Both the position numbers and the translations under genes were made by a program. From Siphonodentalium dalli (Eukaryota > Mollusca > Scaphopoda > Gadilida > Siphonodentaliidae): 64,000 nt of DNA. The notes under the pieces were generated by a model. It was given only the letters and a program-made list of their open reading frames with translations, was not told the origin of the DNA and did not search any database. The stretch covers positions 114,349,319 through 114,413,318 of the forward strand of contig CP136066.1 of NCBI GenBank assembly GCA_032622095.1, written 5' to 3'. The stretch's first letter is position 1, and the number at the start of each line of letters is the position of its first letter. Shown piece after piece: positions 1 to 64,000 of this stretch.

Positions 1-1000
1 TATATAATTATCTGTTTGCAAATGTGTTTAGTAGTCAGACAGCTATGATTTATCTCCAAACAAAAATAACACATCGATTTCATTATAGTTGTCAATGAGA
101 CACGAAACGGGCCATAACATATAAAGTCATCATTAAATAAGGACGCTACTCGTGCATAACAATACACACCTACTGTTATATATGCGGAGTTTATAAACAA
201 ACTATAGTTGTTCCACGATTGTCCAATATATTCCACCTCATCTTGACGAATAGTATAGTCTGCCAGTGACATTTCTTGACGGGTGAAGTTAGACGTTTTT
301 CAATATAAATCTCCCTATTGTATCAAACGTAAAGCTGGTGCTGGTACAAAGGTACTGAGTCATGGCCGTTACACCGCTCAGTCAGTTGTGCACAAAGATG
401 AACAACCCTGAACGAGCTATTTGACTCTCGATTGGAGCGAGGTGGTCGATGCGAGTGGAGGGTTGTTTATCTTGGTGGACAGCGCCGATTGAGGGGTGTA
501 ACAGACTTACACACTGCTGTTTACTTATTACCAATAGTGGAATATGTAGCACTGAAATTTATCACAATTTATCGAATCAAATGTTTTCCCGATTCATAAA
601 GTGTCCAATAACGACAATTTGGCTTCGCCCACAATTAGATCCGGTCGTTGTCCCATTGTTCATGTCGAGCGAGCTGTGCGTGGGCATGCGTTCTCAATCA
701 ACCACGAACGGTTTATTTAGACTACTAGAACAATCACATTAGTCATAACGGGAAGAGTAATAATGTCGTATGAGTTGATAGTAAATATGAATTCGTGCGT
801 ACATACTTACATTCAGTCGAATCAGAACCTCTCGGAGTAAAGGGTTTTCAGCCAAACATTGAAATACATAATAATGCGATAGTGTTTGAACGAATATAGC
901 CACGCGAAGAAGATCCGATGGCACCTCGAACTATAGCAAAATTGTAATCAAGGGTATGGTGAGCAAGTAAATAGCGCTAATTTCCTACTTTGTTCTCTAC
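1..1000. other. No gene recognised
   Basis: Unique-looking AT-rich sequence. The short open frames (for example 449-742) have no recognisable domain, splice context or low-complexity signature of coding sequence. Nothing is supported here. Confidence 0.5.
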
Positions 1001-1009
1001 CGCAGCATG

Positions 1010-1340
1010 ATTGCAAGGGGGTGTCTCTACCCTAACTTTGGTTAAAATTTTCATCAGTTGGAAATTTCATGGTCAACATTGGTTGGAAATTTTACACCAC
1101 ATATATAGGTTGAAATTGTTCCCATTGATTGATATTCCTACCACTAATTAGCAGGGAATTTGTTGTTTTTAGACCAACAGTAGCATATTTTTTTCTAATT
1201 TTTGTCACAATTTTGCTTTGATATTCCAGTCAGTTGGAAATTTCCCAACATTTGGGGTGTCAGGTTGGACATTTCCAACAGTTGGAACGCTTTTGAGGTA
1301 CCAGTTGGAAAGTTTGAACACAAGGGGGTGGGTGAAAATT
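1010..1340. repeat. GTTGGAAATTT-type dispersed repeat
   Basis: Contains many irregular occurrences of GTTGGAAATTTCC-like words and their complements. The same family occurs at about 2400-2620, 2930-3640, 30880-31215, 41000-41220, 44500-44620, 47455-48030 and 61630-61950, often next to long G runs. No terminal repeats or coding capacity were recognised, so the class is unknown. Confidence 0.6.
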
Positions 1341-1619
1341 GATTGAGCTGGGTCAAGGCGGCGCTGTTGGAAATGCATGGTCTACGTACACCAAAAATGA
1401 GAACATCGAACCACGCCCTTGTCTATCTTCATTTAGTTCCAAATTACGTATAGCATGGGTTGCACTGATTATCATAGTTTCCTACTGTTAAAAGGTCAAC
1501 TTGGCGAGGTCAAGCTTCAGTGGGGGGTGAAGGAGAAGAATCAATCAGCATATCGTGCAACCGCATTTATTGGAGAAATATTTTGAAAATTTAATATTTA
1601 GGAACATCTCTAGTTGGGA

Positions 1620-2396
1620 ATTATCGACTTGTATCGATGTATCAATGCAAAGAGGAAAATTTTAGATGGCTGCTGCCGGACATATTATTCTTCGAAAATA
1701 GCAAAAATTCGGCAGCTCCCATCTAGAGGTGATCCTAAACATGCCTGTACAATTTCAAAAGATTTACTCTTTGCATAACTAAATACTTTGGCACATCCCA
1801 CATGCCACATCCCTCACCCGATCGTCACAAAACTCCATACGGATCTTCGGGGTGACATCAAGATGGGAGCCATCGATTATTTCCGAAATTTGTTTAAAAA
1901 CATGCTTGTCCACCAGCAGCTATCTTGGATTTCAAATTTGAATCCATCGGAACACCATGTAGCTCGCATATATCGAAGAAATGTTTTGTAAATTTACAGG
2001 CATGGTTATGACCACCCCTAGATGAGAGCTTTCGATTTGGAACGACTTTATGTGAAAAACATGACCGCCGGCAGCCATCTTAGATTTTACTCTTTGCATG
2101 ACTAAATCCTTCGGCACACCCTACAGGCCACATCCCTCATCCATTCGTCACCAAACTGCATATGGATCATTGGGGTGATCTCTAGATGGGAGCAGCCATC
2201 GATTATTTCAGCAATACGTTATAAAACATATGGCAACCAGTATCCATCTTGGCCACATTTATTGGCGAAATGTTTGAAATGAAAATAATTTCATCTACAC
2301 AATACAAGCCCTTTACTATAACATTTTGACTTTCCTTCTTCTTTGTCATTATATTCATTGCTCAGCAAAAAATGAACTCCTTACCAAGTTGAGCTA
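1620..2396 (-). repeat. AGCTCAACTT-ended tandem-repeat element, minus copy
   Basis: Internal units contain TTTAGTCATGCAAAGAGTAAAA words and GGATGTGGCC-type words, read on the minus strand. The right end is AAGTTGAGCTACAGTGTC (2386-2403), the complement of the left terminus of the elements at 35449 and 39274. The left boundary near 1620 is uncertain and no second terminus was found. Confidence 0.55.
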
Positions 2397-2929
2397 CAGT
2401 GTCATCTACACTTTGTCACAATTTCAAACTGAATTGGCCATCAGTTTGGAACTTCCCAACGTTATAGGAGATCCGGTTGGGAATTTCTAATTTGGAAAGC
2501 TTGGTGTAGCAGTTGTAACATTTCAGCCAATAGGTTGCGGGTGGAAATGGAATTTCGCGAAAATTTGAGTCTGGAAGTGTTCAAGGGTGGTGGGTGGATG
2601 AAGCGGTTTGAAATTTCAAGGAGGTGACCCCCCCCCCCTGAGAACTTCGGGCTGCTTTCCCTGTGGGTGGTGTGGTGCTTACTGACTGCTATTTGTTTTA
2701 CGCCATCAATATCACAACACATGTTACATGTATACATATATAGTTTGTTTCGGATGCAAAAACTCCATGGAGACATTTTGAAACTAACATTTTTGTTTTT
2801 AGTTTATGAGTTTCAACATCGAGATAATAAATAAAAGTTCAATATGCCTATCGCTCACGTTACTAGCGCAAACTGAGATATACATCGGTCGGGTTTGGGT
2901 TCCATGGGGGCGTGACGACATACGGTCCG

Positions 2930-3640
2930 GTGTGTCAACATTGACCTGGCTAGATGGTCTCGGTTGGGGGGGGGGGGGTGGATGTCCACCTTGGAATTTT
3001 CAACTGCAGCTCCGCCTTGAACCAGACCAAAGTTTCCATTTGCACCCCCTGGATTTGGATGCTAGCCTATATTCTGAATGGTGGTCACTAGCCAGAGGGA
3101 GGAACATTACCCACTGGGCCAACCATATAGCGTTTGAGACCTGAACCTGAACACTTGCAAAATACTAGTCGTCTAACTGCAGTCAAATTCACACGACCAC
3201 GGGGGGGGGGGGGGGGGGGGGGGGGGGGACGCACAGGGTCGACCATTGTTCGTTGGAAATTTACAACGTCACATCGCCCCTAAGGATGGAAAATTCCAAC
3301 TGATGGTCGTTTCAGTCAAATTTTTGCAAAAAGTAGGAAAATATGAAATATGAAAATTCCCAACTAATAAATCGTTGGAAAATCAAACTATAAGAACAAT
3401 TTCAACCTATTGTTGATGTGAAATTTCCAACTAATGTTGTACTAGGTATGAACTTTACAATTGTTGGAAATTTTGACGAAAATGGGGGGAGACACCATCC
3501 AACACCCGCCCCCTGTCGCCAGATCTCTGAGTGTCAACCCCATACCTTTGGTCAACGTTTGCAAACATTTGTAGCTAACACAGCAGCAGTTGGAAATGTT
3601 CGACCTGAATAGGTTAAATTTGATCTGACAGTTTGATTTT
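2930..3640. repeat. GTTGGAAATTT repeat with G tracts
   Basis: Second large block of the GTTGGAAATTT family. It contains G runs of 13 (2966-2978) and 28 (3201-3228). The open frames across it (2806-3144, 3418-3612) are repeat sequence, not genes. Confidence 0.55.
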
Positions 3641-3960
3641 TTAACCAGTAGGCCATATTCAGTGTGAAACTATTTTATTTCTTTAATTTTAATTTTTAAA
3701 GTCGAATATACTTCGGATAGGAAATTTGAACTTAAAAAGTAATCACTTCGAATATTTTAACCATTGGGGTGTCGAGCAGGTAAAGTAATTTCAAACCGTT
3801 GACAATGTTGAATTACTAAGCAGTTGGACGTATTTTTTTCGTCTGAGCGCAGACTGCATTAAAAGTTAATCTTGTAACAAATAGCTTGTATATTCACAGA
3901 TTTGATTAAATTAGCAAAAAGATTCTTAATAATTATACGCATACCATGTGAACATGAACA

Positions 3961-4092
3961 TTTATTGCACGTTATCGTAACACACAGGGATCACACAGTT
4001 CCCATATAATGCAAATGCAATGATAATGCGCAGACGTGATTATTTTATGAACACTCTTTATATGCATAAGTAATGGTGAAGCTATCTTTATT
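3961..4092 (-). terminator. Candidate poly(A) signals for the MCFD2-like gene
   Basis: AATAAA on the minus strand occurs at 4092-4087 and again at 3966-3961, about 345 and 471 bases past the stop codon. Either could end the mRNA. No other 3' UTR landmark was recognised between 3640 and 4436. Confidence 0.35.
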
Positions 4093-4436
4093 ATAGCTGA
4101 TATTTCGAATGTGCCGACCAAAATCCAAAAAATTCAAAACCTATTAAGACTAGATCTTTTGATATCTGACCGCCAAATACTCCCATGATTGTGATTATAG
4201 GTTTGATCTCATTATTTTTTGGTATCACCATTTTCTGTTTTAAATCTGTTTTTGATGGTGCAAAATCGACGAAATCGGATCAAATATCGCTTAGGTGTCA
4301 AATGCTCCATCATGATTCGTGCGAAAGATTTGTTGTCAATTTGACTGGCTCGCAGCTATCATTCCACTACGTTTCCTAAAATATACGATACTAGCCACGG
4401 TGGGCCATGCACGTTCAAAATACGAGTCTATGGTGG

Positions 4437-4657
4437 TCACAAATCTTGCTGCTTCGTTTGTTTAATTCCATCAATATCCTGCTGTAACTTTTCCATTTTT
4501 TCCTTCAGTTTCTTCAGTTTTTCTGGGTCATTCTCAATTTGTCGAACCTGCTCGGCGTAAGCTTCTTCTTGTCTGCGCCTGGAACTGGCATATTCCGGAT
4601 ACGTTAGGTATCCGTCGTCGTCAAGATCGTCATCGGCTAATATTTTATCGATCGTTG
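4437..4657 (-). CDS. MCFD2-like: MCFD2-like coding exon 4 (EF-hand 2 and C-terminal tail)
   Basis: 221-base last coding exon after acceptor ttttcttag. It codes for IDKILADDD, then the canonical loop DLDDDGYLTYPE, then a highly charged helix-like tail with Leu/Lys/Glu heptad character, ending QQDL and TGA at 4439-4437. The C-terminus is not a KDEL-type retrieval signal. The tail is additional to vertebrate MCFD2. Confidence 0.88.
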
Positions 4658-7600
4658 CTAAGAAAATAAAGAATAATATATATTCAAATAAGTCGAAAAT
4701 AAAGGATAATATATATTCAAAGTAAGTAGAAAATAAATAAATAAAATAAAGGATATTATATGTTCAAAGTAAGTCGAAAATAAAGGATAATACATATTCA
4801 AAGTAATAAAGGATAGTATTTTTTCAAAGTAAATAAAGGATAATATTTATTCAAAGTAAGTCGAAAATAAGTGAAAAACAATTAAGCACAATGGCGACTC
4901 CATGGCGTTCGTGAAAATCGGACATTTTTTAATAAAGGGGTGTGAACGTTCCCCATGCACGAAGAAGGCATTATCGGCACCACCAGCTTTATTTCAATTG
5001 CTAAAGATTAGGATTTTACAGGTTTGATTTAAACATATTTTCTGCTCTGCGTATGAACATTATATATTCGTGCAAATGCTTTTGCAAATGATTGCAGTTC
5101 GGGCGATTATAGTTTGAAAGGTCCATTATGCGGATGTATTCCAATAGCGTACATGTACTTATTTCTACAAGTCAACTTGATTACAATCTTCATACACCGT
5201 TAAAGAGACACATACTGCTCTGGCTTCAAGCTATAAACCCAGTAACTGATCGTTTGTCATATTTTGAGGATGAAAATATGCCAAAAATATACACTTAAAA
5301 GATGTACGGAAACCACATAAATTCATTCTCATCAAAACGAATTTCTGAAGCTTATATAATACCGTATATATGTATGCTTAGTATTTATTGATTTCGTTTT
5401 GACCCCCCCCCCCCACACCACCCAAGAGACAGTTCTCACAAAGGGAACGGTGCGACTTTTTACCCGTCTCCTGGCCAATTTGAAAGCCACACTTCTTTGA
5501 GTTCACCGACATATTCCAAATCCACGAGTATAATCGAGAACGTGAAATGTCCAAAAAACAAAACAACACAAAACAAAAACAAACAAACAAATAAACACAC
5601 ACCCACCTTAAAATTCTCAAGTATGCAAATTTATAATCCCGGCGGTATTGTACAGCAAATATGCAAACGTCCAAAGTCAGGTTTTTTTCAGAACTTAACG
5701 AAGCCATGGTTGAATGGCGATGGTATGTGTATTTTAAATTTCTAGGCATTAATATTCCACGAAAATCATCGAGGACTTGGAATGCGGAAAAGAGTTCCAA
5801 GACCGGTGCGTATAAAAGCCGAACACAACCAAACATAACCAAACACAAGTCCAAATAATGGGAAATATAACGAACAAAATTCATAGGCGTGTGTATTCAT
5901 GTTCACACTATTACTATACGAAGTTTGGTGGAGTTCGGGCCAATAATAAGTGTTTTATTCGATATTTTGTAAAACGCGTTTAGTGTTCGGCATAGAAAAG
6001 CCGAACACAAGCTTCTCTCGTGGATTAGTCTATAACGGCTGTCTAGCTAGGTGATAATTAATATAAGATATATGGTCACTAAGCCGAAAGGCTTTAAGTG
6101 TTGTTTAGTGTGGTCGTTGAAGCAGAATTTGGGGATCAACCCGGAATAAATTGGATACAAGCTGATTTTGGTGTCATTCGATGCGGAAAAGCCTCAGGAA
6201 CAACATATCCAAAATCTTTGTTATCCAAGATGGCGTCCAACATGGTTGTCTATACTACATCAGTTCTCGAAACAAGTCATTATACGATATATTATGGCAT
6301 CGGAATTACGCCGTTGTACCAGTTTGTGTTAAATTATAGTATGGGAGCGAATAGAGTGACACGCACAGAAAATCATACAATCGTGGCCATGAAATGGCTG
6401 TCAAAATGGCCACAACTGCAAGCAGTACAACAAAGAAAGCAACATATTGGATAACCACATAGGAGTGAAAACATGTATTGATAATATACAAGTCGGTTGT
6501 TGAATATCTTTAAAGGTACACACATCATTAAACAGATCCATCTGAAGGATTTATCGGCCACTGCACCGCAAGTCAAACCCCAATGATTTGCGTCTTTAAA
6601 GTTTGGGTGTTCTGCTTATCCAACATCCAATTGTCGGGCCAAAAATAATAATATCGGACATGCAACACACGAACTAATGTTTCGCCTCACAGTTCATGGT
6701 AGTTTTATTCGGCGTGATGATTAATTATTTAATGTAACGCCGAAATTTAAGTGCACACTCTATAGCGGTCTAAATGTTAGTTATATTTCCGGAATTGTCA
6801 ACACTCCCGGTGATATTAAACAATACATATTTGTAGCAATGCTTATTATACTGTAAAGAAACACTCATATCTTCAATAGATTAGCACCGCGTCTCACCAG
6901 ATCAAAGAGACGGAACAACACACATTGTATGTAAGACTAATTTTCATGCTGCTAACAAACCGTGTTCTTAGTAGACAATTTTGTTCAAATTACTTCAATC
7001 ACAACTTTACAACTGGAATATGCAGCTACGCAATGCACACTATTAGTTTTCAGTATATTTTTGTTTGAAAATATCTTACCATTACCACCCACATAATCAT
7101 GCTAAATATCGAGTGATCACCGTTTAAGATGTTATTTCAACGTTGAACATTCACGCAATAGTATTAATTGTGGTTATGTGTGCAGCAGATATGTGTAACA
7201 TTAGGGAGAAGGAGTAAACGTGGTGATGCGGTTGAAGAAAACGTAGTAAGTTTCGCGTAGATGTGGCCTTGGTGAATTCAACCAAATATAATTTCCAGGT
7301 ATAAACACAGTCTTTGTCACAGAGTATGTAGGCAATTTTGGTCAAGTTTAGAATTTATTGACGATAGTCTATGGTACTCCTTCGTGTTTTAATAAATTTA
7401 GTTCATGGTATACCACCATGCATTCTTGTGATAAAAGCGAAATATTCGTGTTTTATCACTTGATCTGAGGCAACTATGACTACTATTTTGAGACACGGAC
7501 AATAGAATATACGCATTTTACCCAGTACTATATGAATATCTTTCATACCGTTTTATATCAGTTAATTTTTAAAGGTTTCATGCTGTAGATATCAAAATAA

Positions 7601-10600
7601 ATGATGATCGGTCACACTCGTGAGACTGCTCGGAGTACACATTTTTCTGCTTCTAGAAAAAGGTCTCATAGTCAATACATCTCTACTAAATCCCATTTAG
7701 CTATTTAATTACACATATATCACACGATTCAAGATAAGCAGTACAGAAAAAACTGCGTTATGTTTCCGTTTCTGGGCGTACAAAAGTCAAGATTTAACCG
7801 TTTCATAAGACCCTGGTTTCGCTTGCTCTCTCGTGAGATACATCAGATATAATTCGTACATCTCTAATCAAAAGTTTGTCTTATACTCTGCAATCATTCT
7901 TCCTCGCATAATTCGAGAGTTTGTTTACTCGTATAGGACTAGCTCTTCAATTTTGCACATGTAAATTTCATTCGATTTTGTCCATTTTGGCGGCCATTTT
8001 GGGAAATACATTCTACAGATATGGCTTACGACAAAGCATTGTTTGTATATATTTCAATGTATTACGAATTTGGCATTAATTGGAGCACCTACCGCAGAAA
8101 TTCAGTATTTTGCGATAACAACAGACATTATGGACGCCATCTTGGATCCTGAATTTTCCCATGAGCGGATTTTTGATATGTTGTTCCTGGTGTTTTCCCG
8201 CGTCGAATAACACAACAATCAGCTTGTATCCAATTTATTCCGGGTTCAACTCTCCAACGACCACACTTGGTGGGCCCCGCCATGAAAGACACCGTACGAT
8301 TGTAAAAACAATAGTTGAGTGACAAGAAAGTGAGTTCATGGTGCAATATCCGAGAAGTTCTATATAAGAATGTGGTATGATATTATTTGGCAAATCACAA
8401 TCTCAGCAGTATTTGGCATTCTGATCACAGGTCTGAAAATTCTACAATGCCTAATTCCAAATTGATTTACCCATGTGGTGTTTGTTCCCAGGAATGTCAC
8501 GAGATACGCAGCATCGGCTGCGATATGTGTGACCGATGGTTTCATGTAGAGTGCCAGCAATTGAAAATCAGTGAGTTTTTACTAAGTCATCGCTTAGTGA
8601 CCAATTTAATTTCTGCCAGAATCTTCGGCAAATTTCGACTGACGGACGTTTGACGATACCGAAAACCGCGGCTATTGTTCAGAAGCCATGTCAGACTAAA
8701 AGAGTAAAGGCATGCAAAACTAGATCAATCAACCCTAGCAAGCGTCAAAAGGTATCTTGAGCGCAAAATAATTATTCCTTTCATATCACATTCCTGTCAT
8801 ATCAGACACATTTTTGAAAACGATCTTAAATTCCTGCATATCAGACTTTTAAAAATATACAATACGAAATGCTCTTTATTCGTATTCAGACAATTCATTT
8901 CAATTCAATCGGTATTCGATGCATGTGTTTCTACGATAGGTTGAACACTGGCTTTATATCGGCTTCCACCATACAGCATGATATATACACAAAAGTTAGG
9001 CACGCATCAGAGCCATTTCCATCCACTGACTTCAAGGAGAACAAACTCTGCCCAAATCCGTTCCGCTGAGGTTTGTGTTCGGCTTTTCTATGCCGAACAC
9101 AAACGCGTTATACAAAACACCCAACAAAACACTCATTATTGAACCAAACTCCACCAAACTTCGTATAGTAATAGTATGAACGTGAATACATATGCCTATG
9201 AACTTTACAAGGTGGTCTTATATTTAGTAGACTGTATATAGAGTTATATATCTCAAACGGCAGCTAACGCCACATCTATGCATATCTATGTGTTAATTAA
9301 TTACCGGTGACTGAGTGTCGAACATAAAAACTTGTGTTCGGCTTTTCTATGCCGAACACTAAACGCGTTTTACAAAATATCGAATAAAACACTTATTATT
9401 GGCCCGAACTCCACCAAAGTTCGTATAGTAATAGTGTGAACATGAATACATATGCCTATGAACTTTATTCGTTATATTTCCCATTATTTGGACTTGTGTT
9501 CGGTTATGTTCGGTTGTGTTCGACTTTTATGAGCTCCCCCATAAAACAGAGTATGGTGGATACCACAAGTCCATTTTATCTCACGGACTATCTGGTCTTC
9601 GAACTATTTCCCGCCGACGACACAATCTGGCGATATATAGACCAGAATTTGGCGAGATTCCAGAATTGTTATATTTCTGGCGCGATCGATGCCTGAAATT
9701 TTGCGAATTATCTCCAGGTTAGTCTTCGAGGGAGCTAGACCACCTGAGATAATTCGCAAAATTTCACTTCCTGCCACCGGTGATACGTTCAAGAAAGCCA
9801 AGGACTCTTTGAATGAATATTTCATCCCGAAGGTTAATACAGTTTTTGAGAGATATCAAGTCAGGCAGTTGAAACGTGAACCTGGTGAAGCACTGGAACA
9901 GTGTGTGTTCCGACTGCAACAAGCTGTAATGTACTGTGACTACGACGGCCAAGAAGATGTTGAGATGCTGTTGCGGGTTCTTCTCAGTTATAATGATTCC
10001 CATTGCACAATAGCATTCGCGGACAACTGGGATATAGATAAGGCAGTTAGTAACTTGGGTGACAGAGAAAGGGTAGATGAGTAGGCACATATCATAAAAG
10101 CTGACTCCGAAAATGTTGTTTGGAAAATTAACAGATATCCTATAAATAATGAAGATGCAACTCATTTTCGAAATACAGTGAACAGTTTATGTAGAGGATG
10201 TTCTGCTCATAATATAGTTTGCCGAAATTGTCAAGGATTGCATCACTTCGCAAAGCAGTGTTTCAGGAAAAGAGTATCTTGTTTGGAAAACGAAACAATT
10301 CGCAAACAAACATTGAACAGGGGTGAAGAGCATTGTTTCGACATAGCTTGAAATCCAAGAAATCCAAGAAAGTCATGCCAATACTAAGATACCAGACTTC
10401 AACACGATTGAATATCGTAACCAGTAACCCTGATGCTAGTCTGGAATTGACGGAAGAAATTTATGTTGTCTCAGATAATTCAATTGAAGGGGGAACTGGA
10501 AACGGAATGGACGCACCTAAATTGTTGGGAAGAATTCCGTCCAAAAATTCAGTGCATTGGGAAGCAGAATCTTGCAGAGGTTAAGCTAAGCATGGACTAG

Positions 10601-13600
10601 TCGGTCAAAACCGGTTGCATGCACAGAAGAATACCATCCATTTTACAGATAGGGGTAAAAGAACTTAGGTGCTTAAAAGAATCAGATGTTATTGAAGGTA
10701 TAGTAAAGTCCAAAATAACAGAGGAATTTGCGAAAAGCCGCCCTGTGTGTCAGATATATACACCAGTTCCAAAGGCAGAACCAGCGAAAATGTCAGAATT
10801 ACCAGATGGGTCTTGGCAAATCTTATCAATTTATTTGTGTGGCCCTTTCCCGTCTGGAGATTATCTTGTGGTATTGGTGGTTGACTATTCCAGGTTTCCT
10901 GCTGTTCAGATTATTCGATCAACAACAGGCACTGTTATCACTGAGCTGGACCAGATTTTGTCAGAGTATTCGACACCCCGTGTAATACGAACTGATGATG
11001 AATCACCATTCAATAGTAGTGCTTTTCAGGATTATGCAAAAAAAAAAGAGGTGGGATTTCATCACCGGAAAATCACTCCGATTCATCCTCGTGCAAATGT
11101 TAAGGTTGAAAGGTTTGTGTTCTTTTTGAAAAGGGCAATTGAAACTGCTCGTGCTGAAAGTCGGTTCTGGAAGAAACTATAGATATGCACCACACTGTTC
11201 AACCGGAAAACCACCATATGAACTGTATTCGGACGTGGAATGAACACTAACTTCCTATCATGCTTACCAATATAATTGATGACGATATTCGTCATAAAGA
11301 TGGGATTTCGAAAGACAAGATGAAGCGTACTGCAGACTCTAAGGTGTATGCCAGTGAACACGACATTGATTCTGATGATTTAGTGCTTGTTCGTCAGAGA
11401 ACGAAGGACAAAGTTATCCTCCATATGAACAAGAACCATATAAAGTGATAACTGTGAATGGTTCAATGATTACAGCAATCCGTAGTGACAACTGAATATC
11501 ACACGTGGTGCGTTCATGTTCAAGAAGTTTGTCAGCAGTGACAGTTATCATATGAATATGCATGACAATATTGACATGTTTGGAGGGGATGTCGTTATCA
11601 ACTCAGATGGTAACCCAGTCAATGTCAATATTCTCATAGTAGACGTGGTCATCAGAATGATGAGAGCAGTGTGCAACAACGAGAACCAAGGCAAAACAAA
11701 CCACTTACACAACTCAAAGAATATGTCACGACTTAGCAAATTGACATATCATGTCAAAGCAACAGACAGTAGTTCATTTGTGAAATAACTTTTATTCTTA
11801 CTTACATTTCGCGAACACTAAAATATTTAACTAACTATGGCAAAAGACTGTTTTTTGTGGACGTCTTATGTTATATTATGTGTGAAACCAGTTTTTTTTA
11901 GTTGTGTGTGTTATCAAAATTAAAGTAGTTTCTAATCGTAGATTGTCTTAGTAAAACACATTGTAATAACAATTCCACGACACTACACATGTAGCTCGCA
12001 ATATTCTGGCATCGACAATTCTGGCGCCGCGCCAAATTCTGACCTCGCGCAAGATTGTGAAGTCAGCGGGAAATAGTTCTAATACTATAGCTCGGGAGAT
12101 AGTTCGCTCGCCGGACAATGGCCAAAACTACTCTGACACTCGATAGCACTTCATCCAATCAAAAGACAGTATGACCCTCTGTGAATTCAAGGCATATAAT
12201 AACATTGATTAAAAGATCCATCGAGCGAGCCAACTGTGTGAGTTGGTTGGTGCGCGACAAAATAGAAAAAATCTAACTGTGAACCTAAAAGTTTCTGAAA
12301 TAGATCGCACTAAAATCAAGCACACTCACGTTGGGGGTTCGGTCACACGATAACCGGAGACGACCTATATAAGCTATAAGTTATCGAATCCCCTCAATAA
12401 CATCGTATTTGTTTATTATATTGCAATTGTTTTGTTATGAAATATATGGAATAAATACTGTGTACACTAAAGTTCAATTCTGATGATGTTTTCTAGTTTC
12501 ATTCTGGCGATCAAACGCCATTATGCGCAATGAAACGACTTACTGAATCCACAGACATTTATCAGCCGTTTTCAACGGTCCGCGAAGAATTAATGATGGG
12601 CTGATGTTCAGAGTTGCCACTTATTTATATATTGGATACACCACTTTGATGATTGTATATCTAAAGGCTCATAATGGCTTCAAAGTTGTCGGAGAGGTGG
12701 ATGATTACAACGTACCGGTATAGTAATCTTTCATATACTGATGCCGTCTCTTTTTCACAGAATTGACTTCTTCGTCACTTTTCCCTTCTAAGCCGTGTCG
12801 CAGACCAGCTTCCAGCTCTTCGTCTGAAACCATGTGGTCCAAAGCATGCAGCAACTCAATACCGTCCAGTCTGTAGTCCTTGTTGAAGTCGTGTGTTCTG
12901 AAAGATCACCACGATGAATGATTATATATAATATCGCCGCACAAGCCTTTTCTGATATATTGAGAATATGATATATATATATATATATATATCTTTATTT
13001 ATCCTCCATATATAATGAAGATATAATTCTAGTTAACCGGATACTCTAATACATGTAGGTGGTAGACAGATACCTATCAGCCAGTATTTGCCAATTTCAA
13101 TGTTCATTTTTCAATTAAAACATAGTTGCTAAAATTGGTTAAACTGTCATTTGGAATAAAGCAGATCACTAAGTTTCCCAGTGGTACTATATAAGTGTAC
13201 GATTTAATGCGGTTTCAGACCAAAGATAGTGAAATGGGGGGGGGGGGGGGGTGGGGGTGTCAAATAATGAAAGAGTACACAATTTTGGTTTGCAGGTTTG
13301 TGGGTGGTGGGTCCCCTAAAAAATTAAGATGCAATAAAACCAGCATATTTTCCTGCAATTTCTTTTTTACATCCCCTGGATCAACAAATGAAAATATGTA
13401 ATATTGCTATTGGAGACCACTGTGTGTAGGCTATACTTTGGACAAATATCTTCTGGAAGTGGTTCTGGAAATCATACCAATCAAGTTATATATCTCGGCT
13501 AATATTTATGTCAATATACATGTGCGTTGAATTTATGTCACAATATATTGGCATATTTCGACGACTCCACTTCTTCAAGAATTCTCCGATATCTCCGTTT

Positions 13601-14831
13601 GTTTGAACATATGTTATTGGTCATCCCATAATATATTACATAACAATTTGAATACGTTAGTATATACGATGAGCAACGGGGATTGGGGCGCAAGTTATAA
13701 CAACTAAATGCTCCTCTCGCCAAAATGAGAAGTCCTTGAGAAATACTGAAATAAATAAATATATCTCCCTAGTCTAAATACCTCACACAAGATTCGAGAA
13801 AGAGTACATGTATTTGAAGTGAAATTCGGTCGGTCATTTCTGAATCTTTATGGTTCGGGCAGAATAAAGCGAAATACTGTTAAAAAGAGTTTATAAAGAG
13901 AAGTATCCCAAGGATAAGACTCGTGTTCAAATAATCATAGTTCAAGATCTAGAGTGGGACACAATGCAATCACCGTACGGAGAACTTGCTCTGCTACTCT
14001 GTTTAGTTATGTCTTCTATTTTCTATTCATTCCCTCAAATATATTCATTGATGGAATTGGGCAATTCGCGACAAAGATTGGGTTTAGTTCTCGAATGGAC
14101 ATGCATATTACGGGAAGTGACTCACCCACCTGAAATAATGAAATTCTAATTGTTCGGGTGTCATTTTCTTCTCGTCGACTTTAATTTCGTCTTTCAGATG
14201 CTCCCGTATGTGTCTGCAATGTCAAAACATTTTTTTAAATATCGACAAAGTTTTCGGGTAAATTTAACCCTTTCTTTACGGACTACTCGCCGATGAGAAA
14301 TTCCCTTTGGAATTATTCAGATAATAAGTTCAACAAACGTCCATAGACAGTTTGTTGAACTTATTATCTGAACATTTCCCTCCAATGAATAGGAACCTTC
14401 TGAATTTGAGTTATCATTTCATCCGGTGTGTCGTCTGCTCATGTTTCCTGAACATCTCTCCAAATGAACAATTGACCACCAGCTTTCGAATTATGCATGT
14501 GAGGACATCCCAAGAACATTTCATTCCATGAAGTGTTGTTGCATCGATACCCATTCGGATAATTCAGAGTGAATATACGACATTGTAAACTCTTCGACAC
14601 CCTAAATTACAGATTATATCAAATGGAGATGCGTGGGAAATCGAAGTAAACATTTTAAACTCACGCCTCATTCTTCAATATGTGGTCACTTTTCAGGACA
14701 TTCTGTGGGTTGTTTATATCGAAGTTTTCCGACAGGCCACCAGAAAATCGATTATCAACGAAATCGCCAGTCTGAGCTGAAACGGTCGCAATGCACAGGA
14801 CCGAGATCCATCGTCCAAAGATTGATGTCAT
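4437..14831 (-). CDS. MCFD2-like: MCFD2-like secreted two-EF-hand protein (4 coding exons)
   Basis: Spliced minus-strand gene: join of 14831-14665, 14213-14130, 12897-12716 and 4657-4437, giving 217 residues and a TGA stop. All introns are GT/AG and every split codon restores the frame (GC|A, AG|A, G|CA). Residues 1-20 look like a signal peptide (hydrophobic core about 9-18, cleavage probably after VSA). Residues 57-84 and on match the MCFD2 pattern (HIREHL, MTPEQLEFHYF, then HDFNKDYRLDGIE). The EF-hand loops are at about 87-98 (D,N,D,R,D,E ligands) and 155-166 (D,D,D,Y,T,E with Gly at loop position 6). In vertebrates MCFD2 is the calcium-binding partner of the cargo receptor LMAN1 in ER-to-Golgi transport; the same role here is inference. 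The protein is longer than human MCFD2 (about 146 residues), with a charged linker between the EF hands and a 50-residue Lys/Glu/Gln-rich, probably coiled-coil tail. CGREF1, a relative, is an alternative name. Confidence 0.88.
4661..4871. repeat. 35-bp minisatellite beside the MCFD2-like exon 4 acceptor
   Basis: About six imperfect units of the form AATAAAGGATAATATATATTCAAAGTAAGTCGA, 26-47 bp long. Read on the minus strand each unit ends in a pyrimidine-rich CTTTATTTTC. The last unit runs straight into the real acceptor TTTATTTTCTTAG, so the acceptor's pyrimidine tract is itself part of a repeat unit. Confidence 0.85.
6106..6235 (+). repeat. Inner inverted repeat, left member
   Basis: Shares GGAATAAATTGGATACAAGC and flanking sequence with the complement of 8150-8280. 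Translated, both read PGINWIQAD...VIR.GK..GTTY.KS in an open frame, so this is probably a fragment of one coding repeat. The protein family is not recognised. Confidence 0.6.
8128..8346 (-). pseudogene. Inner inverted repeat, right member; unrecognised coding fragment
   Basis: A 72-codon minus-strand frame containing GINWIQADCCVIRRGKTPG. This matches the plus-strand frame at 6140-6230 (GINWIQADFGVIRCGKASG) with mostly third-position and conservative differences, which hints at former coding use. It may be a piece of a transposon or gene-family exon. No known domain was identified. Confidence 0.4.
8447..8570 (+). pseudogene. PHD-finger exon fragment
   Basis: The frame from ATG at 8447 codes for about 41 residues with PHD-type zinc ligands C10, C13, C25, C28, H33 and C36 (CGVC, then CDMCDRWFHVEC). 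The last Cys pair of the Cys4-His-Cys3 signature is absent. The frame ends at a good donor (ATCA|gtgagttt at 8571), so it could be a first exon whose partner was lost or was not found. PHD fingers of this kind occur in chromatin readers and also in some retroelements and transposons. Its place inside an inverted-repeat element suggests capture by, or membership in, a mobile element. Confidence 0.5.
9072..9211 (+). repeat. Third partial copy of the fold-back arm
   Basis: Begins with the same GTGTTCGGC-TTTTCTAT-GCCGAACAC hairpin and runs through CACCAAACTTCGTATAGTAATAG to CCTATGAACTTTAC. It is directly repeated relative to 9331-9480, 259 bases upstream, and more diverged from both arms than they are from each other. 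Confidence 0.75.
9694..9766. repeat. 21-bp perfect inverted repeat in the gag remnant
   Basis: TGAAATTTTGCGAATTATCTC at 9694-9714 is exactly complementary to 9746-9766, with a 31-base spacer. It disrupts the 5' part of the retrotransposon gag frame and looks like a small inverted duplication. Confidence 0.9.
9770..10351 (+). pseudogene. Ty3/gypsy gag-nucleocapsid remnant
   Basis: One frame codes for a gag-like segment (FKKAKDSLNEYF, VFERYQVRQLKREPGE, CVFRLQQAV) and then a zinc knuckle of CX2CX4HX4C spacing at 10220-10261 (CRNC...H...C). It is interrupted by an in-frame TAG at 10082-10084 and ends with TGA at 10349. In Ty3/gypsy elements this protein packages the RNA. The region where protease, reverse transcriptase and RNase H should follow (10352-10618) is far too short, so the element is internally deleted. 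Confidence 0.75.
10619..11182 (+). pseudogene. Ty3/gypsy integrase core remnant
   Basis: The frame contains the rve integrase core: CGPFPSGDYLVVLVVDYSR, then VIRTDDESPFNSSAF, then HPRANVKVERF. The second Asp and final Glu of the D,D-35-E triad are present. The first Asp is replaced (IYLCGP where the family has a D), and the Asp-Glu spacing is two residues longer than usual, next to a run of ten A bases. The N-terminal zinc-binding part is missing. It follows the gag remnant on the same strand, so it belongs to one dead element. Confidence 0.8.
11260..11510 (+). pseudogene. Post-integrase C-terminal region remnant
   Basis: Plus-strand frames code for a basic stretch ending VLVRQRTKDKV, then, after a frame change near 11430, PYKVITVNGSMITA. 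That order (DLVLVRQR...PYKV...GSMI.A) is usual downstream of gypsy integrase cores. It is out of frame with the integrase core. Confidence 0.55.
11960..12520 (+). repeat. Possible LTR of the gypsy element
   Basis: Follows the integrase remnant and contains a TATATAAG box (about 12366) and an AATAAA (about 12450), 85 bases apart, as an LTR would. TGGCGATCAAACGCC at about 12506 resembles a primer-binding site. No second copy was found upstream of gag, so the LTR call and its borders are tentative. Confidence 0.3.
12716..12897 (-). CDS. MCFD2-like: MCFD2-like coding exon 3 (EF-hand 1 and linker)
   Basis: 182-base exon between acceptor tctttcag and donor gtacgttg. It carries EF-hand 1 (DFNKDYRLDGIE) followed by about 45 residues rich in Glu, Lys and Arg, ending KDYYT. 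The linker is much longer than in human MCFD2, where EF-hand 2 follows closely. Confidence 0.88.
12968..12992. repeat. (AT)n microsatellite
   Basis: About twelve AT dinucleotides in intron 2 of the MCFD2-like gene, just upstream (minus sense) of exon 3. Confidence 0.9.
12993..14129. other. Intron 2 of the MCFD2-like gene
   Basis: Contains a 16-G run (13236-13251) within a GTTGGAA-poor repeat-like patch. No coding signature was seen. Confidence 0.6.
14130..14213 (-). CDS. MCFD2-like: MCFD2-like coding exon 2
   Basis: 84-base exon between acceptor ttgcag (14214-14219) and donor gtgggtgag (14129 down). It codes for HIREHLKDEI, then an acidic/basic stretch, then MTPEQLEFHYF. This is the conserved segment that precedes EF-hand 1 in MCFD2 proteins. 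Phases are 2 in and 2 out, matching both neighbours. Confidence 0.88.
14316..14372. repeat. Intron 1 hairpin, 23-bp perfect arms
   Basis: TTCAGATAATAAGTTCAACAAAC at 14316-14338 is perfectly complementary to 14350-14372, leaving an 11-base loop. It lies in the 451-base intron 1 of the MCFD2-like gene. Confidence 0.9.
14665..14831 (-). CDS. MCFD2-like: MCFD2-like coding exon 1 (signal peptide)
   Basis: Starts with ATG at 14831-14829 and codes for 55 residues plus two bases. The start MTSIFGRWISVLCIATVSA is a typical secretory signal. The exon ends in GC followed by the donor gtgagttt. The mature N-terminus (residues 20-56) has no recognised domain. A possible acceptor (tattccag) lies 9 bases upstream of the ATG at 14841-14843, so the 5' UTR may be split. 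Confidence 0.85.
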
Positions 14832-15054
14832 AGCCTATATCTGGAATATGATTGAATGAATGAGATTAAAATTCCGACTCACGTTAAGTAACATTCAAAG
14901 GCTTCAGGCCAATAATTGTGACACATATTTTATTACTATGACGAATCAAGTATATAACAAAACACTCTTGCATGGAACGAGAACTGCAACCCGAAAGACA
15001 GTATACTTTTGTCGTGCATGTAGCAATAGCTATTCTTCTTAGTCGCTCAATAAC

Positions 15055-15238
15055 CGCGATTGTCGTTGGTTTTCCGCACATGGTCGACGAGTTTATCAGC
15101 CATTGAAATCACTGTTAGATTAGACGTACGTGTGCGGATTTCCACCATGACACCACTATAACTGGCAATGTCGTGATATGGCCTTAGTTGCTGAAAGCGA
15201 CATTAAACCCCAATCAATCAATCAATCAATCAATCAAT
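15055..15238 (+). mobile_element. SINE with (CAAT)n tail
   Basis: Ends in GCTGAAAGCGACATTAAACC followed by repeated CAAT units (15213-15238). This 3' end, preceded by a CACCACTATAACTGGCAATG-type body, resembles a short interspersed element I recall from molluscs. The 5' limit is approximate and no tRNA A/B box was confirmed. Confidence 0.55.
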
Positions 15239-15461
15239 AATACGATCGTCGTATGTTTGCTGACAAAATTATGTGTTTGTTATATCATGGTGGTAATCGT
15301 ATACGAGAAATATCCACGAGTTTTTGGACATGATATATATATCACCATGATATATAACCTACTTACAACACACAATATAAGACAATGATAATATACAGAA
15401 TTTAATCACCACTGCACAAGGTTCGTCGTGATTAAATGCATATTTAACAATATAGCCTTAA

Positions 15462-15955
15462 AGGTACGGTTGGCCTTGGCGGTGGGTATCCTGTGAAAAT
15501 ATTTCCACCCGTCAAAAACCGCCACAAACAGAAAGAACATTAAAACGTAGACATACTTTGTCCGTATACAAATAAGAAATATAGCATAAACAGTATGTTA
15601 TTGTCATATGTTTGACCATTGTTATGTAAACAAAAGCATAAAAAGTTACTTTTCTGGTGTTTGTTTATATTATGATGGTAAACATAAAGAGCGTTCTTTG
15701 TTGGTGAATTCCTGATATGGAACTAATAAAGAGCGTTTATGCCATTTGTGTGTGATTAGCCAGTAGCATTGTGCTGTCTTCTGTAACACAATCAGGCTCT
15801 TGCTTAGGTAAAATATAGTAGGTCCGTATGATAGCATGCTGTTTACGCGATGGTCGTGGTATATATGGACGAAACTGTATGCGTTTTAATGTTTTTCTGT
15901 TTACGGTGATTGGAACAAATATGAATATTTTCGACAACTAAGGCCTCACGTGCCT
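15462..15955. mobile_element. TTAA-flanked MITE with about 110-bp inverted repeats
   Basis: Flanked by TTAA at 15458-15461 and 15956-15959. The ends AGGTACGGTTGGCCTTGG and the complement AGGCACGTGAGGCCTTAG begin a long imperfect inverted repeat. It continues through GAAAATATT and ACATTAAAACG in both arms. There is no transposase. TTAA duplication suggests a piggyBac-type enzyme, but the termini are not the usual CCC. Confidence 0.75.
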
Positions 15956-15999
15956 TTAATGGCTGTGCTATACAGAACAATACGCCACCCATTTGTAAA

Positions 16000-18391
16000 C
16001 CAATTCTAATTCTGGTGTCATGAACCAGAAATTATAAAATAACAGACAATGCTATTTTTTTTTCAAGAATACCCATGGTAAGTAGAATGTAAACTATCCA
16101 CACAATTATGTTGAATGGTTTGATATGTGCTAGCTATACTGTTCTTCGAATATGCCACATTGTGCATCATAATACGCTCATTTTGGAAATGTGCTGTTTT
16201 TATTGATCTGAATAACATTATCCTTACAGTAGCCTATATATGTGGGCTATTTGAACATAATGAACTTTATTCGGGTTGGCTAAGCGTTCAAATTCGGGTA
16301 AAGTTAGCTCAGCGTTCAGCATTCAACTTAGAATGTTTATGATTTCCTGTATACACAGGTTTATTTTCAACAGGTAACACATTCCAAATATTGTTTTCGA
16401 ATTTTTTAGAATATGCACCATTTTACCGCAAAGTCAGTGGTACGGACTTAGACTATTTTACAGGGAAATGATGTATGCTTATAGACACCATGCACAACTA
16501 TAGGAGTAAAACGCTAATAAAAAGGGTCGATGTGTGGACAATGTGATACTATTCCCGTGTGTATCACTTATGCGAAGTTTGTTTTCAGTGGATATTGTAG
16601 TTTCGGTCATGCCCATATATATATATGGAAATCGTGAAAATATTCTAAGTCGAATGTTGAACGCTATACATAACTTCACGAGAATGTTGAACAAATGTTG
16701 AAATTTCAACTGGGACTTTACACGTACATAACAGATGACATGAGGGAGTTTATTTTCAACAAGTAGCACAATCCAAATGTTATTTTCAGAATATGCACGA
16801 TTTCACCGTTAAGTCAGTTTTGGACGATTGTTGAAAGCTGAGGTGACTTCTCGGACCAAATCTATTCTTTGGTTGAGAAAGAGTAGGGTGTTTAATTCAG
16901 TAAGATCGGATACATATGGACGAGGATCTATGGCAACCTATAGACATGAAAACCAATCGAATAATAAATAAGTTACAATGAAATAATAAACATACCTCGT
17001 AAAATGAATAACACAGAACACAGTCTTGTTACACAATCACTGCGAAGTCGTGCTACAGTGCATTTCTTTGAAATTATTCTTCAGAAAAAGGGGATGGCGA
17101 TTTGTCCAAAAGGGATCGGAATGTACACTATCTATCGCTAACTTTCCTAGAATTTTATATGACTTTACTGATGATAGCATGTACTTGGTGCCTATATATA
17201 CTAGAACGTTGGTACTTCAAAGAATTTGAAACTTTAAAAGATGACAAAAAATTAAACGACAATTAAACAGAAGGCATTCGCCCTGTTCGAGACAATTTCA
17301 CTAAAAATTGGAATTTGCAAAAATGCATATATTTATATGACTTAATATGTTTGTACACACACACATTATGTTATATAAAAACATGGTGGTAATAATCAAT
17401 AAAAATGAAACAATCTAACTACTGTAGGATGTGTGTATAACTGAGATCTTACCTGATTTCGCGTACGGCGATGTAAACATGTACACGTGTAAGACTGCAT
17501 ACCAGACGCTAGATGTTGTGCGAAATGATGGATCACTTTGTCATTCAAACTGAAATGCGGTTGGTAGTGATCCGATGTAGAAATAACATTAGCTGCTCAT
17601 TACTAACTGGCGGAATACCGGAAAATGTCGACATAAAATAGAGAAGACATATTTTGTGAATAAATGATCATGAACCGTATCAACACATCCCATTATCGGA
17701 TAGTTCTCTGAATGTTACGAGTTCTGTGGATTAGCCATGAGGAATAATAGTTATTGTGTTAAATAAACAAGTGTTCATCGACTAGCCCATTCGTCAAGCT
17801 TCTATTAGAGCTGACTGTTTGACCCCCATACGTTACACGTACATGTGACAAATGGTCACACATCTGTCATACAACATCTCCATGTCCGATACGACGGGAA
17901 TAGTGATTAATATCATAAAAATATTATTTGGACTGATGAGGTACTGGACATAATTTTGTCTCATTTAATTGATAGAATAACACTTTTTAAGTTCTCTATA
18001 ACGTTAATATTTATCTTGGATAGCATAGGAGTAAACCTAGTGTATGTACTGTAGCCTGGTGTATTTTGAGTGTTGTTATAACTAGTAATCAATAATGGAA
18101 GATGTAATCAAGTTATAAACAAAGATAAGAGTCAAAAGGAAAGTTTCGAACTACAAGTTCCCGTTCAAAAGACTAACATGCACCAAGCTGTAAATTTGAC
18201 AGAAATGTCACTAATTTCGTGGTTCGATTTCAGTCAGTGACTTGCAGTTTCCGTTCGATAGATAGCTGCATTTGGAACGCGGGTACGAATAACTGTAGTG
18301 TATGGCAAAACATATGAGTACAAGAAAACCATAGTCAGAAATGGTAACGCCACCAAGATCATATTATTAGCCATGAATAGAAATTATAATA
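16000..18391. other. Mostly unique sequence with one short direct repeat
   Basis: TTTATTTTCAACAGGTAACACATTCC at about 16361-16440 recurs in diverged form at about 16750-16830. Apart from the candidate first exon at 17453 no gene was recognised. Confidence 0.45.
17453..17570 (-). promoter_or_regulatory. Possible non-coding first exon of the MCFD2-like gene
   Basis: On the minus strand a strong donor, AAATCAG|gtaagatc, lies at 17453/17452, with CpG-containing sequence just upstream. It would pair with the acceptor 9 bases before the ATG (14841-14843). The upstream limit is a guess, and no TATA box was identified. This rests on splice-site consensus only. Confidence 0.3.
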
Positions 18392-18415
18392 TCTACTATA
18401 TATTTTGAGAACTAC

Positions 18416-18461
<46 letters not shown>

Positions 18462-19293
18462 ATATATATATATGTATATGGGTACTTCATAGAATCGAAA
18501 ACGGCTGGTCGGATCGAGTTCAAACTTCCCATCTAAGGGTAAAAATCCACGGACACCGTAGTTGTCGCGTTTTGGAGAAGCTCTGAGCACCCTTTCTCCA
18601 ATCCCAATTATCAAAATCACCGCAAACGCCACTTCGGGGGTTAAGGCAGCACCCGTTCCCAACTTCCAATCATTAAAATAACCGCAAACGCCACTTCGGG
18701 GGTTAAGGCATTAACGATCTTTATATTTACCATATTCAGAGGTGTTAAGGATCAACGCTCTTTATTACAATCGAAGCTGCCAAACGGCTACCCATGCGTA
18801 AAAGACGGATGCAAAACGAAACGCGGAATGCAATTATCTCGATTAAAAAGGCAGAATGGGTTGTTGTGTCATATATGTCCTAGGAACAGGGGAATTTTTC
18901 ATCGGGTCAGTCTTTAAGGGACGGGTACCATGAATTAATTCATGAAAAACAAAAAATGCGTGTTGTGCTGTCGTTCATAGGAAGGGAAGGGGGGATTTCA
19001 TCGGGTCAGTTTTTCCGCCCGATAAGAATCGAAGCTGCTAAACGGCTACCCATGCGTAAAATACGGATGCAAAACGAAACGCGGAATGCAATTATCTCGA
19101 TTAAAAAGGCAGAATGGGTTGTTGTGTCATATATGTCCTAGGAACAGGGGAATTTTTCATCGGGTCAGTCTTTGAGGGACGGGTACCATGAATTAATTCA
19201 TGAAAAACAAAAAATGCAATGTTAAAAAATACAAAATAATTTTAACATGTCATGTTTCTGACCAACCACGCCAGTGGCGGGCTAACCTGCTAG
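18392..19293 (+). mobile_element. Non-autonomous Helitron
   Basis: Begins TCTACTATATATTTTGAG after an A and ends CTAG before a T, the Helitron pattern (5' TC, 3' CTRR, A|T target, no duplication). A GC-rich palindrome GCCAGTGGC lies 14 bases before the CTAG. Inside is a long TA microsatellite (18417-18475) and a 191-bp unit repeated twice 258 bases apart (18769-18959 and 19027-19217). No Rep/helicase is encoded. Confidence 0.75.
18769..19217 (+). repeat. Two direct 191-bp units in the Helitron
   Basis: The units start AATCGAAGCTGC and end AACAAAAAATGC, spaced 258 bp, and differ at only a few positions. The open frame at 18956-19141 lies in this repeat and is not considered a gene. Confidence 0.85.
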
Positions 19294-19409
19294 TTATGAT
19301 ATAAACTAGCTTTCAAATTCCATGTGCGAAATTTGGATACTTCCATATATCAAGTTTTCCCGTTTCTCGTGTTATACATTACATTCTTCAAGCTGTCTTT
19401 TTTATTACA

Positions 19410-19905
19410 CTAGCTGGTGGGCCCGACTTCGTCCGGGATGTTTCCCCATCTGATTTCCGGCGAAAGGCGCGAGTTGAACTTGAATTGACTATTTTGAAAG
19501 TCAAGGTCAGGTCGGGGTCACGATTTGACTCGTCCAAAACACTCCCCGGAGTAAAGTACCCCATAGGTATCAAATTTCCTTGACCCGTCCAAAACACTCC
19601 CCGAAAAAAGTCCCCTAGGTATCAAATTTCGTCGAAATCAATCCGTTTTACCAGATTTAACCTTTGATTGGCCACATTGAAGGTCAAGGTCACGCCGGGG
19701 GTCACGATTTGACCCGTCCAAAACACTCTCCGGATAAAACTAGCCATAGGTATCAAATTTCATCGAAATCCGTCCGTTTTACCCAATTTGACCTTGTCAA
19801 TTGTTTTAAAGGTCAAGGTGAGGTCGGGGTCACGATTTGACCCGTCCAAAACACTCCCCGGGCACAAGTTGCCCTAAGTATCAAATTTCGTCGAAATCCA
19901 TCTTT
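19410..19905 (-). mobile_element. Helitron 3' end with tandem units, 5' truncated
   Basis: Read on the minus strand it ends in a GC-rich CGGACGAAGTCGGG stretch and then CTAG, followed by T. Inside are about three units of roughly 125 bp containing GGTCACGATTTGACCCGTCC and CCGTCCGTTTTACC (plus-strand reading). The same units occur in the opposite orientation at 42560-42850. No TC start was found at the far end. Confidence 0.6.
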
Positions 19906-20390
19906 GATTACAACACGATCGCATGCTTTCCAAAGTGTGTGGTAATATTAATATCAGCACATGTGCTAATCTGTGTCGGACTATTTTATTAAGCGGGATA
20001 AGACTACGAGATTATACTAATTACCCATAATGCAATCCCCAATTGGACAAGAACATATTACACCGGTGACAATTACATATAAAATTATGCAGCTTCTCAT
20101 GTCTCAGCCACAAATAATGATAATCCTTTTGCCTGACAGACACAAACTCAATTTATTTTTTATTATAGTAAAGGTTAATGCTAATGTCACTATATATTTT
20201 TACGCGTGACACCCCCCTCAACAACCCCGCAATCGCCAGTGTACCGGCATCGGCACATAAACTGCCAACATCCCGCGACTGGAGGTTGCCTTGATATGAA
20301 TCAAGCATAGTTCCCAGTTTTGATTGATTGATTGTTTATTTTGCAAAGCCAACATTTAAGTTGGAACATAGCCAAACATATATATACATA

Positions 20391-22699
20391 TATAGTCCAG
20401 TGCATTTATGAGAAAAAAATACCACACCTGGAACTGCAACAGAATTTTGTTTTGCTGGAATAAGTACATAAACCCTCCATAAACAACATACTAAAAATCG
20501 GCAAAAATCGGAAAAAGGGAAATTGGTGAATTTCGTGAAATAACTTTGGGGAAATTTGGTCAATTCATCAATTTATGGATTTTCATGGATGCATATAAAA
20601 ACAATCAAATTCACAAATCCTACAAATGGTACGTGTATTGTGTCGACCTCAATTTCCTGAACCCAGTACTGAAAACCAGTCCCAGATTCATTACGTATTT
20701 TTCGAGTTGTGTGCCTTCAAAAACGCGAGTTTATCTGATTTCGGCCCATTTTCGGGGCCTCAATTTCGAAGAATGATCCAAAATGCCTTATTTATGATTA
20801 ATTATTAAATAAACTAGAGCAAACTGAAGAGATTTTTCAGTGTTATAGTAATTTCCTCACTAGATTAAACACAAAATATGATTAATATGTGTATCTATAA
20901 TTAAGAAGAATATTATATTCTCAAACAAAATGTGTGTTCCATTGTATGGACTTGGCCAATTTTGCCTCTGACACTGAACGTGTGTGATGAAATGCAATAT
21001 TTGAGGTCATGTAACTCAATAATTTAATACCCATATGCCATGCTTTTCTTATAACCTTTTAAGTATGTTGGATTGAACAAATTGTAAACGTATTAACAGG
21101 ACATTATTTAAGAAAATCAACTTATGGCCCTTTGAATACTTAGTTTTAGCTTGTTTCCAAAGATGCCAGTTTGAGGCATTTTTGACCAATCTAAAAGGTT
21201 TTGGGCCATAAAAACAAAAAACAATGGGTGTTTTAATGTGTAAAATTATTTGAACTTTCCTCCCACAACACTTTAGTGATACAAAATTAGCCTTACATTG
21301 GTTATGCCATAGTATTTCACTTGATTTCTTTCATTTTTCAGGAAACTGACTCCTAATGTTAACGTTGGTATAGGGGTAGGAAAAATCACAAAATGCAATC
21401 TTATCACCAAATTACAGCCATTTCAGACACAATGTTGTTTTCTTCCAGTTTGTGTACATTCCTGTTGCATTTTAAAACTGCTTAATACGTTATCGGACGT
21501 TGATTTATAATTTTATGGTTATGTTGTATAAAAACAATCTCAAAATAGCCAATTTGACATTTCACTGCCAAATTATGACAAAAAATATTATGGCTCTGTC
21601 AATAAACATAAACAAAGGAAATATGAATGATGTATGAAAGAACAATGTAAGCAGAAACTGTTAATATAAAGTTTTCTGCTTCAAGATGCATAATTTTGAA
21701 GATTTTGTTGATATGCTTTCCCCTACCCCATTTTTCTGCCGTTCAAATTTGGAGTATGTTTCCACAATGATGAGTGAAATCCAGTGACATTCATTGGTAT
21801 AACCATTGAAATGCTATTTTCTCAACAAAAAAATGATTTAAGAGGACATATCACATAATTTTACACAATAAACGTTCGTTAATTTTTCTGAATATGCCTA
21901 AAATCCTTTTAAAATTGACAAAAACGTCCCACAATAGCATTTTCGGAAAAGAGTCTAGACTAAGAGTTCATATGACCATAATTTTATTTTCTTCACCAAT
22001 GTATTTGGAAATTCCTTCACAATTTGTTCAATCTAGTATTCTCAAAATGTTATGAGAAAAGCAGAGCATATGGATATTAATTTATTGAGTTACATGACCT
22101 CAAATATGGCATTTCGTCACACGAGTTCTGTGTCAAGGCAAATTTGGCTAAGTCCATACAATGGAACACACATTTTGTTTGAGAATATTTTATTCTCCTT
22201 ATTCATAGATGCACATATTAATCATATTTTGTGTTTTATCTAGTGAGGAAATTACTAAAACAGTGAAAAAGTAATTAATTTTGCTCTAGTTTTTTAAATA
22301 ATTAACCATATAATACGGCATTTGGCTCATTCTGCGAAATTAAGGCTCCGAAATCAGGTAAACTCGCGTTTTTGAAGGCACACAACTCGAAAAATACTTA
22401 AGGAATCTGGGAATGGTTTCCAGTTCTGGATTCAGGAAAATGTGGTTGAAAAAATAGGCATGATATTTGTAGGACTTGTAAATTTGAATTTTTTATATAC
22501 ATTCATGAAAACCCATAAATTGATGATTTGACCAAATTTTCTCAATTTCTTTTTCACGAAATTCACTAATTTCCCCTTTTCCGATTTTTGCCGATTTTTA
22601 GTATGTTGTTTATGGAGGGTATATGTACCAATTCCAGCAAAAAAAAATTCTGTTGCAATTAGTTCTGGGTAAAACCATAAATGCACTGGACTAATATAC
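20391..22699. repeat. 2.3-kb diverged palindrome (fold-back element)
   Basis: The whole region is one inverted repeat centred near 21540. Matching pairs include AGTCCAGTGCATTTATG (20395) with CATAAATGCACTGGACT (22677), AAAATCGGCAAAAATCGG (about 20493) with its complement (about 22580), TTGAGGTCATGTAACTCAATAA (about 21000) with its complement (about 22085), and GATTGAACAAATTGT (about 21070) with its complement (about 22025). The arms are about 1.1 kb and look 65-80% identical. No coding sequence was recognised. Confidence 0.8.
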
Positions 22700-22740
22700 A
22701 AACAACGGTTTCGGCACATCTTGCCTTTTCAATAGCTTGG

Positions 22741-23267
22741 AGTCACTGATGAAAAATGTGTACTCGTCTTAGAGTCTGTAAGAGATTTCATGGTGAATCA
22801 CGTGATACTTATATTTGATTAAATTAAATTTTACGAGCAACCTCATTAAATTGTTATGGCCTTGGTATGTAGAGAGACGTGCTCAGACGTGCGTTAAATG
22901 CCAATTTAATAAATATACGAGTAGGCTGCACTTTCAAGAATGGACAGTCCGTAGGTAAAGTAAAGTCCATCCTGATTACGATACGGCAAACTAACTTCAT
23001 TTTTATTATTCGCTTAATACAAGTCGTTACTCTTTTCATCATTACTATCAATAAAACACGAATTATGCATGCACAAACAAAACAGGTTTGCTGTGACAAA
23101 CACATGGCCAAATAGCCTGTCTCTTTGAAAAGCCGACGAAATTCCTAACATATGTACATCGTTTATGAATTTCGTCTGCTTTTCAAAGACACTGCTATAC
23201 ACGGCGTAATCTGGTATATACCATGCAATATAGGAAGGCGAAACACACTCGATTAATTATCTTCATC
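22741..23267. other. Unassigned, with a 24-bp-arm hairpin
   Basis: TCTTTGAAAAGCCGACGAAATTC at 23122-23144 pairs with 23167-23190 (one mismatch plus a small end difference), 78 bases before the segmental duplication begins. The open frames here show no domain. Confidence 0.6.
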
Positions 23268-24112
23268 CCGGTGTTCTGCTTAATAAGTACGTCCTGCCAG
23301 ATAAGTCAATATTTCTAATAATAGTAACGTGGATGTATAGCCCCGCCCTCGGAGAAATATCGCTGCAATTACGACATGGTCGTTTGGCGTTGCCTAGTCA
23401 ATAAATATGTAGTGTATGACGTATTACGCACACGATATCGAAAAAATGCTTCCGTGATCTGATTTTTGAAACGTTTTTACGCGAATAAAGGTTTAAAATC
23501 AACTCCCCGGGCAAATTTCTTCGTATTGGGGACAGGGAATGTGTTTATACATATGGCATCGCTGTTGATAAGAATAAATTCACATTTATGCAATGACTAG
23601 ACCTACCCTAACTTATGATGTCGATTAATAAATATGGCCCATCGATTGCTAATTATGGCAAAATAATTAAATGCTTCTGAGAATTTAGCATTGAATGAGA
23701 AAACAAAGGTTATTACCCCCCCCCCCCCCCCCACACACACCATTGTTGATTAACTACTGTATTTTTGGCTATATTACTTTCTTTGAATGGTCGTATAGGC
23801 TATAGGCTATATTATCACGATAACCCCTTCGGTGGCTATACATGCATCACAATGAATGTGCATTGATACACGGGAAGAATCACACCAAGTTTTGAATACG
23901 TTACTAAAATGATTTAACAAATTCGTAACAATGGATTGGTCAAGTACGCTTGTATTAAAGATCCTCCAGGGTTTGATACCGCGCGCTCTGTATAGTATAT
24001 TACATTACAATTAATCCACGGTCAGACCACGGAAACATGCGAATTTAACTAAATCAACCACAACATAATCACAAACTTTGAGTTGGTGGTTATATACTGA
24101 TGCTGCTCGTAG

Positions 24113-24391
24113 TTATAGATGAGAGCACATTATATCAATATATAGTGTACTATATTTGCATTCTTGGCAGCTATAGTGTAAACCATCGATCGAATCTCCA
24201 TTAAAGAGCAACCGAGGCGACATCGTGCGAAAAAAAAAGTAACTCAAACCATGTTCGGTAGCATGCCTACACCTATATATGTATGGATCCCATGCAAAAT
24301 ATCCCCTATACATTTCGTTAACTCCGTGTTTGTGTGACTGTCTGCTGTGACAGGTGGTTAAGCGTGCCTGTATATAGGCCTTCGCATCCAC
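24113..24391 (-). other. Open frame shared by both duplication copies
   Basis: A 92-codon frame beginning MDAKAYIQARLTTCHSRQ. It recurs at 56605-56865 with small changes and a different C-terminal reading because of an indel. No domain is recognised. Conservation between copies is expected from the recent duplication and is not evidence of function. Confidence 0.15.
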
Positions 24392-25471
24392 AAATCCCAG
24401 TCTATATTATAGGCTGTATATATATATACTGTATCGGAGAAATAGTGGCACGGACTCATTATAGGAATTGATAAGTTGTATATACATCGTTGGGTGGGTA
24501 AACTATATACGTATATGTCTGAGCTAGGGATGAACCATTTATATCAGAATCGCGATAATAAAGGTTATACGGTGAGCAAACTTATATTTAAAACATATTT
24601 AGGCCCTACATGAACGTGTCTAGAATGTTTCTGTTTTGGTGCAAAACTTGGAATTTCTAAATGCACCACCTTTGATCGAACCAAAATAATTCTCAAAATT
24701 GAAGAAAGTCTATATAATTGCACCATACTATGGCCACATATTGGAAATTTATAATCGCTAACTGCACACAAACCTATAGTGTATTGGACTTCAAAGTTCA
24801 AACTGTTGATTTTTTTTTTTCACCAAAGTGGGAAGGGGAGACACCACGACCCCGTCCCGTGTCAACGCGTCCGTGCATATATATAACTGATATCGTCAAT
24901 GTTACTGCATTTTCTCCCCCGCCGCATGCAGCAACAAGTTACATGGGGAGGGGGGCTCTGTGCTAAATTAATTACTGTATGTTCAACTCAATTGCAGAAC
25001 ATTCTGCAAATAAAATATTGTTTGTATGAATTTATGCGTGGGAAACCGAAATACCATTTCCACAGAAGAATGCCCATTGCATCAATTTCGAGTAGTGGTT
25101 TGGACGACCCAAGTTCGTCAGTTCTATGTTCTTGTTGTTTTACCAAGAACTCAACGAACCAACAATCGAGTATTCAATAAAAGAGAATTAAGTGCGAGTT
25201 TACACACTGTCGAATTATATATATCGATTGCTCGATAATAAATTACTAACGCAAGCGCGAATGGCTTAACATATACTCAAATTAAACAGCAGGAGGTAGT
25301 ACCATGCCTCTTGGAAACTAGTGACACAAGATTGTTTACTGCAGATGTCACTTCCTAAAGAAATGAACTGGAAAATATTTCATTTAACTATACTAAGTTA
25401 ATATAAGTGAGCAATTACTCGTAGCGTGATAAAAAAAATCCCAGACAAAAGAATTTTGCTAATATAAAATA

Positions 25472-28292
25472 CTAGCAGGGTTACCCGGCGTTGCCCGGGT
25501 TAATGTATGCTGTGGATATTTGTTGGGAATAGAGAATGCTCTTGCTTAAAGTGTTATACGTTTTCTCATAAATTGTATATTCAAATAGCATCACAAAACA
25601 TGGTTATTATAGTCATGGCTCACTCACATTGTCAATTGTCATTCTGTTTATCGCGATTAATCCGTTCCACCAATAATGAAGTATTTATTTATTTACAACT
25701 GCGTATACATTAGACGTTATAATATGATACATGAACATCATAAACACATTAGTTCGATAAAAGATGATAATTGGGTTTTACATATTGAGATGTATCAATC
25801 AATCTAGTGAGTTGGACTATGATCTCAAGGACACCTGGCTATCATATCTCCATGAAGATACAGATGTTTCAAAGAAATTTCCAGGTGCTCCTCTGTTCAT
25901 GGTGCTATATATTTGCTAAATATTCTTAGTTTAAACGAAATGTTGCTGCGCCTATATATCAGCTACATGTGCCAGGCACAGAGCGAGAGTTTGAGTTGTT
26001 TATGTCAGTCGATGAGTCTGTTCTAAAACCCTTGTCAGATGTCAGTATTGGTAGGATCCTGAAAAGTCTTGTGCTACTAACTGCATTTTCTTGTATATCA
26101 GAAGAAACTATATTTGACTGCACACTGTGACCACTATTTTTGAACAGGCCTTCCATATCTCTTGACAAATTGTAACTTTTTGTGGAAACTGCATTGAATG
26201 GAACAGACTAAAAAAATTTATTATATATATGCAATCCTCTGACTGTTCGAGGTCTCTCAGTTTGCACGAATATATGTATCTCTTCAATAGAATGATAAAT
26301 ATACTTTTAATGCTTCTTCTAGTTATCTCTTTTTGCTAGCTCATTGTGTGAATGCCTTAATTGCCATTCCCATATAAATATGACTGTTAAGAAGATATAA
26401 TTGTTCAAGTGACTTACGTGGGTCACCATATGTCGGGATTGTTAAATGTGAACGCCCAACTACTTAAAATGATATGGAGATGGCCTGGTGACTGTATATA
26501 ACTTATATGTGGATATCGGCGAATAGCAATCTTATCAACGATAGTGCATATCCGCTCGCCATCCGTGACGCAAACGACACCAAATGTGATTTAATTCATG
26601 GTATATCATTAGAGAAAAACGTGTATGAATTTGGTGGAATTTGGTTTATTAAATCAATTGTTGATGCAACGCTGACTCGAACAACGCCATATTGCGAAGG
26701 TGATTATATATTCGTTTGGTGGAAATCAGCGACAAAACTATTTCACCATATTTTTTTAATTTCCCCTCCCACCAACAGCGTCATTTTAGAAAATTTTAAC
26801 CCGCACCATTATCTTCCTTGTAAAAAGTTACCCCCTCTTAGAACGCCTTGGTGCCATCTCGATTGTACCGCGTGAAGTTATATATAGAACGCACACAGAC
26901 AGACAAAAAGACAGACAGACAGCACGATTTTATTTCTTGTATAATTTGAGAAGAACGTGTCTGAATTTGATGGTAATTGGTACTAAAAATATTTTGTATC
27001 AGTTTTGGTGACCCTCCCGTCCCTATTTCGGACTCAAGCTGCACACACTAAGACTCATTAGAGATTAGATATGCATATATAAGAAATTGGTGAAAATTGG
27101 CGAGTATACAAATTCGTATCAAATTTAAGGTCCCCATATCTCTCACCCATATGGCACCAAGTTGGTGTATCTAAACCACACGATAAGATTCCTCGTATCA
27201 CGGAGAAGAATATGTATAAATCTGGTGGAAATCGGCACTAAACATATAGATATAAGTTTTTGTGTCCCTCTCATCTCTATACACCACTGACTCGAATGGC
27301 CCCACTTGTGACATCCTTAAACCACACGATTACACTCCTGATATCATGGAGATGATTGTTTATAAGTTTGGTGATAATCGGCGACTAAACAATTTTTTTT
27401 ATCAAATTTGGTGCCAATCCCTCCCCTCTCCATCTCTCACCCAAACAGCACCACTATGGCTCTTTAGATCACGATTAGATTCCTCGTATCATGGATAAGA
27501 ACGTGTATCAATTTGGTGGAAATTGGCGCTAAAAATATTGTGCATCAATTTTGGTGCCCCTGTCCCTTTCAATGCAACCCTGACTCGAATGGGGCCACAT
27601 CTGACAGATAAAAGCCACACCATTAGACTCATCATACCATGGGGATGATTTTGTATAAGTGTGGTGGCAATCGGCGACTTATTATCAAATTTAGTTCCCA
27701 CCCCTCCCAATCTCTCATCCAAAAACAACAATTTGGCGTTGTTAAATCGCACAATTAGATTCCTTGTATCATGAAGAAGAAAATATATCAATTTGGTGGA
27801 AATCGGCGCTAAAATTAGTTTGATCAATTTTGGTGCCCCTCTCCCCTTCCGTTCATCCCTGACTCAAACGACGCCACTTTTGACATATTTAAACCACACC
27901 TTTGGATTCTTCATATCATGGGGATGATTATATGTAAGTTTCGTGGCAATCGGCGACAGAAAACAAATCTGCCCCCCCCCCTTCCGGGCACCCCTGACGC
28001 GAACGGTGCGACTTTTGCCATATTTGAACCACGCCATTAGATTCCTCATATTATGGGGATGATTATATATAAGTTTGGTGGCAATCGGCGACAAATTTTT
28101 TTTCTGCCCCTACCACTTTTCTGCCCCTGACAACAACGGCGTCACTTTAGAAAATTCTAACCACGACCATTATCTTTCTCGTAAAAAACTACTCCTAGTA
28201 GACCCCTTTGGCATCATCTGGATGGTCCCCTGTGAATTTCTATAGAACACAGACAGACAGACAGACAGACATTCGCAAATATAGATATAAGA
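25472..28292 (-). mobile_element. Non-autonomous 2.8-kb Helitron with an exact empty site
   Basis: On the minus strand it starts TCTTATATCTATATTTGCG (28292 down) and ends CCCGGGCAACGCCGGGTAA...CTAG (25475-25472). The empty site in copy 2 (57971|57972) reads AAAATA|TTATC, so insertion was between A and T with no duplication, as Helitrons do. The 3' hairpin ACCCGGCGTTGCCCGGGT is at 25482-25499. The body from about 26500 to 28250 holds diverged tandem units of about 270 bp containing ATCATGGGGATGATT and GTGGCAATCGGCGAC. The frames at 26507-26875 and 27489-28094 are these units. There is no Rep/helicase. Confidence 0.88.
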
Positions 28293-30400
28293 TTATCACC
28301 TGAGCGCATGTTTAGGCCTATGTCAGAGATAAGCACCTTGAAATTGGAGACTGCTACTTTGGGTACAAAGTTTCAGTTTTCTTTAGTAAAATTATCTAAC
28401 TCAATTTAGAACTCTGACATATATTAATAAAAACTGTTTGGCTGGACCATTGGTGCTAAAAAATGTACACATGGGTCAATTGACCCGGGGAGTGTCATGG
28501 GATTGGTGCCATTGACATCAGATGTCTTAAAAGGACAATAATAATTAATTATACACCCAAAATGGTCGGAATTTTGTAATAAAGATTGCTTCGCATGGGT
28601 CAATTGACACGAATATTGTCACGAGATAGGTGTTGTTAACATCTGATTCAGACGACTTAAAGGGGCATAAACAATTCTAATTTAAAAAATGAATCATATA
28701 CACAAAATGGTTAGACTCTGGTCGCTGGAAATTGGTATACAGGGGTAAATTGACCCGTGCAAACTTAAAGGGGAACTTATAGATTATATTATAGAGATGA
28801 GCAATTCTTATCAGCTTAAACGATATGTAGTAAAATTGGTACACATGGGATCCCATGACTAGGGGAATGTCATGGGATTGGCGCCTTGGACATCAGATGA
28901 CATAAAGGGGGGTTTGTAAAATATGTTAACATAGCTTATCAATTAAAAGCATTTATCATCTCAGAAGATATATGGGAAAATTGGTACACAGAGATAATAT
29001 GAAATTGGGCGTGTCATGGGATAGGTGCCGTTGACCTCAGATGACTTAAAGAAGTACTAGTAATTAGCAATAAAGAGCGTTTATTATCAACTTAAAAGTA
29101 GAGGTAACTTTATCCAGAGTTTCATGCAATATATATGTGATGCTTATCTCAGGTGACTAATAAATAGTTTAAATGACTGGAGGGGGCACTAATAATGTGT
29201 TCATTCGTTACCTGAGCAATGCCAGGTACCCTATCTAGTAATTGATACAGATATGATGGACTTATTTTTTGTATGGTGGAATGATTAGGTCCCGCGCTGA
29301 CAGCACCCCATCCTCTCGTGCAAGTTTCCTCACCAAGCAGGTACTTGATCACTGTCTGATGGCTCCATTTTCATATTTTAAAATCACCTCCATATCACCT
29401 TATTGTGAAGTGCATCATTGATCTACCATTTAGTAAAGGTATCCCACAAATTTGTCATAAATGTACTTCAAATATATTACTGTATGCAGACATCTATCCA
29501 ATTATTGGAGAAACCTAACACAGGCTTGTCTTTCAACACACAATTGATACAAATGCTTGCCATTCAAGGCACATATCTAAATTATTGTTCCTTCAATACA
29601 TTGAAACTCCACAAGTACAACAGGGCATCAGATGAATATTTAAACTAAACTGTTTAAAAAATGGAAAGATTCTTTGCAAACTTCAAGCTTCTGTTGGCCC
29701 ATCAGAGGAGATACTGTAGGGAATCTTTTTGAACAAACCACTTTGATTTGAAATGGAAGTGCGCGACTAAAATATTGTAATCTGTGGGTAACATCAGGTG
29801 TGGTTTCTTCACTGCTTCAAGATTGCTGACTAACATTGATTTGAATTTATAGATATTGGGATGAAATATCTCCAAATATTGACAGTAGAATTCTTGTCTA
29901 TAAAAGCTGGTAATTTAGTGACACAGCTGGGGGATAATACAAATGGAAACACTTTAGAAATGACTTATTGAAAGATGCAATTGCCCACATGCCTGTAAAT
30001 ATATTCATTATTGACTGAATGTAATGCAGAACCGCATGCACTGTATCTGTAATTGATAAACATCTTGCAATGGTTATTTCATTTATAACACTGGTTATAC
30101 ATGTTGGTATATCTTAAAAGGATAAGATATAAAAATGTCGTTTCATCTCATCGATAGAGGCAATATTATTTTCATCTCATGCATGATCCATGAAATGTTG
30201 GAAGGTCTTCTCCCCAACTTGTTTTCAGAGGCCATATATCCAGGACAATGGAGAGAGAGAGAAAGAGAAATACTGTCAAACTATTTATTCAACTTCGGGA
30301 AAAGTCCATAACAACAATATCTAATATGTGCTCTATAGTAGTACATACATGTATATATTAAAATATGGAGCTTCAAAGATAAAATGAGAGTTGCACAAAA
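28293..30400. other. Copy 1 sequence without recognised genes
   Basis: Contains four or five loose repeats of a GGTACACATGGG...TGACCCG...GTCATGGGATTGGTGCC module (about 28460-29060). It also holds the 224-bp stretch missing from copy 2 (29346-29569). No coding exon was identified. Confidence 0.5.
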
Positions 30401-30411
30401 TATTGTATTTA

Positions 30412-30569
30412 AGAAATGAATGTAGTGGGTGTGCGTGTGTTATTGGGGGATACGGCGCTGTGGTCGTTTGGGGACATTGTGTAAAGCGGTTGACACTAAA
30501 TGTGCCACAACAACCTATGTGCAGTATCTCTCAATAACACACACGCATAAACCCACTGCATTCATTTCT
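30412..30569. mobile_element. 158-bp MITE-like hairpin (copy 1)
   Basis: AGAAATGAATGTAGTGGGT...GTGTGTTATTG at the left pairs with the complement at the right, giving arms of about 45 bp with small gaps. The duplicate is at about 61166-61323. No clear target duplication was found. Confidence 0.6.
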
Positions 30570-31409
30570 TTATTTATATAGCTTTTTTATTGTTTATTCC
30601 CATAAACAAGACAGTCAATGACTGTGGGTCGCTCACCAGAATTTAAAGACTGAGAAGACTGAGACTCTGAAGACTACAAGGGTCAGCACGTGACAATATC
30701 ACTTAAGACAAGTAGTTCTAAACAGGGACATAGCTGGAGGTTCTCAGATGAGCAAGGCTCGTCAAATGAAAATTCTAATTACACACCACTGACAAATCTC
30801 CAATCTCTTACCTTTTAAAGAAAACAACCATACCACAGTACTAAGTTCACAAAAATCCTTTTGCACATCCCTCTTAGATTGAAATTTACAACTGGTACCA
30901 GTACTTCAAGCTCTCAAACGTTTGAAAATTACAAACCAAATAAAGTTAAAATTTGTGGCCAATTTGGTCCAACAGTTTAACCTGAAGTAGGAACATATGG
31001 ACTGTTGGTTTAAAAACATACATGAGGGAAAAACAAACCAAACTATGAGAACAATTCTAACCTATTTTTTATGTGAACATCTAATCTACAACTAATGTTA
31101 TACCAGGCATGAAATTTTCAACTGTTTAAATTTTGATCAAATAGGGGGTCAAAACCCCACCGCTCTACACTCCTTCCCCGTTGCCTCCAACATTGCCCCC
31201 ACCCAGGCTTCCTAGAAATCAATATTATTATACCAGTACCAAACAGGATAGAGGAGAGTTAAATCTCTTATCTCTGCCCCTATTAGAACAAATGTGAATC
31301 CCCATCTATGAGATCCCTTCATCTGGTAATATCAATATACCCCCACTATCCAATAGGGTATGATTTCACCTGGATGAGTGGTGGTTAACAAAATAATATT
31401 GGGACAGCC

Positions 31410-31535
31410 AAGTCTGTATTTAGAGTGTCTGACCTCTGCAGAATGAGGTCCACAAAAGGTGAATTTAATGACACTATTCCCCAAGGTGGAATAGCACAAC
31501 GTATTCACTCTCTGGGGACCTCATTTCCTAACGAG
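31410..31535. repeat. GAATGAGGTCC hairpin, diverged copy
   Basis: GCAGAATGAGGTCC...GGTGAATTTAATGACACTATTCC pairs imperfectly with the following GGAATAGC...TTCACTCTCTGGGGACCTCATT. It is related to the two hairpins at 45503-45790. The open frame 31425-31610 is this hairpin. Confidence 0.6.
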
Positions 31536-32189
31536 AGGCCAATCACGATCGACAGATGTTTAACCCATACCTTAGCGATAACTGATAATTGGTCTAAGAT
31601 ATCACAGTAATACATATATCAGTACTTAAACTTAAAAACAAAAGCTCAAATAATTTGTCTTAAGAAGGGGTTAAAGTATTTGGAGTGGGGGAGGAGTCGA
31701 TTTAAATCTCATAACTCTGTCCCTATTCACACCATGACCTCTCACTGTGAGATCCAATGGTTTAGCCATTAATAAATTTGACAGATAGGATAAACAATTA
31801 TCCAGCCAGCAGGTTGTTTGTCTTTACCTGCATACAACCACCCCCTAGAGCTTTGTAACATATGTCACCACTCAATTAATAACAGATTTCGCTTGGAATG
31901 ACATCTATTAAAGGTACTCTCATATACTCTGGATATTGGATGTTCACATGGCAATTTATTGCTATCATTATATTACATGCAACTATTGCAATAAAATCTT
32001 CATATCTTCAAAAAAGGACATCACACCTAATTAATGGTATACAACTAAAACAAATTAGTGTCAATGAAATATTTTTTTTAATTAAATATTTTTTTTATTA
32101 TTTAATATAAAAGTTTTTTTAATATTTTTTGCGTGTTAAATTGAGAGAGGAAATTCAATCTAAAAAAAAAATTTAAATTAAATTTTTTA

Positions 32190-32588
32190 ACAAAAAAAAA
32201 GGGGTCATAACTCCTTTAAAATAAATCGGATCAAACCCAAATTCGAACTTGATAATCTCACATACCAAATTTGGTGTCAATCAGATGAAATTGTTTTTGA
32301 GTTATGGCAGCATGTGTAAATTATAAGTAAAAAAGGGCCATAACCAGCCAAAACTGTAAACAAAACAAAACTCGATTCAAACCCATATTCGAACTCGAAC
32401 TGTATTTTGGGCTGAGAAACCTGTATACAAAATTTGGTTCCGATCAAATAGAAAATGTTAGAGTTATCGCATTATGCCTAAAGTGTCTACGGACGGACAG
32501 ACAGATGGATGTACAGATGGATGGATGAACGACGAGTTGTCAATCCGGACATTGACACTTTGTGTACCATACTATGGTATAGGTACAC
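32190..32588 (+). repeat. GGGCCATAAC tandem-unit element with terminal hairpin (copy 1)
   Basis: Units contain GGTCATAACTCC, ATCGGATCAAACCC, TTCGAACTTGAT and AAATTTGGTTCCGATCA, followed by GGACGGACAGACAGATGG. The end is the hairpin GTGTACC-ATAC-TATG-GTAT-A-GGTACAC (32562-32588). The same element is at about 62950-63348, and a relative at 34900-35423. Confidence 0.65.
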
Positions 32589-32900
32589 ATAAAACGTTTT
32601 ATCTCATGCAGAGTACAAGAAAAATGTATCAAAGTTCAAACCTGTTGTGCCTCTTTAATATTTCTATTCACATTTGTAATCAATTGAAATCAATGTCGAA
32701 AAAGCTTTCCATTAATATATAAATAAAACAAACTAGACCTACAGTTCTAAAAGTGTTTTGAATAATTATTTTGTTCTCATAGACTGATACAGAGCTCTCA
32801 AGTTGTCTTCCCATACAACCAACAAATCTACTAAACACAATCACATTATTAACCTCCAATAGTAATGCTATTAAACCATAAAACCAGATTATGCCTTTAA

Positions 32901-33259
32901 CCCTTTAACCAACAAACTGGCCAAAAACGCCCAAATAAAGCTTCAACATCCTAAAATATCTTCGGTCCGTCTCAATAAAACCATACAAATATGGATATCA
33001 TTGGAACCGGTTCATTGACCACATTGTGATGGTTACAGTTATGCCCTGTGCCAATGCATTCTCTTATATATGCGAGTCGACCATAGGTCGCCTCGCATAT
33101 ATAAGAGAATGCATTGGCCTAAAAAAAACATTTTTTCTAATATTTTTCTACATTCTTTGACAATTTTATCATTTTTAATGTGTGTTAAGCCAATGCATTC
33201 TGTCGATTCGCATATATAAGAGAATGCATTGGTACAGGGCCGTTCTGCTGGGTAAAGGG
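32901..33259. mobile_element. piggyBac-like MITE with TTAA target and empty site
   Basis: Flanked by TTAA (32897-32900 and 33260-33263). The ends CCCTTTAACCAACAAACTGGCC and the complement CCCTTTACCCAGCAGAACGGCC form inverted repeats. The paralogous site in copy 2 has a single TTAA at 63663-63666 and is otherwise intact. Inside is a 26-bp perfect-arm hairpin (33051-33117) and a related hairpin (33190-33232), both built on CCAATGCATTCT. It has no coding capacity. Confidence 0.92.
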
Positions 33260-33597
33260 TTAAGATGAAATTTAAATAACCATGCATATAAAATATAAAA
33301 GCATAAACATTCCATCTATGATATCTCATCATATGGCCAACACATCTGCTAGCAGTTAATGGACCTATATGTACGTCCCGCCCACCTGTAGACTGCATGG
33401 TTACTGTTACTACGCACCACAAGCCATCTCAATTCCGCTATCTCTTCAGTGCTAAAATAGCTTCCGATGAGAAAGGACTGTGTTGTTAAACGCCATGTAA
33501 CACGATAATATAGGTCCCTTCTGAATATCACGATTTTCAAGATACCTTTGTGTGTATATATGCAACATGTAAAAGTGACTGTCATTAGATATAAACA

Positions 33598-34890
33598 AAA
33601 ATAGAACCAGTTTTTAAACAAAAACCAGGTGTGATGGTTAGGTCACTTCCGATAAACAACAAAGATAGATGTTTAGGCATACGTTGAATCAAACGGTGTA
33701 AATGAAGCCATTATAAAACTTCAATATAAAATAGCAAATTTACTATCGAAGCTATGCTAATGGTTCACACCTTGATGCAATAAACCAAACGTAGGTGTAC
33801 ATGTGGTAATTAATCTATAATCCCTCTTTTGTCGAAATAAATATAACGATATCAGATTACCATACACGAGCGTCCTGAATGAACCCTGGTGCCATCAGGC
33901 CGGATGCAAAGGATTATCAAATAATGGCCTTTTAAAATTGCACATCCTATTTTCCTGTAAATAATGTACATTAAAGAAAATGCCGACTATCATGGAGTCA
34001 GTTGCATGTTGCCATGTCGAGGCAACAAATGGCACAAAGTGAACTTGTTCGGTGAAGGTTGCGTGTATACACCGCGAAGCACGTGCAATGTGTGAAATTT
34101 CGTGTAATTCTCTTGGAAAACATCTGTTGATTCTCATTTACACGTACATTGTCGGAGGAAGCTTTAGATTCTCAAATGGATTCAGTAAGATCGACGTTCG
34201 CACGAGCTCCTACAGGTTAGTGCGAATAGCAGAGTCGAACTCAATATTACCACGATGTTATAACAGCAACAAATGTATACATTTATAACGAAAAACACTT
34301 CACATAAAACACATACTCGCGGCACAATTAATATTCATAACGCATCACCGATCGGGACTACTATTTCCACGTTTTAGTCTGAAATCTGTTATATATAAAT
34401 ATTGAAATTTAAATAACACTAGGATCCGAGTGTGGTCGGTGGCATTGTTTAATCCAGCCTAAAGAGATGTTATAGTTACTTTTTTTTATATAGGAAACCG
34501 AACTAAAACATGTATAAATATCGTTCGTCAATCGGACATGTTCCACATGCACATATCAACACCATTGTAGCTTTTTAAGATATATTTTGCTCCCGTGTTC
34601 GTAAATTCCCTATAGCTTACAACTGTAGCTAGGGACTGGCTTGTGGTGCGATTCATATCACTAGGCAGTCCTATGTCGCTTCCGGGTTTAAGCTATCGGC
34701 TCATTGGCTATAATTGAAATTGGGGCGGTACCTACGGATAGGTCCATTAACTCAATGCAAGAGAGAGTCATTGTCACTTGATACTATCTCTGTTGCTCAA
34801 TGTGAGAAGACAACTTCATGGCATTGTAAACCTGATTTATTAGATTCTACTTGGACAGTGCAAACTGTGTATCTTTGATATATTTTAGAG
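33598..34890. other. No gene recognised
   Basis: Unique-looking sequence. The frames at 33895-34137 (minus) and 34052-34288 (plus) overlap antisense and lack domains or paired splice sites. Confidence 0.45.
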
Positions 34891-34899
34891 ATGAATAAA

Positions 34900-35423
34900 A
34901 TAATCAAAGGGTCATAATGCCCGCCATTAAATAATATCGGATCAAACCCATATTCGAACTTGATCTGTATTTTGAGTTGAGAAACTCACATACAAAATTT
35001 GGTTTCTATCAGTTTGAAAAATGGTTGATTTATCGAAGCATGTATGAATTCTATGTCAAAGGGCCATAACTCCATTAAAAAATATCGGATCAAACCCATA
35101 TTCAAACTTGATATGTATTTTGGGCTAAGAAACTCGCATACCAGATTTGGTGACGGTCAGATAATTTTTTTTTGAGTTGTGGCAGCATGCATGAATTCTA
35201 AGTCGAAAAAGGGCTAAAATTCCATTAAAAAAATCGGATCAAACCCATATTCGAACTTGATCTGTATTTGTTGCTAAGAAATTCATATACAAAATTTGGT
35301 TCTGATCAGATAGAAAATATTATCGCACCATGCGTAAAGTGTCTACAGACAGACGACGGACTAACGACGAGTGGTCAATCCGGACAACGACACTATGTTT
35401 ACCATACTATGGTATGGGTAAAC
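34900..35423 (+). repeat. GGGCCATAAC tandem-unit element with terminal hairpin
   Basis: About three units of 130-150 bp (GGGTCATAATGCC / GGGCCATAACTCC, ATCGGATCAAACCC, TTCGAACTTGATCTG), then a GACAGACGACGG stretch. The end is the hairpin GTTTACC-ATAC-TATG-GTAT-G-GGTAAAC at 35397-35423. Same family as 32190-32588. Confidence 0.65.
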
Positions 35424-35448
35424 ATAATATAAGTGTCAATGACACTGT

Positions 35449-36111
35449 AGCTCAACTTAGGTAGGGGGAATATTTTAATGGTTGACAGTAAATGGAGGAA
35501 TAGGAAAGGTGCTAATTGAAATGTCTAACCTAGCTGTGCCAAAGGATTTAGTCATGCAAAGAGTAAAATCCAAGATGGCCACCAGCGGCCATGTTTTTTG
35601 GCCAAATGGCCCCAAAATAACTCGTTCCCGTCTACATGTCATTGTTGACATCTATGACAAATTTCATGAAGATCCGACTAAAGCTACGATCTGCAGCCCA
35701 CGCCCAAGGATTCAGTCATGCGAAGAGTAAAATCCAAAATGGCTGCTGGCGGCCATGTTGTTTGACAGAACGACCCCAAAATGACTTGTTCCCATCTACA
35801 TGTCAATATTAACATCCATGACAAATTTCATGATGATCAGACGAACAGGACTACCTGTAGACCGCGCCAATGGATTTAATTTTGAAATTCAAGATGGCCA
35901 CCAGTGGCCATGTTTTTTGGCCGAATGACCCCAAAATGACTCGTTCCCATCTACATGTCAATGTCAACATTCATGACAAATTTCATAAAGATCAGACCAA
36001 AGGTACAACCTGTAGCCTGCGCCAAAGGAAATTGTTGACAGACACACAGACACACGGACGACGGATGCCAACTCATGGCAATAGCTCAAACTTACAAAGT
36101 AAGTTGAGCTA
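35449..36111. mobile_element. TAGCTCAACTTA-ended element with internal tandem units
   Basis: A 12-bp perfect inverted terminus: TAGCTCAACTTA at 35449-35460 and TAAGTTGAGCTA at 36100-36111. Three internal units of about 175 bp contain AAGATGGCCACCAG, GGCCATGTTTTTTGG and CCCAAAATGACTCG, followed by GACAGACACACAGACAC. The left end is preceded by the palindrome GTGTCAATGACAC (35433-35445). Confidence 0.65.
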
Positions 36112-36179
36112 AAAATGACCCTATTTGAACAAATCTGAACCCAGTCACCCAAGGCCCATCCATACCGAATATAATTTCA

Positions 36180-36660
36180 TTAAAGATTTTAAAGTTTCAT
36201 AACTCTGCAGATGTTATAATGGTGTCACCATTTTCAAATTTTATAACATGTTTAAAAAAAAATTCTGTTTGTTAAATTGAGCAAGGTGAAAATTCAAAAA
36301 AAACTGAATTAAAATTTTTGTTTTGTTTTTTGAGTTATGTCACTGGCTCCGTCAACATTTGACCCAGTGACCTCATTTGAAATAATCTGAATCACAGTCC
36401 CCCCAAGGACCAATTGTACCAAATATGAACCCATTCGCCCGAATGAAATTTGAGAAGTAGTCATTTTAAAAATTACTATGGTGGAAAAGAGTTATGGTCC
36501 TAGCTTCGCAAATATTTGAACAGGTGACCTCATTTGAACAAACCTGAATGTGATTCACATAGGGAACATCCACACCAAATATGAACCCATTCTGTCTTAC
36601 GGTTCTGGAGGAGAAGATGATTCTTGATGGACGGACGGACAAGGATTGATGATTATAGCT
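36180..36660 (+). repeat. Dispersed repeat, also at 46148-46425
   Basis: AAGTTTCATAACTCTGCAGA, TTATAATGGTGTCAC, GAGTTATGTCACTGGCTCCG and GACCTCATTTGAA occur in the same order at 46148-46425 in the same orientation. The units resemble the tandem block at 44750-45400. Confidence 0.7.
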
Positions 36661-36780
36661 CCACCGGAAACTTTTTTTCAGGAGAGCTAAAAAGCTGAAA
36701 GTATTTATTTATCATAAAATCTGCTGAGTATTTTTAACCCACACAGAACCAAGTCGGTCCAATAATAGCTTGAGTTTCAC

Positions 36781-37345
36781 TAGACCAAGTCTTCTCAGTC
36801 CACAACAGCTTGGGACATCTGTTGGGTTGATGCTGTTTTGGAAGAGTCCCCTCCCATTACTCTTCTACAACAAACTTTACATCCATAATTGTGTGTGGGA
36901 GTTATCTTGCTTATATGTCTTCAGATGAGGTCAAATGGATACTTTGTGTATATGAACATAGATGGCAGCCTTTCCCAAGCATGATGATACAAAAGTATCA
37001 AACATGCATAATTATATCAGAGGTCCATTAAATGTCAGAGCAACAAAATTGATAAGTAAACAAAGCTTTGTTTTCCAGAGAATTTTGATTTGTCTCGCTA
37101 TCAGAAAATGTATTTAAACAATACATGAAACGATCATATCATCACTTTACCTTTTCTATCAAGATTATTCTGTCAGATTATTTATCACATTCAGGGGTTC
37201 ATGTGAATGTCTGGGCTTCACATGTACATATAGTACATATTTTGAAAGAAAGTCCATTATAGAAGAGTAACAGGAGGGGACTTAGTCCTAAAACAGCATC
37301 ATCCCAACCGATATCCGATGTTGTGGACCGAGAAGACTTGGTCTA
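36781..37345. mobile_element. MITE with about 100-bp inverted repeats
   Basis: TAGACCAAGTCTTCTCAGTCC at the left matches the complement at 37325-37345. Similarity continues through TCCACAACA, GATGCTGTTTT, GTCCCCTCC and TTACTCTTCTA. No transposase or clear target duplication was seen. Confidence 0.7.
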
Positions 37346-38057
37346 TAGTATCAGCTGTGAATTATCAATCGATTTCAATGTTCTGGTCACGTGATGCCAC
37401 GGGCGATGCATTTGAACTATGAGGGGAAAAATGACATTGGAGATTTTGTTTTTGTGATGCGTACTATAAAAGACGAAAGGAGCCCTCAATTTAATGTCCT
37501 CATAGTAGTGAACATCCCTACCAAATTTCATTGAGATCCAAGCTACTGTTCAAGTTATGATATGAAAAGACATCAGACGTACGTACGCACGTCTGACGGA
37601 CGGCTAGACAGGTGCAAAACAGTATACCCCACTTTTTTTTAATAAAATATGTTTACACATATGAAAATTATGCATGAACAGTATGTATCACGCAGCTTGA
37701 AATAATTATAGCTTCCACATCAGTAATCAAATAATATAATATGTTCTTACTGCGAATTGCCCATTGTCAATGTTTGTAACATTTGTCTTGCTTGTAAGCA
37801 AAATATAAATTTTATTTTGAGAAGTTTGAATTGGTTTTAGGAAAACGTCCGATATCCTAAAGTTCTTCATAGTTTCATAATTTTGGGAATTTGTGCCCCA
37901 TTGCTTATATATTACAGCATCAAAGAGACAGAGTTTCCAAAGATCGTGAAGTTACAAGTCGAGGCATGATAAAACTTATATATACTATGGCAAGTGACAA
38001 TATCATATCAATATTAACACCTAATAACACTACCATACATTGTGACTATTTGCAATA

Positions 38058-39154
38058 GGTCCCCATTTGCAGAGGTGCCCTAAAATGGCGAAAAAGAGAG
38101 ATTTCAAGGGGAACAGTCAATTGAGACTGATTTAAAATGAATAACGACATGATAATAGTGGCTTGTTCCATCAATAATATCCTCCGATGTCACTGGTGCA
38201 GACCAATATGATGATAAACATTCGCTATGGGCATACAGTGGAATATATGCCTACCTTACTCGTATTTAAATTTCGTGCAGTACTAATTTTTGCACACCCA
38301 TCGATGTGCAAATTTAAAACTGAGCAGAAACTAGAAGGAATCCTGAGTTTACATCAAACCACATGGCAGACAAAATGGCTATGTTGATGTATTACACACA
38401 TTACTCAATGTTAGACTGAATGGACAAATATAGGTCTGCATGTATGCCAATAGTTTCATACAAGCAACCAACATCAACACAATTACCCATATGTGAAGTG
38501 ACAAAACATGGTAACATTGATGATGTTCAAATACATGTGATTGTTAAGAAGTACACATGATCCAGACTGATGGTTCGTGAAAGCACGACCTACAACCATG
38601 GAGTGACACCTTCCCTGACCAAATAGCCTGAATTAGTTATGTCAACACAACCTGCAGACAAGTAGCATATACACGGTTGTGGTTTTACTTCTTTCTAGTT
38701 CATTTCAATGATGTCTATAACTATTTCAGTGTCCGAATAATTATTTCGAGCATATAAACACACATCTTCACAACAAATTGATGACGCAGTTATGTTTTAC
38801 ACTATGTAAATCTGTCTTGATGGTGTTTAAGATATACATGTATCTTCGGGAATGATTAATCCACTTAAACTGTCATCAGATCCAAGATATTTACAAAAAA
38901 TATTTATGTCCATTTTAAATTCGCCCATTTAAAACTGAGCAAAAAAATAGTGCTGCACAAATTTTTATACAAGTAAGGTATACACAGCAAATGTTTATCA
39001 ACCTTGGCACATATTTTTGATAGAACAAGCCACTTTTATCGATTATTGTATCATTTTTCGTTTAAAATATGTCTCAATTGAGATACACATACACCCATTC
39101 CTCCCTTCAAATCTTTTTTTTCCGCCCATTTATGGGACCTACGCAAATGGGGAT
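38058..39154. mobile_element. 1.1-kb element with about 270-bp diverged inverted repeats
   Basis: The left arm 38058-38335 pairs with 38910-39154. Matching landmarks are CCCCATTTGC, TCAATTGAGAC, TGGCTTGTTC, ATAAACATT, CTTACT and TTTAAAACTGAGCA, in the same order from each end. The arms are about 70% identical and no coding sequence was recognised. The frame at 39017-39250 is mostly arm sequence. Confidence 0.65.
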
Positions 39155-39273
39155 ATACTAATTTGGATAACCAAATCAGCTTTTTGTGAAATTCCATTGT
39201 TGTTGTACTGGATGATATGGGGACCATTGAATCGTATTATGTATCTTTAATAATGAAAGTGTCAATGACACTG

Positions 39274-40247
39274 TAGCTCAACCTGGAGAGGTGATAATTC
39301 ATACATTACAGCCAATGGAGATATAAGGAATGCGGAAAGTTGTTATTTTTAAGTAGCGTTCACCAGAGGTCAACCCGAAGCACCTTATGAAGTTTGGGAT
39401 CAATGAGAAAAAAAATAATGTTGTCAGTCAAGGGCATGACAAGGTATTTAGTGATGCAAAGAGTAAAATCCAAGATGGCTGCCGGCAGTTCTTTGAATAT
39501 TGTTCAAATTCAAGAGCTGCCATCCAGAAGTGATCGTGAAATGCCTGTAAATTTTTTGAACATTTCTCCAATAAACGTCCGCTGCAGGGTGTGCCGATGA
39601 ATTAATTTGTGAAATCCAAGATGGCCGTATGTTTGTTTTAAAAAATTTCTTTTTTAAATTTGATGGCTCCCATCTAGTGACAATGAGGGATGTGGCCTGT
39701 AGGAAATGGCGAAGGATTATGCAAAGAATAAAATCCAAAATGGCCACTGGTGGCCATGTTTTTCAACTAAATTTAATGACTCTTTATCTAGTGGTTCATA
39801 TGAATTTTGGTGACGAATGGATTATGGATGTGATCTCTAGCCTACTGTAGGGCACCAAAGAATTTAGTCATGCAAAGAGTAAAATCTAAGATGGCTGCCA
39901 GCAGCTATGTTTTTCATAAAAATTCATTCAATTTTGATAGCCACCACCCAGAGGTGACCCTAAACATGGCTGTAAATTTTCAAAACATTTTTCCAATAAA
40001 TACCGACTAAAAGGTGTGCCGATGAATTCAAATTTGAAATCCAAAATGGCTGTTTTAAACGAATTTCGGGAAACATTCATGGCTCCCATGTAGAGGTCAC
40101 TCCAAAGATCCTTATGAAGTTGGTGATGATCGGATGAGAGCTGTGACCTGTAGGGAAATTGTTGACTGATGGATGGATACACGCTGAGACAAACGCCATC
40201 CCATGGCAATACATGTAGCTTACATTTTACTTTGGCAAGTTGAGCTA
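39274..40247. mobile_element. TAGCTCAAC-ended element with internal tandem units
   Basis: TAGCTCAACCTGG at 39274 and AAGTTGAGCTA at 40237-40247 form the ends, with GTGTCAATGACACTG just before the left end as at 35433. Units contain GTCATGCAAAGAGTAAAATC, AAGATGGCTGCCG and GCTCCCATCTAG. It is a relative of 35449-36111 and of the minus copy at 1620-2396. Confidence 0.6.
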
Positions 40248-40259
40248 AAAATTGCACCT

Positions 40260-41327
40260 AAACAAAATAGAGCAAAATATTTCCTAACAGACATATGCAC
40301 AAGACCGACAGAACTAATTTCTATATCTCGCACCAAACTTTGCAAATCCTTTGCATTGAAGTGGGGTATAGGAGAAGGATGAATCATAACTTTGTCTTTT
40401 ACACAGCCTTAGGTGGTGTCTTCTCTTGAGAAAGTTTTGTTCTCATTTTTTTCTTTAACTGTGTCTTTGCAACCATTTATCTGTCTTGACCAATGTCACA
40501 GTCTTATATAGAAACTGAGAAAAATCTTCATTGGAGCTGGTGAAGCTGGTGTTGGCTGATTTTCATTTTGTTATTTTAGAAGTTATGCCACACATCCCCT
40601 CCTGCCTCTGAAATGGGCCTCAATCCTTACCACGTGAAATGTCAGAACCTGAAATATAAATTTGCATCATTTTCTCACAACTAACAATTAATAGTAATAG
40701 TTTACCCCCCCCCCCCCCCCCCCCATCAACTTCAGCTAGTCCAGAGGATAAAATCAGTTCAGAGAAGAAAAAGTGTCAATATTGCATTCAACCACCTGAG
40801 TGTAATCGCTATTTTTGTCATATCAAAAGTTGCTGCCACACAAAAGACACTTGCACTGTCGATCAGGCATGGATTCGAAGACACCATTGCTATTCTACTT
40901 CTAATTATTATTTATGTTTTCTTTTATTTTAAATATTTTTATTATCATGACGTCAGCGTGTTTTGTCAATATATTAAATCAAAGTTGCGTTGAATTTGGC
41001 ATGATTCAGTGCAATTTGTTGTTTTAGGCCAAAAGTTTAACATTTTCCTACTTTCACTGAAATTTACAACAGCGGTAAAGCTTGAGATAGTTGGAAATTT
41101 CCAACCCAAGTGCGATGGGGTGCAAAGGAATTTCATAGACTTGGATATTTGGTATGGTTCAAGGTGTGCAGTTGCACATTCAATGTGGACATCTCTGTCA
41201 AATCCCATTTTCTAATTTAATTGTCTTTATATTATAGCCCTACTATGCAAATTATGTTCATTCAATATGATTTATTTGCATAAGCACCAACAAAGGCAGT
41301 ATGCTAATAAAACAATACATCAATATA
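40260..41327. other. No gene recognised; C tract
   Basis: Contains a run of 20 C (40705-40724) and a GTTGGAAATTTCC patch near 41090. No exon was supported. Confidence 0.45.
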
Positions 41328-42128
41328 TCTATTATATATTTTGGAAGATCTGTCTGTGTGTGGTGTATCTGTCTGTGTGTGTGTGTGTTCGCGATGAACT
41401 CGAAAACGGCCAACCTGATTTCGATGAAACTTCGTATGTGAGGGTACTATCGGTCGGGAAGTGGCATAGGCATATTAATTTTCAGATCCGAGGTCAACTT
41501 TGCACGTGCCGAGGTCAAATCTGTTTTTACGCTGTGTTACGGGACTTTCATTTGAGTTCGGTGCTTACAAATCGATTCGAAACAGCGCGAATAATAAAAT
41601 GCCAGTCATAATAATGACACTGTGAGAATCTTTCGTGTTTCCTCTTTCCAACGATATATAATGCGTACGTATCTGTTTTAGTTATCTGCCTCAATTATCA
41701 AGAAGAAGTGGTACTATCTTCCATCAGGATAAAAACAATGCGTAACTTCTATGACGTCGTTAGAGGTCATAACGTTAGATCACGTTAACGCTTAACCGGC
41801 CGATGCATTTGACTGTTTCAGACGTCTTGGCGATATCTCGGGCACCGATGGTAATTTATCTTTACGTTGAAACTTGATAATTAATGAGCGTGTGTATATG
41901 AGGCGTGTTTATATACTTGAGTGGAAATCAAATCGGGTTAAACTGGCGGATTTTGACGGACGAAATTTGATGCATAGGGTATCTCGGTATCCGCTGGGCC
42001 GATTTCCCGGAATCCGCTGGGCCGATTTCAACCATTTTTGGGGTGTTGGTGTTTGACCCCACCTGACATTGACCTTCAAAATGGTCAATTCAAGGTCAAA
42101 GCCCAGACGAAGTCGGGTCACCTTCTAG
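41328..42128 (+). mobile_element. Non-autonomous Helitron A of a head-to-tail pair
   Basis: Starts TCTATTATATATTTTGG after A41327 and ends CTTCTAG at 42128, preceded by a CCCAGACGAAGTCGGG hairpin-like stretch. The body has CTGTCTGTGTG repeats, then TTCGATGAAACTT and GGCATAGGC modules. The next base is the first T of a second Helitron. Confidence 0.78.
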
Positions 42129-42850
42129 TCTATTATATATTTTGGAAGATCTGTCTGTGTGTGTGTCTGTCTGTGTGTTCGCGATGGACTCGAAAACGGC
42201 CGAGCCGATTTCAATGAAACTTGGTATGTGGGGGTATTTTCGGCCGGGGACTGGCATAGGCCTATTAATTTTCCCGTGCAACATGACCTTGACCTTGAAA
42301 TCGGGTAATTTCAAGGTCAAATGCCCGAATATCAAGGGATTTCGATGAAACTTGGTATGTGGTGGGACTTTCGGCCGGGGAGTGGCATAGGCCTATTAAT
42401 TTGCCCGTGCGACGTGACCTTGACATCGGGTCATTTCAAGGTCAAACGCCCGAATATCACGGGATTTCGATGAAACTTGGTATGTGGGAGTACTTTCCTA
42501 TGGGGAGTCTCATAAGCATATTCATTTGCCCGTGTGACGTGACCTTGAAATCGGGTCATTTCAAGGTCAAATCGCCAATTTTGATGGGATTTCGACGAAA
42601 TTTTATACATAGGGTTACTTTTGTCCACTGAGTGTTTTGGATGGGTCAAATCGTGACCCCGACCTGACCATGACCTTCAAAATGATCAATTCAATGTCAA
42701 ATCGGGTAAAACCGGATGGATTTCTATGGGCACGTTTGTCATGTACTTTTGTCCGGGCAGTGTTTTGGACTGGTCAAATCGTGACCCCACTTGACCTTCA
42801 AAATGGACAATTCAAAGACAAAGCCCGGACGAAGTCGGGTCACCTTCTAG
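42129..42850 (+). mobile_element. Non-autonomous Helitron B of a head-to-tail pair
   Basis: Starts TCTATTATATATTTTGG directly after the CTAG of Helitron A and ends CTTCTAG at 42850 before T42851. It holds about four units of 110-125 bp with GATTTCGATGAAACTTGG, GCATAGGCCTATTAATTTGC and TCAAGGTCAAA. It is about 80% similar to Helitron A. No Rep/helicase is encoded. Confidence 0.8.
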
Positions 42851-44290
42851 TAATATATATATATATAAAAAGAGTAGGATCTCTCTGGCTGTTAATGACT
42901 TTTCTCCCAGACCCCTATGATCGATTCAACCAGATTTGTTGTGGTAACCCGGGGGTACCCCATCGGATGTTGTAATGCCGTTATTTTATCGAAATTTTGA
43001 TTTAAAAAAATAAAATAAACTTAATTAAAAAAAACAAATGTGTTTTGACTTCAACATAAAAAATAATTATAAATTCAATATTTTTTTCAACTTTTAACAG
43101 TTAAATAATTTTTTTTTTTAAATCAAAATGATTAAACAAACAAATTGTGCTAAAAGTGCACAAAGAGGCTGTGGTTGAATAAAGGCTCCCAGAGAAAGAG
43201 TGTGTCTAAGATAAAAATTTATCACACAGTAGCCCCTAAATCCGATCTCATATTTTTTAGTAAGACACACATGTATAATTCCCATGCGCAGTGACATAAG
43301 AGCTCCGTTCAATGATGTTGATATCAATGCCAGAACTTTATTATTATGTTAATTATAATATAATTATGATATTCAATTTGTGTTGTGTTATTTAGTGTTG
43401 ACTGTGAGATAAACATTGGTGATAATGGTGGTTGAACAATTTTGTCAGCAAGAAAAGACGCATTCAAAATGGAACTATATTTTTTCTTGAAGGTTTCTTT
43501 GGTTGTGGTAAAGAAATAAAAAAACAAATTTAACCCCAGGCATTTCAAGATCGTTTTCCTTGCTAAAATGCGATTATGTGATAGAATGGATCTCGAATTC
43601 ATCCAATTTATTTACAAAATTTATGAACCTTGTCCACAAATTTTTTATTTAAGTCGAGTTTTAGCTCGGTTAATAAATTTCATATAAAATTGCGACTCAT
43701 TAGAGATCCTCTATGTATGCACTTAGTGCACAAATGGGCTGCAGGCCGATCCGACACTAAATATGGAGCCAGTTTCAGCCACATAATAAAATAACATGAA
43801 TTTTTATTGTGTAATGGCATGCATAAATATTTATTCAGAACACTTATCAAATAAGTGCCTGAAAACATTGCCCAATTTACAATTCAATATGAAAACTGAG
43901 AAGACTGGCACTATGAAGACTACAACAGTCAGTACTTGTCAAATTTACTTCAAAATAAATAGTTAGAATCATACACTCAACTTAGAAATTAAAGTGTTCA
44001 CAGTGACATACATACATATTCTTGATTCAATTAATTTGAAGGCAGAGTATTAAATCTGCAAGGACTTCCCCTTCTTGAATAACCAACCCAATTTGAGCAA
44101 ACCTGATATGAGATTCATGCGTTGACATTTAATATGTGCACCACATGTGTACATGTGTTGGAAGACATATAAAATGTATAACACTGACATTCCTCAGAAG
44201 ATTTATTTGAATTAAGTGAATGTTATCAGGAACTAAATTCTACAGGTAGTTCATACTCAAATTTAAATGTTAAAATAGTAGGATAAAACA
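42851..44290. other. AT-rich sequence without recognised genes
   Basis: Begins with an AT microsatellite and several A- and T-rich runs. A short piece at about 43892-43950 resembles the GAGAAGACTG...GAAGACTACAA repeat seen at 30645, 44330 and 61405. No gene was supported. Confidence 0.45.
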
Positions 44291-44440
44291 TAACAAGACA
44301 GTCAATGACTGTGGGGTCGCTCACCAGACTGCAAAGACTGATAAGACTGGGACGCTGGAGACTACAACAGTCAGAACTTTTCATAATCACTTTAAAAGAA
44401 ATAGCTCTAAACAGGATATGTGGCTAGAGAGACTTCACAT
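44291..44440 (+). repeat. ACAGTCAATGACTGT repeat
   Basis: Starts with the palindrome ACAGTCAATGACTGT, then GGGTCGCTCACCAG and paired AAGACTG words. The same block occurs at about 30608 and 61365, inside the duplicated copies. Confidence 0.65.
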
Positions 44441-44749
44441 ATGTAGATTGGTGAAAATCCACCTTGAAATTACCAACTGTACACTACTGATCACCCGCTC
44501 CTCCAGCTCAACAAGTCCCCTTTGACCGGGCTACAGACTCCCAAGTCGTAGGTTGGAATTTCAAAACTGACACCTCAAACTTTCTCAATTGTTGGAAATT
44601 TCCAATCTCACCAGTGCCTTTTTCCAAAACCATTTAGTCATGTTTGAAGCCCAATTATCCATGGACCCAAGACACAATACATGTATGTCAGATTAATCAG
44701 TCAGGTGGTTCCAAGGTAGATGTTTTTTATGAATTTGGTATTTCAATGA

Positions 44750-45410
44750 TTTTATTAGACACAAAAGTGTTAACTCCCCATAGCCTGTCATTCCTTAACA
44801 GGTTGACCTCATGTTAACAAATCTGAATCTCAGTCACTAAAGGATCCTCCATACTATATGTAAGATAAATTTAATACAATTACGTCCCTGGTCCCACCCT
44901 ATTTAACCTGGTGACCCCATCTAAATAAATTTGAATCCCAGACACCAAAGAACCCTTCATACATATGATAAATATAAGTAAAATAGACCTAATGGTCCTT
45001 GTGAAGGAAGCATATTAAGAGTGAAACTGTCCTTCGTTTGGCCCCTATTTGACCAAGTGACCCCATTTAAAAAAAATCTGAATTGCAGTCAAGGAAGAAC
45101 ATTCCATGCTAATTAAGCCAACTAGTTCTTGCAAACATATTTTAAGAATTACTATGTAGTGAAATAGTTAATTCTCTGGCTCTGCCCTTATTTGACTTTG
45201 TGATCCCATTTTCACAAATCTGTCACCCAAGGTAATTTCATACCAAATATAAGCAAAATAGGCCGTTCGATTCTTGCATAGAAGACACATCATGAATTAC
45301 TATGTAGAGAAAGAGTAATGTAGCTGGCCTTGCACCCACTTGACCTGGTGACCCTGATTGAACAAATCTGAACCACAATCACCAAAGGAGCAAGCCTGAA
45401 AATAGTGTGC
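44750..45410 (+). repeat. Diverged tandem units (GACC..TTTGAACAAATCTGAA)
   Basis: About five units of 120-140 bp, each with a CCTGGTGACC-type word, ATTTGAACAAATCTGAATC, a CACCAAAGGA-type word and CATACCAAATATAAG. No coding content. Confidence 0.6.
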
Positions 45411-45485
45411 CTATTCCTACATTGTATCTGCATGGCCTCAAGCAACACAATGTATTATACAATCAAGCCTTGAAATAGTGTGATA

Positions 45486-45797
45486 GTGTGTCTGTCATCT
45501 ACGGAATGAGGTCCCCCCCAGAGGGTGACTTTAGTGACGCTATGCTGCACAGTGGGCTAGCATCACTTAATTCACCCTCTGGGGACCTCATTCTGCTAAG
45601 CCCTCAACTGCTATGGCAGACCTAGGATAAGATTGAAGTTCCCCAGTTGAAGTTTATGTTCACCCATTGGACACCTCAATTATGAATTTTATCTTCTGCA
45701 ATCTCCAGAGGGTGAATTTGGTGATGATAGCCTGCTGTGTGGGATAGCATCACTAAATTCACCCTCTGGGGACCTCATTCTGCAAATGACAGACATC
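45486..45797. repeat. Double hairpin element
   Basis: Two successive hairpins built on CCAGAGGGTGAATTTAGTGATG and its complement (45503-45597 and 45705-45775). The whole is bracketed by GTGTCTGTCAT...GAATGAGGTCC at the left and GGACCTCATTCTGC...ATGACAGAC at the right. The outer brackets are themselves inverted repeats, so it may be one MITE with a duplicated hairpin. Confidence 0.65.
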
Positions 45798-46147
45798 CTA
45801 TTTGCCCTGTTGAACAATACATGATAGATTGTGTCTCTTATTAATGATTCTCTGACCTGCAAATGTCAGACACACTAAATTCAGGCAGTTTTTTTAAATT
45901 GCTAGCAGTATGTTTATACAAGCTGTCAGCGACATTTTTTTCTAATCTAGATTAATGACCTGTGTTTCTCTCTGTCTATCCACAAAGAGATATCTGCAAC
46001 TTTAATAGAACAGGTATTAATGTTGGAAGCTGGAAATGATATCCGTTGGAAGGGATGTTGGTTGGGTGTAGGCCACTGCTGGGTGGGGGTGGGTCTGGGC
46101 CATGTGGGAGGGGGATGGGTAATGGAATATTTCTGTAATTTCAGAAG

Positions 46148-46425
46148 ATTAAAGATTAAAGTTTCATAACTCTGCAGATGTTATAATGGTGTCACTTTTT
46201 TTCAAATTTTATAACATGCTTATTTTTTGTTTGTTAAACTGAGTAAGGTGAAAATTCCAAAAATTCTAAATTTAACAATTTTTTTTTTTAGTTATGTCAC
46301 TGGCTCCGCCCACATTCGACCCAGTGACCTCATTTGAACAAATCTGAATAACAGTCCCCCAAAGACCCTTTGTACCAAATATGAACCAATTCGGCACAAT
46401 GAAATTTGAGAAGAAGTTGTTGTAA
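46148..46425 (+). repeat. Dispersed repeat, second copy of 36180-36480
   Basis: Same word order as at 36180 (AACTCTGCAGATGTTATAATGG onward), direct orientation, with indels in the A/T runs. Confidence 0.7.
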
Positions 46426-46429
46426 GAAT

Positions 46430-47450
46430 AACAAAGTATTGGGTCATTAAAGAAGCATGTTTATATTGTGGACACTCTTTGATTCAGAAATTCAATCCAT
46501 ACACGTTTTGTAATAGCAAACTGTTTTACGGGTAGAATTCATCACATAGACTGGTAATGTATGGTGAGCCAACTGCAACAAAACAGATATTATAATATAG
46601 ATAGATTGTTATTCGCATTCACTTTATTGGCCGATGTTATACTTACCGTTATTGATTGTTGGAAATTTGTATTTATATTAGATGGGCGGGCCTCAGGATA
46701 ATCAGTTGCTGTCATCAAGGACGCGGCGGCAGTTGGAAGGGGTTGGTGCTTTTCTTTCACTCATCTTGATAACATTTTCAACAATTGGATTATATAAGTC
46801 ATAGACCGATCGAGTGTTGACTATAAATCGGTTGGAATTTTCAGACTTAGAAAATAGATTATGATAGCTCAAATTTATAATTACGTTAATTTTTCCAACC
46901 AATAATCGGTATAAAATGTATTGTTTTAGACCCAGGGTCTAATAATGTCGTGCATGTACTTTCAGTCAGATATAAGACCGAATGCGTCCCTTATTTTAGT
47001 TAGGGAATATTTAGTCATATTAAGTAATCTTTGGTTTGGAATCCCTCAACAGATCGAAGGGTCGGGAAAAGGGAATATTTATCCCAAGAATTGGGATTTT
47101 TGTCGGGATCTAAACCCGGAGGTAGGTTTGAAAAATTAAACTAGGAAGCATAAAAGGTGTTAAAATGTAGTCTGTTTATTTTAATGTATTGAATAAAGAG
47201 CGTTTGCTTCACTTCTGTGCAAAACACAGAAAACAGCTGAAACTCGTTATGATTATGCTTAGATTTTGCAGAGTGTGTACAGGTATTTCGTGTCTTTAGC
47301 GACCTATATTATCCCCGCTACAATATACACAAGTATTGTGGTTCAAATGCGTCATGTCCGTTCAGATGGTAAATATATATTAAAATGAGAAATCAGTCCC
47401 CAATTATATACGATAAAGAAACTAAAGGGTTGACACAGGGACTTGACGAC
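46430..47450. other. No gene recognised
   Basis: A minus-strand frame of 66 codons (46702-46902) and a plus frame (46945-47139) lack domains and coherent splice sites. An AATAAAGAGCGTTT word near 47191 also occurs at about 15727, 29070 and 60045. Confidence 0.4.
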
Positions 47451-47454
47451 AGGG

Positions 47455-48030
47455 GTGTCTCGCCCCCCAACTTTGGTCAAATGTTCAACTGTTGGAAATG
47501 TGATATACCTGACACAACATTTGTCGGAAATTTCACACCAACAATAGGTTGAAATTGTTCTCGTAGTTTGATTTTCCAAAAAATTATTACTGGAGAATTT
47601 GTAGTTTTTCGACCAACATTTGCATATTTTCCTCTTATTAGTAAACAAATTGGACTGAAATGGCTATCAGATACTGTCGGAAATTTTCCAACCTTTGGGG
47701 GGGGGGGGGGGGGAGGTGTCAGGTCTCAAAATTTACAACAATTGGAAAGCTTGATGCCAGTCTGGATGTTAGGATTTAGCAAATTTCAAGTTCAGATTTC
47801 AAAAATTTCTCACACCTGGCCGAAGCATGGTCGATCCGGTGTGTCCCGGTCCCTCCCCAGTGGTCAGTCAGAAACTGATAATTAATTTAAGAAAAAACAA
47901 ATCTGGGTGAATTTGCATGGCGTTAGACCACAAATGGAATTACGCGCAAACTTGTGAATTTGATATGGTTCATGGGGTGTAGTTAGAAATTCGAAGGTGG
48001 ACACCCCTCCTTACACAGAGACCATATATA
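47455..48030. repeat. GTTGGAAATTT repeat with 17-G tract
   Basis: Same family as 1010-1340 and 2930-3640, including CAACTTTGGTCAAA, AATAGGTTGAAATTGTTC and GGAAATTTTCCAACCTTTGG followed by 17 G (47697-47713). The frame 47568-47885 is repeat sequence. Confidence 0.6.
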
Positions 48031-49118
48031 GTCACGTCCCTGCAATGGGTCGAGACTGTGTCTATAGTGCTATCTACTCACTCTATTAACGACAACCTGT
48101 CATTAAAGCGTGAAAAAAGTTGTCAGTGAAATGATCGACCTTCCGTATTTATCTAAGTGCTAGAAGCCGCCTCGAGAATTTGAACATAAAACCTGGCTTA
48201 AAATTACAACTTTATCAATGATGTTTGCTCATGACATCTTGCAATAAATAGGTTAACGCATAGCTGACTGGAATTTCATGTAATTCGTGAACCTTTGAGT
48301 GAGAAAATCGTAGTGAAAGGTTACCGGTCAACAGGACACATCTACCCGTTCCAAATCGCCATCGCTTTATGAGCTGCATTGAAAGTACACAAAAGACCGT
48401 GACGATGTTCACCGATTTACCTGTACCCGTTCCCGTCGGATGGGTATCGCAAACTTGCTATTGTTGTGAAAGATCGATAAACCAAATATGAATTTAATTA
48501 GCTGACATTTTTGTTATAAAGTTACCACACTAATGGACATAAAATTACATATAAATAAGTGGGATAACTCTGGTTAAAAGACGGGGCTGGTCTGACTTTC
48601 TGTCAAATGTGAGATTAAAGTCATGTACCAAAAATTGTCACAATTCATCAATAAATGGCTGTGTTACATAGGTTTGTAACAAACTTAAACTTGTTTTTCT
48701 TATGCTCATTCATGGTGGAGAGGGGATACTCAGGTCTAAATATCTCAACCCACTTCCACCTCCCATCATGGAAAGAGTTGGCAAAAAAATCTAGATTTTT
48801 TTTCTTATCCAAGTCATCTTAGTGGACATCACTTGGAATTATACAGAAAACATTTTCCACAACTACCCCTCTGAAAGCTTTAACATCTTCTTCCCAATCC
48901 AACAGACCTCAATTATTATTCTGATCTTGGTTGTTATCATTTGGAATCATGTAAACAAAATTCATCATTGGGCCATCATGATTATTCTAAAGGCATGTGA
49001 GAGTAATGTTATCAGATTCGTTCAAAATGTAACTTTTGGCATGCAAACTCACAGATTGAGCATTTTTTCCCAATTGGTTAGAATTGTCAACATGGTAAAA
49101 ATGTTACAGTGTCTTGGG
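48030..49118. other. No gene supported
   Basis: The 104-codon plus frame at 48822-49136 is hydrophobic and AT-driven, and ends inside the hairpin at 49119. No domain or splice context was seen. Confidence 0.4.
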
Positions 49119-49232
49119 TTGTGTGTTATAGCATGATACAAGACTCAACAGGACCAATACCACCCATCGGTTCGTGTTGGTATTGGTCCCAAATCAGTTG
49201 AAATCACCTTGTATCATGCTATACCACACAAC
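49119..49232. repeat. Nested hairpin
   Basis: Outer arms: GTTGTGTGTTATAGCATGAT... (49119-49143) pairs with 49208-49232, one mismatch. Inner arms: GGACCAATACCA (49151-49162) pairs with 49178-49189. It could be a small MITE. Flanking duplication is not evident. Confidence 0.8.
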
Positions 49233-49877
49233 TCTTTCAAGTTATGTTGCCTGGACAAGCAGTCATAACAATTTCTCAGTTGAACTAAAATAAGTCTAAA
49301 ATTAATGCAGCTAAAAATTCAAGTTACCTGTGGTAGATCCATAACCTTAATAGTTACTGTTTCATCTATCCTAATTCTTCTTAAGAGTTACCAGTAGCCT
49401 GAGTAGGATCTAAATTCTGTTCACTGTTGGATAGCTTGTAGGATATCTTCAAAAAAACAGGATGAGATACATGTAATCTATAGAAATAGAGAAAGAATGC
49501 TTAAAAACCATATTAGTAGACTTTGAATTCGAACAAGACATTATTAATCGAGTCTCATATACCGAATATAACAAAATCAGAACTTTGATTAATTTTTTTC
49601 AAGTTATGGCACTATTAAAAATTAACTAATTAAGGGCTGTGCTTCACATACCTGACCGGTTTTCAAACTCGATCAAGACATTGTTGAGCATTAATGAGCA
49701 AGTTTCATATATCAAATATCAACAAATCAGTTGATATTTGTTCAAGTTATGATGTTAAATCACTCATCTGAAAATGACCACCCACCACCTGCCCATTACC
49801 AAAAATCTGTGAGATAAAAATCGCCCTTGCTATAGTTAGTAGCTAGATAGTAGATACATGGGCCAAGTACTTGCATG

Positions 49878-51070
49878 TAGTGCTGGGACGGTTGTCCGGA
49901 TAACCGGTTACGGTTCGGTTACGCGTGTCAACCGGTTGGAGGAGGCCACAACCGGATAACCGTAATATTGATAACGATCGTACTATCATCATAGTACTCC
50001 GGGTAAATGTTGCCGAAATCATTTACGGAAGTTTAAGTAACGAGAGTAAGTAATAAGAAGTCGCTTAGAAGCGATTTAGATTTAGGCGGCTTTTCTAGAC
50101 ATGAAACCAACAACTCTGTGAATCACTTGCTACACATTCAATGCCAATTTCCTTCGGCGGCATTACATGACGTTCCGGCTGCACACGCACCGCGGCATAC
50201 ATCAAAGCAATCAAGTCTATACTTTTACTACGTCATCAATAGTATGTCTGTTTTCTTGAAACCCCCCCCCCTTTGTCATTACCATTAGTTCGTCTCAAAG
50301 CGATGACAGAAGACCTACAAAAACGGAAATCGAATGGGCGATAAGGAAGGCCCGTCGAACGCGATTCGTTTATTGTGGATCAACATCCAATATGAAGTCG
50401 CACATCCAGAAAAAAACACAGGCCTACTGGGAGTGGGAAATCAGAGTATATCTAGTGATGTGTTCGATAACTTTATTTCCTAAACACTGGTGGCTGGGGC
50501 TTGCGTAATAATGAATCGCGACGATTTAATTTTGTTTGAATTTGTTTATGAAATAATTGAAGTAACATCGTGTAGCCACTGTGATTAATACATACCTGCC
50601 TATACACAAACACTAGTAAACATTACTAAACAACAGTATACCTACCTTCAGTACCTTGTTTGGGCTAATCGTGTCCGGGATATACACAAGGGAGGAACTA
50701 TATTTCGTCGCTGAAGGGTTTGCAAGCAAGCGTTGTTTATGCGGTGCGGAACTCCTGTAAACATCGATATACTACCGCACCACTAATATATATTATATTT
50801 TAGTTTGTTTGTGCTCAAAACTGAATTAATTTATACACATTTACAACTATGACCGCCGTAACGGGAACGCATTGTACGACTAAAACATCGTTTGTGATCG
50901 CATGTATATCAACGTTTCCGGGACGCGTAATAAACACTTGTTTTGCCGATATAGTGACCAGTGTATTCAATCTCGTACTTAGGGTAATGCTGGTAGCGGT
51001 TAACCGGTTATGGTTAGGTTAATGCCCGTGGTTAACCGGTTAGGAAAAAACCCCAACCGTCCCAGCACTA
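49878..51070. mobile_element. hAT transposon, non-autonomous, 1193 bp
   Basis: Terminal inverted repeats TAGTGCTGGGACGGTT and AACCGTCCCAGCACTA, flanked by the 8-bp duplication CTTGCATG (49870-49877 and 51071-51078). Both features are diagnostic of hAT elements. Subterminal AACCGGTTA/TAACCGGTT motifs recur near both ends. Most of the transposase is missing; one BED-finger-like stretch remains near 50360-50425. Confidence 0.92.
50361..50425 (+). pseudogene. Residual BED-type zinc finger of hAT transposase
   Basis: The frame reads RFVYCGSTSNMKSHIQKK and would continue with a His if one A of a seven-A run were absent. The CG.TSN...H....H spacing resembles the second half of BED fingers at the N-terminus of hAT transposases, which bind the element ends. 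It lies inside a hAT element, which supports the reading, but it is short and frameshifted. Confidence 0.45.
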
Positions 51071-51456
51071 CTTGCATGGCCAATTTTTCTATTTTATTTT
51101 ACTTAGGAAAGAGCTTGGTATAATATATAATATATATATATAATATATACATGTAATACCCCCACCAAGGTATCTTTCTAATGAGGTTTATTAATTTTCT
51201 TATCTGGCTTATTTTGAAAGATGTCTTAATCCGACCCGTGATGACTGAATAACACCTGCACGAGTGAATACCAAAACTTTGTTTGTTGAAATTGGTTTAT
51301 GAAAGTCGATTAATCAGACAAAATAAAAACACAAATAACGCAAATGGGCACTCTTTTGAAAGTATTTGTGATGGCAAACCTCCATACCAAATTACATTCA
51401 GATCGGATAACCATGGCTAGAATAGATTTTGTACCTGTCAATCATAAAACAAGTGG

Positions 51457-51668
51457 CTCTGTATCCCCTGGATGTCAGTATGTTCGTTTATGTTCCCAAA
51501 CTGGATTGTATCGACTAGTATCATATTGACTTGGTCTGAAACCAAACAGAAGAATTGCTCAGAATTTTTGATGCAGCAAGTTTTATCACATACATGTAAC
51601 AGTAAACTATAATGTACGAAAAAAATTTATATAATATATTTATTACATGGTCCTACCCTTATTCCATT
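51457..51668 (+). repeat. 212-bp direct repeat, first copy
   Basis: CTCTGTATCCCCTGGATGTC to CCTACCCTTATTCCATT recurs at 52492-52703 at about 90% identity. The two copies flank a hAT MITE. Confidence 0.88.
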
Positions 51669-51693
51669 TTCATATCCGTGATTTAGAGAGAAA

Positions 51694-52416
51694 CAGTGTT
51701 CGCGCTGTCAGTAGCCAAATTAGCCAATGGCTAATATTTTTCGAATTTGGCTAATAAAAATTTCATTTGGCTAAACTTTTTTTTACCCCAAATGGAGACG
51801 GAAAGCATGGAGTCGTAAAGCTAATTAATAAAAGCGCTGAATAGATCGAAGTTATGTGACGAAAGTATTTCGTACTTATGTTAATACGCCGTCGATGACA
51901 TTTAACCAGCCTAATTGTCAAAACGCTTAAGCTGTATACTGGTTATGTAACTGATTAAGCCGTCTGTAAGATAAAATACCTAAATACTTTGTTCAGAAGA
52001 GCAGTTCTTAATCAATGGTTGCGTAATCTGCATCCCGTTTAATAAACTGGCTTCTCGTCATAAAAGTGTCAACGACATAGAGTTATTACAATTAATTAGC
52101 TTAGCGAATTTATGCGGGCTTTTGCGATGTGAAATCCCGCCATATTCTATAGTAATGTTTTATGAATTGATCTGCTTGTGTGATATACATGTAATACATA
52201 CATATGTTCGTATAATATTGTTTTTGTGTTGTTTTAATTATGTTTTTATACTGAATAACAAATAAAGTTTAAAGCGAATATTTTAGTCATTAATTGTGAA
52301 CCGCCCAGAAAATGAGGATTTAATTTGGCCAAAAAACATTTGGCTAAAGTTTTTCTCATTTGGCTAATAAAATTTTCATTTGGCTAAAATATTTTTCAGG
52401 TCCAGCGCGAACACTG
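51694..52416. mobile_element. hAT-type MITE, 723 bp
   Basis: Ends CAGTGTTCGCGCTG and CAGCGCGAACACTG, flanked by the 8-bp duplication GAGAGAAA (51686-51693 and 52417-52424). Clustered TTTGGCTAA motifs occupy both subterminal zones (51717-51778 and 52325-52388), probably transposase-binding repeats. No coding sequence. Confidence 0.93.
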
Positions 52417-52491
52417 GAGAGAAATATCTAGCTGCCTCTACAAATACTCACCCATCACTTGAAAATGTCCCTCATGCTTTCAATAGGTTGC

Positions 52492-52703
52492 CTCTGTATC
52501 CCCTGGATGTCAGTATGTTCGTTCGTGTTCCCAAACTGGATTGTAGCGACTTGTATCATAATGACTTGGTCTGAAACCAAACAGAAGGATTGCTCAGAAT
52601 TTTTTATGCAGCAAGTTTTGTCAAATACATGTAACAGAAAACAAAAATGTACGAATTTTTTTTATAAAATATATTTATTACATGGTCCTACCCTTATTCC
52701 ATT
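52492..52703 (+). repeat. 212-bp direct repeat, second copy
   Basis: Second copy of 51457-51668. The borders are sharp at the right, where the following sequence diverges at once. Removing the MITE and one target copy would leave about 300 bases between the repeats. Confidence 0.88.
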
Positions 52704-53800
52704 CAATAAACCCATTCTATAAATTGTGATATTAAACGTTCGTTTAATAATAGGAAATAGTGCCAGGTCACTCTTGAAATCGGTCTGTCGTCTGTTTACA
52801 TTCCGTACACTACGTCTCAAAATACTTTGGCTTCCAATATTTTTCCCACAAGCTATAAATGAATGAAGAAGTTTGAAAAATTATGTCATTAAATATACGC
52901 CATTAAATACGACAAAGAGTCTTTATTTATCTTGGACTATTTCTTTATGAGGGCAGTTACGTGAAACATTATTGCATGTCTTATAGGAGCCGATGTAGAT
53001 CCTCTATATATACATGTATATCAACAATGTTAAAATATAGGTATGTTGTGAAATAGTTTCTCTTTGATCAGACTCGCCTATCAGTAAAAGTAATGTTTTA
53101 TACAAATTTATAGATAAAGAAGCCAATTGATAATTTTCATCCGGTTCGAATGATTCTTCTTCTCTGGATGGTATTCACATCCCTCATTATGAAATGAAAA
53201 GCCATAAAACTCATTTCATTTTTTTTTTTTGTGAATTCTTTGCCTGACCCGTAGATAATAGCCAGTTGTGATTTCAAGCGGGGCGACAGGGCGGGTTTGC
53301 TCACAACAAACTTTTTGACAGGTAGGATTTTGCAAATCGACTGGTAATGTACTAGTACTGGGTACTCAAAACACATATTCCCAACACATGTGTTACAGAA
53401 TTGGAGTCCGTGCGGAGAAAACCTAAGTCAGTCAATACGAGTCATGAACAGATACAGAAGGGTCCACGTAATTACCAATATCAATATTATATGCCCAGAA
53501 TTCAAAGGAATTGGCCCGTACAAATTTCCTATTGCAAGAAACATGAACTTTCAAAACAGTACCATTTATGTTGTTGTTGTGTGTACTTGGCTTATATTAT
53601 TATATAATTAATACTCAGAAAGTATTTTGAAATAAAAACAAATATGGTTACATATAATTGAAGTTTTTAAATATCAGTAATGATCAAATTATTTAGATGA
53701 CAATTGATTTCTAACAAGATCTAACACATTCAGTAACATAATTGAACAATTCGAGCTTGTTTTGGACAATTAAAAAAAAAAGCCTATTAAAGAGAATGCT
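52704..53800. other. No gene supported
   Basis: The minus frame 53137-53376 and plus frames 53390-53611 have no recognised domain. A run of 12 T is at about 53220. Confidence 0.4.
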
Positions 53801-53805
53801 GTTTT

Positions 53806-53833
53806 TGCCTAGGAGAAATATTTCTCCTAGGCA
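53806..53833. repeat. 28-bp perfect palindrome
   Basis: TGCCTAGGAGAAAT followed by its exact complement ATTTCTCCTAGGCA, with no loop. T runs lie on both sides. It is located at the 3' edge of the candidate minus-strand coding stretch below. Confidence 0.95.
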
Positions 53834-53897
53834 TTTTTTTTGCATACTAAGGACATTTTTCCTAATTATCAGTGTTGATGTCTTTAAATTAACAGAA

Positions 53898-54137
53898 CTA
53901 GATTTGCAACAGATATCCCTTTTCTTGGCGCCAAAATACACCGAAAATATACCCGAGGTGGCAGAGTTCCATGAAAAACAAAATGGCAGACATCGACCCC
54001 ATATGGGAACCCTGAGGGGGGATATGAATTCCATATGGGACGGGATACAAAGATGACGACCCGATGTCTCCTGATATGCCTCTACCAACTTGTATAGGCT
54101 CCATTTCAGTATACATGTAGCCGTAGGCATATCTACC
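53898..54137 (-). CDS. Candidate last exon of an unrecognised gene
   Basis: After a possible acceptor ccatgcag (54138 up) the frame reads GRYAYGYMYTEMEPIQVGRG and continues Gly/Ser/Pro-rich (YPVPYGIHIPPQ) to TAG, about 79 residues. In phase 0 it joins the donor at 55142/55141. No family is recognised. The 3' half becomes hydrophobic and may be past a missed donor (for example CAAG|gttggt). Weak evidence; it could be chance. Confidence 0.25.
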   Translation of the reverse strand, partial: GRYAYGYMYTEMEPIQVGRGISGDIGSSSLYPVPYGIHIPPQGSHMGSMSAILFFMELCHLGYIFGVFWRQEKGYLLQI

Positions 54138-54522
54138 CTGCATGGTTGAGTGATTTTTTTTGCATGGTATCACTCTTTATCTACCATTTCCTATGAAATT
54201 CCCTGATAAAATTAGCGATAACGAATTGGCGATAATAAATATATGCACCGTTACGGTACGGTAGTTGCGATACAATGCACCCATGACGCCGTTGACACAG
54301 ATACCTAAAAGTGCAGGCTGGGAGAATTTACTCAAGAAAGCTAATCGTCGTTTCCATGGCCACAAAGTGACTCGGTGACCTCGTCGCTATAGTATATGGC
54401 CACGAGTAGATCTGGGAGTGGGACGAGCTGGCCCGTTTCCAACCAGCCAACACACCAAAATGTGGCAACAATATCAATGACCCCTGAATTTGAATAATTT
54501 CAACGCATGGCCTTTTAGCAGG

Positions 54523-54957
54523 TCAGGGAGAACCCAAAATTGATGTACTAAACCTCGATTTGTGTAAAAAACCTCGATCGAGGTTCGAGACCATGTGACC
54601 ACTGGACCCTGGTCAAAACATACACCCATGATATAAGGGGAAACACTCTAAACTAAATACCGGTATGATACTAATGGAAGTAATATACCGTAGTGTAAGT
54701 GATATACTATCATATAGTGTGGAGTATTTCATCTTACACCTATGGGTAGATCATGCCATGAATCTCTACTCAAAGCTGACGCGGGTAGAGATTCATGGCA
54801 TGATCTAACCTATCATCCTATGGGAGGCCAAATTGACATTTAATAATTAATTGTGCTTAAGCGCAACCAAGCACATGGTCACATGGGCTTGAAGAACCTC
54901 GATCGAGGTTTTTTACACAAATCGATGTTTAGTACATCGATTTTGGGTTCTCCCTGA
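54523..54957. mobile_element. 435-bp MITE with about 63-bp inverted repeats and an inner 23-bp palindrome
   Basis: TCAGGGAGAACCCAAAAT begins both arms, and similarity runs through GATGTACTAAAC, TTTGTGTAAAAAACC and TCGATCGAGGTT with two or three mismatches. In the centre TAGATCATGCCATGAATCTC-type arms (about 54750-54772 and 54786-54808) are perfect complements. The transposon superfamily is unclear. Confidence 0.85.
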
Positions 54958-55141
54958 CATGTTTAGTTTTATGCATTTCAGCGTTTAATCATAATGATTG
55001 TATCGAGGAGGTCAGTTGTACTAAGTAACCTAATTTCGCGTCAATCACTCAATGACAATGAATTATATTGAATAGAATTAATTGAATTTTTTTTACATGG
55101 AAAACACTTCTATTATAATATATAATACAGTAAATACTCAC

Positions 55142-55262
55142 TTTGTGATTATCTTGTTTCAACTGTTCAAGTTCGATCTGCATCTGTACTAGTATGTTGG
55201 TCAGGCGGGTGTAGGAGCCTTGATTTGGCTGTACATGTAGGTTCACCGTTGGACGACTTACG
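55142..55262 (-). CDS. Candidate exon of an unrecognised coiled-coil protein
   Basis: The minus frame reads SRPTVNLHVQPNQGSYTRL and then NILVQMQIELEQLKQDNHK, up to a good donor (CACAAA|gtgagtat). The second half looks like the start of a coiled coil. The acceptor side (aacattaacag at 55263) has a poor pyrimidine tract. It lies directly 3' of a LINE tail, so it may be LINE-associated rather than a host gene. Confidence 0.3.
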
Positions 55263-55288
55263 CTGTTAATGTTGTTGTTGATGTTAAA

Positions 55289-55383
55289 TCATATGCGCTG
55301 GCCGTGTCCTCCAGCCTCCAGGTGGTTCCATTCAATGATTGTTTTGACAAAGAATGAGTTTTTATACTGTTTGTCCTTATTGT
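55289..55383 (-). pseudogene. LINE reverse-transcriptase C-terminal remnant
   Basis: The minus frame contains QYKNSFFVKTIIEWNHLEAG, matching the N.FF.RT..EWN.LP motif common at the end of invertebrate non-LTR reverse transcriptases. It is bounded by stops on both sides and only about 30 residues long. Confidence 0.45.
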
Positions 55384-55463
55384 TTCAAAGGAAAGCTTCA
55401 ACTAGTTATAAGAGGACGAAAGTCTTGTAAATCTTCTTAGATCTATCTTCTATTCAGGTTGAA

Positions 55464-55712
55464 ATGAAAGTCAGTGAAATTTGCCCGCGTCAATTAGAGT
55501 TTGGACCTTTGGTATCCGCAAGACACCTGATTCTCAAAGAACACAGAATCTTGAGTGACAGCAAAATAAAAAAATTGGCAAAATGTATTATCCCGACTTA
55601 TCCCGACACGAAGTATGACCTTTACCTTTATGTGCAGAGCCAATCAGAGCTCGTCCATAGCACATGTGCGCACCGGGGCCTATGCTTAAGCCGTTCTATT
55701 TATAGATACTGA
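55464..55712 (+). other. Unrecognised 82-codon open frame
   Basis: An ATG frame preceded by tcttctattcag, a plausible acceptor, coding for MKVSEICPRQLEFGPLVSA and a Lys-rich stretch. No family is recognised. Its last third (CAATCAG..., CCGGGGCC..., TATTTATAGATACT) is also a diverged inverted match to the start of duplication copy 2, so part of it is repeat. Confidence 0.2.
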
Positions 55713-55784
55713 CTTATCTGGCAACGTACTTATTAAGCAGAACACCGGTGTTCTGCTTAATAAGTACGTCCTGCCAGATAAGTC
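55711..55784. repeat. Palindrome at the left border of duplication copy 2
   Basis: GACTTATCTGG...TTAAGCAGAACACC (55711-55746) pairs with GGTGTTCTGCTTAA...CCAGATAAGTC (55747-55784), broken only by a 2-base gap. The right arm belongs to the duplicated sequence (also at 23270-23307). The left arm is absent at copy 1. Confidence 0.9.
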
Positions 55785-58106
55785 AATATTTCTAATAATA
55801 GTAACGTGGATGTATAGCCCCGCCCTCGGAGAAATATCGCTGCAATTACGACATGGTCGTTTGGCGTTGCCTAGTCAATAAATGTGTAGTGTATGACGTA
55901 TTACGCACACGATATAGAAAAAATGCTTCCGTGATCTGATTTTTTAAACGTTTTTACGCGAATAAAGGTTTAAAATCAACTCCCCGGGCAAATTTCTTCG
56001 TATTGGGGACAGGGAATGTGTTTATACATATGGCATCGCTGTTGATAAGAATAAATTCACATTTATGCAGTGACTAGACCTACCCTAACTTATGATGTCG
56101 ATTAATAAATATGGCCCATCGATTGCTAATTATGGCAAAATAATAAAATGCTTCTGAGAATTTAGCATTGAATGAGAAAACAAAGGTTATTACCCCCGCC
56201 CCACACACACCATTGTTGATAACTACTGTATTTTTGGCTATATTACTTTCTTTGAATGGTCGTATTATCGTATAGGCTATAGGCTATATTATCACGATAA
56301 CCCCTTCGGTGGCTACATGCATCACAATGAATGTGCATTGATACACGGGAAGAATCACACCAAGTTTTGAATACGTTACTAAAATGCTTTAACAAATTCG
56401 TAACAATGGATTGGTCAAGTACGCTTGTATTAAAGATCCTCCACTGAGGGTTTGATACCGCGCGCTCTGTAGTCTATTATACTACAATCCACGGTCAGAC
56501 CACGGAAACATGCGAATTTAACTAAATCAACCACAACATAATCACAAACTTTGGGTTGGTGGTTATATACTGATGCTGCTCGTAGTTCTAGATGAGAGCA
56601 CACATTATATCAATATATAGTGTACTATATTTGCATTCTTGGCAGCTATAGTGTAAACCATCGATCGAATCTCCAATAAAGAGCAACCGGGACGACATCG
56701 TGCGAAAAAAAAGTCACTCAAACCATGTTCGGTAGCATGCCTACACCTATATATGTATGGATCCCATGCAAAATATCCCCTATACATTTCGTTAACTCCG
56801 TGTTTGTGTGACTGTCGGCTGTGGCAGGTGGTTAAGCGTGCCTGTATATAGGCCTTCGCATCCACAAATCCCAGTCTATATTATAGGCTGTATATATATA
56901 TATATACTGTATCGGAGAAATAGTGGCACGGACTCATTATAGGAATTGATAAGTTGTAGGCCTATACATCGTTGGGTGGATAAACTATATACGTATATGT
57001 CTGAGCTAGGGATGAACCATTTATATCAGAATCGCGATAAAGGTTATACGGTGAGCAAACTTATATTTAAAACATATTTAGGCCCTACATGAACGTGTCT
57101 AGAATGTTTCCGTTTTGGTGCAAAACTTGGAATTTCTAAATGCACCACCTTTGATCGAACCAAAATAATTCTCAAAATTGAAGAAAGTCAGATCTATATA
57201 ATTGCACCATGCTATGGCCACATATTGGAAATTTATAATCGCTAACTGCACACAAACCTATTAGTGTATTGGACTTCAAAGTTCAAACTGTTGATTTTTT
57301 TTTACCAAAGTGGGAAGGGGAGACACCACGACCCCATCCCGTGTCAACGCGTCCGTGCATATATATAACTGATATCTTCAATGTTACTGCATTTTCTCCC
57401 CCGCCGCATGCAGCACAAGTTACATGGGGAGGGGGGGGGGGCTCTGTGCAGAACATTCTGCAAATAAAATATTGTTTGTATGAATTTATGCGTGGGAAAA
57501 TGAAATACCATTTACGAAAGTAAGTTCTATATGCATTTCTACCCCCCCCCCCACATTTCCATAGAAGAATGCCCATTGCATTAATTTCGAGTAGTGGTTT
57601 GGACGACCCAAGTTCGTCAATTTTATGTTCTTGTTGTTTTACCAAGAACTCAACGAACCAACAATCGAGTATTCAATAAAAGAGAATTAAGTGCGAGTTT
57701 ACACACTGTCGAATTATATATATCGATTGATCGATAATAAATTACTAACGCAAGCGCGATTGGCTTAACATATACTCAAATTAAACAGCAGGAGGTAGTA
57801 CCATGCCTCTTGGAAACTAGTGACACAAGATTATTTACTGCAGATGTCACTTCCTAAAGAAATGAACTGGAAAATATTTCATTTGACTATACTAAGTTAA
57901 TATAAGTGAGCAATTACTGGTAGCGTGATAAAAAAAAATCCCAGACAAAAGAATTTTGCTAATATAAAATATTATCACCTGAGCGCATGTTTAGGCCTAT
58001 GTCAGAGATAAGCACCTTGAAATTGGAGACTGCTACTTTGGGTACAAAGTTTCAGTTTTCTTTAGTAAAATTATCTAACACAATTTAGAACTCTGACATA
58101 TATTAA

Positions 58107-59395
58107 CAAGAGGTGGCATCAGAGATGATGTGTCTCGTTTTCGGTGGCTTACCGCCGGTGGCTCAAATTTTATCGGGCCAGGCTGGTTTTCGAACTCGTC
58201 CTATACCGAGCAAAAAATTCCTGAAAATTTACTAATTAAGGGCCATAACTGTATAAAATTTTATTGGGCCAGGCTGGTTTTCGAACTCGTCCAGGATATT
58301 ATTGGAAGACACCTATATAACAAATTTTAGTTGAATCGGATGACGTTTGTTGAAGTTATCGCACTATAACGAGCTAAAAAATAACGAAAAATGACTAATT
58401 AAGGGCCATAATTCTATCAAATTTTATCGGGCCAGGCTGGTTTTCGAACTCGTCCGAAATATTCTTGACAAGTATGTCTATTCCAAATTTTAAACAAATC
58501 GGAGTACGTTTGTTGAAGTTATCGCGCTAACGAGCTAAAAATTCACGAAAAATGACTAATTAAGGGCCATAACTCTATCAAATTTTATCGGACCGGGCCG
58601 GTTTTCTAACTCGTCCGAGGTATTCTTGGGAGACACCTATATATCAAAATTTCAATCAAATAGGATGATGTTTGTTAAATTATCGCGCTAACGAGCTCAA
58701 AATTCGTTCAAAATGACTATTTAAGGACCATAACTCTATCAAATTTTATCGGACCGGGCCGGTTTTCTAACTCGTCCGAGGTATTCTTGGGAGACACCTA
58801 TATATCAAAATTTCAATCAAATAGGATGATGTTTGTTAAATTATCGCGCTAACGAGCTGAAAATTTGTGAAAAAATGACTAATTAAGGGCCATAACTCTA
58901 TAAAATTTTATCGGACCTGGCCGGTTTTCGAACTCGACCGAATATTCTTGGGAGACACCTATATACCAAATTTCAATCAAATCGGATAACGTTTGTTGAA
59001 GTTATCGCGCTAACGAGCTGAAAATTCGTGAAAAATGACTAATTAAGGGCCATAACTCTATCAAATTTTATCGGACCAGGCCGGTTTTCGAACTCGTCCG
59101 AGATATTCTTGGGAGACACCTATATCCCAAATTTCAATCGAATCAGATAACGTTTGTTGAAGTTGTTGCGCTAACGAGCCTAAAATCAGTGAAAAATGGC
59201 AAAGGGCCATAACTCTGTAATAAATGTGCGGACGAACCCGATTTTTTGTCTGCAGCTTACGTGCATGGATATGTACTCACACATTTTTTTTTAATCCGTC
59301 AATAAACGGTTGAGTTATAAGCAAAACACGCCGCCCGCCCGCCCGCCCACCGTCCCTCATCAAACTGGAAGTCGAGTTTTGGAAAAAAACTCGAC
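58107..59395. mobile_element. Unclassified 1.29-kb element with TAA duplication and end hairpins
   Basis: The empty site in copy 1 (28425-28427) has one TAA. Here TAA lies on both sides (58104-58106 and 59396-59398), giving exact ends CAAGAGGTGGCATCAG... and ...AAAAACTCGAC. There are no terminal inverted repeats. A hairpin CATCA-GAGA-TGATG lies near the left end and GTCGAGTTTT-ggaaa-AAAACTCGAC closes the right end. Between them are about seven units of roughly 150-165 bp (GGGCCATAACTCTATCAAAT, CGAACTCGTCC, TTCTTGGGAGACACC, GTTATCGCGCTAACGAGC), then a GCCC microsatellite. No coding sequence. Confidence 0.85.
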
Positions 59396-61165
59396 TAATA
59401 AAAACTGTTTGGCTGGACCATTGGTGCTAAAAAATGTACACATGGGTCAATTGACCCGGGGAGTGTCATGGGATTGGTGCCATTGACATCAGATGTCTTA
59501 AAAGGACAATAATAATTAATTATACACACAAAATGGTCGGAATTTTGTAATAAAGATTGCTTCGCATGGGTAAATTGACACGAATATTGTCACGAGATAG
59601 GTGTTGTTAACATCTGATTCAGACGACTTAAAGGGGCATAAACAATTCTAATTTAAAAAATGAATCATATACACAAAATGGTTAGACTCTGGTCGCCGGA
59701 AATTGGTATACAGGGGTAAATTGACCCGGGCAAACTTAAAGGGGAACTTATAGATTATATTATAGAGATGAGCAATTCTTATCAGCTTAAACGATATGTA
59801 GTAAAATTGGTACACATGGGATCCCATGACTAGGGGAATGTCATGGGATTGGCGCCTTGGACATCAGATGACATAAAGGGGGGTTTGTAAAATATGTTAA
59901 CATAGCTTATCAATTAAAAGCATTTATCATCTCAGAAGATATATGGGAAAATTGGTACACAGAGATAATATGAAATTGGGCGTGTCATGGGATTGGTGCC
60001 GTTGACATCAGATGACTTAAAGAAGTACTAGTAATTAGCAATAAAGAGCGTTTATTATCAACTTAAAAGTAGAGGTAACTTTATCCAGAGTTTCATGCAA
60101 TATATATGTGATGCTTATCTCAGGTGACTAATACATAGTTTAAATGACTGGAGGGGGCACTAATAATGTGTTCATTCTTTACCTGAGCAATGCCAGGTAC
60201 CCTATCTAGTAATTGATACAGATATGATGGACTTATTTTTTGTATGGTGGAATGATTAGGTCCCGCGCTGACAGCACCCCTCCTCTCGTGCAAGTTTCCT
60301 CACCAAGCAGGTACTCACATATCTAAATTATTGTTCCTTCAATACATTGAAACTCCACAAGTACTACAGGGCATCAGATGAATATTTAAACTAAACTGTT
60401 TAAAAAATGGAAAGATTCTTTGCAAACTTCAAGCTTCTGTTGGCCCATCAGAGGAGATACTGTAGGGAATCTTTTTGAACAAACCACTTTGATTTTAAAT
60501 GGAAGTGCGCGACTAAAATATTGTAATCTGTGGGTAACATCAAGTGTGGTTTCTTCACTGCTTCAAGATTGCTGACTAATATTGATTTGAATTTATAGAT
60601 ATTGGGATGAAATATCTCCAAATATTGACAGTAGAATTCTTGTCTATAGGCTCTATAAAAGCTGGTAATTTAGTGACACAGCTGGGGGATAATACAAATG
60701 GAAACACTTTAGAAATGACTTATTGAAAGATGCAATTGCCCACATGCCTGTAAATATATTCATTATTGACTGAATGTAATGCAGAACCGCATGCACTGTA
60801 TCTGTAATTGATAAACATCTTGCAATAGTTATTTCATTTATAACACTGGTTATACATGTTGGTATATCTTAAAAGGATAAGATATAAAAATGTCGTTTCA
60901 TCTCATTGATAGAGGCAATATTATTTTCATCTCATGCATCCATGAAATGTTGGAAGGTCTTCTCCCCAACTTGTTTTCAGAGGCCATATATCCAGGACAA
61001 TGGAGAGAGAGAGAAAGAGAAATACTGTCAAAACTATTTATTCAAATTCGGGAAAAGTCCATAACAACAATATCTAATATGTGCTCTATAGTAGTACATA
61101 CATGTATATATTAAAGTATGGAGCTTCAAAGATAAAATGAGAGTTGCACAAAATATTGTATTTAA

Positions 61166-61323
61166 GAAATGAATGTAGTGGGTGTGCATGTGTTATTGGG
61201 GGACATGGCGCTGTGGTCGTTTGGGGACATTGGGCAAAGCGGTTGACACTAAATGTGCCCCAACAACCTATGTGCAGTATCTCTCAATAACACACATGCA
61301 TAAACCCACTGCATTCATTTCTT
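61166..61323. mobile_element. 158-bp MITE-like hairpin (copy 2)
   Basis: Paralogue of 30412-30569, with a few substitutions in both arms. Confidence 0.6.
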
Positions 61324-62949
61324 TATTTATATAGCTTTTTAATTGTTTATTCCCATAAACAAGACAGTCAATGACTGTGGGTCGCTCACCAGACTTTAAA
61401 GACTGAGAAGACTGAGACTCTGAAGACTACAAGGGTCAGCAATTGACAATATCACTTAAGACAAGTAGTTCTAAACAGGGACATAGCTGGAGGTTCTCAG
61501 ATGAGCAAGGCTCGTCAACTGAAATTTCCAATTGCACACCACTGACAAATCTCCAATCTCTTACCTTTTAAAGAAAACAACCATACCACAGTACTAAGTT
61601 CACAAAAATCCTTTTGCACATCCCTCTTAGATTGAATTTTACAACTGGTACCAGTACTTCAAGCTCTCAAACGTTTGAAAATTACAAACCAAATAAAGTT
61701 AAAATTTGTGGCCAATTTGGTCCAACAGTTTAACCTGAAGTAGGAACATATGGACTGTTGGTTTAAAAACATACATGAGGGAAAAACAAACCAAACTATG
61801 AGAACAATTCTAACCTATTTTTTATGTGAACATCTAATCTACAACTAATGTTATACCAGGCATGGAATTTTCAACTGTTTAAATTTTGATCAAATAGGGG
61901 GTAAAAACTCCACCGCTCTACATTCCTTCCCCGTTGCCTCCAACATTGCCCCCACCCAGGCTTCCTAGAAATCAATATTATTATACCAGTACCAAACAGG
62001 ATAGAGGAGAGTTAAATCTCTTATCTCTGCCCCTATTAGAACAAATGTGAATCCCCATCTATGAGATCCATTCATCTAGTAATATCAATATACCCCCACT
62101 ATCCAATAGGGTATGATTTCACCTGGATGAGTGGTGGTTAACAAAATAATATTGGGACAGCCAAGTCTGTATTTAGAGTGTCTGACCTCTGCAGAATGAG
62201 GTCCACAAAAGGTGAATTTAATGACACTATTCCCCAAGGTGGAATAGCACAACGTATTCACTCTCTGGGGACCTCATTTCCTAACGAGAGGCCAATCACG
62301 ATCGACAGATGTTTAACCCATACCTTGGCGATAGCGATTAGCTATAACTGATAATTGGTCAAAGATATGATCACAGTAATACATATATCAGTACTTGAAC
62401 TTAAAATCAAAAGCTCAAATAATTTGTCTTAAAGTATTTGGGGTGGGGGAGGAGTCGATTTAAATCTCATAACTCTGTCCCTATTCACACAATGACCTCT
62501 CACTGTGAGATCCAATGGTTTAGCCATTAATAAATTTGACAGATAGGATAAAAATTATCCAGCCAGCAGGTTGTTTGTCTTTACCTTCATACAACCACCC
62601 CCTAGAGCTTTGTAACATAATGTCACCACTCAATTAATAACAGATTTCGCTTGGAATGACATCTATTAAAGGTACTCTCATATACTCTGGATATTGGATG
62701 TTCACATGGCAATTTATTGCTATCATTATATTACATGCAACTATTGCAAATAAAATCTTCATATCTTCAAAAAAGGACATCACACCTAATTAATGGTATA
62801 CAACTAAAACAAATTGGTGTCAATGAATTTTTTTTTTTTAATTAAATATTTTTTTTATTTAATATAAAAGTTTTTTAATATTTTTTGCGTGTTAAATTGA
62901 GTGAGGAAATTCAATCTAAAAAAAAAATTTAAATTAAAAAAAAAAAAAA

Positions 62950-63348
62950 AAAAAAAGGGGTCATAACTCCTTTAAAATAAATCGGATCAAACCCAAATTC
63001 GAACTTGATCTGTATTTTGGGCTGATAATCTCACATACCAAATTTGGTCAATCAGATGAAATTGTTTTTGAGTTATGGCAGCATGTGTAAATTATAAGTA
63101 AAAAAGGGCCATAACCAGCCAAAACTGTAAAAAAAAAAAAAACTCGATTCAAACCCATATTCGAACTCGAACTGTATTTTGGGCTGAGAAACCTGTATAC
63201 AAAATTTGGTTCCGATCAAATAGAAAATGTTAGAGTTATCGCATTATGCCTAAAGTGTCTACGGACGGACAGACAGACAGATGGATGAACGACGAGTGGT
63301 CAATCCGGACATTGACACTATGTGTACCATACTATGGTATAGGTACAC
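62950..63348 (+). repeat. GGGCCATAAC tandem-unit element with terminal hairpin (copy 2)
   Basis: Paralogue of 32190-32588. It has extra A-run length (about 62936-62956 and 63128-63141) and a segment CTGTATTTTGGGCTG absent from copy 1. It ends with the same GTGTACC...GGTACAC hairpin (63322-63348). Confidence 0.65.
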
Positions 63349-64000
63349 ATAAAAAGTTTTGTCTCATGCAGAGTACATGTACAAGAAAAATGTATCAAAG
63401 TTCAAACCTGTTGTGCCTCTTTAATATTTCTATTCACATTTGTAATCAATTGAAATCAATGTCGAAAAAGCTTTCCATTAATATATAAATAAAACAAACT
63501 AGACCTACAGTTCTAAAAGTGTTTTGAATAATTATTTTGTTCTCATAGACTGATACAGAGCTCTCAAGTTGTCTTCCCATGCAACCAACAAATCTACTAA
63601 ACACAATCACATTATTAACCTCAAATAGTAATGCAATTAAACAATAAAACCAGATTATGCCTTTAAGATGAAATTTAAATAACCATGCATATAAAATATA
63701 AAAGCATAAACATTCCATCTATGATATCTCATCATACGGCCAACACATCTGCTAGCAGTTAATGGACCTATCCGTACGTCCCGCCCACCTGTAGACTGCA
63801 TGGTTACTGTTACTACGCACCACAAGCCATCTCAATTCCGCTATCTCTTCAGTGCTAAAATAGCTTCTGATGAGAAAGGACTGTGTTGTTAAACGCCATG
63901 TAACACGATAATATAGGTCCCTTCTGAATATCACGATTTTCAAGATACCTTTGTGTGTATATATGCAACATGTAAAAGTGACTGTCATTAGATATAAACA

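Follow-up and report, generated by a model that had tools for sequence, protein, structure and literature searches.

A probable Helentron-associated element with internal tandem repeats in a segmental duplication of Siphonodentalium dalli

To which kind of mobile DNA does the element at 58107-59395 (element A) belong, and did it duplicate its target on insertion? Both questions arise in the window, by which we mean the whole 64,000-nucleotide stretch of DNA analysed. The initial annotation had left the element unclassified; canonical Helitrons and TIR transposons were compared there, and Helentrons and the other strand were absent from that comparison. We propose, with a probability of about three in four, that element A is a non-autonomous Helentron-associated element (HINE) of the pearl/Cg_HINE type found in bivalves and that it is oriented on the minus strand. 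It appears to be an ordinary representative of an already described kind, not a new class.

Occupied and empty sites in a segmental duplication

The window (62.9% AT), animal-like in its repeat style, contains a segmental duplication, 23268-33597 versus 55745-64000, which aligns in five main pieces at 92.8-99.0% identity and whose copies differ by several insertions. The occupied site of element A and the paralogous empty site were compared inside the window. Element A is present in the second duplicate only, and the first duplicate is uninterrupted at that site. The left flank (57964-58109) matched 28285-28430 at 97.3% over 146 bp, and the right flank (59396-60315) matched 28425-29345 at 99.0% over 921 bp. 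Around 28425 the empty site reads TATATTAATAAAAAC, and the target site delimited by the comparison (28422-28430) has the minus-strand letters TTTTTATTAATATATG. Since the flanks match the first copy and the first copy lacks the element, the pair has caught a single insertion postdating the duplication; precise loss from the first copy would account for the difference less simply. Element A is a genuine insertion, as the paralogous site lacks the insert. The initial annotation was right in describing a mobile element without TIRs, with a hairpin at its terminus and tandem repeats inside.

The occupied/empty pair fixed the boundaries of element A to within 3 nt. The ends had been said to be known to the base. 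The empty site does define them, but a slide of 3 nt remains, which leaves four phases, and the coordinates 58107-59395 are correct provided that the TAA is counted as duplicated. In the T/T phase the whole element spans 58106-59397 on the minus strand, with an end ambiguity of 58104-58107 and 59395-59398.

The duplicate pair preserves clean junctions of different kinds, because it also holds a TTAA insertion and a Helitron-like insertion. The first, of 359 bp (32901-33259; empty site near 63666), has a TTAA duplication, CCCTTTAACC-like inverted ends and inner inverted repeats, and from the duplication and the inverted ends we take it to be a piggyBac-like MITE. The second, of 2821 bp (25472-28292; empty site 57971/57972), reads TC...CTAG on the minus strand with the inverted repeat CCCGGGCAACGCCGGG near its 3' end. 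Its position between A and T requires no duplication, and it carries a GTCT microsatellite near its 5' end and internal 135-bp repeats. By the definition excerpted from PMC4067079 it is canonical Helitron-like on the minus strand, and oyster Helitrons are described likewise in the excerpted text of PMC7992393.

Several further features of the window were recorded. Helitron-like 3' ends occur at 42125-42130 (CCCAGACGAAGTCGGGTCACCTTCTAG) and 42847-42850 (CCCGGACGAAGTCGGGTCACCTTCTAG), the former being directly abutted by TC, as in head-to-tail Helitrons. An inverted repeat of about 980 bp (20389-21364 / 21740-22697) has arms that are 79.9% identical and about 375 bp apart. About 225 bp at 29345-29570 is present in one duplicate only (60315/60316 in the other), and by eye it has neither a duplication nor inverted ends.

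Order of parts on the minus strand

In the excerpted description of oyster HINEs, a 5' subTIR, normally of 11-12 bp, is followed by its complementary inverted repeat (IR) and then by a microsatellite. A stretch that varies from 10 to 500 bp leads to the central repeats, most of them 140-180 bp long, and after these come a 3' subTIR and, last, a palindrome (PMC7492417). Our assignment of element A to the HINEs was made because its module order on the minus strand equals this order as published for Cg_HINEs (PMC7492417, PMC4067079, both as excerpted). Given that the minus-strand order is that of Helentrons and HINEs, the label "unclassified" was not supported.

The terminal signatures of element A are TTAGTCGAG with its hairpin at the 5' end and CTCTTGTT at the 3' end. 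At the 5' end, a T-rich flank is followed by AGTCGAGTTTT and its inverted repeat (59370-59396, minus strand), which form a perfect 11-bp stem with a 5-nt loop. This hairpin folded at -10.3 kcal/mol with a z of -7.95, and none of 200 shuffles was as good. The right-end hairpin reported earlier is therefore perfect, but its stem is of 11 bp rather than 10 and includes the first T of the right TAA. Element A thus begins with a 5' subTIR and complementary IR of the kind that the excerpted HINE accounts place 2-4 nt from the end.

The next part is a tetranucleotide microsatellite-like stretch of GGGC units (59329-59356, minus strand). When 110-bp stretches were drawn at random from the window, 344 of 20000 reached its period-4 score of 12/12; any draw that started within the element was counted as a miss. 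About 110 bp separates the GGGC stretch from the central tandem array (58207-59216, minus strand), which consists of a 161-bp unit in 6.3 copies with 87% matches; the pairwise identity of its six units is 79.5-96.2%. The array bears out the internal tandem repeats claimed initially, and a microsatellite followed by central repeats of 140-180 bp, the Cg_HINE arrangement in the excerpts of PMC7492417, is accordingly found in element A. With at most 2 mismatches allowed, 20 occurrences of the motif GGGCCATAACTC were counted in the window, where 2.97 were expected; element A holds 7 of them. No ORF of at least 90 aa overlapped the element.

A second HINE-type family in the window is represented by two related copies on the same plan as element A and with T-run 5' ends, element C (35431-36115) and the longer element E (39257-40251), whose ends were set by comparing the two copies by eye and not by empty sites. 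On the minus strand, both start with ATTTTTAGCTCAACTT and finish with GTTGAGCTACAGTGTCATTGACACTT. The inverted subTIR matches at 12/12 positions in C and 11/12 in E, and lies 1 nt from the palindrome AGTGTCATTGACACT common to both. The 5' TA of C and E is the element's own, because it belongs to the repeated subTIR.

At the 3' end of element A, the candidate 3' subTIR AAAACGAGAC (58132-58141, minus strand) is identical to the inverted 5' subTIR at 8/10 positions and lies 1 nt from a palindrome, the same distance as in the C/E family. When placed freely in the last 70 nt, an 8/10 match was reached by 729/2000 shuffles and 646/2000 random stretches, and a match so placed is at chance level. When held near the position of the C/E subTIR, which was picked after both elements had been seen, it was reached by 357/20000 random stretches (1.8%). 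The palindrome itself (58117-58130, minus strand) has a 5-bp stem, CATCA/TGATG, which the sequence places some 10 nt before the 3' end; the minus-strand terminus is CCTCTTG-TT. The palindrome lies within the size and distance published for 3' palindromes (5-10 bp, 8-35 nt from the end; PMC4067079, as excerpted), but it folds weakly, with a z of -1.88 on the minus strand (10/200 shuffles as good) and only -1.20 on the plus strand (26/200). The left-end hairpin described initially is thus present as a 5-bp stem, but it is a weak one. The weakness of two parts of element A, its candidate 3' subTIR and its 3' palindrome, is a point against the HINE reading.

Other hairpin elements were sought with an automatic hairpin and period-4 scan, which kept 2 of 60 hairpins, namely element A and 63319-63351. 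The scan missed elements C, E and B and the first-copy duplicate of element D, probably because their hairpins have bulges or mismatches and their microsatellites are degenerate. A 5' hairpin is present in B, whose right end lies near 35427, and in D, whose right end is at 63319-63351 and whose duplicate lies near 32592. The search for a 3' subTIR to the left of these elements gave only matches with 3/12 mismatches, at 2, 2 and 1 places, and B and D therefore neither help nor hurt the HINE reading.

Junction phases and the apparent TAA duplication

On the plus strand the filled site reads TATAT-TAA-CAAGAGG...AAAACTCGAC-TAA-TAAAAAC; element A thus has a TAA on each side, where the empty site has one. 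The insertion point slides over 3 nt, and a single insertion therefore has four equivalent phases. One of these is T/T on the minus strand, T^TAGTCGAG...CTCTTGT^T, without duplication; another is A/T. The 3-bp TAA duplication inferred initially was consequently not established, since a duplication-free T/T insertion fits equally well. The target is T-rich with TT at both ends (minus-strand ATT/AGTCGAG and CTCTTG/TTAA; empty site TTTTTATTAATA), which is the target expected of a HINE. In the excerpted text of PMC7492417, oyster HINEs favour T-rich DNA, with TT suggested as the site and no duplication found, and mite HINEs have at least 2 T flanking each end (PMC4067079, as excerpted).

The hairpin at the right end bears on the ownership of the shared bases. 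At least the first T of the right-hand TAA speaks for belonging to the element, because the hairpin pairs that base, although one extra pair could be chance. For the same reason, pairing within the hairpin, the A beside GTCGAG on the minus strand was assigned to the element, and it is better counted there than to a duplicated target. All six ends of A, C and E have TT. TTA is present at each end of A and of C, and at one end of E out of its two. These figures allow for a preference for TTA and speak against an invariant duplication in the C/E family. The apparent TAA/TTA duplication can be explained by a TT(A) common to the target and the element ends.

The strongest rival of the HINE reading is a TIR-less DNA transposon that truly duplicated 3 bp of TAA/TTA, such as a Harbinger-like element that has lost its TIRs or a member of an undescribed cut-and-paste group. 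The TAA on both sides of element A, with one TAA in the empty site, is what such an element would leave, and the TTA at both ends of element C agrees with it; that C has these ends and that the single A insertion is compatible with a 3-bp TTA/TAA duplication also count against the HINE reading. However, terminal inverted repeats were absent from element A in all four phases, with 0-1 perfect terminal pair and 4-6 identical positions of 20, so that the initial statement on this point holds. In addition, one base of the supposed duplication is paired within the hairpin, only one end of copy E has TTA, and the internal layout is the HINE layout as excerpted from PMC7492417. Collectively, we regard a true duplication by a TIR-less transposon as unlikely. 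PIF/Harbinger was dropped for element A, its terminal inverted repeats amounting to 0-1 perfect terminal pair in the four phases. Decidedly unlikely, in our estimation, is a mollusc group of TIR-less, hairpin-ended elements that truly duplicate TTA/TAA, are moved by some enzyme other than a Helentron Rep/helicase or any known DDE transposase, and have been mistaken for Helentrons over their tandem repeats. If the duplication were true, the classification of such elements as Helentrons would have to be reopened.

The A/T phase on the plus strand raises the question of a canonical Helitron. In this phase (phase 3), TTAA^CAAGAGG...CTCGACTAA^TAAA, the terminal CTAA fits CTRR and the hairpin lies 2 nt before the end, and canonical Helitrons (TC...CTRR, inserted between A and T) resemble element A in having a hairpin and no TIRs. 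Their ends and target do not fit, however: the plus-strand 5' end is CA and not TC, and neither TC nor CTRR occurs in any minus-strand phase. The hairpin of element A almost abuts the end, against a spacing of about 11 nt inside it in the excerpts of PMC4067079, and the insertion at 25472-28292 in the same duplication does have TC, CTAG and A/T. A canonical Helitron is thus very improbable here, and it was rejected since TC and CTRR occur together in no phase on either strand.

A further rival is an element moved by a single-strand transposase of the Y1-HUH type, similar either to Replitrons or to IS200/IS605. IS200/IS605-like elements have subterminal hairpins, and element A has hairpins near both ends, no TIRs and a short AT-rich target. 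Replitrons, which are likewise short and TIR-less, are described in the excerpted text of PMC10741241 as having terminal direct repeats of 5-11 bp and duplications of 2-8 bp, whereas the terminal direct repeat of element A is 0-1 bp in every phase. The left hairpin is also weak, and we consider a Y1-HUH transposase a very unlikely agent.

Proposed movement and comparison with known elements

What is observed in element A is the insertion itself, the arrangement of its parts, a T-rich target and a TT at either end. For the steps that led to the HINE insertion we reason by analogy with Helentrons. An autonomous Helentron at another locus of the genome would supply a Rep/helicase/endonuclease protein, and this protein would nick T-rich sequence at the 5' end. 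Rolling-circle replication would copy out one strand and end on reaching the 3' palindrome. The single-stranded product would next be inserted at a TT dinucleotide with no duplication of the target, and what looks like a TAA/TTA duplication would consist of the common TT and an A present by chance. For element A we infer the enzyme, the rolling-circle step and the lack of duplication from this analogy.

An autonomous partner was sought among the 56 stop-to-stop ORFs of at least 90 aa in the window by comparison with Pfam (E ≤0.01), a length threshold that misses shorter exons. None of the 56 gave a Rep, helicase or endonuclease match, which counts against the HINE reading. Two had any Pfam match, one to an integrase core, below its cut-off (10601-11179), and one to a PHD finger (8381-8650).

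Ends of the form ACAAGAGG plus hairpin are common in mollusc genomes. Beyond the window, the exact core motif gave 0 matches in viral_contigs (18 bases) and 0 in genome_contigs (19 bases), and element A had no match among phages and none among plasmids. A 15-base core motif matched 16 viral contigs, all of which were compared with the window by blastn (E ≤1e-3). Two of the 16 had one 31-bp stretch, 87% identical, that matched two array units; the viral contigs were dropped as relatives, since such 31-bp matches are about what selection by an exact 15-mer yields. When sequence strings were searched in the literature, the titles among the matches listed were unrelated.

HINEs carry satellite-like repeats and spread them through the oyster genome according to the excerpted text of PMC7492417, and each clean site pair is therefore of value: an occupied/empty pair helps to fix the ends of a HINE and to establish whether the target was altered. 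The case of element A shows how a T-rich target together with TTA-like element ends can mimic a 3-bp duplication.

Among known systems, element A is alike to the Cg_HINEs of Crassostrea gigas in module order, 5' subTIR and IR hairpin, microsatellite, central repeats of about 160 bp, short (in element A weakly folding) 3' palindrome, T-rich/TT target and lack of a long ORF; this likeness is one of layout as described in the excerpts of PMC7492417. The two differ in that the candidate 3' subTIR of element A matches at only 8/10 positions and its microsatellite is of the GGGC type, and not the GTCY/GTCC/GTCK motif that several Cg_HINEs have in common (PMC7492417, as excerpted); the deviating microsatellite also weighs against the HINE reading. 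The pearl, DTC84 and MgE elements of bivalves also have two flanking modules that enclose a short array of repeats about 160 bp long, and are likened to element A by their excerpted descriptions only (PMC7492417; for pearl and DTC84 also PMC5139131). HINE-Mo and DINE-1, as excerpted from PMC4067079, share with it a palindromic 5' subTIR 2-4 nt from the end, TT flanks and, in some copies, central repeats; they also have a palindrome 8-35 nt from the 3' end, a range that includes the distance of the weakly folding palindrome in element A. Their subTIRs are of 12-15 bp, whereas the candidate of element A is of 10 bp, and the 3' subTIR of HINE-Mo lies about 38-60 nt from the end, against about 25 nt for the candidate of element A (PMC4067079).
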